The notes under the pieces: generated by a model | Seen by the model: only the letters and a program-made list of their open reading frames with translations | Database searches by the model: none | Told to the model about the DNA's origin: nothing | Shown here: positions 1-64,000 of the stretch, piece after piece | Position numbering within the stretch: position 1 is the first letter of the stretch | Layout of the letters: every line of letters begins with the position of its first letter | Source: Antedon mediterranea | Lineage: Eukaryota; Echinodermata; Crinoidea; Comatulida; Antedonidae | Length of the DNA stretch: 64,000 nucleotides | Direction: 5' to 3' | NCBI RefSeq assembly: GCF_964355755.1 | Contig: NC_092672.1 | Location: forward strand, 4,712,001 to 4,776,000 | Position numbers and translations under genes: made by a program

Positions 1-1374
1 ATTATGATGACGAATAATTTGCCTACCAACATAATAGTATTAGGCCTATTCATAAATATCAGTAGTTAGCTTAAAATGTTTTTCACCTAATTTATTTGTA
101 AAGGAACAAACATTAAACTGGACATTTCACATTTAATACCTTATAAAACGATTTTGTTTACATCAACTAGCCTAATTACAATCGTAAACAATCGCAAACC
201 CCTAGTGTACGGCCCCCCAGAGGGGGTTTTGTTGGCACAGTTCTGACTTGCCCAATTTGATTCAATTAAAATAGACAAATACAAAAATATTTTATCTAAT
301 TTTATTGGCATTCTTCCACCACAACGACCTATTTATTTACATTTTACATTTCCCTGATATATTATTAAATTTAGTTCTTTCCTATTCATTAATTAGCTTT
401 ACATGATACAAGTATGTTTGTATTTACTGCTCTGAGGCGCAGACCTTAATGCTGTGTTTGGAAACACACACACACATGGTAATTTAAATATAGGCCTACA
501 AATTATAATATCAAAAAATGATTTTGAACGAAACTATATATTTAGGCCTATACAAAAAAAATATCAATCAATAGATGGACCTAGGCCTTTTAAATTAAAC
601 AATTTATATTGCTGGTACATGTGGTCCTGGGACTAAATTTCTAATTTCTCATAGGCCTATAATCCAAAAATATTTCATAAGTTATATACCAGACTCAAGC
701 CTATAATAACATTATTTAAAATCATGATTTAGTAGTCATAGGCTCCAATGAATTAAGAATTTTTTTATAACAATACATTGTATATTGTTGTGGTTAGGTA
801 TACTCAACTTGCGGGTTACTGATAATACTATTTCCCAATTGAATCGTTTATGTATTTTTTGTAATGTTTGACCTAAATGAAATAATTGATTGATTATCCG
901 ATTTGCTTTTAATAGCGCCCTTGCTACAAAGAAGAACGAATTTGATTGAATGTCTAAATATAGAAAGATGTGAAGGAATTATCAATTTAATGTGTAGGCC
1001 TACTCAAACAAAGTTTACGAAAGTCCAAATATAGAATGAAGCGTTAAGGAATTAACGAAGTAATGTAGGCCTACTTAAAGTTTATAATACAATCGTGTAG
1101 GAGGTGATGATGGGTGACGACTAAAATTAGCTAGGCAAGCCCTTGCGGTTTTCAGTTACTAACTGTTCTATTTATACATCTCTCCGTTTGTTTTGTTTGA
1201 GGGGTTTTTTTTTGGCAACTCAATAAGAATGTTTTATAGGTGGTGAAGGCTGTAAAGGTATTTTGAACTTTAATAAAGTTTAGGATGGGATCATAAAATA
1301 ATTATACAAAGTACCCCGAAAATAAAAATAAAACATAATTTGTAATGTTTATTCTTATTATTTCGCTTTTTCAG
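1..1374. other. Intronic sequence 5' of the first visible SLC27A exon
   Basis: No exon, RNA gene or recognisable element was found here. The stretch is AT-rich with scattered TAGGCCTA-type words. The first visible SLC27A exon at 1375 starts in phase 0 after a TTTTTCAG acceptor and begins in the middle of the enzyme, so this is probably the 3' part of an intron whose upstream exons lie outside the window. The short open frame at 454-636 is not supported. Confidence 0.6.
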
Positions 1375-4300
1375 GAAACTACAGATTGCATTAACAAAGT
1401 GCGTTTAGCTGTCGGAAATGGATTGGGGGCAGACATTTGGCAAGAAGTGAAAGAACGTTATGCAATTGATCAAATCGTAGAGACGTATGGTGCTACGGAA
1501 AGCAACTTTGGCATCATGAATATTGTAAACAAACAAGGCTCCGTTGGCTGCTGGCCACCGTTATTGAGGGTAAGGTTAAAAACTTAAACCATCGTGTCCC
1601 CCTTCTTTGAAAAGCGTTTGAGGCAACTTCCCCCACCCCCCAAAATCCCAATTTCACCCCCCCCCCCTAAAATCCCATTTTCACCCCCACTTCCACCCAA
1701 TATACAGTATCCTTTATGCAAATAGGTTACGTAACAAATTATTTAGCCTAATCATAAGTCCGTGGTTTAAGTACGATGATGCCACACATTCATGCATATA
1801 GACATTTAAAAGTTTTAGAAAACTTGATTTGGATGTTCGTGTTTATATTGCTATATATCAATATTATTCATAATAAATTTAAATAAAAATTAAATTAGGC
1901 ACAGAGTTATAATTTAAAAGTTTAAGCAGTAAAAGTATAATATTTATATCACTATTTCGTTTTTTTAGACATTTTGTCCAATTGAACTGATAAGATATGA
2001 TTATGAAACAGCACAACCAGTCAGAGACGAAAAGGGCCGTTGTATCCGGGTCGCTCCTGGTACGTAGGCCTATCCTTAAACTTACTTATTTTTAGACATA
2101 ACTTATTTTATTTTTGTATAAACCTTTATACACAAAAAAAGCAATTGAGACTAAAGCTTGGTTCCCACTAGAGATGCAACGCAATGACGTAAAGGCAACG
2201 CAAGTGTGTTGACCAATGACAAGCGACAGTTCAAATAATTCATCACTTGTGTTTTTACACGTATACGATAGTATAACTTCATAAAAAAACATCTGCTAGT
2301 CTAAACATACGTACATCTGTATTTTGTTTCAAGTCTATAGACTTTGCCTTTTTCACTCTTCTCTCACAGTATCTTTGAGTAAAAGTCAACTAATTATCGG
2401 CCATACAAAGTAAAATTTGTTCCTATCTTGTCTATTGGGATTCATTTGTTTTAAATACAAGATGTGAGTAATCGTTAAAAGTCTCAACTTTGTCATGGTC
2501 CCTAGAGTTGGTCCCATCCACTCTCCCACAACCATACGTTATTATAAACAGCAATCCCGACTCGTTTGTTGACTCAATTACAACAACATCTAGCAATAAT
2601 GTTCTGAATTATATATAAAACGAATCTAATAATATGAAACGGAATAACAACAATAATAAGACAGTTGCGCAGTTATCATGAGAACATAACAATTATGCAG
2701 GATTTTAATTAATCACATCTTAATTATATAGCCTGCTCTCCATGGACCAATGGTCGCGTTCATCATTCGCACCAGAGAAAACACCCTTAACATTTAAAAG
2801 TTCTACCACACCACTCAAGGAAAATACTAATTGTTTTAAGGAAATATCTCAATTAAGGTTGATTGATCTAATTGAACAAGTTGATTTTCAACTGAAGTAA
2901 TTAAACCCGGATTATTTTTTACATAATAATCAATTATAAAAAAGTTTTTTTTTAATTATTGTAGATGAAGTCGGTCTGCTTGTCTGTCCCGTCAACAAAA
3001 TGTTTCCAGTCGAAGGCTATGTTGGAAATAAAGAATTAACAGAAAATAAATTGATAAGGAACGTTCTTCGAGAAAATGATATTTACTATAATACCGGAGA
3101 CCTTTTCATAAGAGACAGAGATCACTTTCTATACTTTAAAGATAGACTGGGAGACACATTCAGGTAAGATATATACACTATATAATATGGAACGCCAAAT
3201 GGGAATTTATTGGCGTCCAATAGTAAAATATCTCACGTCTCAATCATTATTTCTTAAATTATTAAAACAAAATTTCAATAAATGTTTTTAGTAATTTAAT
3301 GAAGAAAGAACAAGAATTAAAATACGTCAAAAGTCGAGCGGTTTTTTTGTAAGAAATATTTCTTTTTTATGTGTGTGTGTGACTCTGGTTAATAAATAAA
3401 CTCAGTCAATCAGTTCAAAACACCGAAACACACACAATCAAACTAGCCAACACGATAAGCAACTAAATAATCAACCATAATAAACATAAATAACCAACAA
3501 ACAATTTGTTCAACTTTTTAGTAAAAAATAATAATTACAATAAAGTCAATTTTATTGAGTAGTTTTTTGAGAGATTTTTTACGAGTAATCTTCTCCATAA
3601 ACTCGCCCACGAATAAAAAGTAGAACGGGAATAATAACCTTTGTTAGTCTATATATTACTGAATAACCTAATAATTTATTTTACCCTTCCACGAACAGTT
3701 TCTTGGAATGAAGCCACAACAATTAAATTAATAATAATGTTAGCTTGCAGTAGGTCTGTCGCAAGTCAATTTTGTCAAATGTTATCAAGTTGAAGTATCA
3801 AGGGGCTTAAACGATTTTTGTTAGTATTATCGTTTCCCATTGGTATCAATATACACTTAGATGAAAAGACATCGGAAATTAGATGGTTCCAATTAGTTGT
3901 GGTAAATTTAGAGAAGTTCATTTGGAGTGGACTGTAACCAGTATGACCTTGATTTAAAAAAAACCCAGCTGATTTGTATTCATTGTATAAAAGAAATACG
4001 ATAGAACCCTTATTAAGAAGACGCCTTCCGGACCCAACAAAGTGAACCTTCAATAGAGGTGTTCCTAAATCGGAGTTAGCCGTATATTGTTAAAATATCC
4101 TTTTGTTCGTTAAGAAGAGAGTCTCCCCTTCTACAGTAGGTGTCCTTTGAAAGGAGATTGATCTTTTATTATTCGTCTTGTTCATTATACGAAAAAGTGT
4201 CCTCTTAATCAAGGAAGAGTAACTCTGGTTAATAGAGTAACAATCTAGACAAAATTTTAATGTCTCTTAGGCTTAAGATTATGAAATCAGAAAATCAACA

Positions 4301-6890
4301 AATATCGATTGAATACATAGTTGCAGATGTTAACGATCTAATCCAGAATTATTGATACAGTGATTCAAACGATTATTTTAAATTTGAAAATTCTATGACG
4401 TTTTTTAAAATTTGTAAAATTACAAAAATCAAGAACTTTTTTATAGATTAAAAATCCCCTTCGAATTAATAATTAGATTAAACTACTTTTACGAGGCTCA
4501 AAAGATAATCGCACATCCCAAAGTTATGACGTATTCTAATATACAGTAATTTAAAAATGAAGATCTACATCGTAGATTATGATAATCCTAATCGAATTAA
4601 TAATTAGATTAAAATACTCTTAATTACGGAATGCATTGATATGGTCCTTAAAACAACACGGTAAATAAAACAGATAACAATTACATGACGTATATAATAT
4701 TTAGGAATAATTTCCCTGAAAATGGAATAATAAGTAGGTAATAACGAGGATAAACTGAAAGCTTAACCTTGAGCTCTTAAGGGATTATTCTACTAGATAA
4801 AATCACAGTATTTACTCTATAAACTATTTTTTTCAATATTTTAGAGTAATATTCAACAAGTTTGTAGAAGTTCGGTGATGTAATATTGATATCGAGAGCA
4901 TAGATTGCTGCAAAGATTTATTCTAAACAATCGATATTAATAATCAATCGATTATCATAAAACAATCGTTCACCAAAAATAACCGATGATTATACAAATT
5001 TGATAATTAATTTAAACAATCAATAATTAGTAAACAATCGATCGATAATCTTAAACAATCTAAAATCATAAGAAACAATCGATAATAATAAGCAATTGAT
5101 TATCATAAACAACCGTTAACTAAACATAATCGATAATCATAAACATTGGATAATCATAAGCAATCGATAAAAATATATATAGATAATCTATAATAATGAT
5201 AACCAATCGATAATCATAAACAATTGATTATCATTTGTGAAAATGCTCTACATTTCACACGTCATCATGTATCAATTAGTATGCATGTTTAATTTGGAAT
5301 TATATTTTATTTACAGATGGAAAGGAGAGAATGTTGCGACAACTGAAGTGTCGCAAATAATCAACGAATATGATGGTATCTTAGAAACAAATGTTTACGG
5401 CGTACATGTTACAGGTACGTAAATGATATACTTCTTCACCCGATACTCCGGATATCATTCCTGATATACTACAAGCGCACATCAGAATAAACGCACATTT
5501 TATACATAACGATCTTCCAAAGATTTTTGTTGGGTTTTTTGCCAGGTTTGATTCCCTGAGTAGATATATAATGATTATGCAACATATGGTTCTCTATATA
5601 TAGAGATCTAAATATAGACATACTATATTTATGTAAACATTAGCTGGCCTATCGGGACATAAACATGATAATGACCTTATTTAGGCCTAATGTATTTTTA
5701 TTTTTAATTCCCATTCATACCCTGTTTTACCCCTATCACATGTGTGTTAGTCATGTATACAATCATTTCTGTACCATAGCGTTACGCCAATTGAATATAT
5801 AACTAATAGGCTTAACCACCAAAATAATGTATAGGCCTAAAAGAAATGGGTAAAGCTAGCTGGAATAAGTTAATGAATTTGGCATATGACTCATGATGTT
5901 TTGTCAATATTGGTTGTTTAACTACACGTAAATATTATATTAAGACATTCCAAACATTTATTTCTCATGGGACTTCTCAACGTCCCCCCTACGTATTTAT
6001 CTTATTTTGTATAAAATGTATTTAATGGTGTGTAGGTTGACTTTTATAAGAGGCTATTTATGTAAATATTTATTTTCTAACGCCCACTGATTTCATGTGT
6101 TTTCGATGGTCCCAAATGGCTCCTCAAATACACTCGATAGGCAACCATTTTCCTAGCCCACTATACACGCACCACAATTTATTTATACTGCACAAATATT
6201 TATTCTGTAACAAGCTCTCACGACATATATTCATATTTGCTGAACTATAAATGACCCTGAGGCGCGTTTTATATCTATCTAAAATTGTTTCAATTCATCA
6301 GTACCTAGTATAAGTGGCTTATCTAAGATATTGAAATTAGGGGTCCGTGGGCGAGGTCATTGACGAGGTACATTGTGAACGAAATTAAGTGTTGAACTTA
6401 ACATAATGTCCTATATTTTTGCTCGGTAATCTACAAAATACCCCCCCCCCCCCACCAACAAACCCCTCCGCCAATCCTAGTTTATTATTACCGTACTCAT
6501 TACGCCCCCAATTACTTGATTGCACTCATTTTTCGTAAGTTTAAATAGTTGAAATGTATTTATGAATAATAATTCATTTTAGGTTGCTGCGGTAAAGCTG
6601 GAATGGCAGCCATCATCATGAAGCCCCAGTGTGCCATCGATCCCGAAAGATTATTTCATCATGTGACAAAATCACTTCCCAACTACGCATGTCCACGCTT
6701 TATTCGTTTGATGACGTCAATGGAGCATACGTGCACTTTCAAACAAAAGAAAACGCAGTTGGTCCAAGAAGGATTCGACCCAGAACTTATCTCAGACCCT
6801 CTTTATTTTATGGATGATTTGCAACAAAGGTACATACGCCTGGACCCGTCTCTCTACTTGAAAATTACAAATGGTGGTCTTAGACTCTGA
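1375..6890 (+). CDS. SLC27A: Very-long-chain acyl-CoA synthetase / fatty-acid transport protein, C-terminal half (SLC27A2/6-like)
   Basis: Five coding exons: 1375-1569, 1969-2059, 2965-3163, 5317-5414 and 6583-6890 (891 nt, 296 residues plus TGA). All borders are AG/GT and phases agree (0, 1, 0, 1). The family activates long and very-long-chain fatty acids with ATP and CoA at ER, peroxisomal or plasma membranes. Exon 1 carries the adenylate-binding motif YGATES. Exons 3-4 carry the FATP/VLACS signature (YNTGDLF, then [11 protein letters not shown], then [11 protein letters not shown]), and the last exon carries the Lys-containing TCTFKQKK motif and a C-terminus like FATP2/FATP6 (DPLYFMDD). 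The ATP P-loop motif must lie upstream of the window. Two usually conserved stretches differ: GHEGR-type is GCCGK, and TGTFK is TCTFK. No AATAAA was seen in the first few hundred bases after the stop. The exact paralogue is uncertain. Confidence 0.93.
1618..1700 (+). repeat. C-rich tract with a degenerate tandem motif
   Basis: About 50 nt after the first SLC27A donor there are several runs of 5-9 C separated by AAAATCCCATTTTCA-like spacers. It is a low-complexity tandem of roughly 25-30 bp with 2-3 copies. Confidence 0.6.
2152..2245 (+). mobile_element. MITE-B copy, truncated to one end
   Basis: It begins AAAGCTTGGTTCCCACTAG and runs into the family's inner GTTGACCAATGACAAGCGAC segment. The opposite inverted repeat is missing. 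It lies in an SLC27A intron. Confidence 0.7.
4905..5235. repeat. Degenerate AATCGATAATCATAAAC satellite
   Basis: About 17-bp units built on AATCGATAATCATAAAC repeat irregularly for some 330 bp just 5' of the 5317 exon. The half-palindromes ATCGAT and AATCGATT recur on both strands. The region is very AT-rich and has no coding potential. Confidence 0.65.
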
Positions 6891-7390
6891 GAAATTATGT
6901 TGTTTTTCATATATATTTACAACATACCTGTAACGAACTTGTACATTATGTATATATGATACATCACTTAAGGTATTTTTATATTTTCGTTATCAAAACG
7001 ATCATAGTAAATATTGAATCCGTCCAACGTTTTAGTTTCTTATAACCGAATTATGACGTCAACAAGACCTATTCAGGACACTATGTTTTGTTTATAGTAT
7101 TGTAGTATACAACAAAAAATACAGTATATTTAAATAGATAAAAATGTACACAGTTAGATATATTGTCCATAGTATAAGGTTACCGGTGCTCTTGGGGTTT
7201 AAATGATTCGACAGTTTTTTTTTTCAACTGAAATATAAATAGTTATATGTGTGACTTAACGTTAAAGAGTATTTGTAAAAACCGTGTCGATCATCGCTGC
7301 AAAAATGTATATATATCAACAAGGGCTCGTTCAGGCTGTTTTACCCGGTTTAAGTTGGTGTCCAAAAAATCGCTAACTTTGGTGGGTAGG

Positions 7391-7518
7391 TTAAGCGTGG
7401 TTCCCACTAGAACGCAACGCAAGGACGTAGGCGCAACGTAAGCGAGTTGACCAATCACAAACGATGGATTATTCAAACTGTCGCTTGTCATTGCGTTTCG
7501 TTCTAGTGGGAACCAAGA
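7391..7518 (+). mobile_element. MITE-B copy, both ends present
   Basis: It runs from TTAAGCGTGGTTCCCACTAG to CTAGTGGGAACCAAG. The halves are inverted repeats containing ACGCAACGCAAGGACG and flank a core with GACCAATCACAAACGATGG. It encodes nothing and is a palindromic non-autonomous DNA element. Confidence 0.85.
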
Positions 7519-8994
7519 ATTACCCGGGTAAATATAACTGAGACTGATATGTCGTGTAGGCCTACCTATTACCAATTTGTTTAATCATTTGCTGCAAAAT
7601 AACCATAATGCTGAAATTAAAATTTACTTACTTTATTTGTTTGCACAAATGCTGCAAAATATCAGAAACTGTATTGACTATAAATTTGTATCTTTATTTT
7701 GAATTTGTGCACATTAAACTATAATTTGGCCCTTAAGTTTTCTCATTGTGTTTGAAATTTCGTTGTTTTGGGACAACGCATATAATAATATTACTTAGTA
7801 TCAACATATTTAGTTAGAAAATAACTATGAATTGTGAAGTAATTCATAACATTTTTAAGCAAATAATTTTAGTTAAATAATATTATTTAATCGAAATCTG
7901 AATTGTGAACGCTGTTTTTACAGTAGTTTTGACGTAGATTTCGTTCTGTTTGTAACGATTTATTTAATATATATGACTTTTTTTGTTTACTTTGGAGACA
8001 AACATACAAAATAATGTGCAGTATAGCCAAACCAAACGTATGTCGTGCCTGTGTTTTATTAAAATTAATATTTATCATCAACCGTCTGTTTTTACAATTT
8101 TTTTTAGCATGCGCATGTTCCTTAGCAGTTTATATGTTCACTGTTTCTATAGTTTTTAAGATATATCGCCGAAGAGTTAAAGAATGGAACGTACTCAACA
8201 TATTAGGCAATCAATATTGTAAAGACACGTCCTCCAGTAATCGCATAACAATCATATTTATTGATTTATTTAATCATTTAGCATCCATTCAACAATACAT
8301 TTAAAATACAAAGGAAAAATACAACAATTGGAATAGTAAAATTGAATAAAACCAAAGTGAATGGATGCAAGGACGACTCATAAAATCGACAAGTCAATTT
8401 ATTTCAAATGGGGTCCATTGCAAGATAAATCGGAGGAGGAGGAGTAAACATTCCAGGAATATGTTGAAAAATAACACATCTAAAACATTCTATACAATCA
8501 ATTACTATCTGATTGTCTATAACGATCTAAATGTAAAACAAAATGTACAGACAGTACTTACACTACCTGCCTTCAACTTGAATCAACTATTTCTGTACAG
8601 ACTCCGCACGTTTACTTATTTGTTTCCATAGCCTGTATGTTAATTTCCTACCATTATGCTAATCACATACCAATGACCCTACAATTGACGGCACTTTTGT
8701 TGAAAGCTATATGAAGCAATTGATACAGTATAACGTGTTTGTGTGCATAGGTTCGATTCCAACATTATTCAATATCACCATCATCATCTTCCTATACTGC
8801 ACAGAACCTCATATTCGCACATGGATTGGTCACATTTATGCAGCTGGTGGGCTTCCTAATTTTTTCTTAAATTTTGTGTTCCATACGTTTCATATAATTA
8901 TTTTTTTAAACTTTTTTATTATTTTTTTACAAGATACATTATACATTTATTCACAATTACATTTACAATATTTAATATTAATATTTAATATTTA

Positions 8995-9035
8995 ACCAAA
9001 AGAAGCGAGTGCTTGTCAGTTTGGTAACCATTTAA
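8995..9035 (-). repeat. Fragment shared in inverted orientation with 21128-21160
   Basis: The complement of this segment reads CCAAACTGACAAGCAC, then CGCTTCTTTTGG. Nearly the same words occur in + orientation at 21128-21160 just before AATAAATAAAG, which suggests the 3' UTR of one LINE family. Confidence 0.55.
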
Positions 9036-11021
9036 ATGCATTTAATGTACGGTACATAATATGGCAGACAACATTCAACAAAAATTATGTAAAAAAAAGT
9101 AAAAACATTGGTCGCCCATATAATACCATTTTTTACGAAGATACTAGATTGTTGTAAGTAGTTTTCAAACCTTCCCAGTAAAATTCCAGTAATTTGAAAT
9201 AACGAACAAACGTAGAAAAGGGTAGGCCTACCTTTAATAGATTTAACCATTACATGTATCCGTACTACTTCAAACACATATAGTTCATGAAAACAATGAA
9301 AACTTAACTTTTAAGTGAACACCAACTTCCAAAAGTCTTCCAATTATTATATTAATGTGGAAAGTCGATAATAAGCATTACATAATTGCTTGACATGTCC
9401 TATTACACGTACTGTATGTAACAAGGCTATGCTGTTGAAACAACCTTATTCAAAACAATATAAAGTTATACTTTCTACACAGTAACATTAATTTGCTTTG
9501 AAGATGCCGATACATTTTTTCTATTTATGGAAAGAAACAAGATCACAAGATAAGGCATTACTAATTGTCAACCAATCACGTAAGACCAGGCGGCATACAT
9601 CAAAGTAATTGGCAGGCAAGGGTGAGGGGAAATGCTTATATGTGACCCTAAACGTTAAGGTGTATACCATGTCCTTTGGACGAACTCACAATCCGGTAAT
9701 AAAAGCCTTGGCATTACCACTGGGGTCTAGCAAAGAAGAGAATAATTTCAACCGTTGGCAAGTCTATTGTTAGTCGTAAAAGTGTAATTGAACGGAATAC
9801 CAACGCACTCAATCCCATTCTACTTAAAGATGATAGCTCAATGCTACAATATCAGATGAAAAAAAACCTTTTTGTTTGCATGTATTTGTTAACGAATTTT
9901 ACCAAGAGATCAGATTTTAGGGTTCAGTAACATTGTTCAGCGATAATTTCATGGCCTAAAGAGGTCTATAACTCACCCCACACTTATATGAATTATATAA
10001 ATCATAATATGATTTACAAGAGTAAAGCAATTAGGGATCAATAGCATTGTTTCAACAAACGTCAGGGCCGAAAGGGGAGTCACAGTTAACCGAATTATAA
10101 ATTAAAAATAGACAGACAAGCCCAAAACGTTGTGCTTCATTAACATTGTTTCAGCAACAATTTTCTAAAAATTGATTATAAGAGATGCCATTTATATATC
10201 AAAGTCAAACAGAGGCATATTATATTGATCATCTTATTTAAAAATGTATACTTTTATTCACATAATAAGGCAAATACCGGAACCACACTGATGTGGACGT
10301 CACGCCTTATGGATATGACTAATGAATATTCATGTTTATTTTGTGACTTATGTAAGAACTTATGTAAGAGAGAACTATCGCAATCTGGACCAGATTAAAC
10401 TGATTTACTGCAAGAACCTTCTATTTATTTCGAATATTGATTGCAGTACCGTATATTTTATGTTTTGCAAAACTATACTTTGTGTAAAATGTTGCAATAC
10501 ATATACAGTAGGCCTACATACATTATAAAAGAATAAAATTATCACTCGCACAAGAAGTAGTGCAACCGCTTCAAGTAAGCATTTCTTTTTCTGTTTGTCT
10601 TGTTAAAAACGGCAAGAATAAAACCGAGTTCTTCAAAACCTACGATTAGTATCACTTAACATTCTTAATTGCTCACAGTTGCAGAGAATATCTCTTAATC
10701 CGTAACTAATCCTGTCTACCTATAAACTGTTGATTCACATATCTCCAGAGATCAACGGCAACACGGTAACCCTTTGAATAAAAAAATAACATCATCTTTT
10801 ACCTACCACCCTTAATACATTAAGTGATGAATGATCGTGGTGTTATTCCATAAAGTGAGAATCTGAACCGGCGATTTGAAGGTTTAGTGGTCAGAATTGT
10901 AGAAACTATGAAAGGTTATAAGATTAGACACGTTTGTTCACAATCTAGGACTAATGTAGAAATTAACATACTTATGTTTTTTGCGAGTTCAATGAAAACT
11001 TTTTTGCACAAGTTGCTGTAA

Positions 11022-11400
11022 TCGGTAAAAACTTATTGTACTTCGGTAAAACTTGTTTCACGAAGGATAAAAACTTGATTCACAAACGTAAAAACTTTTA
11101 CTTCGGTAAAAACTCGTTGCACTTCGGTAAAAACTCGTTGCACGTTAGTAAAAACTGTTTCACAAACGTAAAAACTTCTACTTCGATAAAAACTCGTTGC
11201 ACTTCGGTAAAAACTGTTTCGCCAACGTAAAAACTTGTTGCACTTCCGTAAAAACTATGTTGCATATCTCTAAAAACTTGTCGAATGTAGATAAATATTA
11301 TGGTAACACGCGTTGTATTTCGGTAAAACTTGCTGCACTTTGGTAAAACTCGTTGCACTTCGGTAAAAACTTGTTTCACGGAGTTACAGCACTGATTCAG
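11022..11400 (+). repeat. 22-bp minisatellite (TAAAAACTCGTTGCACTTCGG-like)
   Basis: Roughly 17 diverged units of TAAAAACTNGTTNCACTTCGG, with variants such as CACAAACG replacing CACTTCGG. Open frames on both strands here (11036-11230 and 11487-11098) come from the repeat and are not genes. Confidence 0.85.
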
Positions 11401-12009
11401 ACAGGCAAAAACTTGTTTCGCACGGGTACATTTCGAGAATTTTATTACACATCGTAGGCAAAAGATTTGTAAAAGTACATTTTTCACGCAAGAAGAACTT
11501 GGGTAAACACTTTCTTAATAAATTAAACAAATTCTTGGTTACATTAATGGTATAGTAGTTATTTTATTTAAGCATAATATGGATTGGTAACAAAACATTA
11601 TGTATAAATACAGCCGTTTAGAGAAATTCCAGTTTTCTTACTTACGCGTAAAAATATTTACGGACATTTCAGATCAGCAACGGAAAGAATACATAGAACG
11701 AAGATCGTGATCTTGATATGAATATTATAAAAACTTAACAAAATGTATATACAATTGGGTACACATTCAAGGAAACCAATATTAAGTTTATAATTGGCCA
11801 ATATAATATTGGTGAATACGACGAATTCATGGGAAGCACCAAACATAAAAACTTATCTAAAACTAACAGTTAGCTACAAATAAATATTAATACTTTAACA
11901 CATGAAGTAAACGTAATTACGTTTGCGACCACTATGCTACAAGACAACAAATAGGCCTACAATCTTTAGTGGCGGTGCTACCGAAAAAATATAGTTTGAC
12001 TGTTGGTCT

Positions 12010-12163
12010 AGCTTAAGTTGCGTTCATACGCAACGCAAATGATGTGTGTATAACCATGGAGGATTTGACTAATAAAGCACAAGCGACAGTTTGCACGACC
12101 GGTAGTTTTTGATTGGTCAAATACTTAGATACGTCATCGAGTCTTATTGAGAACCACGCTTTA
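12010..12163. mobile_element. Degenerate MITE-B copy
   Basis: It keeps AGCTTAAGTTGCGTTC, CGCAACGCAAATGA, an inner TTTGATTGGTCAAAT and a terminal GAGAACCACGCTT. It is an old, diverged inverted-repeat element of the same family as 7391-7518. Confidence 0.6.
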
Positions 12164-12814
12164 GTGTGAAATGTATTCTATTTTATCTAGGTGAATAAAG
12201 TAAAATTTAATTCTATTTTCCCCGGTTCTTCGGATTATCTTCGACACCGCCACTAACTACAACTAAAAATGCTGCATATATAATTATTATATAATCGCTT
12301 AATATATTAGACTTACAAAAGGATGAGTAAGTTCATTAATCTTTCCCACCTATTATTACAAAATCAATGTATAATCGGGCGAACTATGAAATTAAATAGA
12401 AAGTGTTTATTTACTGTTTTTAATACAATTTTTGTTATAAATATTTTAAAATGCATCTGGGTGCACAATCTAGGAGTTGTCTTTAGAAAAATGACCAAAT
12501 ATGGTGTTTAAATTAAATTTTAAAATATTGGATTAATGAATAATAACGAAAATAAATCTGCTTCTACATTTTATATAATCATTTAGTTATTTTTCTTTTT
12601 GAACTTCTTACTTTTAAAAAAAAAAAAAAAACCAGATATGTATCAAACCAAAATAATTATTTAAAAAAAATATTTTTGGTAAGCATGTTTGATAGATCTG
12701 TAGATGAAATGTTGATACAACAAAAACTTGTCAACATGTTCTGATTTTCTTGAAACAATGACTGTGCCGGTCAACTTTAAAGGATCAGAAGATTATTACT
12801 GTATGCTAATCATG

Positions 12815-12868
12815 ACGATGATGTGACAATTGATGATGACGATGATGTGACAATTGATGATGACGATT
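12815..12868 (+). repeat. Two-copy 24-bp direct repeat
   Basis: The block ATGATGACGATGATGTGACA, followed by ATTG, occurs twice in tandem and then a third partial time. It is a short tandem duplication only. Confidence 0.75.
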
Positions 12869-13113
12869 TTAATTATAAAAAAAACTAATCCTAGTAAAAC
12901 TAATTATTTATATTTGACTGAAATATAATGTAAATTTCAGAATTTTGGTCATTTCTCAAAAGACTCTTCTTTTAGCATCGTTTCTTTGTTACAAGATAAA
13001 ACCAACATGATTATTTTTGGACAAGAAATGCAACTATTTGCATAAGTGCTATCCTAATAGATATCTTGCCCTTTCTGAGATATCATTCCCTTACTTAAAC
13101 ATATTGCCCTTAC

Positions 13114-16100
13114 TTAGACATCTTGTCCTTTCTGGGCCATCTGGGCCTTCATTTGAGCCAACATTTCTTGCATTCGCCTCAACTGAAAAACAATAAAACA
13201 AATTATTTATTTAGCTTTAAAAAGTCCAAATCAGAAGAAAATCAGAAAAAGTGCTGAATTGACATATTCTTTATAAAATATAGAACAATAAAAAGATAAT
13301 CACAATTTACAAAGATATACATATATATATACATATATACATACATATATATATACATATATATTACTATTCAACACGCTGTTTCTATTGTTATATTTCT
13401 TTTATTCCTGTCCACCCAGGCAGTACTTGCCAACTCATATGCTATGACTTTATCCAAATTCCCTCACTTGCACTGATGAAGAGCTAGTGTTGCCCGAAAG
13501 CTCTGCTAACTTTTCTGGCTGTTTACTTTATCGTTTTGATTTAGCTTTTCGCTTTTTATTTTTGTATCTCCATTGAGATCCAGCCACTGATACCCACAGC
13601 ATTGTCATTTTTTTACATACTGTACATATATATCAAAAGTAAAATGAAAAAAAAAACAAACGCAATTGGGGTACAGTATACATGTTTAATATAATTACTT
13701 ACTACGATTTTCTAATAATTTCACCAAATAGAGGACAGGACTATTTTAAAATCTTTCAGTTTTTGTTACAGGAATTTTACATTTCCTTTTATTCTTAAGT
13801 TGCGTTGATAAAACATTTTTGGATTTTGGTAGCCAGTGATTAAAACGTTCATTCTTGCTTTCTTGTTTTGCAAAACGTATGCACAGGTTGGCCCTGTGTT
13901 GAGGAATGGTCTCTAAATGTAATTCTTCAAGTGCATGTTGGTAGTTATCATAGTTTTTGGTAAGAACAGAAAATGTAGCAGACCTTGGTCATAACAAAAA
14001 CGACTTGGAACCATCAGAATGTTAACATATATTCTGATATAAATTACATATTTCAAGGGTCTTTAACCCTACATTGTATGGAGGTCTGTAATCTTACTGT
14101 CTGAGTATGTGTATGATTTACCTTCGTGAATACAATAAACAAATTAAATTAAGTCATAACATTATACCATCAATCAAAAATTACCTGGTAAACTGTAAAA
14201 CTACACTAATATATGATAACTATATTTGTAGACGGAATTAGTTAAGTTTACCCTCTTGAGGGAACTCCATCTTGTGTGGTAGAATGCAAAATGATGTTTA
14301 TACACCACTACCAGTATTATAGGCTTAACACCCCTATCTACCTTGACCCCACAGCTAAAAAATCTTGACCCCTAACATTCCAGGAGGGTGTTAATAGTAC
14401 TGTTTATTCTTAATTCATCTGATTGCACCAGTACTGATTTAATGTACCTTTCGAAATGTCCACAAATATTTTAATATAATCAATAAATATTTTGCTCAGG
14501 GTTAAAAGATCGAGATCGAACAAACCGTACACCCACAGAAATACTGTATACAAACTATTATAAAAGTATGACATGAGAAGTAAAATGAATGGGTCAAATG
14601 GTGTGCCACCTTGATTATTATTATTTGATAGAATCACAATTAATGATAAAGAAATGTTGTTTTCATTTAAGCAATTTTACAAAATTGTTCTTTTTACATT
14701 TAGTATATATCTCCTAATTTTTATGTATGTTTGATTGCAAGTGCATGCAATTTCTTTGGATTGTTGGAGATAATAAAGTTTTCTTATGTCTTATTTTATC
14801 TTATTGATTAAAACAAATTATATATTTAAAGCAATTGATAAAGTGATTGGACCTGAGAATGAAGGCAGATATAGACCTGAAAAGATGAAAACAACATCTT
14901 GCCAAAGATAACCATAAGCGAATTTATTGATAATATTGTTCCCAAAGACTTTTAAATGGTGAACAAAAATTAAAATCAAAATTAAATATTTTAAATGATT
15001 AATTTGCATTCATATGCAACATACAAATGTCAAAACATTCTTGGAATTTCCATGCATTTTTTTTGACAAAGACATTTTCCACTTGTGTCAAAACGCCATT
15101 ATAAGCTATTATGAGAATGAAGTTGAATATTTCGCAATTTTCTATAGATACGTGAATTCTGGCACTACATCGTAACTACAAGAGGCTTTATACAGTACTT
15201 GAAGTTATATAAATAAGCGTAAAATGAAATTGAGTGATGTCGGCAGCAGCGACAGGTTTTCGTCGTCTGAGTCAATGACTTGTGGCCAACATATAACTTG
15301 CAATTTACACTGAACTTTGTTTCAACTCACTCAACAGATTTCTAAATTTGATTTATATTGGAAACTAACAAAACTGTGTTAGGCCTTCTGCTTGGGAATA
15401 GGCAAAGTGTTTTTTTTTTCTTTCGGAAGGTCCGCTGATTGGCATCGCTTCAAACTTATTAAATGTTTGTTTCCTTGAGTTTTATTCCTCTATTTCCTTA
15501 ACTCCCACTACCGACAAATAACTTTCCCTAATGTCAACAAGAATTTTACAATTTAATCTTATATAAAACAACTGCTAGAAGTTATAAAGTACTAAAGTTA
15601 TTCTTTGAATTGAATACCGTTGAAAAGTCAACTTAAAAAGTAAAGAAAATTTTTTAAGTAAGATAAAAATTGAGGTTGAAATACTCATTTGAACAATTTT
15701 GTTTATACTGTAGAAAGCAAAATGAAAAAAATTTTTTTTTTTTTTAATAAATTGATTTTTTGTATATACAGGTACAGGTACTAACCAAACTTAGTACAAA
15801 GTCACACAAAGCAATTGGGGACACTTTATTTACAAATCAAAATTAAGGTTTTTGTTGGACCAAAATTATTAGTAATAAAGCTAAAATAGTAATAAGTGTT
15901 ACACAGTATAGTGTAAAAATTCATTTTAGTTTATTGTCAGTATATATAAATATCTATGTATCTTTCACCATACTTGAAAAAAATTGATGGAAAATATATA
16001 TCTTAACAGTTTTAAGTTTGTAAATCTAATTTTAATTTTTTAGTTCTATTTTATCTTGTTTGTGTACTTTTTGTTTTGATATTTATATATATTTTATATA

Positions 16101-19100
16101 AGACATCATGTAATTGACAATCTCACTGTTTTATGTAAATAAAATAAACAGTTTGTTGAGACATTGCAGATTCAGTCATGCATGACTCATCAATGAAATA
16201 AATAGTAAAATATTAATTTTTGGAAGCGAGACAACAGATTCATAGAAAACTTTCAGCTTTTCTTCTAAAAACATTGCTTTTGAATGATGTTATTTATTAA
16301 GCTAATGTGCTATATGTCTGAATTTTTAAAGCTCAAAATATCAAATTCTGCTTATATAATGCGAACATTTTCACTTTCATAATTACCGAAATATAATTCC
16401 TAATTCGGTCACAAAGCACCCGACTAAGACCTGGATAGACCGAGTTATATAATTCAACGTCTACGTGACAATCATCACGTTGAGGGCTTTCATTACGAGT
16501 GTATGTATTGTATTGTTTGAGTACATTTTTAGCTTCACGCAAGTATGTGTGCAGAGTCGGTGCATGTTACTGATGGGAACAGGTGAATTAGATTTAAAGT
16601 TAAGGTGCTCCCGTGCCAAATTTGGTAAATAACCTGGAATTGTACAAAGTATTTCTTAATTGGTTCTAATTGACCTGCAAGATGTTAGGATGGTCTTACA
16701 TCCTTTAGAACAAATCAGACCACATTTTACATTGGAATGCCATTGCAGCACAGAAAGAGGAATTAATTAACACAAATATTTTACATATAAAATACAACAA
16801 AAACATCTTTTTATCCTTTCTCAAAGAATACAAACACATTTGTAGAAATATATATATTTTTTAATTTATTTTTATTAGGCAATATACTCAAAAGAATATT
16901 AACTGGAATCCTAATATTTAATGTTCAATGTAACTAATATATTATCTTTTTTGATCAAATTCCTTAGATACTTATTCATTAGTTGCCGCCATTTTGAAAT
17001 TACAAGAATCATAACTTTGGAAAAGAATTTGTACTAGAGAGGAATGAAAAAACGGAAAAAATAACAAACCAACAGGAAATTTCTGGGACACGTAAAGGTG
17101 TTAACTATTGAAATATTAAATCTAATCTGATTTACATAAACATAATAACGTTGAAAATATATAAAAATCCTCAAGAAAATTGTTACAATACATTTTCAAA
17201 ATTTTGATTGAAACATTTTGAAATGAAGTTTGACATTTTTGAGGTTGATTACCCTAAAGGGGTGAGTGTGTCCACGTCGGCAGCTGGGCCTGGTTATGGC
17301 CACCACTCGCATCTGCCTTTTTACGCAAATTTCAACTTGTGAAGAGGGCTGGTTTATGCTACAGCCTGTCAACTGGATATCCGGGATGGATCAACGGTAA
17401 ACACAGAATGTGTTAAGACATAGGTTATACAGAAGTCAGGGTTGATTAGCAAGGCACAAATCTATACATTTTATCTACGTACTAGCAAGGGTAATCAATG
17501 TGAAACATTATCATTCAAAATATCATTCAAATCATAGTGAATCAATATATATGTGCTGTTTGGTCCTCAGATGACCCATTACCCAAACATCATCAAATTT
17601 AAAAAGATGGCCTTCTATCTAAAGCTCTGTCTACACTATCAAAGTAGTTTAATAAAAAAATGTGATGTGTCCAAATATAGTAGTGACATCTATAGTAGTG
17701 ACATCATCAAGTTATTTTCAATCAATATCCCAATGATTTTAAAATTTCATCCAAACAGAAAAAAATTGTGTTAATAATAATATATAAAGCACACATATCC
17801 ACTAGAAGTGCTCAAGACGCTACCAAAGTTGACCGTTGTTGCTATTTATAAATTATAGACACTGCAACATTTACCCCCTCATCCGTATATATAATTCCAT
17901 CACGATATTATTATGACAATGATAATAATGAAAAGAACAATCTATTTTATTGTAGTATAAATCAGAATCATACAAGTAGGCTGGAAATTAAACCATGTAA
18001 CATCACAAGTTAAAATGCGTGTTTATGTTCAAAAACAGCGCTATATAATAGACACCTAATTTCAGACACTTTACATTCCAATTGGATTGACTCACAAGGA
18101 CAGACAGACCGACCAAAAAAAAAAAATACATGCCCAGTCTTTGACTTTGACCTTGCACATCTGTGTTGTAATAAATCAATTAACCTTTCAACTTATAAGT
18201 CTTACGAAACCTGAGTTGCCTTAAGATGTCCAAACGTAGGCGTGTGCAGAGAGTATTTCACTCGGATCAACGCATTCAATCGGGGGAAATCCACTATCGA
18301 GGACAATCCATGATCGAGGACATGGGCATTGACTAAATAACAATTGTGATGAGGTTTGCCCAGACACCTGCTGATAAATGTCTCTAGCACATAGGCTAAC
18401 CTTGGCCAACATAAAAACAGTACATGACATATTTATAAATAGAAAAATAAAGCACATAAAATGAACTGAATAAACAAGATTTGACAAAACCACATTGAAA
18501 AAAAAATTGGATTGAAATATTTGTGGTGGTATGGTTCACTTATCTAATGCCCCTTGACTTGTACAAAATAAATAAATGACAAATTAAAATTCCATATATT
18601 CTTTTTTTTAAGTAAACATGATGTTAATGAAGATAAACATTCGATTCTTCAAATTTTGAAATTGACGTTCTTTCTAAGAAAATTTAAATTTTATTCAAGA
18701 TGGCGACATTGCAAAATATTCAAATTCTTTTTTGGATTGTGTTGGGCAAGACGGGAAGATGTGCAACCTTCAAGTCTTTGGTGTGATATACATTGGTCAT
18801 TTTCCATCAAATTCTTTTTTCATTTTTTTATCACCCAAACAAACATACAGGTAAAGATCTGTCTACACTATCAAACTAGTTTGACCAAAAAAGGTAGCAA
18901 ACAGGTTAGTGATATTCCCAAATATGGTAGTGATATGACATCATGATGTCCATATATGTTTGATAGTATGGACAGAGCTTTAAAATGACCTACCTCTTCT
19001 TCCTTTTGCTGTAGGATTTGGTCCTTGTCTGAAGAACTTTCTTTTCGTTTACCAGCGCTATAGAACAACAAAAGACAACAAACCTTATTAATTATTTAAG

Positions 19101-22100
19101 TGGAATTCATAAAAATAGTATGTATTGTAATATTTCATTTAAACTTCATTCATAAATCAAGAGAATGGATCAATTAATGAAGATTTTAACAGAAATTTTT
19201 TTCCAAGGAAAATACGTATAACTTTTAGTATATTCAATCTAATTTAAAATGTTTACACTACCTGGTTTTAACAGCCGCAGCGCCTCCTCCACTTTTTGCT
19301 AATCTTTCGGAACGGAAGTTTTCGTAGTGAACCTCATGGGTCACCTCTTGTAAATCTTGCATATGAGTTCTATAGATAGTTAAATAATTTAGTTATTAAA
19401 TAAATAAAATATCATTGTCAAAAATTAAGCAAAAAACCTAATAATAATATGAAGCAAAAAACTATTCTAACAAACATACGGTAAACATTGTTCTTAAACA
19501 AGTGAGGGCGGTAAACCAGTTCACTGCTAGATGGTTTAAAAGCACAGATTTTATACTTGCTAACTAAACCAAGATAAACAGCTACAAGATCATAAAGACA
19601 GAAGTCTGCAGTTTGCAGCGTCGTCGGAACAAAAATGTAAACAAAATCCAGAACTTACATTAGCATGCTACGTAACATAATGAAATCACAATGATCAGGA
19701 TTCTCAACTGGAAAAGAAAAGATTAAAATTAAAACATGAAATTTACTAAAAAAATAAAAAATGATATTTTGTTACTTATTTCGATTGTAAAAAAAAAATG
19801 TAAAAGCAAAAATGATATGTTGCTTACCTTCTACAACTCCCCATGGATACAGCCGACCTCTGACCTTCTTTCCTTTCACTTCTATCAATTGGCTTGAACC
19901 ACATACTGCAAACGGTACACTTTGCTGAAAACAAACATTTGATGAGCCATGTGCTACTGAAGCAATTGTTGTTACACAACAATCCAGCAGGATTCGAACC
20001 AGCAGTTATACCACAGACCATTGGATTTTTAAGCAACTTACATTTTTCTCATAAATTATCTATTGTATAGTACTACAATATATTTTTACTGTTTCATACC
20101 ACTTTTCATACCTTGTTAGTATTGATTAAAGGCATTTGTAGCGTTGCATATATGACACCCCACTTTCACCTTATTTACACCTTGTTAGTATTGATTAAAG
20201 GCATTTGTAGCGTTGCATATATGACACCCCACTTTCACCTTATTTACACCTTTTTAGTATTGATTAAAGGCATTTGTAGCGTTGCATATATGACACCCCA
20301 CTTTCACCTTATTTACACCTTGTTAGTATTGATTAAAGGCATTTGTAGCGTTGCATACATGACACCCCACTTTCACCTTATTTACACCTTGTTAGTATTG
20401 ATTAAAGGCATTTGTAGCGTTGCATATATGACACCCCACTTTCACCTTATTTACACCTTGTTAGTATTGATTAAAGGCATTTGTAGCATTGCATATATGA
20501 CACCCCACTTTCACCTTATTTACACCTTGTTAGTATTGATTAAAGGCATTTGTAGCGTTGCATACATGACACCCCACTTTCACCTTATTTACACCTTGTT
20601 AGTATTGATTAAAGGCATTTGTAGCGTTGCATACATGACACCCCACTTTCACCTTATTTACACCTTGTTAGTATTGATTAAAGGCATTTGTAGCGTTGCA
20701 TATATGACACCCCACTTTCACCTTATTTACACCTTGTTAGTATTGATTAAAGGCATTTGTAGCGTTGCATATATGACACCCCACTTTCACCTTATTTACA
20801 CCTTGTTAGTATTGATTAAAGGCATTTGTAGCGTTGCATATATGACACCCCACTTTCACCTTATTTACACCTTGTTAGTATTGATTAAAGGCATTTGTAG
20901 CGTTGCATATATGACACCCCACTTTCACCTTATTTACAGTTAAGACATTATAAAAGTAAAGGAGAATCTCCCCTTTTACCCACAGGAAAGTGTTCCACCA
21001 GAGTTGCTGACTGGTCGTGGGCAACCCATATTGATTTTTTTATACTTATGTACATATTTCATTTCAATTTGTTTTTGTTCATGAATGTTGTCTGGTATGT
21101 GTGTACAGTACATGGAAATGGTATCCAAACTGACAAGCACCCGCTTCTTTTGGTACTATTGAACATTGTAATTGTGAATAAATAAAGTTCTAAACAATTG
21201 CAGTCTGAAAGCATGGCTAAGCGAATGTCAAATTGATAACACTTAGATCAGGTCAACCAGTTTTTCCGGCAATCAATTGATAAATAATATATTTCATTGA
21301 TTGGACGTTGTGTTTATTGATGTGTTCTGGCAGGTTTGGAACAGGTGGGGTACACATTCAACAAATAGACCAAATGATTTGTATTATTTCTGGCTTATCT
21401 CCAACATAAGTATTGAAATATAAAATGAATTTGACATAAACATTGATAAAATTATCTGGTATTTGAAAATGGTTACATTCATTGTGGCGTCGATAAAAAT
21501 AATTTTAAGAATGGTATGTTACTACTCACTTTTAATGAGTTGTTTTGCTCTTTGAAATCTTCATCTTCATCCGAGTCGCTGTCAGGAAGATGATAAACTT
21601 TGATGCCATTGTCATCAATTTCATTCATAATCTATTAAGTTTACAAAAACAGAAATGTCTTATCATTTTTATTGATGTAATTTATGGAATGTTGTAACAT
21701 TATACACTTTTATTAGTATCAACAACCTGCTACATTAGTGGCTACCTGTAAGTTTCTTGTGTTGCTTGTTGTTGTTGTTTTCTTCTCTTTGGGAACTTGT
21801 TTGTTTTTAATACAGTGGCCGTATGTAAGTGAGATATTTTCCTTAAATATTTTTCACTTAACGCAATAAATATTTAAGTATTTTCCTTAATATGTATTCA
21901 TTTAGATAGAATATTTGTTATTTTTATTTTAATGGTATGTGTTTCCCTTAGACTTAGAATGGTGAATGGATCCAAATAATGGTTTTTAAAATGTCTTAAT
22001 TATATCATATGTATTGTTATTGTGTCAATATTTAAATTAATAAATTAAATGGTGACACACCCATCAGTGATACTTATATATTGCAAAATTTTAAATACTT

Positions 22101-25100
22101 TAGGGCACAATGTTTCTTTAAACCGAGCATTATAGTATAACAATGCATACTTATTTGTATAATTGACAAGTCCATTTTAGCCACAACCAACTACAGTAGC
22201 CTAAAATCTTTTAAGTCGGTTTTATACACAGGACCCACAATTTAACATCTCACAAGTTTCATATAACATAATGGCGTTTAACCCATTATCACAATATCAT
22301 TACCTTAGCCTTCAGCATTTGTATCTCGCGTTTAGTGAGAGTGTCGGACTTTGCAATCACTGGCACAATGTTCACTTTGTTGTGAAGCGCCCTCATAAAC
22401 TCAACATCAAGTGGTTTCAATCTATGATAACAAAAATTACAATTGAAAGCAACTTTAATAAATAATTTTGTAAAAACTCTAATGCAATTATATAAAGTGT
22501 ATACTAAACCGCTGAGGATAATGGTGAAAGATATGGTTGATGAAGTTCCTGGAACATACTGATGCCACCAGAGAATCGGAACATAGTCTAGTCAAATCTA
22601 GTCAGAAGCGCATGCAAACTAAACGGATAACACATTAAATGTTTGTATGAAATATCTTAGCATGATTTTCATTTTCATAAAAAATATATATGAAAAGTCA
22701 CTACATAGTTCCAATAGACCGGTGTGTACCCTGACAATTTTCCAGGTAAATTCCAGCTGCAGAGGTCTTGTTAAATTCAGATAAAAATCAATTAAAAACC
22801 TATTAATAATTAATCTTATTTAACTGATCTATCCATGGAAATCCTCAGAACTTAACATTTAGCATCTAAAGCTCTGTCTACACTATCAAACTTTATGTGA
22901 CAAAAAAATGTGATGTGTCCATATGTCCGTCCATATATGGACATGGTGATGTCATATCACTATCATATTTAAGAATATCACTACCATATTAGGCACATCA
23001 AACTTTTTTGTCAAACTAGCACTCGCACACATTGATGTACAGTACTACTACTAGAGATGGATACTGGTATGCAGAGAGATGAACTGGCTGTCACAATGGC
23101 AGATAGAAAGTTATGGAGGAATGTAGTCAAGTTCGGGTATGTCCTGGACTAAGTAAGTAAGTTTGTGAGGTAGTGATATGACAACATCATGTCCATATAT
23201 GGGCACATCACATGTTTTTGTCTCATAAAGTTTGATAGTGTAGACAGAGCTTTATATTACAATAGCCTTACCCATGTCCTGTGGGTGAGATAAAATAGAA
23301 ACAACAATGTACTCGATTGTCCACTATGTGCCTTCTGTTCAAACCACTCTCATCGTTTAAGTACTTCTCATATTGGTCATCGATATATTTCAGGATAGGT
23401 TTGAAACTGCACAAAAAAAAAATTAGAAAAAAAGTATAAGGATAAAATATTAAGCTCTGTCTACACTATCAAACTTTATGAGACAAAAACATGTGATGTG
23501 CCCATATATGGACATGATGTTGTCATATCACTACCATATTTGGTTATATCACTACCATATTTGGGTACATCACACTTTTTTTGTCAAACTAGTTTGATAG
23601 TATTGACAGAGCTTAACACATTATGCTTGGTACTAGCTTGTCATATTGTTTTCTGAACACCCACCCATAAACATTAGGTTAAGTTCAGCACTTTATTTTA
23701 CCTAATTAGACCTTTTAAAATCATGGTTCTGCCACTCTTTTGAATACTACACTACACAGCCCGACAAAGAGGCCTATTTAAATCAAGACCAGTTTGAATG
23801 CACTTTTTTTTCCCTCTAAGTTTTCCTTTAAATTTTATATAAGTTTCTGAACAATCCCAGTATAACTTTGTTTTAAATTGCAATGCACCGAGCTGCAATG
23901 CGCCGAGCTGCAATGCGCCGAGCTGCAATGCGCCGAGCTGCAATGCGCCGAGCTGCAATGCGCCGAGCTGCAATGCGCCGAGCTGCAATGCGCCGAGCTG
24001 CAATGCGCCGAGCTGCAATGCGCCGAGCTGCAATGCGCCGAGCTGCAATGCACCGAGCTGCAATGCACCGAGCTGCAATGCACCAAGAGGTTTCGAGAGT
24101 GGCTTCATTTGAGATCATCGCCTTTCACTATTTAGTGGCATGAACAGCTTCTTGTGTCAGTTGACATAATACCTACCAATCTTGATTGTTAATGGCGTCA
24201 CCATATCCTGGTGTGTCTACCACTGTCAACCGAAGCCTTACTCCCCTCTCCTCTATTTCAACAGTTGATGCATCAATGCTTACAGTTTTGTCTATTTTAT
24301 CTACAATAAGAATACAGTAGAATGAACATTTAGGAACAGAAAATAGGCAACTAAACAATTAATACAGTAAAGTATCAGCAAAAGAAATCTCAGTAATGGA
24401 TGGCAACATCAACAAAAGCAAAGAGATCAGCATAACAGTTGCATAGTAAGCAACAGTACATAAGCAGCAGCAGCAGAAACAATGGTAGCAGCACAATAGT
24501 AGCAGCAAAACAAAAACAGGGGTAGCAGCAGCAACACAACAGTTGCATAAAAGCAGCAGCAACAATGGTAGCAGCACAATAGTAGCAGCAACACAAAAAC
24601 AGCGGTAGCAGCAGCAACACAACAGTTGCATAAAAGCAGCAGCAACAATGGTAACATCACAATAGTAGTAAAAGCACAAAAACAAAGCAGCAGCAACAAT
24701 ATGGTAGCAGCATAATATTAGCAGCAACACAAAAATAACAGTAGCAGCCCAGGAGTAACAAACACATGTGATATTTTTTGTTGGTCATGTTGTTTAATAT
24801 ATGAATAACTTTTAGTTACCTGCAGCACTTGGGATTTGTCTTTCTGGATATAAATCAGTAAGAAACAAACTGTTCACTAGAGTAGATTTACCAAGACCAG
24901 ACTCACCTGAAAAATATTATAAATGTAGGATAATCAGAGAGTTGGGATAATAATATGTAAAGTAACTGTAATGTGGATTTGTAGAAGGCATTTGATGGAA
25001 ATGTACAGTGTGGATTTAAGTATTGAAATTGTGAATTTTGCTGATATCATTATGTAAATTATAAGATGATAATTTAACTACAGTAAATGTGACAAGCCTT

Positions 25101-28100
25101 TGCTTTATTACAGGGGGAAAGTTAATTGTCGTGTTTTCCTGTCGACGTTATTCGACGCTATCGTTAACAATAATCGGCGATCTCTTACGTAAACATTGAA
25201 AATGTTAACGATTTACAGGAAAATGTACTCGCTATCGTTATCATTTCAACTTGATCGTTTTCAAACGATCGTCGTTGAACTTTTAACGCTCAACAACGAT
25301 AACGTCGACAGGAAAACAGGCTTTACTATGACTGACATACTGTACATACTTTTTAAAGCTCTATCTGCACTCCTACTAGTACTAATCTATCAAACTTTAT
25401 GTAAAAAAAAAAAGTGACGTGCCCATATATGAACATGATGTCATATCACTACCATATTTGTGCATATCACTACCATATTTGTGCATATCACTACCATATT
25501 TGCGCAAATCACTACCATATTTGGGAACATCAAACTAGTTCTGATAGTGTTGTCAGAGTAGTTTATATGTCATTAAAAGCAAGAAATTCCACCTTTAGCA
25601 AGATACGGGAGATCTACAGTAATTGGGGAAACTCCCGTAATTGGAAAACTCCCGCGATTATGAGGTCAAAGGTCAGTACTGATGTGTTGCATAAGTATAT
25701 CATAATTTGTATTAAATTTGTTTTACTTTTTTTCGAGAAAAAATAAAATAAAATCAAATTATTATAAATAATCCAAGTAAACCAACTATATTATCCCACA
25801 ATATCCTATCCGACTATATAATGCTGTAATTGTACCAAAGGGCAAATGGCAATTCCCTATTTACTAGTTGTAGTTTATTGAAAGATGATTCATAGACATA
25901 AGAGGAAATACGTCTTCACCACTTATAATAAACAGCTTTTTGTCATAAATGTAAATGGTAGGGGGTTACAGGTCATTTTTAATGTCGCATTCACTAAAAA
26001 AAAATCACATTAAAAAAATAATTATCATTGTAACCTCTTAATATACAGTATTACAGTACTACATTCTGAACTTTATTTGCTTCCTTTTTGATATATTTTG
26101 TTTGTAATTCATTGTAAAATGTAAATTTATTTTGTTTTACTGATTTGTGTACTCATTTGTACTGTACAGTATATACTGTAGTCTTAGTACCTAATAACAG
26201 TTATAATGTCAACACTCCTACCTTGTAGAATAACACCAACTTATGGTGAAACAAGCTATCCTGTTTAAATAAAGTTAATAATAGTAATAATCTGTTATAA
26301 AAATGATAATGTTCTTGATTAAACTTGTGTTTTCATAGTGTTTTAATAAATTCACTTCCAATAAAACTTTTTTGGTTTTTGGATAAAGTTTTAATAATTT
26401 ATGTTTCAAAAACAGTTCATACTGTAGATAGATATTTATTATTAAATGAATATCTTAATATAATAAATATGCTGTTTATCAAGTAATCGCATAACAATAA
26501 ATGTTATTTGTCAGTCACTTTTGTTTCTCGATCTCGATAATGCAGTTAATACTGTACCATCTATACAGTTTATTCTATCATAGAGTGAAATAATGATTCA
26601 ATTTCCAGTCATATCTTCATAATTGGCCATCATAACATATCAAATTTAAATCCATTCAACAACTTAATGGCCCATTATGAAAATATCAAATTCAAAATTA
26701 GCCATTTAAGAATATGAGTACCACTATGCTGTGTATGTTTACAGACATTACCCTCTGTATGTGGGCTGTATTATTTTGCCATGAGAAAAGAATTACTTTA
26801 TTTAATACTAAATTACACTACAGCAGTATTCCTCATTTTCAGATGTTGTAGTTCTTGTTTAGTTTATTTCACACAACATATTATACATTTGTAATGATAA
26901 TAAATATTTAATAATTATACATTTCATTGTGCGTGGAGAATTCAATATGCCATAATGGCTTTATTGTCTGAACCAGATAAAACAAGCAATAAATACAGTA
27001 TTTATACTTATTTTATTCAATCGAAACCAACAGCCATAATTACCGCCACTAACAGGTTTGATACAAACAAAGCCAGGACTGTTTAAAGCACCTTGATTGG
27101 TCCTGACATTGATCAGGGCTTCTCTCGTCCATTGCCCACCTTGACCAGAGGTCTGAGGCAGATACTAGATGCAGGGGCTGCCCTAAGAGTCAGCAGTGCT
27201 TATTTCAAATGCCTAGAGGGACCCCAGATCCGTATACAGCACCCGCTATTCCTAGATGGTCTCCCATCCAAGCTCTAACCAGGCCCAACATTGCTTAACT
27301 TTGGTGATCTGACGAGAACCGGTGTTTCAACGTGGTAAAGTCGTGATGAAGTAGTTAGTTTGCTATCAGACCCCTGGCCTACAAGTAATTTGTTTTGGCA
27401 CTGAATTAAACAGTGTAATCATCATTAATTAATAATATTCTAGTAGTGTATGGAGGATATACAGTATGCTAAAATATTGATCGATATTGAAACTATACCT
27501 AAATTTATGATGACTATCTCCTAACATAATTCAACGTCATAATCACATCTGGTTTCAGTTTAATTTTTTATATCAGTGACAACAGTCATATTGAAGGTTA
27601 AAGTTCTCTATGACATTTTTATGCATTTTTTATGCAATATAAAAATAAAAGAAAAAAAACACAATCTAGACTAAAATTACAAAAATGGAGGTTCAAATCA
27701 TTTTAAAATACAGGTCTAAACTACTGTGCCATTTGTAATAAGGTGTTATAGATCTCTGTATTATCAAACTAGTTTGACAAAAATATTTGTGCCCAAATAT
27801 GGTAGTGATATGACACCATCATATTGGCCATATATGGGCAAATCCCATTTTGTTGTCACATAAAGTTTGAAAGTGTAGACAGAGCTTTAGATTCCAATTA
27901 AATTCTAATTACCGCATCTACTTCACCAAGATATCTCATCTCATTGGCTTTTATTTAATTTGAAACACAAAATATTTCATTTTTTAATATATGAATTTAA
28001 TAATAATATGAATTATTATTTATTGATTTGATTCAAAATTTCATCTATGTGTATACAACAAAGCTTTGTTTATTTATGGTTCCTCAAGGAACATACAAAA

Positions 28101-29658
28101 ATGTTGGATATATAGCAGGACATTTAAAAGTGTCAATAGACACTTTAGGATGAATAACCAGTGATTTTTAGTTTCCTGTTTCTAATGGTTAGATCAGATC
28201 AGAGACCTTGCAGCCAAATTGACATTAGTGCTACTTCGTTAAACATTTTCGTTTATTAAACATAAAATAATTGATGCGTCAAAGCCATGATGTTGTATGT
28301 CAACAGTGCAAGGTTCAGGTTAGGTTTCGGCAATTAATTTAAATACTTACCAACAACCATAAGCGTAAATTCAAACCCCTTCTTAACTGATTTTCGGTGC
28401 ACCTGATTGGGTAGATTGGCGAAGCCTACATAACCAGGTGTCTCTGGATTAGTGAACTGTGAAAAAACATGTGAAAACAACTATTTAGTGTGTTTATATT
28501 ATTTATAACGCCCTGTCTACACTATCAAACTAGTTTGACAAAAAAGTGTGATATGCCCAAATATGGTGGTGATATGACATCCCCATGTCTATATATAGGC
28601 CTCCTCTAATTTACAAAAATTGTAATGCAAAAGATAGGACATGAAATTAAGTTCAGTTCACTTCATAATCATTTCACTACTTTTAGGCTCTAGGCCCTTA
28701 TTTTAAAATCCTGGATCTGCCATTGATAATATTTCGACTGATCTAAATGGAACGACCTTGATGACATTGAGAGTGTACACAGCAGCTGTATTCATGTTAC
28801 CATTTAATAATGGTCTACAGTAGATGTCTGGACAGATATTTTGAAATTATTCTAAAGTCTCTGAATACTAAATTCAGTTTCCTACTAGATGCCCAATAAA
28901 CACCTGAGTCACATCTTTCCCTTTTAACTTGAAGGGTATACTGTATGGGTTATGTATGGTCCTGCTCACACTTGGCAAGAATTTAATAACTCTTCATTCA
29001 TACAGAAATTCATAACTGTACCATAATTGTTTTTGTGTAAAATGTACGCAATGAATTGAAAATGCAAAGAAATTTGGAACCACCAGAAATTGGAACACTG
29101 CATACTGCTTTTGCTATAAATTATATTGTTAGTTATTTTTGGTATGTAAAAAAAGTACAAGAGAGTCAGCCAAGCTTGAAATTGACTGGTTTATGAATGA
29201 AAGAAGTTAACACAACCAGAACAAACGTTATATTGTAATATTATATTATACAATACTTGACTTATATTGTTTGAAAAAGTACTGTAGCCTCCTACACTAC
29301 ACATTGACTGATATAAATAGTTTTAAATGGCATGAAGAAACTGTAAAATTATTTGGAAATTCTTTTCATTTATCATTTAATTGACATTGTTATCAACCTA
29401 CAGTAATAGGCCAATATATAAATTAATTAATATATTATAATCTGGCATAGGCCTATCAATAAGGTAAACTCATTCGTCCTAGATTCATTTTTAGAATCGA
29501 GGACACATCTTACTTGATGACACGATCCATGTCCGCTGTCAAAGGACATGCTCGGCGAAGGATACTTCACTCAGTCTGGGCCTAGCCTAGCTGGGCCTAG
29601 GCTAAAAAACGTGTTTACCACAACATTTACTTACATTTGATTTATCTGACAAAGCCAT
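13114..29658 (-). CDS. SEPTIN2: Septin, SEPT2 group (complete, 12 exons, 360 aa)
   Basis: Coding exons in order: 29658-29635, 28456-28351, 24906-24820, 24300-24177, 23406-23272, 22421-22304, 21631-21530, 19924-19828, 19707-19659, 19369-19262, 19057-18994 and 13182-13114 (1083 nt). Every border is AG/GT and phases agree. Septins are GTP-binding proteins that form hetero-oligomeric filaments at membranes and the cytokinetic cortex. Visible motifs are a polybasic stretch ([11 protein letters not shown]), G1 [10 protein letters not shown]3 [10 protein letters not shown]4 AKSD, the septin-unique [10 protein letters not shown], and a C-terminal helix with coiled-coil character (HMQDLQEV, then [15 protein letters not shown]). 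Length matches human SEPT2 closely (about 361). The start MALSDKSN is the only Met exon seen and splices in frame to [16 protein letters not shown]4 has AKSD where human SEPT2 has AKAD. The introns are unusually rich in minisatellites and MITEs. Group assignment is strong; one-to-one orthology is inferred. Confidence 0.97.
13317..13375. repeat. TA/CA simple repeat
   Basis: Alternating ATATACATATATAC over about 60 bp in the last septin intron, next to the retroelement-like segment at 13385-13620. Confidence 0.8.
13385..13620 (+). mobile_element. Probable retroelement 3' region with a GATGAAGAGC...GAAAGCTC hairpin
   Basis: The segment contains CACTGATGAAGAGCTAGTG followed by TTGCCCGAAAGCTCT. 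AGAGC and GCTCT pair around a loop. Words of the type CTGATGA...CGAAAGC recur near the 3' ends of several metazoan retroelement families, and the segment ends in a T-rich tract. No open reading frame is present. The family is not identified, and it could simply be unique intron sequence. Confidence 0.35.
17621..17710 (+). mobile_element. MITE-A copy, 5' part only
   Basis: It starts AAAGCTCTGTCTACACTATC and continues through TGTGATGTGTCCAAATAT to a degraded middle. The second inverted repeat is absent. It lies in the last septin intron. Confidence 0.8.
18853..18983 (+). mobile_element. MITE-A copy against the septin exon 11 donor
   Basis: Both ends are present (AAAGATCTGTCTACACTATC and GACAGAGCTTTA). 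On the septin strand the exon at 18994 is followed by GTAGGTCATT and then directly by this element. Confidence 0.88.
19960..20037 (-). mobile_element. tRNA-like SINE fragment
   Basis: The complement contains GCTGGTTCGAATCCTGC, a good pol III B-box / T-arm, downstream of GTGGTATAACT. No convincing A-box or cloverleaf was found, so this is a fragment rather than a tRNA gene. It reaches to within about 40 nt of the septin acceptor at 19924. Confidence 0.4.
20113..20940. repeat. 69-bp x 12 minisatellite in a septin intron
   Basis: Twelve head-to-tail 69-bp units (828 bp) with only scattered substitutions (for example TATATG/TACATG, one GCGTT/GCATT and one GTTAG/TTTAG) and no indels. Because 69 is a multiple of 3, the + strand is open for the whole array and would give a 23-residue repeat. 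That frame has no ATG start, is antisense to the septin and lies inside its intron, so it is not annotated as coding. Confidence 0.97.
20990..21200 (+). mobile_element. Probable LINE 3' UTR end
   Basis: A non-coding segment ends GTGAATAAATAAAGTTC, a typical polyadenylation-like tail. It contains CCAAACTGACAAGCACCC, which recurs inverted near 9 kb. The family is unknown. Confidence 0.4.
22868..23254 (+). mobile_element. MITE-A copy split by a LINE fragment
   Basis: The left half runs from AAAGCTCTGTCTACACTATC (22868) to TTTTTTGTCAAACTAG (about 23019). The right half resumes at GGTAGTGATATGAC (about 23169) and ends TAGACAGAGCTTTA (23254). The roughly 146-bp middle reads as retroelement code. 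The right end lies 17 nt inside the intron after the septin donor at 23272. Two adjacent MITE copies are an alternative reading. Confidence 0.8.
23030..23166 (+). mobile_element. LINE 3'-end fragment inside a MITE
   Basis: One frame reads [20 protein letters not shown] and then [12 protein letters not shown], stop. This is the style of the extreme C-terminus of non-LTR ORF2 proteins (ADRKLWR). The stop is followed by a TAAGTAAGTAAG tail, as expected for a short, 5'-truncated insertion. Confidence 0.55.
23451..23616 (+). mobile_element. MITE-A copy, complete
   Basis: It runs from TTAAGCTCTGTCTACACTAT to GACAGAGCTTAA. The inner half-sites TTTATGAGACAAAAAC and GTCAAACTAGTTTGATAG are present, as are two tandem TATCACTACCATATTTG words. 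It is about 165 bp long and lies upstream of septin exon 5. Confidence 0.92.
23879..24085. repeat. 15-bp minisatellite (GAGCTGCAATGCGCC)
   Basis: About 14 copies of GAGCTGCAATGCGCC, with CACC variants at both edges, lie in the septin intron about 90 nt from the exon ending at 24177. The 15-bp length keeps several frames on both strands open, which explains five overlapping shadow ORFs. None is a gene. Confidence 0.97.
24440..24755. repeat. AGC/AAC-rich degenerate trinucleotide tract
   Basis: Imperfect GTAGCAGCAGCAACACAA and CATAAAAGCAGCAGCAACAA blocks repeat at roughly 60-bp spacing inside a septin intron. The long Leu/Cys-rich minus-strand frames here are low-complexity artefacts. Confidence 0.85.
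25355..25558 (+). mobile_element. MITE-A copy, expanded middle
   Basis: It starts AAAGCTCTATCTGCACTCC and ends GATAGTGTTGTCAGAG. The internal TATCACTACCATATTTG word is amplified to four tandem copies, against one or two in other copies. Confidence 0.85.
27070..27346 (-). mobile_element. 5S rRNA-derived SINE (SINE3-like)
   Basis: The complement of 27233-27346 aligns along essentially the full length of animal 5S rRNA. It keeps TACCACGTTGAA, CACCGGTTCTCGTC, AAGTTAAGCAATGTTGGGCC, TGGTTAGAGCTTGGATGGGA and GGGTGCTGTATAC in order, with a dozen or so changes. It continues without a T-run terminator into about 160 bp of unrelated body. A true 5S gene would end in a T-run, so a 5S-headed SINE or a 5S pseudogene is the best reading. 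It lies in the large septin intron and has the same strand as the septin gene. Confidence 0.8.
27748..27889 (+). mobile_element. MITE-A copy, complete but diverged
   Basis: It runs from GATCTCTGTATTATCAAACT to AGTGTAGACAGAGCTTTA, with TGCCCAAATATGGTAGTG inside. It lies in the large septin intron. Confidence 0.82.
28509..28598 (+). mobile_element. MITE-A copy, 5' part only
   Basis: It begins GCCCTGTCTACACTATCAAA and ends after CATGTCTATATATAGGCC without the far inverted repeat. It lies about 50 nt upstream of septin exon 2 on the gene strand. Confidence 0.78.
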
Positions 29659-30587
29659 AATTATTCAGAAATTAGGTAGGAGCACCGTGTTATAAATTAA
29701 AATAAAAAAGAAGCTTAAACGTGGAACGAAACAGCAATTTTCACCACTAAACTTTGTCCTTGTCCAGCAGAAATCCAACACTCCCACACCACACCGCAGC
29801 AGTCAGAGTACACTCCCATCAACAATTTTGATCAGTTTACGCCCTCTGGAGTAAACCAGTATTCATTGATGATGATCTAAACATTATCAATATTTTTGTA
29901 GGCCTATTAGTATTAGTTTTTTATATAGGATTAAGCTGTCTGTGTATCAAAAAAAGATAAGGACCATGTACAAAATGTCATATAATGATGTTTGTACATT
30001 CATCTACCTGGAATCCCGCTCATAAATCAGGGGGAAGTGAGACGCAGGCACATGCCTTTGACAGTTAAAATGGAATTATGATCTACTTTTTGATAGCTAC
30101 AATAACAAATTAAACAATACGCATTTCGATATAGACTCAGCGAATGTTTATTTTGACATATAATGAGTTCTAAAACTTTATACAACAGCGATAGTTTCAC
30201 CATTAAAAAAAATGCAGGCTTATACCGACAAAGTATAGTTTACTAAACTTACTCTGGTAACTATATTTGCCTTTCATTTTAATGGCAAAGCGTTTTCAGC
30301 ATTTTAACCAATTTACCGATGCTCACTGTCCACCTTTATCGAAGGTCAGTACATGGCATAGTCAGTAACAGTCTAATAAGGTGCTATACAATGAAAGATT
30401 TATAATTATGTCATGAACACTCCTAAAATTCTGCACATATTTAAGTTCAACTAATGGACAGTTGCTTGTTCGTATAGTAAACAACTTTTTAAAACTTTCT
30501 CATAGTTTAAAATCGTATAAAATGCTTAAAATAATTTATTTCTTTTAAAAAAATTAAAAAATCCATTGACAATTTATTTTTTGTTCA
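29659..30587. other. Interval between septin start and SART3 stop
   Basis: It should contain the septin promoter and 5' UTR (right of 29658) and the SART3 3' UTR (left of 30588). No TATA box or clear promoter motif was recognised. On the minus strand AATAAA words occur at 30578-30573 and 30540-30535, shortly after the SART3 stop, and could serve as polyadenylation signals. Confidence 0.45.
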
Positions 30588-33500
30588 CTACTTTTTTAAT
30601 AACATTTTTGCAAAATCAGCATTTGTTAATTTTGGCTTTGCCAATGCATTGGCTTTTTCTGTTGCATCTGTTTCTATGGTTTCAGATTTATCAATCGGTT
30701 TAGGATTGTTAGGTTGAGGGCGCTTTACAGCTCTCGGAACAAGTGCAATCTGTGTTCTGCTTTTTCCTCGTGGCCCCGAGATACCTCTGTAGAAAATAAA
30801 AGTAAATAATAAATATCTTAAAGATGAACATGTGAGCTAAATAAAAAATTGGATGCATATTATATTCAGAATTAAAATAGAGGACGTTCACAAATAAGTT
30901 TACACTACGAGTGTGCCCAAATATTGTAGTTATATGACATCATCATGTCCATATATGGCCACATCACATTTATTTGTCACATGATGTTTGATAGTGTAGA
31001 TAGAGCTGTAGATACTAGCCCCAACAACGCCAAGCTCCCTAATATTAGGGATGAGCAATTCTTTGGAATATTTGTATCAGGAATAGAGCCTTTTCTGATA
31101 TAGAGTAAGAGTAAAAACGCTACATACTTGGCTCCAAGAGATACTGGAGGTGCAGCAGACTCCTTAGCTGTACCTGCTTGTGGTTTCCGTGTCGGTGGGT
31201 TACTAATGGCAACTGAAACAGTGTGCTCGCCAATAACAGTACCGTCAGCTCCTAATACGGCACTTGATGCCTCGCTCTGGAAATGAAAATGTTAAATTAT
31301 ATGATGAGGAAAAACTGAAGAAAAGGTGTATGTGTAGTGGGGAGAGGAAATTGTTAAATATGGTACATCTCATATTTAGAGGAGACCTATTCAGAGGACA
31401 CCAAAAGTTAGGATCATTTCACTGGAAAGTGTCTCCTTAATAGAGGCGTCCCTTGAATAGGTAGGGTAGTAGATTAGGCCCTCCACAGAACAAACGGCAG
31501 CCAGCACTGCAGAGCCTACCAGATCAGCACACAGGGAGACAATCCCCTACTCTGTATACGATCCCCTACTCTGTATACGATCCCCTACTCTGTATACGAT
31601 CCCCTACTCTGTATACGATCCCCTACTCTGTAGACGATCCCCTACTCTGTAGACGATCCCCTACTCTGTAGACGATCCCCTACTCTGTAGACGATCCCCT
31701 ACTCTGTAGACGATCCCCTACTCTGTAGACGATCCCCTACTCTGTATACGATCCCCTACTCTGTATACGATCCCCTACTCTGTATACGATCCCCTACTCT
31801 GTAGACGATCCCCTACTCTGTATACGATCCCCTACTCTGTAGACGATCCCCTACTCTGTAGACGATCCCCTACTCTGTAGACGATCCCCTACTCTGTAGA
31901 CGATCCCCTACTCTGTAGACGATCCCCTACTCTGTAGACGATCCCCTACTCTGTAGACGATCCCCTACTCTGTAGACGATCCCCTACTCTGTAGACGATC
32001 CCCTACTCTGTAGACGATCCCCTACTCTGTAGACGATCCCCTACTCTGTAGACGATCCCCTACTCTGTAGACGATCCCCTACTCTGTAGACGATCCCCTA
32101 CTCTGTAGACGATCCCCTACTCTGTAGACGATCCCCTACTCTGTAGACGATCCCCTACTCTGTATACGATCCCCTACTCTGTATACGATCCCCTACTCTG
32201 TATACGATCCCCTACTCTGTATACGATCCCCTACTCTGTAGACGATCCCCTACTCTGTAGACGATCCCCTACTCTGTAGACGATCCCCTACTCTGTAGAC
32301 GATCCCCTACTCTGTAGACGATCCCCTACTCTGTAGACGATCCCCTACTCTGTAGACGATCCCCTACTCTGTAGACGATCCCCTACTCTGTAGACGATCC
32401 CCTACTCTGTAGACGATCCCCTACTCTGTATACGATCCCCTACTCTGTAGACGATCCCCTACTCTGTATACGATCCCCTACTCTGTATACGATCCCCTAC
32501 TCTGTATACGATCCCCTACTCTGTATACGATCCCCTACTCTGTAGACGATCCCCTACTCTGTAGACGATCCCCTACTCTGTATACGATCCCCTACTCTGT
32601 AGACGATCCCCTACTCTGTAGACGATCCCCTACTCTGTAGACGATCCCCTACTCTGTAGACGATCCCCTACTCTGTAGACGATCCCCTACTCTGTAGACG
32701 ATCCCCTACTCTGTAGACGATCCCCTACTCTGTAGACGATCCCCTACTCTGTAGACGATCCCCTACTCTGTAGACGATCCCCTACTCTGTAGACGATCCC
32801 CTACTCTGTAGACGATCCCCTACTCTGTAGACGATCCCCTACTCTGTAGACGATCCCCTACTCTGTAGACGATCCCCTACTCTGTAGACGATCCCCTACT
32901 CTGTAGACGATCCCCTACTCTGTAGACGATCCCCTACTCTGTAGACGATCCCCTACTCTGTAGACGATCCCCTACTCTGTAGACGATCCCCTACTCTGTA
33001 GACGATCCCCTACTCTGTAGACGATCCCCTACTCTGTAGACGATCCCCTACTCTGTAGACGATCCCCTACTCTGTAGACGATCCCCTACTCTGTAGACGA
33101 TCCCCTACTCTGTAGACGATCCCCTACTCTGTAGACGATCCCCTACTCTGTAGACGATCCCCTACTCTGTAGACGATCCCCTACTCTGTAGACGATCCCC
33201 TACTCTGTATACGATCCCCTACTCTGTAGACGATCCCCTACTCTGTAGACGATCCCCTACTCTGTAGACGATCCCCTACTCTGTAGACGATCCCCTACTC
33301 TGTAGACGATCCCCTACTCTGTAGACGATCCCCTACTCTGTATACGATCCCCTACTCTGTAGACGATCCCCTACTCTGTATACGATCCCCTACTCTGTAT
33401 ACGATCCCCTACTCTGTATACGATCCCCTACTCTGTATACGATCCCCTACTCTGTATACGATCCCCTACTCTGTAGACGATCCCCTACTCTGTAGACGAT

Positions 33501-36500
33501 CCCCTACTCTGTAGACGATCCCCTACTCTGTAGACGATCCCCTACTCTGTAGACGATCCCCTACTCTGTAGACGATCCCCTACTCTGTAGACGATCCCCT
33601 ACTCTGTAGACGATCCCCTACTCTGTAGACGATCCCCTACTCTGTATACGATCCCCTACTCTGTAGACGATCCCCTACTCTGTAGACGATCCCCTACTCT
33701 GTAGACGATCCCCTACTCTGTAGACGATCCCCTACTCTGTAGACGATCCCCTACTCTGTAGACGATCCCCTACTCTGTATACGATCCCCTACTCTGTATA
33801 CGATCCCCTACTCTGTAGACGATCCCCTACTCTGTATACGATCCCCTACTCTGTATACGATCCCCTACTCTGTATACGATCCCCTACTCTGTATACGATC
33901 CCCTACTCTGTATACGATCCCCTACTCTGTATACGATCCCCTACTCTGTATACGATCCCCTACTCTGTATACGATCCCCTACTCTGTATACGATCCCCTA
34001 CTCTGTATACGATCCCCTACTCTGTATACGATCCCCTACTCTGTATACGATCCCCTACTCTGTATACGATCCCCTACTCTGTATACGATCCCCTACTCTG
34101 TATACGATCCCCTACTCTGTATACGATCCCCTACTCTGTATACGATCCCCTACTCTGTATACGATCCCCTACTCTGTAGACGATCCCCTACTCTGTAGAC
34201 GATCCCCTACTCTGTAGACGATCCCCTACTCTGTAGACGATCCCCTACTCTGTAGACGATCCCCTACTCTGTATACGATCCCCTACTCTGTAGACGATCC
34301 CCTACTCTGTATACGATCCCCTACTCTGTAGACGATCCCCTACTCTGTATACGATCCCCTACTCTGTATACGATCCCCTACTCTGTATACGATCCCCTAC
34401 TCTGTATACGATCCCCTACTCTGTATACGATCCCCTACTCTGTATACGATCCCCTACTCTGTATACGATCCCCTACTCTGTATACGATCCCCTACTCTGT
34501 ATACGATCCCCTACTCTGTATACGATCCCCTACTCTGTAGACGATCCCCTACTCTGTAGACGATCCCCTACTCTGTAGACGATCCCCTACTCTGTAGACG
34601 ATCCCCTACTCTGTAGACGATCCCCTACTCTGTAGACGATCCCCTACTCTGTAGACGATCCCCTACTCTGTAGACGATCCCCTACTCTGTAGACGATCCC
34701 CTACTCTGTAGACGATCCCCTACTCTGTAGACGATCCCCTACTCTGTATACGATCCCCTACTCTGTAGACGATCCCCTACTCTGTAGACGATCCCCTACT
34801 CTGTATACGATCCCCTACTCTGTATACGATCCCCTACTCTGTATACGATCCCCTACTCTGTATACGATCCCTTACTCTGTATACGATCCCCTACTCTGTA
34901 GACGATCCCCTACTCTGTAGACGATCCCCTACTCTGTAGACGATCCCTTACTCTGTATACGATCCCCTACTCTGTATACGATCCCCTACTCTGTATACGA
35001 TCCCCTACTCTGTATACGATCCCTTACTCTGTATACGATCCCCTACTCTGTAGACGATCCCCTACTCTGTAGACGATCCCTTACTCTGTATACGATCCCC
35101 TACTCTGTATACGATCCCCTACTCTGTATACGATCCCTTACTCTGTATACGATCCCTTACTCTGTATACGATCCCCTACTCTGTATACGATCCCCTACTC
35201 TGTATACGATCCCCTACTCTGTATACGATCCCCTACTCTGTATACGATCCCCTACTCTGTATACGATCCCCTACTCTGTATACGATCCCCTACTCTGTAT
35301 ACGATCCCTTACTCTGTATACGATCCCTTACTCTGTATACGATCCCCTACTCTGTATACGATCCCCTACTCTGTAGACGATCCCCTACTCTGTAGACGAT
35401 CCCTTACTCTGTATACGATCCCCTACTCTGTATACGATCCCCTACTCTGTATACGATCCCCTACTCTGTATACGATCCCTTACTCTGTATACGATCCCCT
35501 ACTCTGTAGACGATCCCCTACTCTGTAGACGATCCCCTACTCTGTAGACGATCCCTTACTCTGTATACGATCCCCTACTCTGTATACGATCCCCTACTCT
35601 GTATACGATCCCCTACTCTGTATACGATCCCTTACTCTGTATACGATCCCCTACTCTGTATACGATCCCCTACTCTGTATACGATCCCCTACTCTGTATA
35701 CGATCCCCTACTCTGTATACGATCCCCTACTCTGTATACGATCCCCTACTCTGTATACGATCCCTTACTCTGTATACGATCCCTTACTCTGTATACGATC
35801 CCTTACTCTGTATACGATCCCCTACTCTGTATACGATCCCTTACTCTGTATACGATCCCCTACTCTGTAGACGATCCCCTACTCTGTATACGATCCCCTA
35901 CTCTGTATACGATCCCTTACTCTGTATACGATCCCCTACTCTGTATACGATCCCCTACTCTGTATACTCAATTCTTTACCTCTTTTTCATACTCTATGAA
36001 TGCCAGACCTTTTGGTACACCACTTCTGTATGTCACTACTCGGACATCTTTTACAACGCCATACTGGAAGAGAAATATACCTTAAATCATAATGTAATTC
36101 ATACTCCATCACATATAATGGACAATACTGGTAATACAGATCTACTATTATAACATCATCCACAGTTCAAACCAGCATGTGATGTTAGTGGAAGGTTGAC
36201 AAGTGCCAAAGCCGCTTGGGTTCTTACCTTTGAAAACATCTCCTCAAGATCTTCTTTGGTCGTCGATCGTGGTAATCCAGAAACAAACAACTTCTTTTTG
36301 TCAAGACTTGTATCATACTAATGTCAAAATAAAAATAAGCAAAAATAATGTAATCATATTTCATACACATCCAACAATTATAAACTAAAGCTTTGTCTAC
36401 ACTAGCACACTTTATGTGACAAAAATATGTGATGTGCATATATATGACCATATTTGGGCACATCACACTTTTTTTTGTCAAACTAGTTTGATAGTGTAGA

Positions 36501-39500
36501 CAGAGCTTAAGTCTCATTTGAAGCTTTATGGCGTGGAGTAGAGACAGTTGTGAGTTAAAACCCTGGCACTAGGTTAGGGCAGGCATGTTACCTAAACATT
36601 TGTTTTTTTTTTAAAGAAGGTAGTAATCCATTTACCTTGAATTGTTTTGTCGTTTTTTGATCTCCTTTTGATTTGTCTACGCTAGGATCAACGTAAATCG
36701 GTCGTCCATCGATTTCATAGCGATCACGTTTTAAGGCTTTCTCTACCGATTCCTAAAAGAAAAACTTTATATTTTAGTTTCAAACATAGCTGCCTTGATA
36801 TACAAAATATATCTGGTCATATTAAACTAAATGCTTTATTTTAATGCACCTAATTTAGTCTAGTAATTAAAATCATCATTATCATTTTCTTTTCTTGAAA
36901 CATTGTACATATAATTATCTTTGTTGTGATTTTATGAATAAACGTATTTCTATTTGTAATAGGATATTGGTAATAGGATATATCTCATAAATATAAGCAC
37001 ACCCCATATAAAAACTTAATAATATAATACAGTACCTTATCTTTGAATTCAACATAGCAGTAACCACGGAACTTGCTTTTATTTTCCACTTTCATCCTAA
37101 TCTCAGTAATTTCACCACACTGTTGAAAAAATGTTACAGATGAATTTTCCCCCAAAAACATGACAAATGAAGATTAATAAAATCAGATTTGAATAGGCCA
37201 TTTTGTAAAATAGTGCTTCACTTATAAAAAGACAAAACAAACGGTTAAATTTAACCAAAAACCCATTGGCTGGCAGCCAATTTGACTATTTTTTGTTTTA
37301 AATTACAGTTTTTTACAGGTAAATAAATTTTGTTTTTAATCCAATTTTTTTGTCAAAGTGAATAACTATTATGGAACATCAAAATGGCATATACAACAAC
37401 AAAAATTGGAAAAAAAATATTCTTCAAGGGGACACTATGTTTAATAATTATAGTACTAATAATACTGCTAATATTATTATTGTATACACAATGTAGCATT
37501 ATAATTGTATTGATGGATTTTTAATAAAATCAAAACTTACCATATCAAACGCATTTCGTATCTTTTCTTCAGATATGTTATAACTTAGATTTTTCACAAA
37601 CACTGTCAAGTCGTCACGGTAACTTATTGTATCTTTTTGGACAACTTCTTCCATTTCAGAATCTTTTATTTGTAATGAAAAAAAAAGAATATAATTTATT
37701 ATTCTTTATTATTATACTATGCCAGTAAACACTAATTCTCCTGGGTGAAGACAAACAACTCCACTTCACTAAAACGCATTGAAACATTTTTTGTGGAACA
37801 TGCTATACAAATATATTAAAACATTATATTTTTTGTATGTGCATGGTCCAGGGAGGAACTACTGTACTATGACTTGAGCCTCTGGGGTTAAATAAAGCTG
37901 AATAGAACTATTACTTACCTTTATTTCCTGATATAGCCTCTTCGGTTTCTTGGGAAGCAACTTGTGGCTTTTGTGCTGCTTTGGAAGGTGATTTGAGGGA
38001 TGCAGAAACTGGAAACGTTGGTACAATGAACCCATCATCATCCACTTTGGCGTGTTTAGCCGACACTTCTGATTCTGTGTCAGCCTGTCAACAAACAAAC
38101 ACCTTGTTAACTATCTACACTATCACACTTTATGTGACAAAAAAAATGTGATGTGCCCATATATGGACATGATGATGTCACATCACTACCATATTTAAGC
38201 ATATCACTACCATATTTGGGCACATCACACATTTTTTTGTCAAACTAGTTTGATAGTATAGACAGAGCTTTAGATAACTTATACATATTTTGCCTATAAG
38301 ATAATAGATATGAGTTTCAGACCCAGCTTGTGTATGTTTATTATGCAGAACAAGATGGCCAAATATTGAAACAGGCTGAAAGGAGTAAAGGTTATTGGGA
38401 TTCTGTCCATCACACATACTTTTGCCTATTCTTTAAGCTCTGTCTACACTATCAAAGTTTATGTGATGTGCCCATATTTGGACATGATGATGTCATATCA
38501 CTATCATATTTGGGCATATCACTACCATATTTGGGTACATCACACATTTATTGACAGTGTAGACAGAGCTTTACTCTTACCTTCCGTTTCATTGGTTCTC
38601 TCTTAGTTTCCTCTGCTTTTCCATTTTTTTTTTCTGGTTGTTTCTTCTTTTCTTGCTTCTTCCTTTTCTCAATATCTTTATTATGAAATTCTTTTCTACC
38701 TTCGCCTCTATTGTCTGGTTTCTTCCATTTTGATTGGTCCCTTTTATCACCTGACCTCTCCTTGTGCTTGTAATCTTCTTTCCCCCTACGCTTATAGTCC
38801 GTTTGTCCAATTCTCTCGTCATCTTCCTTGTTCTTATTCTTCCAGAATTTACCACCACCGCTTTTAGCCATTTTCTTTTCTGCCCTCTTTGCAGCCTAAA
38901 CAAAAAGCAACATTTTTCACAAGTTTTTCTACAATATCTCTGCATTCCAAGTCATTATTTCAACAATAATGATTAAAGGCCAATTTACATAGATGAGTGG
39001 TAAGTGGAAAACAAAAATGTAGAATCTATGTTATTTATTACAACCATTTACACAAAACACGGAGCGAATGGGCAGTTAAGAAGAAACATGTTCAGTACAG
39101 ATACAGACTATTTATGTGGGACACTACACATTTTCCGCTTAACGTTACCACTCGTCTGTGTAAATTGGACTCTAGTGGCAATATAAAACGGATAAGAAAG
39201 GTAAAAGAAAATCTTATTTACAAAAACGCTTGATAAATACCTTTAGCTTGTGTTTTTCCTCAGCTTCTAGTATAACCTGAACCTTACTGTTAGATTCTTC
39301 AAACGAGTTGAGCGAGCCATACTCGCGCTCAAAGTTGAGTAGAGTTTCACAGATTTGTTGAGGCGTGTCTGTTTCCATGTCAACAGCTTGTAAGAGCACT
39401 TCGCGGCATGTATCTAAGTCACCATATTTTCTATTGATAATAATTAGCATAATTTGACATTATAATTTTGATCTGAGCATGTCTTCTGTTCAGTGGTGTA

Positions 39501-42500
39501 TGGCTATGAGCGCTCACTGGCTAAACCCAGGGGCCCCAGAGCTTAAGGGGCCCCAGAGCTTAAGGGCCCCAGAGTCCAATGCAACTACCCAGCGTTGGAG
39601 GGCCCCTTGGGAGTGCTAAACCACAGGCTTTTTCCACATGCGTTACGCCACTGTTCTGTTTCAGAAATCAATCATAAGTGAATTGTACTTTTTCGAAAGA
39701 CAATACTTACAGTTCTAATTGGTAATACTCCAACCAGTATTGGGCCTTATATCCATTTTCAGTTTCAGTTAGAATGGTGTTCCATTGTTCTCGCCCAAAG
39801 TCAAGGTTATTATTGTAATGCATCTGAGATGAAAAACAACCATTAAAATAATTTGTTTAAAGATACATTGTCAACCTAAAAAATTTGTTTTAAACATTTT
39901 TTTTTTAATATGCCATTTTCATGTTGCGTATTAGTTATTCACTTTGACCTAAAACTTTGATCTGAAAAAAAAAAAGATTTACCTGAAAAAAATGTATTTA
40001 AAGCAAAAAATACCTCAATTGTCTTAAGTGAAATAACCATTTGTTTTGGTCTTTTTTTTACAGAAGTGAATAACTTTATTAAAACTGTCCTATTTAAAGT
40101 CTGATTTTATTCATCTTCATTTTTCATGTTTTTGGGGGACAATACATCTTTAAACCTTCATTGAATAAAACTTTTGTCTTTCTTTAAACCAAATTTAGGA
40201 ACATATTATTTACCTCAACTTTAGCCCAGTATTTTTGTAGAGTATACAAACTGTCTCCCTGGCCTCCAAAGTCTGTATATGCAATGAAAAATATGTTACA
40301 TTATATTATGTTATTATGTTACATTAATTACATTATACATAATGAAAGAAAATAAAAAATCTTTATTTTTCTATATTTTATGTTTTAATTTTTCCTCAAA
40401 AATAAAAATACTCACATTGATTCATAAAATCAATTGCTCTCTGAACTGTGTCACGGAATTCTTGCAGAGCAACAGTTGCAGTAGATTTCCATTCAATTCG
40501 TCTTTTAAGATAATTTAGCCACGCTGTCCAAAAGTCTAAGTACTCGTTAGAACCGGAGAAGCCAGCTAGTATAGCTTCTTCGCAAACACCTGTGGAACAA
40601 GGGATGTATACAAAATTGTGTTCTTAAAAAGAATCCGATAAGATAAGGGTTAAATTAATGTTTTGTTTCTATATATTTAGGCAAATTGCCAAGGATAACC
40701 ATAAGCGAATTCATTCACTATCCTTCTTAAGGGTGGAAATCCTGTTCACAAGACAAACATATACACAAGATGCTCTATATAAAACAAAGTCTTATTACAA
40801 GTCTTTAGGAGTGGAGTTGTAATTTGTCATTAGAAAAAATCCTGACATGGCATGACAGGACTTGAACCCTTGGATTGGTAGCCAAGCATCATAACCACCA
40901 AGCCACAACTCCACTCCAATGTACATACACTTTCCTTCTGAATACAGTGAAAAATAGATATATAGACATCTGAAATATCAATTATAATATAGCTTTTACC
41001 TAATATGTCTGTATGTGGCTGTTTTAATCTCTCCATTGCACGCATATACCCAATCCAAAGCTCTGCAGACCAAGGACAATTTCTAACAGCTCTTTTATGA
41101 ATGTTTAGAAGGCTTTGACAATCATTTTGGTTCTTTTCTTTATTCACAACATCTCTTTCTGGTTTTTGGAGACTTTCAACATCTGTCATCATCTCTTCTT
41201 TTCCTCCCAGAGGTTGATGGTACCGATAGAACACATTTTCATCGTCTTTTAATTCTTTTGCGTGATTCACTCTATAATCCTCATCCTAAGAGTAAAATAA
41301 AAATATATTGGTACTATGGCTTGGTCGTTTACATGCTTGCTTATCAATCCGAGGGTTTTTAGTTCAAATCCTGTGACAGATCCAGGATTTATCTGAGGTT
41401 CATATGGGTTTAGAAAGCACGAGTTGCAGTTGCATTGTTGAAAGGAAGATATTTTGCACAAAATCAGAGATGAATTTAGATGTATGTATGCCCAGTAGTA
41501 ACAAAATGATCCAAGGTTAATTAAAATTGATTCAATGAAACTTACCATAGCTTTAGTGTAGGCCTGCCATAGAGAAGCATTCAGGCAGTTTTCAACCAGC
41601 GCTCGTTCATATATACATTGTAGCCTTTTAATGTCACCCTTAGACTGGAGTGCTCTGATGTAATTTTCATACTCTGCTAGCCTAGGAGCTTCGGCTTTAT
41701 TCTATTAAAACACAGAGGAGACAGTGAGAAGTGACTTCCACAAGATACACACTTAATTTTATACTGTACATATTTCTATATGTTTATACTGTTGAGTGGT
41801 TTAATATGTTTTTTGTACTGTTTTACTGCACCAGTCTTTGTGAGTGCAACTGTTCTAAATCTCTGCCTACACTATCAAACTTTGTGTGACAAAAAAAAAG
41901 TTGATATATATATCCATATATGCACATGATGATGTCATATCACTACCATATCTAGGCACATCACCTTTTTTTTTTTGTCATACAAGTTTGATAGTGTAGA
42001 CAGAGCTTCGTCTCCTTGAAATATAACCGTTCATCATTCACCTCATGCCATTATTTGTACCATTACACTCATAAAAATGTGTATTTATATTTGTATAATA
42101 TTAGTTTTTTTAAACAAATTCTAGAAATCACTTCAAATTGAACCACTTACAAGAGCTATTTCATATTTATGATAAGCTTTAAGCTGACACAAAGCTTTGT
42201 TGTAATCATCCGTGATTTCTTTAGGAACTCCATCGGTCAAAAACTCCTGAAATTCAAGATAGGTTTCTTCCATGGCTGTAGAAAAAAATAAAGAAAAATT
42301 ATCAAATAACTACAAAACATGACAATGTGAGTTTTGGTTAGCAAAAATAAGAGATTTAAGATTTTAAATAAGTAATTCATAAACACAGTATTGCATTTTG
42401 AAGAAAACTATTGTAGTATGCTATCATGTTACCACAAGCTTATAGCTAGGGGATGTTTAGGGGTTAAACAGAAACGCCCACTTTTCCCCACAGAAGAGCA

Positions 42501-45349
42501 TTTTTCAAACTACAGACTAACAGCAGTTCAACTGCTAACAAATAGCACTTGACTATTGTGTGAATACCCTATGAAATTAAAAGAAATTATTTTTTATTTA
42601 TTTATTTCACCTTATTTATAGAGGGTGATCCCAAACAGTGTATGCTTAAAATCAAGGGGTCCTCTTGATGAGTTTATGATAAGTGTCTGTGTGTGACAGT
42701 GGCTGTGTGACACCGGGGTAACCCCTAATCATCTCGAAAGATATACTAGGTTCTTTAAAGTGCACATGAGCCAGATTTTGATTATCTCACTAAATAATCT
42801 CTTTTCTACTTACTAAGAAGAGGTGTAGAAAGCTGTCTTTTAAAGAGGCTTTCAATTCGCTTTTCTTGTTCCTCTAATTTCGTCTGTTCTTCACTTGTTT
42901 GAACAGCTCCAATCTGGGGCTGTAATTAATATCAGCCTTAGTTAGTGCTTATAGAAATTGTACAAATACTGAAAACTTAAGAGGTCTTTAATTGGAAACC
43001 TTACGTTATCATTATATCTTATTCTTTAATCTGAACCAAAGAGATACTATTAAACTACTGTACTAGAGTGTCAACTCCCTACACAATCATAGCTCACTAT
43101 GAAGAATATAGCTGCACCAATCAATTGCCACTCTTGTAGTTTAATACTATCTCTATGATCCAAGCACAAACCTGCAAACTCTGCAGTATGGCATTTTCAA
43201 AAACACGGTAAGAATCCCATATCAGTGAACCACGAGTAACATGAAGACCAGCAACAGAGACCGCCCTTTCATATGTATCCCGTGCTTTAGCGAGACCCGC
43301 TTCTGTTCCAATGCCACCAATGGTGAACTGACAGTACTCTAGCCAAAGACTAACAGCTATAAAAAAAATGTATCAATTATAATATACAGTATTAATTATT
43401 TTCATTTATTAATTTCATTTTTATCTTGTGGTAAACATAACTGGCAATTTAATTTTCATAACTGATTTTATTATAAATTTGTAAAAAAAATATAGAACAT
43501 TGGTTCATTTTTTTTCCAATTTTAGGCCTCCCAAATATTTCAAAATCCGGGATCTGCCACTATTATCCCAGTTATAATGTAGTTCATATGCTACCAGTCA
43601 AAGTCAACCCTCTTACTGTATGCGTATAAAGGGAGAATGGAAATGAAAACATATACAAATTTATGAACACAAACTACTGTAATAGCAAATGGTATATAAT
43701 GTATTTATGGTGACTATAATCTGAAATAAGGTCCTTACAAAGGTAATCAGAAACAGCTCTGTCAAGCAGCTCAAGCACTGCTTTCTTTTCATGTTCTGTT
43801 GAGGCTAACTTAATCTCATCTTGCACCCATTCCAACCACAACTCTATGGCAAATAAATAAATTGTTAATCATATGACAAAATACCCTGCATGAAGAAGCG
43901 CAATGATCTATAGGCTAAATAGATACTAGTTTCTGTTGGAGGTCAGGATCATGCCAGTTGCACAGCAAAAAGAGGTTCTAAAATCAGCACAGTTCACCTT
44001 TGACCTTATAGCAAGTGAATACACAAAAGATCTTAAATATAAATACTTTTGCATGTAAATAATACTTTAAATACGGTCGGGAGAATGCTAGTAGTATTAT
44101 AGGCATATCAAAGTCAATAGTATAGATCTAATAAAATACCTTCAGTGAGAGGAAATATCTGGGCCATTGCATTCCGTGCATCTCTTAGTTTTTCCAATTC
44201 CCCAGATTCTTTTAAGAATTTTATCAGTTTCACATGATTTTCGTATTCATAAGGGCTTTCTGTGACCTGAAATTAAAAAAAAAACAATAATTTCATTATT
44301 CTGGTATATATATAAAAACATCTTGATATATTGCAGTCAAGAACTAAATTGCATCAAAATTTACAAGTGAAAGGAACAAATGCAAAACAGATATAGGCTA
44401 GGCCTACATAATAAAATTAAAACAAAAGTAATTAGGCCTACTGACTGTACAATACAACAATATATTAAAAAACATTAAAATGTGATAATAATACACTTGT
44501 CAATTGTATGACCCACTATACAACCCCCGGGAGAGGTGCGTCATGGGTGCGTCATTTAGTTTACAAATAATTACTGACGCAGGGGTGTGTCAAAAAACCT
44601 AGATTAAAGCCTAAAGGTACGTCACATTAATGAATGATGGTGTGTCAATGTCCGTCACTTTACCACTAAAAATATCATAAAAAAACATGGTCATAGTGCG
44701 TCAAAAAAAAAATGCGTCTTGGTCACTTAAAGGTAGGTCACATTTTTTATGTGCGTCATGGTATTCATAAGGTATGACGCACATCGGACAAATGACGCAC
44801 CTCTCCCAGGGGGTCATACAATTGACAAGTGCATATTAATAAATAGGCAGCTTTATTAGTTACAATTTAGTTTCATTTTCTTATCGGATTATATTTCATG
44901 TCAGGCCTAAATATATTGTATTGTGTATATATATAGAGAATACGTCTTAACACTTTACTTACTTACTCACTGCGGAGGGGGTGGGTTGACTTTCAAAACA
45001 AATATTTCAACTGCTGTATAATGCGTTTATTAAATAATAATTTTCACATGGCTCTGGCCGATCCCTCTGGCCTATGCCGTCTCCTAAACTATTATACGTC
45101 ACAATATGAAAGTATCATTCAATAGCCAGTGCGTAGGCCTAGGCCTAAAACCACTCACTGATGTAACCCCATCGACCGGCCTGTTATCTGTGAAGCTATA
45201 CTTATCGCCGCCGCCTTGGCCTAGCCTAGCAGAAAGAAGCCTACCTTGTTGGTCAATTCTTGCTCCTGCAATTCGTTGTCTTCATCGTCTAAACTTGAAT
45301 CAGAGTCTTCGTTAGTTTCAGCTTCACATTCCATTTTATCGGTGTCCAT
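30588..45349 (-). CDS. SART3: SART3 / Prp24-like U4/U6 snRNP recycling factor (complete, 21 exons, 1018 aa)
   Basis: Exons: 45349-45245, 44266-44140, 43843-43739, 43356-43172, 42919-42814, 42275-42151, 41701-41546, 41285-41000, 40589-40416, 40272-40214, 39823-39711, 39430-39241, 38895-38581, 38084-37919, 37662-37541, 37119-37036, 36752-36636, 36317-36228, 36063-35980, 31276-31128 and 30786-30588 (3057 nt). All are AG/GT and in phase. SART3 re-anneals U4 and U6 snRNAs and is a scaffold for USP4/USP15 in the nucleus. Order: acidic N-terminus; HAT repeats in exons 2-12 (for example LWLEWVQDEI, IYERALVENCL, RAVRNCPWSAELW); a Lys/Arg-rich exon 13; two RRMs; and a C-terminal NADFAKMLLKK tail like the LSm-binding end of human SART3. 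The start MDTDKMECEAET follows no other in-frame Met exon. It is slightly longer than human (963). Confidence 0.98.
30901..31010 (+). mobile_element. MITE-A copy, 5' end degraded
   Basis: The body (GTGTGCCCAAATATTGTAGT) and the right end (GTTTGATAGTGTAGATAGAG) are clear and the left inverted repeat is eroded. It lies in the last SART3 intron. Confidence 0.75.
31541..35967. repeat. 19-bp x 233 minisatellite in SART3 intron 19
   Basis: The unit is GATCCCCTACTCTGTATAC with alternates GTAGAC and CCCTTAC. The array spans 4427 bp, exactly 233 x 19, so no unit carries an indel. On the SART3 strand it reads GTATACAGAGTAGGGGATC. It starts 13 nt after the exon 19 donor and makes up 94% of the 4703-bp intron; without it the intron would be 276 bp. 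GTAGAC units dominate the left half, GTATAC units the right, and CCCTTAC units occur only from about 34.87 to 35.91 kb. Being pure tandem without spacers, it is not CRISPR-like. Confidence 0.99.
35980..37662 (-). CDS. SART3: SART3 exons 15-19: RRM1 and first half of RRM2
   Basis: This is part of the 30588-45349 gene. Exon 15 holds RRM1 RNP2 (LTVFVKNLSYN) and exon 16 its RNP1 (KFRGYCYVEF). Exon 17 ends RRM1 with GRPIYVDPSVDKSK, closely matching the human linker. Exon 18 starts RRM2 with RNP2 KKLFVSGLP, and exon 19 carries its RNP1 (PKGLAFIEYE). Both RRMs have the aromatic or aliphatic residues expected at the RNA-facing positions, so RNA binding should be retained. Exon 19 is the one whose donor faces the 19-bp array. 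Confidence 0.95.
36387..36510 (+). mobile_element. MITE-A copy, short
   Basis: It runs from AAAGCTTTGTCTACACTAGC to GATAGTGTAGACAGAGCTTA, about 124 bp. It lies between SART3 exons 17 and 18. Confidence 0.88.
38106..38273 (+). mobile_element. MITE-A copy, complete
   Basis: The left end is slightly diverged (AACTATCTACACTATCAC) and the right end is TATAGACAGAGCTTTA. It lies between SART3 exons 13 and 14. Confidence 0.88.
38434..38573 (+). mobile_element. MITE-A copy abutting the SART3 exon 13 donor
   Basis: It runs from TAAGCTCTGTCTACACTATC to CAGTGTAGACAGAGCTTTA. On the gene strand exon 13 ends CGGAAG, followed by GTAAGAG and then the element's TAAAGCTCTGTC, so the insertion lies at about intron position +8. 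Confidence 0.92.
38581..38895 (-). CDS. SART3: SART3 exon 13: basic nuclear-localisation region
   Basis: This is part of the 30588-45349 gene: 105 codons, phase 0 at both ends, with no Cys and very rich in Lys, Arg, Glu and Asp (for example KRKKQEKKKQPEKKNGK). It sits between the HAT repeats and RRM1, where human SART3 has its nuclear-localisation and coiled basic segment. Sequence is poorly conserved but composition and position agree. Confidence 0.92.
39241..45349 (-). CDS. SART3: SART3 exons 1-12: acidic N-terminus and HAT-repeat domain
   Basis: This is part of the 30588-45349 gene. Exon 1 (35 codons) is acidic (EDSDSSLDDEDNELQ). Exons 2-12 hold roughly 12 half-a-TPR (HAT) helices pairs with the W..Y/F...E pattern, for example LWLEYCQFTIGGIG, APRLAEYENYI, FWTAWLNYLKRR and YWLEYYQLE. 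The HAT domain of SART3 dimerises and binds U6 snRNP proteins and USP4/USP15. Exon 8 (41285-41000) is longer than the human counterpart, with a polar insertion before NCPWSAELW. Confidence 0.95.
39491..39653. mobile_element. hAT-like non-autonomous element
   Basis: Ends are CAGTGGTGTA and TTACGCCACTG, which are imperfect inverted repeats of the CAGTGGCGTAA type common in hAT elements. A TTCTGTT direct repeat flanks it. Inside, GGGGCCCCAGAGCTTAA is tandemly repeated. It lies in the SART3 intron between exons 11 and 12. Confidence 0.7.
40807..40918 (-). mobile_element. tRNA-like SINE bracketed by a 13-bp inverted repeat
   Basis: The complement reads GGAGTTGTGGCTTGGTGGTT (A-box region), an anticodon-like arm CTTGG...CCAAG, then AGGGTTCAAGTCCTGTC (B-box). 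GGAGTGGAGTTGT occurs inverted at both borders. It is between SART3 exons 8 and 9. Confidence 0.65.
41310..41380 (+). mobile_element. tRNA-like SINE, diverged
   Basis: GGCTTGGTCGTTTACATG resembles an A-box and TTAGTTCAAATCCTGTGAC a B-box about 30 nt later. The layout matches the element at 40807-40918, on the opposite strand. It is in the next SART3 intron. Confidence 0.5.
41856..42008 (+). mobile_element. MITE-A copy, complete
   Basis: It runs from TAAATCTCTGCCTACACTAT to TAGTGTAGACAGAGCTT, with a long A/T stretch in both arms. It lies between SART3 exons 6 and 7. Confidence 0.87.
42590..42790 (-). mobile_element. Probable LINE 3' UTR and tail
   Basis: The minus strand ends in AAATAAATAAATAAAAA after GGGATCACCCTCTATAAAT, a typical 3' tail of CR1/RTE-like LINEs. 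Upstream, GATGATTAGGGGTTACCCC and GTGTCACACAGCC look like LINE 3' UTR. No coding part remains. Confidence 0.4.
44494..44834. mobile_element. TIR element with GTGCGTCA repeats
   Basis: CACTTGTCAATTGTATGACC at the left is matched by GGTCATACAATTGACAAGTG at the right, and GGGAGAGGTGCGTCA by TGACGCACCTCTCCC. The interior repeats TGCGTCA and GGTACGTCACATT in both orientations. It is about 340 bp, non-coding, and lies in SART3 intron 1. Confidence 0.9.
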
Positions 45350-45754
45350 TATACGCGTTTAAAATACTTAATTTCGCGGTAAAAATTCGAATGGATATTT
45401 TCACTCAAAACCAATGTGATAATCGGCCATTTTACGGAGATCGTCGATCGTACGTAAATGTTGAGGTCGCTCTATAAAATATTTATTGAGCCGAATTCTG
45501 ATTGGATAAAAGTTAGTTTGTGTGTTTGTTTTGAGTTCAAACTCCAACTAAATAGGAAAGTTTTAGTTTACTTTTTCTTTGGAGTTGGAACATTAAAATG
45601 TCAAACGTAGTACATTATAACTTACCATAGTTTTATTTCAATAAAAGTATAAATACATTCCGGTATGATACAAGCAAACACATAAGTTATGCCTACCTCC
45701 CTCTCTTACAAACTGATTGGTAATGTGATCGATTCCTCGACTCATTCTGCTGCC

Positions 45755-46090
45755 GTTTGATACAAGATACAAGATAACTTTATTGTAAAAATTTTTAACA
45801 ATTTCGATATATGTTTTGTACCTGAGTAGAATAAATAATACGATGTGATAACTATATAAATAAATACAAATGATACAAGTGACTATCTTGAAAAGTTTTT
45901 GTTAAATAAATTGCATGCTATGTACATTGGTGAAACTCTGAAACGGTTTGTGGTTATTTTTTTCTGTGTCAGTCTAACCCTTCCTGATCTACTTATAATG
46001 ATGTCTGAATGTAATGGGTGTGATGGGTCTTGCATAATTGTGTCAAATTTCTGAAGTATGAATGTATTAAACATTTCATCTAAAGGTTTC
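45755..46090 (-). mobile_element. LINE ORF2 C-terminal fragment with repeat tail
   Basis: The minus strand encodes MQDPSHPLHSDIIISRSGRV followed by RLTQKKITTNRFRVSPMYI. This is the layout of the end of CR1/jockey-type ORF2 proteins (HPLH...SRSGR...R.SF.P). It is followed by ACAATAAAGTTATCTTG and TATCTTGTATC repeats. It is heavily 5'-truncated. Confidence 0.65.
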
Positions 46091-46531
46091 AGTATTGTAA
46101 ATTATAATTAAAGTTACTCATACAAAATGTTACTAATTCTTATATATCTATCATTTACACATTAATTAGAGTTACACATAACTCTTTCAATAATTATTAT
46201 CTCTCTCATTTTTTAATAATAGATATTTCAACTGGACTCCTCGATTGAAACGTATATTACATAAAGTGAGCTCATAAAAACTAAAACCAAAAGCGGCGTA
46301 GATGTTTCATGCTTGTTTTGGATCGCAAAAGCATGAAATGATGACTGAAGCAAATTTCTTTCGAATTAAACCTCCGAAAAACGTTTGGACGAACACCACT
46401 GAAAATAGAGAGAATTTATTGTTATAAATTACGTCTTAAACAAAGTTGTCCTGAATATTTTGCACATAGCTATATAACATACCTTACCTATTGATTGAAA
46501 TAGATATATTGGTGACGTCACAAAAGCTTAT

Positions 46532-46592
46532 TAAAATCTCGAGTTATCTCTATCTTCAATATGGGCCGAAATGTTAAATAGCACGCCCTCTG
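46532..46592 (-). repeat. 60-bp dispersed repeat, copy 1
   Basis: AAATCTCGAGTTATCT, GGNCCGAAAT, then AAATAGCNCGCCCTCT occur here and again at 52513-52575 in the same orientation. This copy starts about 20 nt after the LRR gene's stop. Confidence 0.7.
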
Positions 46593-46609
46593 TTGATATC
46601 TGTATTTTT

Positions 46610-48486
46610 TTACAATAAAGAGAAAAGAATGCAATACTCACCGACGGCAATAACAACGACAGAAGCATTGATACAGGTCAACACGCCAGAGGTCACGGTT
46701 TCGCTGGTTCTGCCAATGCCTTCCCTACTCAAAATTGATTTCACCGACAAGTTTAGAACGACATAGACCAATGTAGTGATCTGAAATCGTTGTGCAAATT
46801 TGTTCTTGATTGGTCTAAAGTGGATATGGAGAAGAATGAGGCAAACGATCACCAGTACAGAGTACGCTATATCAATGTCTGAATAGTTTTCGTAATTGAC
46901 AATCAGCGCTAGAGCTGCTTTTGTAAATATCTCAAGAACTTCCCAGAACCAACAGCGCGGAGTGTACTCGACGTAAAAGAACGACAGATGGTGTTCTTGC
47001 TTTTGGTGCTGCTGCGGCCATTGACATCGCTGTTTCTGATCATGCTGTTGATTTTGCTGCTCTGTCTGCTCATAATCGATAGAGTTTAAGATATCTTGCA
47101 CAATGGCATCGTTATTAAATGCATGTTCTTCATTGTTCTCTCCACCAATATTGGAACAGTCTGTGCTCAGTAGCTGTTGATAACTATGATATCTACCAAA
47201 AGGAGGAGGTCGGCGACGTCGGCGAACATAATATAGAATGCACCCGATCGAAACCGGAAAACCAATCACGTACAGAAAAGAAAAATAACAAAGTATTAGG
47301 TAGGCATTTGTGCCTGTGTCATTGGATATGATAATGGAATAATCCATTTTCAACATCGTCCGCGTGCAACTTCCGTCGTGCGTCACGTTAAACGTACGAT
47401 ACGCCCACGGTCCTATAGCCATGATTCCCGAACATGTGTTTGCATAGGTAAAGTAGAGAAGTAGCAACACGACAAAGCACACCAAACCATTGGTAACTGG
47501 AAAATCAACATTTCGTTTTCGTTTTATGGTGACGATAATCACAGCGACGCATCCAAAGAGTATAATAACAACAGGAACACATATTGATAGCACTGCTTGC
47601 TTGTATGCATTCCAGGCGAATCCGTAAAAAATACATCTTGGGCTGAGCAGATTTATGTAGCCTACAATATCCAAATAGATGAATAAATTCCCGCCTATTG
47701 TTTTAGATAAATCGTTTCTTCTGACTGACAAAATTCCAATAATTTGATAATAATTAATGGCAATTTTAACGTACATACTTACAGATTTTATATTCAGTTT
47801 ATCATATTTTTGACGCAACATAGTTTGATATTTGAAAGTTAATGCTCCAATCAAAACAACGAGTAGTGTGATGACACTGAACATCAAAAGAAGGATGGTA
47901 GAATGAGGACACTTGTGACATTCGTAAAATAATGTGTAATAACCTTTTTTGCACACGACACATAGCCAGTCTTCGTAGCCTTCAGCACACGCGGCCAATG
48001 TCCCGTTAGATATGCAGCTTTTAGGACGGGGACATCTGTGCACAGATGGAATGGAGCCGTTGTATTTGACGTTCTTAAGCTCTTCTGGATAGGATACATC
48101 GAATGTGCTGTTGTTTAGCCCATTTATAAACTCATCATACTCAGCAGCAGGACTTCCAGAATGGTTACCATAAAAAATGCTGTTGGTGAAGTTCCAACTC
48201 CACCAGTATCCATTCTGTAGTTGTTGATATCCACCAGAACAATCTACTCCTTCTGAAGGACACGGAATACATTCCCCAAATCTTTCAAATCGATGGAACA
48301 TCGAACTGCAGTCGCAAGCGTTTAGGCCAGCGCAAGAGTCGGTTTGAGTACCCAGAGGACAAGCTAAGCAATTACTCATTGACGATGCCCCGGCTTCTGT
48401 AGAAAATGTTCCATTTGGACATCGTTTGCAGTCAGTTGTGTAATTTCCTGTTTTTACAAAGCCAAGCATATCTTGATAGTATCCGC
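46610..48486 (-). CDS. LRR receptor last exon: GCC2/GCC3 modules and polytopic membrane domain
   Basis: This is part of the 46610-58797 gene: 1877 nt in one exon, against 60-200 nt for the others. It opens with GGYYQDMLGFVKTGNYTTDC and a second CPNGTF module, then several NxS/T sites and paired Cys. Hydrophobic spans include ILLLMFSVITLLVVLIGALT, ICVPVVIILFGCVAVIIVTI, LVCFVVLLLLYFTYA, YLILCYFSFLYVIGFPVSIG, FTKAALALIV, YSVLVIVCLILLHIHF and CINASVVVIAVGEYCILFSL. A cytosolic-looking segment carries RRRRRPPPFGRYHS and a Gln/His-rich tract. The frame stays open upstream to 48691, but that part is MITE-B sequence and lies before the AG acceptor at 48487, so it is excluded. A compact single-exon membrane module suggests an exon-shuffled or retrotransposed origin (inference). 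Confidence 0.93.
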
Positions 48487-51400
48487 CTAAAACGTAGATA
48501 AATATATATATATATATATGATTATACGTGCGTAAAACTTGTTTCCCACTAGAGACGCAACGCAAGGACGAGTTGAGAAAAGACAACCAACATTGCCTCT
48601 GCGTTGCGTGTACGTCCTTGCGTTGCATCCTAGTGGGAACCAAGCTTTTGGAGTCAATACTATTGTTAGACTGTGGAGGAATAAGTTTCATGGTTAGACT
48701 AAAGCTTGGTTCCCACTAGAACGTAACGCAAGGACGTAAACGCAACGCAAGTGAATTGACCAATCACAAGCGATGGCTTATTCGCTTGTGATTGCTAACT
48801 GTCTATAACTTCGCTTGTCATTGGTTAAAACGCTTACGTTGCGTTTACGTCTTTGCGTTACGTTCTAGTGGGAACCACGCTTAAAGCTTGGTTCCCGCTA
48901 GGACGTAACTCAAGGACGCAATCCATGCGAATTGACCAATCAAAGCGATGGATTATATGAACTTTCGTTTGTGATGGTCAATTCGCTTACGTTACGGCTT
49001 ACGTCCTTACTTTACGTCCAAATGGGAACCAAGCTTTACGAAATGTTGCGTACCTGGTGGGCATTTCAGACACACGGCATGTTCATCTTTATTTCCAAAC
49101 GTGCCCCTTTGGCAGAACGTACACTCTGTTTGATCATCGCCGGGACATTCAATGCCGCTGATATATATTATCGATTGTTTTTCATGTTTAGCGTTGGAGA
49201 GTCCCTCTAGTGTAATATTGATTCCATCATATGCACAGGTCCTAGAAATAAATTTCACATCCAAAATTGATGAGCACATACGAACAAGTTAAAGGAGGCC
49301 ATTAATGGAGCATTCGATTTGCGGCGACCAAAGTAGGCCTACGTCATGTTAATTCACAGATGTGTTTTTTCTTCCCTTGACTACTGTCGGTCAGTGGATG
49401 GCTTCGGTAAAACTAATAATTTAATTTAGATAAAGATATAATGTGCTTCAGACAGAACTTACGCTATAACATTCTGGCCAACCGAATTTGGCAACTTGTG
49501 TAGCTGTTCACAAGATAGGTAAACTATTGTAAAACTTGCAAAACTGTCCTCATCAATTGTATATATTGGGTTGTCGTGTATATACCTATTGTACATGAAT
49601 TATTGCATTAAACCAATCCATAACAGTGTAACAAGAAAAGATACATTTCCATTTGATACTTGTATGCTAGGCTACATATTATAATATAACAAGAGGGACA
49701 GACAATCAATATCATTTAACTTACAGATATGCTTGTTGTTTTTCTTCTGTCATCTTGAAAGCAAATTGCGAAATATTACTTAATTGATTGCCGTAAAGAT
49801 ATCTAAAATATGAATGATAATGTTAATAAATCAATAAATTATTCACGTAATTGAAACATTTCAACGTATTTACTTTGGATCGTAACGAAGACGGCCTTGC
49901 CTTGGGTCAGACCTACCCACACCCCTTTCATTCTCTCTGCATGCATCAAAAGCCTTTTTGTCACTTAGGCCTATAACCTAAAACGCTCTATGATATTAAA
50001 TTTAAGTTACAATTCGAGTCTCTTTTTGGGAGTTCCGATTTAAATTGTAACCTTCCATTTGTTAACATAATGCTTATTTACATTGCAGACAGGTTGGAGT
50101 CATCAAACGCATAGTCATCAATACTACTGATGTTATTATGGGCTATCATTCTGAAAAAAAAAATAACAGAAACGTTCAATTAATATATAACCCGTTCGTT
50201 ATATACCGTACGCTTCATACGACTATTACGGCGATCGCACCTCCATGAGTTAAAGAGGATGGGAGAGTTGAGTTCCGGTTAGATTAAGGCCAACTCAGAC
50301 AGCATCGTAGGCTACGACGACGACCTAAAAAATACGCCCGACGCCATCTCAAGACGACTCGTCTCGTCGAGATTCAACTCAGACAGCACTGACGAGTCAA
50401 GACGTTTCGGCGGGCCTCGTCGTACGACGCTATCTCGGTTGGCCTTTACAGTGTTACTAAATAGTTAGTCGAGGCATGTAAAGGTTGATAAGCTACTAGG
50501 CATTAATACAGTATTAATACTTACAAGACTTTCAGCTTTGTCATTCCCTTGAAATTCGCCTTTCCAATGCTTGAAATATTGTTTTGAGACAACATGACTT
50601 CTTCGGTTGCATTGGTACCAATTTTGCCTGTTCCCAGTGTTTCAATGCTGTTGAAATTGAGCATTCTTCAAGAAAAATTATCAACATCTTTTAGAAATCG
50701 TGAACTTAAGTGAAGTATAAGTATTACAGGAACTCAATCTTCAAGTAAAGCTTATATTTAAAATATGGCGGCAATCGCACTTCAGCCTTCATTAGAAAAG
50801 TTCACATTCATTTTGATTCGCTTTAACTGTATTTTGTCTTTTATGTGTAAACTGAATTTGGGGTTGGGCCAACCGGCTCAGCTACAGTGATTAAGTTCAC
50901 TTAGGTTGACCCTGGTCTCCCCACTCTATAGTTCACTATGTCAGTCGGTCGGTCTGTCGATCTGTCTGTCTGTCGGTCCGGTATCACTATGCGTTTTAGC
51001 ACGCAACTTATGGCTGTTGGCCTTGTTTTTACAGGCCTACCACAATGTCATTTTCGGATTTAACAGACACATGTTCAAACTGCCATTTCAGTCACGTGTG
51101 TGCTTCAAATCTTCTAGGGCATAACCAGACCATACCTTAATAATATAATCGAAAAATTAAATATAGAACCGAACTTACAATTGTGTAATTGTACACATGC
51201 TAACGGCTGGTGAAATTTCGGTAAGCATATTGTTGGTCAGAAACCTGAAATTGTAAAGATGTAAATTCTACTTTAAATACGGCCTATTTTAGAGGAGGAT
51301 GTTGGTTGTATGAATCAGAAAACCGCATATAGAGGGGAGAGGAGGAGACTATACGATATTACTCACAATCCATGTATAATGCATACACTGTCAAATGCTT

Positions 51401-54400
51401 CATCGTCAATATATGAAATCTGGTTATTTTGCAATGATCTAACAAAATAAATATGATATTATATTAAGATACAATGCATATCATTATATAGACTTGGTGT
51501 ATGCGTTCTATTATTATAAACATTGCCGCCGACTTCCGCCGATATTGCTTATTGAAACTTTTGGAATAAATATTCACTCTAATAGTGAGAAAATAATTAA
51601 CGAAGCTCTTCATTTTGATATTAATAAAACTTGCTAGAAAACAAAGTCCATGAAATCTACTCACAAGGTGCCGATAGTACTGCATCCATCAAAAACGCCT
51701 TTATCGATTCTTGTCAATTTACAGTCATCCATGAAGCTATGGAAATCAGGATGTAATATTTTGAAATTTAACTCAACCACCTAGTGTGGGCTAAAAGTCT
51801 TACCCCACAACGATCAGAAAAAAATTACCGTAGCGTAGTTTGTAAATATCTTTATACCAGCTTTTAATTAAATAATTATTAATAGAAAATAAAACTAGAG
51901 GGTACTCCGAGAGTACAAACCTCCGCCTACTGTAAAATTCCCCTACATAAAACTATTTTACTGCCTAGAGACCAGAGATTTTATCCGATTCTCACCAAAC
52001 TTAGCCACAATGATCAATGACTCATCATATACTTGTGGTTAAATTGAACGGTCAGGGTCAAGGATCAAGGTCCACAAAAAAAAAAGAAATAAAAAAATAA
52101 TAATTAAAAAAAAAACCTCAGCGGGACTTGAACCAGCGATCTCAACTGTGAGAGGCTGGATACATAACCATTACACCAAACGCTCATCCACAACCTTGTA
52201 GTGTGCAGTTAGCCTATTTACACATAGAACTAAAAAAAAAAATGTTAACAAAATATAAATATTTTTCGGGGACATTTTATGTAGGGGAATTTTACAGTAG
52301 GCGGAGGTTTGTACTCTCGGAGTACCCTCTAGTTAATAATATTAAAACACGTATGCCCATTTTTCGCTTAATATTACTACGTTTGTTTGCACAATAACGC
52401 TCACAATTGTCAACTTTTTCTCCTGATTTGTTAATAGATATATCAATAGATTATGCCTATCAATTTTCATGAAAATCGATATAGAAATAACGCAAAAAAT
52501 GTTTAAATGAAATCTCGAGTTATCTGCATGTTTAAATGGACCGAAATAATAAATAGCGCGCCCTCTTTCGCCCTGTGCATTTTCAAGTTCGTCTAAAACT
52601 TACATTGATGTGTCGACTGGACAGTTGTCAAATGCTCTGTATGGTAAACTATTTAATTGCCCATGATCTAAAAAACTGAATAATAATAATGTAAAATATT
52701 CATCAATATTAATGTATGTTGATAAAGGACAAACATTAATTGTTGATCATTTACACTTTACTAACATGTATAGTGAGGCAATTTGATTCAACGTGAAAGC
52801 ATCCGTCAGCAAAGTCTCTAAACAGTTGTGCGATAATCTCCTAAAAGAAAAAGAATGAAAAAGAAGCATATTAAAGTACTGTACTTTAAAGGTTTCGGAA
52901 GAGATTATTGTAAAACAGTATATTCTGGCTCAGTTTTACAGTGTGATTTCATTCTAGTGTACAAAGTTGATACACACATTTTCTTGTTACTCAAGTTTAA
53001 TTTAATTTATACTTACAGAGTATTTATATGTACCCCTCTAAATGAACCGTGTTCAATTTCTTCTATCGGGTTCGAATTAAAATTACTAAATAGAACAAAA
53101 GAAAAACATAATATAAAGTGTCGTTTATGGAATTGTAGTCTGTCGTATATTTTTTTTTATTTCGTGTGGCCAGCATTCACCACATATTACTATATTGAGG
53201 AAAGATCGGTACAGATGGTACTTGGGTCACACTAAAGAGGACTTGACCAATCACAAGCGATGGATTATTCGAACTGTCTCTTGTCATTGGTCAACTAATA
53301 AGAGTTTAAATAGGCCAACTTACATGGCACGTAACAGTCCTGATCCTTTAAACATATCTTCCTTGAGTTTTCTGATGTTATTGTTTTCAAAATTTCTAAA
53401 TAAAAATAAATCTATTAGAGAAAGTTGCAAATTTTGACGAGTGTATAAGTTACAAAATTAGTTTGTGCATAGTTCGGTTTTGACAAGTTCTTATATTCGA
53501 TAACTCCTTGGTTTGGTGAATATGATGGCATTGAGTGAGAATGATGTCGATATTGGTTATTATATTAATTATGAGAATGTCGGTAAAGGTTTTATCTTAC
53601 ATTACAGAAAGAAATGTTAGATTCTGGAAAACGTAGTCTATTTCGGTAAACTTGTTGTTTGTAGCGCTTCTAAAAAATAATAGAATTGATTAATAATAAG
53701 AAATACTGGTATTAAACTACAGAGCTTTGTTACTGAACTTGAACCCTAAACTTTCTTATAATCAAACTGAACTTAAAGACAAACACCTGCATCATTACTA
53801 CATTCATAATACTGTAATCTGTGTAACATTATTGAAGTCTCTTGTGATAATACAGTAGTTCTTTAAAACCATGAACACACACAGTTTTGGCACCAGGAGA
53901 AAATTTATGCTGCTTTAATATCCGGATAAACAAACAGCACAGTTTCAGTAGGCCTACACTATAAATGTACCAATAATTAAATTAATAACTATACGTAGGC
54001 CTACTCAAATCATTTTATTTCTCCGCAAAACCTTCACAGGCACCTTCTATTTCGTCGTGAAGGTCGTGTACTTGTTTACCTCTGTCCGAAAAGTGGTATT
54101 AATATCAAATAAAAACAACATGTTATACCTTGTAGTTTATATACTTACACCAACTGGATTGGTTTTGGTAGCTTTGGCAATTTACTCAGAAAATTATTGT
54201 CAAGGTATCTGTAGAAAAAAAAATTATTGCATGCTTAGTGTTGACGAATACCAGCTGCTGATAGCGGCGTTGTATAGATGTATAAACTACATTACAACAT
54301 TAGAATTAAATTAAAGTACTTAAATTTAGATAGACTTACAGTCGAGTAAGATGTTCCAGGTTGAGCAGTGCATCTTCTGGAATTGTTGTCAAATTATTAT

Positions 54401-57400
54401 TAGATAAGTTTCTGAAATATAAAAATTAAGCAGTTGTTTGGTTGGTTATAGCAAAGCTATATAATCTGTGGGTAGTAAAACCATGGATATACGCAAAACG
54501 TTACAGATAGTGGAATCAGTTACGTTACGTACGTATATCGCACCGATACTTCACCACTCACACAAAATATTGCTTCCAGAGTGGCTACTAAAGCTCTGTC
54601 TACACAATCAAACTTTATGTGGCAAAAAAAATTTTATGTGCCCAAAAATGGACATGATGATGTCATATCACTACCATATTTGAGCATACAACAACCATAT
54701 TTGGGTACACTTTTTTGTCTAACTAGTATGATAGTGTAGACAGAGCTTTAGCTATAAAGAACGACTTTATTTAATACAACTGTAGCTCTTAATTCTTTTA
54801 ATCAAACTAGTGGAATGTTATAAATTCATTTGTGATTACAAACCAGATGAACATTTGCAATCATAAAAACAATCTTATTGAAATACATGAGGTATTTTGT
54901 AGTAATATGAATTAACATCCGGCCTACACATTTCTGTCCATTTTCGGATGCTCTAAAGAAGCAGATGCACACATTATTTAAGTCTCTTGTGATATTTCTT
55001 TAAACCGATAGGCCTAAACTAAGATTGCTGGTGCCAGAAGAACATTTATGTTGCTTTAATATCCTGATAAACCAACATCACAGTTTCAGTTTTACTATAA
55101 ATGTACCTATAATTAAATTGTATTTTATTTATTTATTTTATTTTATTTCAACCACATCTAACAGCGAAAAATCGCCAATTACAGGATGCCTTAAAACTCT
55201 TTAGATATAAATATAGAATTAAAAGCACATTAAAATACAGAACATGAAACATACAAAATGAAAAACTTAAATCGATTTAAGAACTTTAGACTTAAATTTT
55301 GTCCAAACAAATATCGATAGTCTTATCTTTAATAGAAATTGAATTAAAAAGCTTGGATAATCTTTGATTGAAACCATTTTTGGTTACGTTGCGAGAGGTT
55401 GGTCGATTAATTTTGAGAAAAAAAAATGACAAAATATTTCATTTAAAAAGAGAGTTGAAGCATTTAAAAAAAAATACCAAATCGAAAAAGCTTCTCCGAG
55501 TATGAAGCGGAGAAAGATGAATTAAAGGACCTGGATTGTTGTGGTTAATAAAGTAAATAAATTTGAATTGAACCCGTTCGATACGATTTGATTGGGAGAT
55601 CAAAATGGAATTGTAAATTGTTGATAAAAAGTAAAAAATAGGTCGGACAAGAGAGATATAAAGTTTAAGTTTACTAACACTATCGATATTTTTATAGTGA
55701 CGCCAAAGCATATCTAATACGGGGCCTACTGAAAGTATTATTTTATTTTATTTCCCCGCAAAACATGGAAAACCTTTCTCGTGTTAGGCACCTTCTATTT
55801 CGTCGTGAAGGTCTGTTTTACCTTTGTCCGAAAAGTGACATTAATATCAATAAAAACAACATACTATACCTTGTAGTTTATATACTTACACCAACTGGAT
55901 TGATTTTGGTAGCTTTGGCAATTTACTCAGAAAATTATTGTCAAGGTATCTGTAGGAATAGAAATTACTGTATGCTTAGTGTTGACGAATCCAGTTGCTT
56001 ACAGCGCCGTTGTATAGATGTATAAACTACATTGCAACATTATAATTAAATAATAATTGTATTTTTAAAAGTATTTCAATTGTATTATACTTAATTATAG
56101 TACTTTAATTTAGATAGACTTACAGATCAGTAAGATGTTCCAGGCTGAGCAGTGCATCTTCTGGAATTGTTGTCAAATCATTATTAGATAAATTTCTGAA
56201 ATATAACAATTATGCAGTTGGTTATAGCAAAGCTATATAATCTGTGGGTATAGTGAAACCATGGATAGACGCAAAACGTTACCGATAGTGGAATCAGTTA
56301 CGTTACGTACGTATACCGCACCGATACTTTTATTATTATTATTCTTTTATTTCATATAAAACATCAAAAACATTAGACACCACCATGCCACAAGTTACCA
56401 CTAGTGGCCAAAGGCCAGATTGTGGGTAACTTTTACATGCATGTACCTAGACCAATAAAAATATACAAAAATGAAACATACAAAATAATAAATTATACAA
56501 AAATGAGTGAAAATCAGGCGTTAAGCAGGCGGATAAAATAAGGGATTGGGCTGTTACTGAAACGGGCGGTTCTGGATGGTAATTGTGAAATGTTATTACT
56601 ATTACGGAGCAACCTCCCATGACTTTCAAACCGTGTCACCGGTAAAAGATCAGCAGAATGAACAGTCTGAGATATTCCCTTGGCAAATTTGAGACTGTGA
56701 GCTATTCTCCTATCAGTAAGGGATGAGATGTTACAGACCTTTAGAGCTTTGTCATACGAACTAAAATCCCTTCCCAATATGGTACGGCATGCTCTGCGTT
56801 GGACAGATTCTATAGAGTTGCTAAGCGATTTGGTTAAGCCGGGGTGCCATACAACATCGGCATATTCAAGGAGGGGTCTAATATACCCACAGTAGACTTC
56901 ACCAGTTACACAAAATATTGCTTCCAGAGTGGCTACTAAAGCGCTGTCACAGTTTCAGTACACTATAAATGTACCTATAATTAAATCGTATGTTATACGT
57001 AGGCCTACTCCCAAAGCCTTATTTTATTTCCACGCAAGACGTGGAAAACCTTCCCTTCCCTGTATCTCGTCGTGAAGACAGCTGTCCGAAAAGTGGCATT
57101 AATATCAATAAAAACAATATACTAGACCTATACCTTGTAGTTTATATACTTACATATTCTCGATTGATTTTGGTAGCTTTGGCAATTTACTCAGGAAATT
57201 ACTATCAATAGAGCTGTAGAAATGACAGTAGAATTAAGCTATGTCTACACCATCAAACTAGTTCGCACAAAAAAGTGTGATGTGCCCAAGTATGGCAGTG
57301 ATATGACATCATCGTGTCCATTATGGGCACATCACATTTTTTTGTCACACAAAGTTTGATAGTGTAGACAGAGGTTGACGAAGATTATCCTATCCCAGCT

Positions 57401-58797
57401 GCTTATGCTGTTATAATATAGATGCATAAACTACATTACAGCATCAGAATGAAATAACAGCATTTCAATTGTATTATAATATTTATATTATTGTATTGTA
57501 ATTAAAAGTACTTGAATTTAGACAGACTTACAGTTGAGTAAGATTTTCCAGGCTGAGCAGTGCATCTTCTGGAATTGTTGTCAAATAATTATTAGATAAA
57601 ATTCTGAAATATAATTATAAAGTTGGTTATAGTAAAGCTCTATAATCTTTGGGTATTGTGAAACAACCATAGATAGACGCTAAACGTTACCGTTACTGGC
57701 ACCAGTTCTACGTACCGTATACCGATACTTCACCACTCCCACAAAATATTGTGAGTGGTAACTAAAGCTCTGTCTACACTATCAAACTTTATGTGACAAA
57801 AACATGTGATGTGCACAAATATTGACATGATGATGTCATAACACTACCATATTGGAGAATACAACATCACACTTTTTTTTTTCAAACTAGTTTGATAGAG
57901 TAGACAGAGCTTTAGCTAGGCCTAGAGAACAATTTGATACAATATTGTAGCCATTTTTTTTATCAGTGGATTTTATATATTCATTTGTGATTCCAAACCA
58001 GATGAACATTTACAATCATAAAACAATCTTAAATAAAATACATGAGGTATATTGTAGTAATATGAATTAACATCCGACCTACACACTTTCCGGATGCTCT
58101 AAGGAGAAAGATAATGTTATCGGAAATCATCTTCATGTTTTTTTTTTTCATTTCTCTTCCTTTTGCTATTTGATATTTTTTATATCATATAACAAACATA
58201 CCATTAGTATAGGTTAACGTTAATCGTTAAAGCTTGGTTCTCACTAGCGACGCAACGTAACGCAATCTACGCAACGTAAGAAAATTCCCTTCCAATCATT
58301 GTGTTTGCCCCCGCCTGCGTGAAATCAAACCTGCGATTTTTACAGCACTAGTGTTGCGTCGTTAAACTTAGTTTATAGGCCTAAGCACGGTCAATTATAG
58401 TTCATCCATTTTCATGGCGAGTTTTTCGCTGGTTGAATGTGTATGAAATCATTAAAAAAAATAAATGTATTAAAGCTTGGTTCCTCACTAGGACGCAATG
58501 CAAAGACGTACGCGAAACGCAAGTTGACAGATCTCGACGCCGTTGGATAATCCCGTTATTGCGCATCATACGTCCTTGCATTGCGTTTGTGTGGAACACC
58601 AAGTTCAATATAACTTCTTACAATACACTAGTGTTGCCTGGAATCGGTTGTATCAACTCTGTCAGTTGCTTGCCTGTACAGTCGACAGTTCCTCCTCCTC
58701 CTCGACGTGAGCTGCAGCTACAAACGTCACATACATCAGTTTCTGAAACACACACGCTTACCAAAAAAACAATGAGACCGTACAATATGGAATCCAT
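46610..58797 (-). CDS. LRR - GCC2/GCC3 - multipass transmembrane receptor-like protein (complete, 21 exons, about 1204 aa)
   Basis: Exons: 58797-58622, 57603-57532, 57213-57154, 56195-56124, 55949-55890, 54411-54340, 54208-54149, 53669-53601, 53395-53324, 53085-53017, 52840-52766, 52675-52604, 51736-51665, 51438-51367, 51244-51179, 50665-50525, 50150-50082, 49802-49725, 49585-49463, 49241-49054 and 48486-46610 (3615 nt). All LRR exons are phase 2 at both ends. Order: signal peptide (MDSILYGLIVFLVSVCVS), Cys-rich LRRNT, about 19 LRRs, GCC2/GCC3 modules (CPPGGYYQDM, CPNGTFSTEAGA), a glycosylation-rich Cys segment, then 8-10 hydrophobic segments with a Gln-rich loop. The role is presumably cell-surface ligand binding; the ligand and the function of the membrane part are unknown. 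The C-terminal pattern (FWEVLEIFTKAAL, HIHFRPIKN) resembles the membrane module of GCC2/GCC3 proteins in protists and invertebrates, from memory. An alternative start lies at 58821. Confidence 0.93.
48534..48647 (+). mobile_element. MITE-B copy, short
   Basis: It runs from AAACTTGTTTCCCACTAG to CATCCTAGTGGGAACCAAGC. It is the first of three copies that together fill the last LRR-gene intron. Confidence 0.88.
48700..48883 (+). mobile_element. MITE-B copy, long form
   Basis: It runs from AAAGCTTGGTTCCCACTAGA to TCTAGTGGGAACCACGCTT. The core has a second hairpin: ATCACAAGCGATGGCTTATT against TTCGCTTGTGATT. The same long form recurs at 60053-60231. Confidence 0.92.
48883..49038 (+). mobile_element. 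MITE-B copy next to a splice donor
   Basis: It runs from AAAGCTTGGTTCCCGCTAG to AATGGGAACCAAGCTTTA, immediately adjoining the previous copy. Its right edge lies 15 nt into the intron from the donor of the exon ending at 49054. Confidence 0.9.
49054..49241 (-). CDS. LRR receptor exon 20: post-LRR spacer and first GCC2/GCC3 module
   Basis: This is part of the 46610-58797 gene. It encodes CAYDGINITLEGLSN, a short spacer, then CPGDDQTECTFCQRGTFGN and CLKCPPG, which continues in the next exon as GYYQDM. Cysteine spacing fits an ephrin-receptor-like / GCC2_GCC3 module split by the phase-1 intron. Confidence 0.92.
49463..54411 (-). CDS. LRR receptor exons 6-19: 14 LRR-encoding exons
   Basis: This is part of the 46610-58797 gene. 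Most exons encode exactly one LRR with phase-2 ends (60-78 nt), for example NLSNNNLTTIPEDALLNLEH, LDNNFLSKLPKLPKPIQL, NFENNNIRKLKEDMFKGSGL, SLQNNQISYIDDEAFDS and FMDDCKLTRIDKGVFDGCST. Exon 50665-50525 encodes two, and 49585-49463 encodes the last repeat plus a capping segment with CEQLHKLP. The exon at 52675 uses the AG before TTTTTTAGATC; the AG six bases further in would put a stop in frame. The uniform 22-24 residue repeats with NxI/L-xxI spacing are typical extracellular LRRs, and one exon per repeat favours copy-number change. Confidence 0.92.
50285..50453. mobile_element. MITE-C: palindromic element with CAACTCAGACAGC
   Basis: AAGGCCAACTCAGACAGC and ACGACGACCT at one side oppose CGTCGTACGACGC and GGTTGGCCTTT at the other, and CAACTCAGACAGCACTGACG recurs in the middle. 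It is GC-richer than its surroundings and lies in an LRR-gene intron. Only one copy was seen. Confidence 0.7.
51891..52336. mobile_element. 445-bp TIR element enclosing a tRNA-like sequence
   Basis: Perfect or near-perfect 60-bp inverted ends: AACTAGAGGGTACTCCGAGA at the left matches TCTCGGAGTACCCTCTAGTT at the right, and TAGGCGGAGGTTTGTA is included. The interior minus strand (about 52121-52184) reads GTTTGGTGTAATGGTTATG (A-box) then GCTGGTTCAAGTCCCGC (B-box), followed by a T-run. It has no protein-coding capacity and lies in the LRR-gene intron between 51736 and 52604. Confidence 0.88.
52121..52184 (-). tRNA. tRNA-like sequence / pseudogene inside the TIR element
   Basis: A-box TGGTGTAATGGTTA, B-box GGTTCAAGTCC and a following T-run suit pol III. 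The acceptor-stem ends do not pair well and the T-stem has a mismatch, so a functional tRNA is doubtful. Confidence 0.35.
52513..52575 (-). repeat. 60-bp dispersed repeat, copy 2
   Basis: It matches 46532-46592 (AAATCTCGAGTTATCT ... AAATAGCGCGCCCTCT). This copy starts about 28 nt inside the intron after the LRR exon ending at 52604. Confidence 0.7.
53217..53310. mobile_element. MITE-B core fragment
   Basis: It contains GACTTGACCAATCACAAGCG, then ATGGATTATTCGAACTGTC and TTGTCATTGGTCAA. The terminal GGTTCCCACTAG parts are lost. It is adjacent to an LRR exon (53324). Confidence 0.65.
54589..54751 (+). mobile_element. MITE-A copy in duplicated unit A
   Basis: It runs from TAAAGCTCTGTCTACACAAT to TAGTGTAGACAGAGCTTTA. 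The copy in unit C (57763-57913) is at the homologous position, so the insertion predates the triplication. Confidence 0.92.
55121..55715 (-). mobile_element. 5'-truncated LINE in unit B
   Basis: The minus strand encodes WRHYKNIDSVSKLKLYISLV and RPIFYFLSTIYNS then SQSNRIERVQFKF, the classic C-terminal RT region of CR1/jockey-like ORF2 (thumb: LY.SLVRP...Y......NRIERVQ). It ends in TTTCGCTGTTAGATGTGG and an AAATAAAATAAATA tail. The insertion splits AATTAAAT from AATACGG-GGCCTACT, which are contiguous in units A and C. Confidence 0.8.
55890..57603 (-). CDS. LRR receptor exons 2-5 (units C and B of the triplication)
   Basis: This is part of the 46610-58797 gene. Exons 57603-57532 (ILSNNYLTTIPEDALLSLEN), 57213-57154 (SIDSNFLSKLPKLPKSIEN), 56195-56124 (NLSNNDLTTIPEDALLSLEH) and 55949-55890 (YLDNNFLSKLPKLPKSIQL). 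Compared with unit A (54411-54340 and 54208-54149) they differ at only a few residues, mostly at the variable position after SNN and near the exon end, where inter-repeat contacts or ligand contacts are expected. All four have consensus acceptors and GTAAGT donors and no stop, so all copies look usable. Confidence 0.9.
56330..56895 (-). mobile_element. 5'-truncated LINE in unit B with ACTT target duplication
   Basis: The minus strand encodes RPLLEYADVVWHPGL, SIESVQRRACRTILGRDF and a tail ending SNSPIPYFIRLLNA, stop, matching the end of CR1/jockey-type ORF2. It finishes in an (AATAAT)n-type tail. The uninterrupted units A and C read GATACTTCACCA. Here ACTT is repeated on both sides, giving a short target-site duplication. 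Confidence 0.85.
57235..57375 (+). mobile_element. MITE-A copy, only in unit C
   Basis: It runs from TTAAGCTATGTCTACACCAT to GATAGTGTAGACAGAGGTT, between the two LRR exons of unit C. It is missing from A and B, so it post-dates the triplication. Confidence 0.88.
57763..57913 (+). mobile_element. MITE-A copy in duplicated unit C
   Basis: It runs from TAAAGCTCTGTCTACACTAT to GAGTAGACAGAGCTTTA, at the site homologous to 54589-54751. Confidence 0.92.
58227..58361. mobile_element. MITE-B subfamily copy (GCGGGGGCAAAC core)
   Basis: TTAAAGCTTGGTTCTCACTAG at the left, and a core with GTTTGCCCCCGCCTGCGTGA and AAATCAAACCTGCGATTTTT. The same core recurs inverted at about 59700-59760. The right inverted end is weak. 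Confidence 0.75.
58471..58604 (+). mobile_element. MITE-B copy upstream of the LRR first exon donor
   Basis: It runs from TAAAGCTTGGTTCCTCACTA to GTGTGGAACACCAAGTT. It ends about 17 nt from the donor of LRR exon 1 (58622), in the first intron. Confidence 0.82.
58622..58797 (-). CDS. LRR receptor exon 1: signal peptide and LRRNT
   Basis: This is part of the 46610-58797 gene. MDSILYGLIVFLVSVCVS is a clear hydrophobic signal peptide, followed by ETDVCDVCSCSSRRGGGG and TVDCTGKQLTELIQPIPGN, the Cys cluster and first strand of an LRRNT cap. The exon ends in phase 2 before GTAAGA, and the next exon supplies LSNNYLTTIP. The second Met (58797) is preferred because it starts directly at the hydrophobic core; the first (58821) adds MFCVGLNK. 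Confidence 0.9.
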
Positions 58798-59339
58798 TTT
58801 ATTTAAGCCAACACAAAACAATATCAGGCATAAAGGTTGTCTTTAATAAATACCATGTAACTGCTAGGCCTATATAGCGTGACAGCTCTCAATTCACTCA
58901 ATCAAAAATTATGAAATGACAGACGCGAAGACGTAATTATTATAAGGAAATTCAAATCGATACCAGCTTTCGGTTTCTTTATTTGGCTGTTTCCCTTCAA
59001 TTTTTTCGGTATCCACTAAAAATGGAATAACCCTGGACCTATATGTAGGTCCCTGGTATAACCATAAGCGGAGCAAACAATGTATGATTGTTGTAATTTA
59101 ATAGGCCCAATAGGATGCACTCTGTTACGAGAATACCTAACATTTTTTTTCACCTTTTGTTTTGTCGTAAGAAAAAAAAACAGCAAAATGTATACAATTC
59201 TATAATACGGTATCTATAAATAAATAAACAAACAGAAAACAATTTTACGATCCATTATCTTCAATAATTTTGCATTAAATATATTTACGCATTCTGTTTT
59301 TTACAAATTCCAATCCTACGCGACAAGTGTGCGCTGAAT

Positions 59340-59421
59340 ATGCCTAGTCGCCTTTGTTGCTTGTATTTCTTAAGTTTTCTGTGTAATTCTACTAAAGACT
59401 ACATGCCCTGTAATGCCCCAG
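59340..59421 (+). CDS. Candidate first exon with signal peptide
   Basis: ATG opens MPSRLCCLYFLSFLCNSTKD then YMPCNAP, and the exon would end in phase 1 before GGTAAGT. The N-terminal hydrophobic run resembles a short signal peptide and the donor is consensus. No downstream exon was found in the window, and 28 codons can arise by chance, so this is tentative. Confidence 0.22.
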
Positions 59422-59565
59422 GTAAGTTTGCCGAAACGAAGAATCTTAAATCAACAAAATCCAAAATAAGAAAAAAAATGAAATAAGAAACCTTAGTTTG
59501 TACGTTTATTAAAATAGACTTAACCGTATTGAAGACTTGTTAAATATTGTTAAATACAATGCATA

Positions 59566-59934
59566 AAGCTTGGTTCCCACTAGGACGCAACGCAAGGACG
59601 TAAGCGCAACGTTTAAAGCGTGGTTCCTACTAGAACGCAACGCAGTACTCACGCAAAGTGATGTATTGCGTAATCACAAGTGGGAACCGACGACGCAACA
59701 GCGCAGCAAAAATCGCAGGTTTGATTTCACGCAGGCGGGGGCAAACATAATTATTGGAAGGGCATTTTCTTACGTTGCGTAGGTTGCGTTACGTTGCGAC
59801 GCTAGTGGGAACCAAACTTTAGTAACTTGACCAATCACAAGCGATGGATTATCCGAACTGTCACTTGTCATTGGTCAATTCGGTTGTGTTGCGTTTAAGT
59901 CCTTGCGTTGCGTCCTAGTGGGAACCAAGCTCAA
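59566..59934 (+). mobile_element. MITE-B copy interrupted by another MITE-B
   Basis: The outer element starts TAAAGCTTGGTTCCCACTAG and resumes at GTAACTTGACCAATCACAAG to end at GTCCTAGTGGGAACCAAGCT. An inner element, about 59612-59821, runs from TTTAAAGCGTGGTTCCTACT to GCTAGTGGGAACCAAACTTTA and carries the GCGGGGGCAAAC core. Confidence 0.85.
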
Positions 59935-59945
59935 GTGTCATTACG

Positions 59946-60077
59946 CATTTTACATTGTTATGAGTCAATCGGCTATTAATATAATAGTTTAAGCGTGGTT
60001 CCCACTAGCGACATTGTACATTGTTATGAGTCAATCGGCTATTAATATAATAGTTTAAGCGTGGTTCCCACTAGCGA
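59946..60077 (+). repeat. 65-bp direct duplication at a MITE-B end
   Basis: ACATTGTTATGAGTCAATCG, GCTATTAATATAATAG and TTTAAGCGTGGTTCCCACTA appear twice in tandem. The second copy continues into the full MITE-B at 60053. Confidence 0.9.
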
Positions 60078-60231
60078 CGCAACGTATGGACGTAACGCAA
60101 CGCAAGTGAATCACAAGCGATGGCTTATTCGCTTGTGATTTCTAACTGTCTATAACTTCGCTTGTCATTGGTTAAAACGCTTGCGTTACGTTTACGTCCT
60201 TGCGTTACGTTCTAGTGGGAACCAAGCTTTA
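60053..60231 (+). mobile_element. MITE-B copy, long form
   Basis: It runs from TTAAGCGTGGTTCCCACTAG to TTCTAGTGGGAACCAAGCTT. The core is nearly identical to 48700-48883, including CTAACTGTCTATAACTTCGC. Confidence 0.92.
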
Positions 60232-60351
60232 CTATTATCAATCCATTTTTACAAACTGAAATTACAAAATCATTAAATAACTTACAACTGAAACCATTGA
60301 ACGTTTAAAATCTGTCATTGCTAGAATTGACGTTAAATTATCCATTTTTAC

Positions 60352-60515
60352 ACAGCGTTTTGACGCAATGCAACGACGTACTGTAGGAGGCGTAACACAA
60401 GCTAGTTGACCAATGACAAGTGACAGTTCTACTAATAATCTTTGGCTTGTGTTTGGTCAGATTACTCGCGTTATGCTTACGTCCTTGCGTTACGTCAAAG
60501 TGGTAACCAAACGTT
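60352..60515. mobile_element. Diverged MITE-B copy
   Basis: AGCGTTTTGACGCAATGCAA at the left and TTGCGTTACGTCAAAGTGGT at the right surround TTGACCAATGACAAGTGAC. It is older than the neighbouring copies. Confidence 0.65.
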
Positions 60516-60849
60516 ACGTCCTAACGTTACGACCAAGCAACAGCACAGAATTTACAGGTGGTATTTTTGGAAACTTTAAAAATATTATATTCTAATACAT
60601 TCAATAAAAACTACATCAGCGAATTAAAAAAAAACCCCTATAAAACATCTCTATGTTATGCCATATTACTGTACAAATATTAAAATTGGAAAAAAAACAT
60701 ATGTACATTAAAATATTACAGTATGATAGATGTTAATAATAATAATAATAATCTCTTAAGTACAAGATTTATTTGCTTTGCCCTACTCTGAATTAATTGT
60801 AATTATTACTAAATAAGTTCGTTTGAGAATACTTGCATAAAAAGTACTT

Positions 60850-60925
60850 CTCTGGTTGAACCCACGACTTCTAGAAATCTAGATCATTAGCCTGGAATTC
60901 ACACCTCTAGACCACAAAGCTTGCG
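60850..60925 (-). mobile_element. tRNA-like SINE head
   Basis: The complement holds GTGGTCTAGAGGTGTGAATT (A-box) and AGTCGTGGGTTCAACCAGAG (B-box) with an anticodon-like ATCTAGATTTCTAGA hairpin between. The acceptor stem does not close, so it is probably SINE-derived. Confidence 0.5.
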
Positions 60926-61189
60926 CTTAGATTCAAGCTCAAGCAGGGGGTACTGCACCAGCATGATGATGATTTAATAAACTACTTTGAAATAGCTCTG
61001 GGTCACAGAGTTAATATTCATTTTTTTACACCAAGTTTTTATTTCGTCACTTTAAGGCAGCTAACATTTAGCTGAGATATGTTTATCTCTTCCTAGCAAA
61101 CATATAAAATAGCACCACGGAATGAAAGCTGCAGTAAAAATGAAGCTGCAGTACCATAACAGCTACATACAGTATCAAATGTAGCCTAA

Positions 61190-61757
61190 CCAGCTGCTGT
61201 ACAGCAGCTGTAGTACAATAGCAGCTGCAGTACAATAGCAGCTGCAGCATAATAGCAACTGCAGTACAGTAGGCCTACTTATGCAGTGCAATAGTAAATA
61301 CACTACAATAGCAGCTGCACTCCAATAGCAGCTGCAGTACAGTAGGCCTACTATGCAGTAAAATAGTAGCTACAGTACAATAGCAGCTGCAGTACAATAG
61401 CAGCTACAGTACAATAGCAGCTACAGTACAATAGCAGCTACAGTACAATAGCAGCTGCAGTACAATAGCAGCTGCAGTACAACAGCAGCTACAGTACAAT
61501 AGCAGATGCAGTACAATAGCAGCTACAGTACAATAGCAGCTACAGTACAATAGCAGCTACAGTACAATAGCAGCTGCAGTACAATAGCCGTTACAGTACA
61601 ACAGCAGCTACAGTACAACAGCAGCTACAGTACAATAGCAGCTGCAGTACAATAGCAGCTGCAGTACAACAGCAGCTACAGTACAACAGCAGCTACAGTA
61701 CAATATCAGCTACAGTACAATATCAGCTACAGTACAATAGCAGCTGCAGTACAATAA
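61190..61757. repeat. 17-bp minisatellite (AGCAGCTGCAGTACAAT)
   Basis: About 33 units of AGCAGCTGCAGTACAAT, alternating with AGCAGCTACAGTACAAT/ACA forms. Each unit contains the palindromes CAGCTG or CTGCAG and GTAC. Confidence 0.95.
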
Positions 61758-61801
61758 TAACTGTCTCAGTTGCAGAGTATTCAGTTGCAGAGTATGTAAC
61801 T

Positions 61802-61891
61802 TCAGGTTGTCAGTTGTATCTTAAAGCACAAGCAATCAATTTCCGCACACTCGCACTCCGGAGCATGACATGCGAAGTTGCACCCACCACA
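61802..61891 (-). CDS. Candidate cysteine-rich terminal exon
   Basis: After a TTTATATACAG acceptor the frame reads CGGCNFACHAPECECAEIDC, then LCFKIQLTT, stop: eight Cys in 29 residues, phase 0. Cys content this high rarely occurs by chance in this AT-rich DNA. No upstream exon was found before the window's end and no family was recognised, so it could be the end of a gene lying to the right, or chance. Confidence 0.33.
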   Translation of the reverse strand, partial: CGGCNFACHAPECECAEIDCLCFKIQLTT

Positions 61892-64000
61892 CTGTATATA
61901 AATAAAATCGAAAAGAATAAGACAAAGCTCTAGGCTAGATAACACACAATTAACCAAACAACACAAGCATTGTTTAAATAAAGACATTAACATTAAATAT
62001 TATTACAATATTTCCTATATTGTAGAGCAAATTAATTGTAGTAAAAATAATGTGTATATTAAAACGTGTACAAATGTCAAATAAGAGGTGAGTGCTGAGG
62101 TGGTTTTTGCATGAAAAAATAAGTAAGGTAAAACATCTTTACTTAATAAGAAAAACAAATTTGTGAATTTCGTGTGATACTTGAGTAAAAAATTTAAAAA
62201 CAAAAGTTACAAGCACGCAATAAGGAAATATAAATGAGAGTGCAATTAAAATTAATCTGTAAATGTGAGAGTTTCACATTAAGAGCAAACACATCAAGAT
62301 AAAAAGTAATTTTTATTATATAAGATAAATAACAAGATAAGCAATGCTATATGAAACAATACAAAAATATATCTAGAATAGAGAATGTGGGGTGGGGGGA
62401 GGGGAGGCAGTAGATAACAATTTACTTTGTGGTCAACAAGACAACAGTTGTGTATTGTCCAATTCATTTATTCAGGTGCTTTGTCAGACTTTATTCATTG
62501 ACTTAGGCAATTGGTCAATAAAAGTCACATGACACAAGATACTATGAAGCAACTGAGTTAATAGATAGCTGAACATGCTCAGTAACTACTCAATATTGTG
62601 ATAGCTTGCCATCACTACCCCCTATTTCGGAATTTACGTAGCAGCTGAAGCACAATTGGATAATTTCCATTTTTTAGTCTCTGCAATCGCTTTGTGCAAG
62701 ACACCATAACAGAATAACGCTTTGATAAAAAAAAGCGCTTTGGATGTCATGAAATAACCCTATTGTTTTGCCAGCAGAATCCCACAGCCTACAATTTACA
62801 TGCACAGTAGCAATATAAAACATTTTTTAGCAGAAAGTAAAGTAGATACAGACAATTAACCTTTACACAGAAACTTTGCAGTTAATAAGAAGAAAACAAA
62901 GAAAGTCAAATCAAATGTACTTTAATACTAAACAAAGACATAGCGGCATTCACAAAACAAAACAAGTATTTATGTCTTTAGTACTGACCAATACAAAATA
63001 CTGTTATAAATTATTCAGTATTACAAGGTAAAAAAATGAAAATCACAACTCTTACAAAACGGACACCATTCGGCTGGAAAAAATGTCAAGTTTTGGGAAA
63101 GTCTAGTTTTAAATTGTATTTTAAATAGTAATAACAACAATTTGAGACTTTTAAAGTTTTTAGAAAATATTTTTACAAAATGTTAATTTTGGAGACTAGA
63201 GTTTGCAACTTTCAGGGAGTCCGATTTCTGTAGAGTTTAATATACAGTTGAAATAAGAGTTATATTCACAATCACAAAATAATAAATATAAAGAGAATTT
63301 GTAACCCCAAAAGCAAAAAAAAAAAAAGGGGGTGGGGCGGATCCAGCAGTGGACACAAAGAGCACTTTACCTAAGTGCCCAACCCAAAAAACTTCGCTTC
63401 TCCTACAAATAGAAATGTTAAAAATAAAACCAATTTAAGTGCAAAGAAACTCAGGAAGAAACTCAGGAAATACAAGTTTTCCGCATTTCATACGTGTCCT
63501 GGACAGGATCCACCCATATTATAAAGCAATACATTGTACAATAATATCAACAAAACTGAGTAAAATCTGCAGTGCTGGTTATTATGCAGAGGTTAGTAAA
63601 AGCAAAAACAAGTTTAAAGAAATAGTAGATTCTTGATTTAGGTTGCAATTACACAAATTTGGTTTGTTTTGAATCATACCTGATTTTGGTTCTCTTTGCT
63701 AAAATTGAATCTGTGAAAATTGGCATGAATATGGCACAATAATGAAATAATCCACAACAATTAATGAAATGTTTTTAATTTAATACTAAAATGATAAATG
63801 ATAGCCATGGTTCTTTTATGCGCAACTGATAGACTAATGAACTATGGCTACCCTTATGATTATGGCATATAATGATGAAATCAAACTGAAATCATGTATG
63901 TTTCATATTGAAATGCCTGTTACAATTTCCTCTTAGCATGGTCTTTGTATAAAATATGTTTTTTCAAACTTTGGATTAATTTTCAAATTTATCATGTTTT

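Follow-up and report, generated by a model that had tools for sequence, protein, structure and literature searches.

A probable SINE-seeded minisatellite of 233 units swells intron 19 of SART3 in the crinoid Antedon mediterranea

In the 64,000-nt stretch of Antedon mediterranea DNA analysed here (NC_092672.1, positions 4,712,001 to 4,776,000; hereafter the window), one intron is filled almost entirely by a single 19-bp repeat that begins close behind the 5′ splice site. This raises the question of where the repeat unit came from, how it was amplified and whether the array bears on the splicing of its host gene. The features concerned are the following (window coordinates):

30588-45349, minus strand: SART3 gene, 21 predicted exons with an open reading frame (RRM2/domain matches and splice model)
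31277-35979, minus strand: SART3 intron 19, 4703 bp, phase 0, GT..AG (gene model)
31541-35967, minus strand: minisatellite, 233 x 19 bp, sense unit GTMTACAGAGTARGGGATC, no indel (tandem-repeat call and unit cutting)

The host gene was identified from its domains: the joined RRM2 hits structures of human SART3 (2do4, E = 8e-28), and the joined exon set encodes HAT repeats, two RRMs (RRM_1), LSM_int_assoc and a C-terminal Lsm motif, with Lsm_interact below the curated cut-off. Note that the 21-exon model is a phase-consistent, consensus-based prediction with a frame open to the stop, in which a few small exons are possibly off. In this model the array lies in intron 19, that is between exons 19 and 20 where the initial annotation had placed it, and the proportions given there also hold, the array filling 94% of the intron from position +13 and ending 264 nt before the acceptor. 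The other SART3 introns measure 143-978 nt, and intron 19 without the array would be 276 nt, or 295 nt with one unit kept; it is a normal ~295-nt intron swollen to 4.7 kb by the array. Read directly from the sequence, read-through into the intron gives GTA AAG AAT TGA, with a stop as the fourth codon.

The regularity of the array was confirmed both by TRF (31537-35964, period 19 bp, 233.1 copies, 98% matches, 0% indels) and by cutting it into units, which gives exactly 4427 bp = 233 x 19 at 31541-35967, as first described. Only four unit types occur: type A (123 units; plus strand GATCCCCTACTCTGTAGAC, sense GTCTACAGAGTAGGGGATC), type B (92 units; plus strand GATCCCCTACTCTGTATAC, sense GTATACAGAGTAGGGGATC), type C (17 units; plus strand GATCCCTTACTCTGTATAC, sense GTATACAGAGTAAGGGATC, reading GTAAGGG in sense) and type D (a single edge unit; plus strand AATCCCC..., sense end GATT). 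Type A units form the majority, and type B stands at both borders of the array. A GGGG in every unit of the sense transcript, as had been claimed, is found in 216 of the 233 units but not in the 17 C units.

The extent and copy number of the array rest on one assembly (354 Mb in 18 contigs, chromosome-scale). Long uniform arrays are difficult to assemble, so that the real array could be much shorter, longer or less regular; however, the order among its internal variants and the cleanness of its flanks, in an assembly of this contiguity, are unlike random misassembly. We therefore hold an artefact to be extremely improbable, while the copy number may be off. The search for the 19-mer elsewhere in the genome, proposed in the initial annotation, was carried out in two ways, by similarity search, which for DNA can miss common words, and by scanning the assembly for a spaced motif, two cores at a distance of 19 nt with no more than 3 mismatches. 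Neither found a second array in the 354 Mb. The scan returned 233 matches, and among the 100 matches listed all lie inside the SART3 array; since 233 is about what this array itself supplies, we take it to be unique in the assembly.

The initial annotation had named no source for the unit. Dispersed copies, alignments and 5S heads point to one within the intron itself:

31472-31553, minus strand: piece of a dispersed SINE with a 5S rRNA head, which overlaps array unit 1 and holds the core AGAGTAGGGGATC (genomic copies and alignments)

Taken with the first unit, the flank on the acceptor side (31472-31553) has matches of 89-93% identity at no fewer than 40 sites scattered through the genome, and these dispersed copies align as one single element; a 43-mer from the SINE has at least 193 close copies in the assembly (up to 3 mismatches). 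Six copies carry a 5S rRNA-related head matching RF00001 of Rfam above the gathering score (E 3.5e-13 to 1.6e-5). On these heads, the element is classed from sequence as a 5S-rRNA-derived SINE of the SINE3 type, and the SART3 fragment itself lacks the head. The SINE consensus reads ...GTTAAAGAACTTGGTACACTATTCGAAAAGAGTAGGGGATCGTCTCCC..., and its stretch AGAGTAGGGGATCGTCTCCC continues through the array edge. Sense unit B can be written GTATAC-AGAGTAGGGGATC, and its last 13 bases are identical to the SINE consensus; the core of the unit thus matches inside a dispersed element, and the other 6 bases probably do so too. Elsewhere in the genome, at C6:6975329-6975737, two SINE 3′ parts, 100% identical, stand in tandem 328 bp apart; here the SINE itself was recently duplicated in tandem. 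Intron 19 also holds a second dispersed repeat:

31414-31461, no strand assigned: second dispersed repeat of intron 19, of sense AAGGAGACACTTTCCAGTG type (its relatives elsewhere form tandem families of 81-89 bp)

Tandem relatives of this repeat were observed at L036:277-1619 (15 x 89 bp) and L034:1345-1610.

At its acceptor-side edge the array is embedded in the SINE copy. On the donor side a continuation of the SINE is suggestive:

35962-35979, minus strand: first 18 nt of intron 19, GTAAAGAATTGAGTATAC, comprising the 5′ splice site and a probable SINE continuation (alignment to the consensus GTTAAAGAACTTGGTACAC, then a 9-nt deletion)

These 18 nt stand directly before the first AGAG and are colinear with GTTAAAGAACTTGGTACAC given a deletion of 9 nt (TATTCGAAA). 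The edit distance is 4, and equally close are 4 of 3636 window 18-mers starting with GT, 0 of 593 starting with GTAA or GTGA, and 18 of 5000 shuffles with GTAA fixed (0.4%). Gap-penalised scoring of the same alignment is weaker (p ~0.04), and the 12 nt outside the array, tested alone, are not significant (380 of 5000 shuffles). Weighing the edit distance against these last two results, we conclude that the alignments show a SINE origin of the unit core, and that the unit as a whole and the 18 nt on the donor side likely derive from the SINE too. A similar deletion at the same place is present in one other SINE copy (L069); a common subfamily sharing the 9-nt deletion was rejected, this being the only other copy.

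We then considered how the unit was amplified. The 4.4-kb array holds three variant alleles, of which one occurs a single time, in the edge unit, versus 11 alleles and 4 singletons in a comparator array of 52 copies from the same genome. The variants are moreover ordered along the array:

34866-35967, minus strand: donor-proximal 58 units, the sole zone with the C variant (GTAAGGG, a better pseudo-donor) (unit map)

All 17 C units lie within these 58 units nearest the donor, and the unit types form 64 runs, compared with 131 ± 7 in shuffles. Such clustered and polar variants are better explained by repeated duplication of local blocks, through slippage or unequal exchange, than by a single event of mixing. 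A single rolling-circle or template-switch burst inserting a ready-made array would explain the exact register, the absence of indels and the few variants, but it would not be expected to leave the variants clustered and the C units at one end, nor was a candidate source array found in the assembly searches; we regard such a burst as very unlikely. Of the recent, homogenising amplification by unequal exchange or a rolling-circle-type process that had been proposed, the recent and homogenising character stands, given the few alleles relative to the 52-copy comparator, and a single rolling-circle burst is the less likely part, given the ordered variants. The amplification is younger than the SINE insertion, since the SINE fragment is ~90% identical to its relatives and the units are ~98% identical to each other. 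Larger repeating patterns, with C at every fourth unit or a period of 8 units, were rejected, the longest repeated block not being significant against a Markov null (p 0.13).

The array had also been called extreme for a minisatellite. In a baseline of eight arbitrarily chosen 10-kb samples, one of which reads N, tandem repeats fill 16% of the remaining 70 kb, a small sample dominated by one 10-kb locus, and they fill 13% of the window; several exceed 500 bp without indels. Long indel-free arrays are therefore common in this genome, although none of those sampled is as long or as uniform as the SART3 array. One 10-kb sample (L073:3240-10000) consists mostly of tandem repeats with periods of 45-298 bp that run off its end. 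Within the window, a 69-bp array at 20110-20938 has 12 copies, 98% matches and three variant alleles, and a 17-bp array at 61203-61756 (AGCAGCTACAGTACAAT) has 32 copies and 85% matches.

Overall, we consider it probable that the array is an intronic minisatellite which was seeded by a SINE and grew through slippage or unequal exchange, in a genome where minisatellites abound. The old SINE fragment within SART3 intron 19 carries the 19-mer core, and the array abuts and overlaps this fragment. A deletion may have joined the interior of the SINE directly to the 5′ splice site, or placed it beside that site, with the loss of 9 nt, leaving GTATACAGAGTAGGGGATC; this 19-mer would have been duplicated and then expanded in blocks of units via replication slippage and/or unequal exchange. 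The expansion would be recent, almost no private mutations having accumulated, and a self-folding unit variant (GTCTAC) may have risen to the majority during it, consistent with hairpin-assisted slippage. Splicing of intron 19 presumably continues to use the retained donor, in which case the array would be mostly a passive passenger.

The part played by self-folding was assessed from predicted folds. Six A units reach -52.8 kcal/mol (z -8.5), compared with -24.4 (z -4.4) for six B units. Among the 57 single substitutions of B, the change to A ranks 1st for RNA self-folding, 2nd for the G-rich DNA strand and 6th for the C-rich strand, and variant C is folding-neutral. The direction from B to A was inferred from the array edges and from the SINE. 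That the majority unit A fits hairpin-assisted expansion is suggestive, but it is one mutation seen after the fact. A-runs are not significantly longer than B-runs in the array (p 0.16; 0.08 beyond the C zone), and the A base is also found in the SINE immediately past the array (GTCTCCC), from where it could have been copied with no folding advantage. A stronger reading, which we find unlikely, is that the self-complementary A unit, forming a periodic hairpin in RNA and in G-rich DNA, drove the slippage and also keeps the intron spliceable with its ends looped close. As unit variants of differing folding strength coexist in one array, hairpin-driven expansion is testable allele by allele. A usual short-loop G-quadruplex is unlikely, given the 15-nt loops between GGGG runs.

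As for splicing, GGGG is an hnRNP H/F-type motif and UAGGG an hnRNP A1-type motif, roles described in vertebrates. The true donor of intron 19 (PWM 3.3, U1 duplex -6.9) is ordinary for SART3, in which U1 duplexes range from -4.0 to -12.2. The array contains 17 pseudo-donors AGA|GTAAGG (PWM 2.1, U1 duplex -5.8), all in the donor-proximal 58 units, and 216 pseudo-donors AGA|GTAGGG (PWM -0.5, U1 duplex -5.5). Pseudo-acceptors in the array are weak, the best scoring -1.3 to -2.4, and a pseudo-exon inside the array was rejected for this reason. In the minimum-energy fold from exon 19 to part of exon 20, the graph distance between donor and acceptor is 13, a value that is illustrative only, as a whole-intron fold is unreliable.

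The closest parallel in position, by analogy, is the VNTR in intron 18 of human ABCA7, which has a 25-bp unit and varies in length from 0.3 to 10.7 kb, its length correlating both with skipping of exon 19 and with reduced expression (De Roeck et al, 2018; PMC5954066). In both cases a short-unit repeat at a splice donor has greatly enlarged one intron, and the SART3 array likewise has a unit within 10-100 bp, in a gene intron and next to the donor. The two differ in that the first two bases of the ABCA7 unit are the donor itself, whereas the 19-bp SART3 array starts from +13 and has a SINE seed, and in that length variation and exon skipping are demonstrated for ABCA7, whereas the SART3 array is known from one genome sequence alone. 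It is a probable length-variable intronic repeat of a known, ABCA7-like kind.

This parallel also bears on a regulatory reading, in which the GGGG/UAGGG motifs, the pseudo-donors and RNA folding would alter exon 19-20 splicing and repeat number would tune SART3 output. The 216 GGGG units starting near intron +25, the two sets of pseudo-donors, a predicted fold bringing donor near acceptor and the ABCA7 precedent of length-correlated exon skipping all favour it; against it, the motif roles come from general knowledge of vertebrates, the pseudo-acceptors are weak and the fold is not reliable over a whole intron. We consider it quite unlikely, and retain the SINE-seeded minisatellite grown by slippage or unequal exchange. 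SART3 being a splicing factor, a length-variable intron in this gene would be worth measuring.

SINE-derived tandem repeats are already well documented, and the array probably adds one more case. A 1998 study, cited in PMC9659126, reported the (GGCAGA)n family, in which a short motif internal to a SINE expanded into a tandem repeat; the SART3 array would likewise have grown from a short motif inside a SINE, but it is one locus with a 19-bp unit from a 5S-headed SINE rather than a family. Transposable elements have given rise to at least 7,276 tandem repeats in the human genome (PMC3389668). Like them the SART3 array probably arose inside a transposable element and expanded by local duplication; unlike that set, it is intronic, lies beside a donor and is dominated by one self-complementary unit. 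PcH-sat of Patella caerulea, also an invertebrate SINE-derived tandem repeat, comes from Nin-SINE and forms a pericentromeric satellite with a 179-bp unit that makes up to 10% of the genome (PMC11121367), in contrast to a single 4.4-kb intronic locus. What makes SART3 a clear case is that the SINE fragment, the probable deletion product and the expanded array are found next to one another at the same 5′ splice site.

A second array near a 5′ splice site was observed in the window, at 23879-24081, where a 15-bp repeat (13.5 copies, 2 unit types) lies roughly 90 nt past an apparent donor, by eye in an intron of a septin-like gene. Adjoining SART3, open frames on the minus strand at 46613-52000 with leucine-rich-repeat-like, cysteine-rich and transmembrane-like stretches point to at least one large receptor-like gene.
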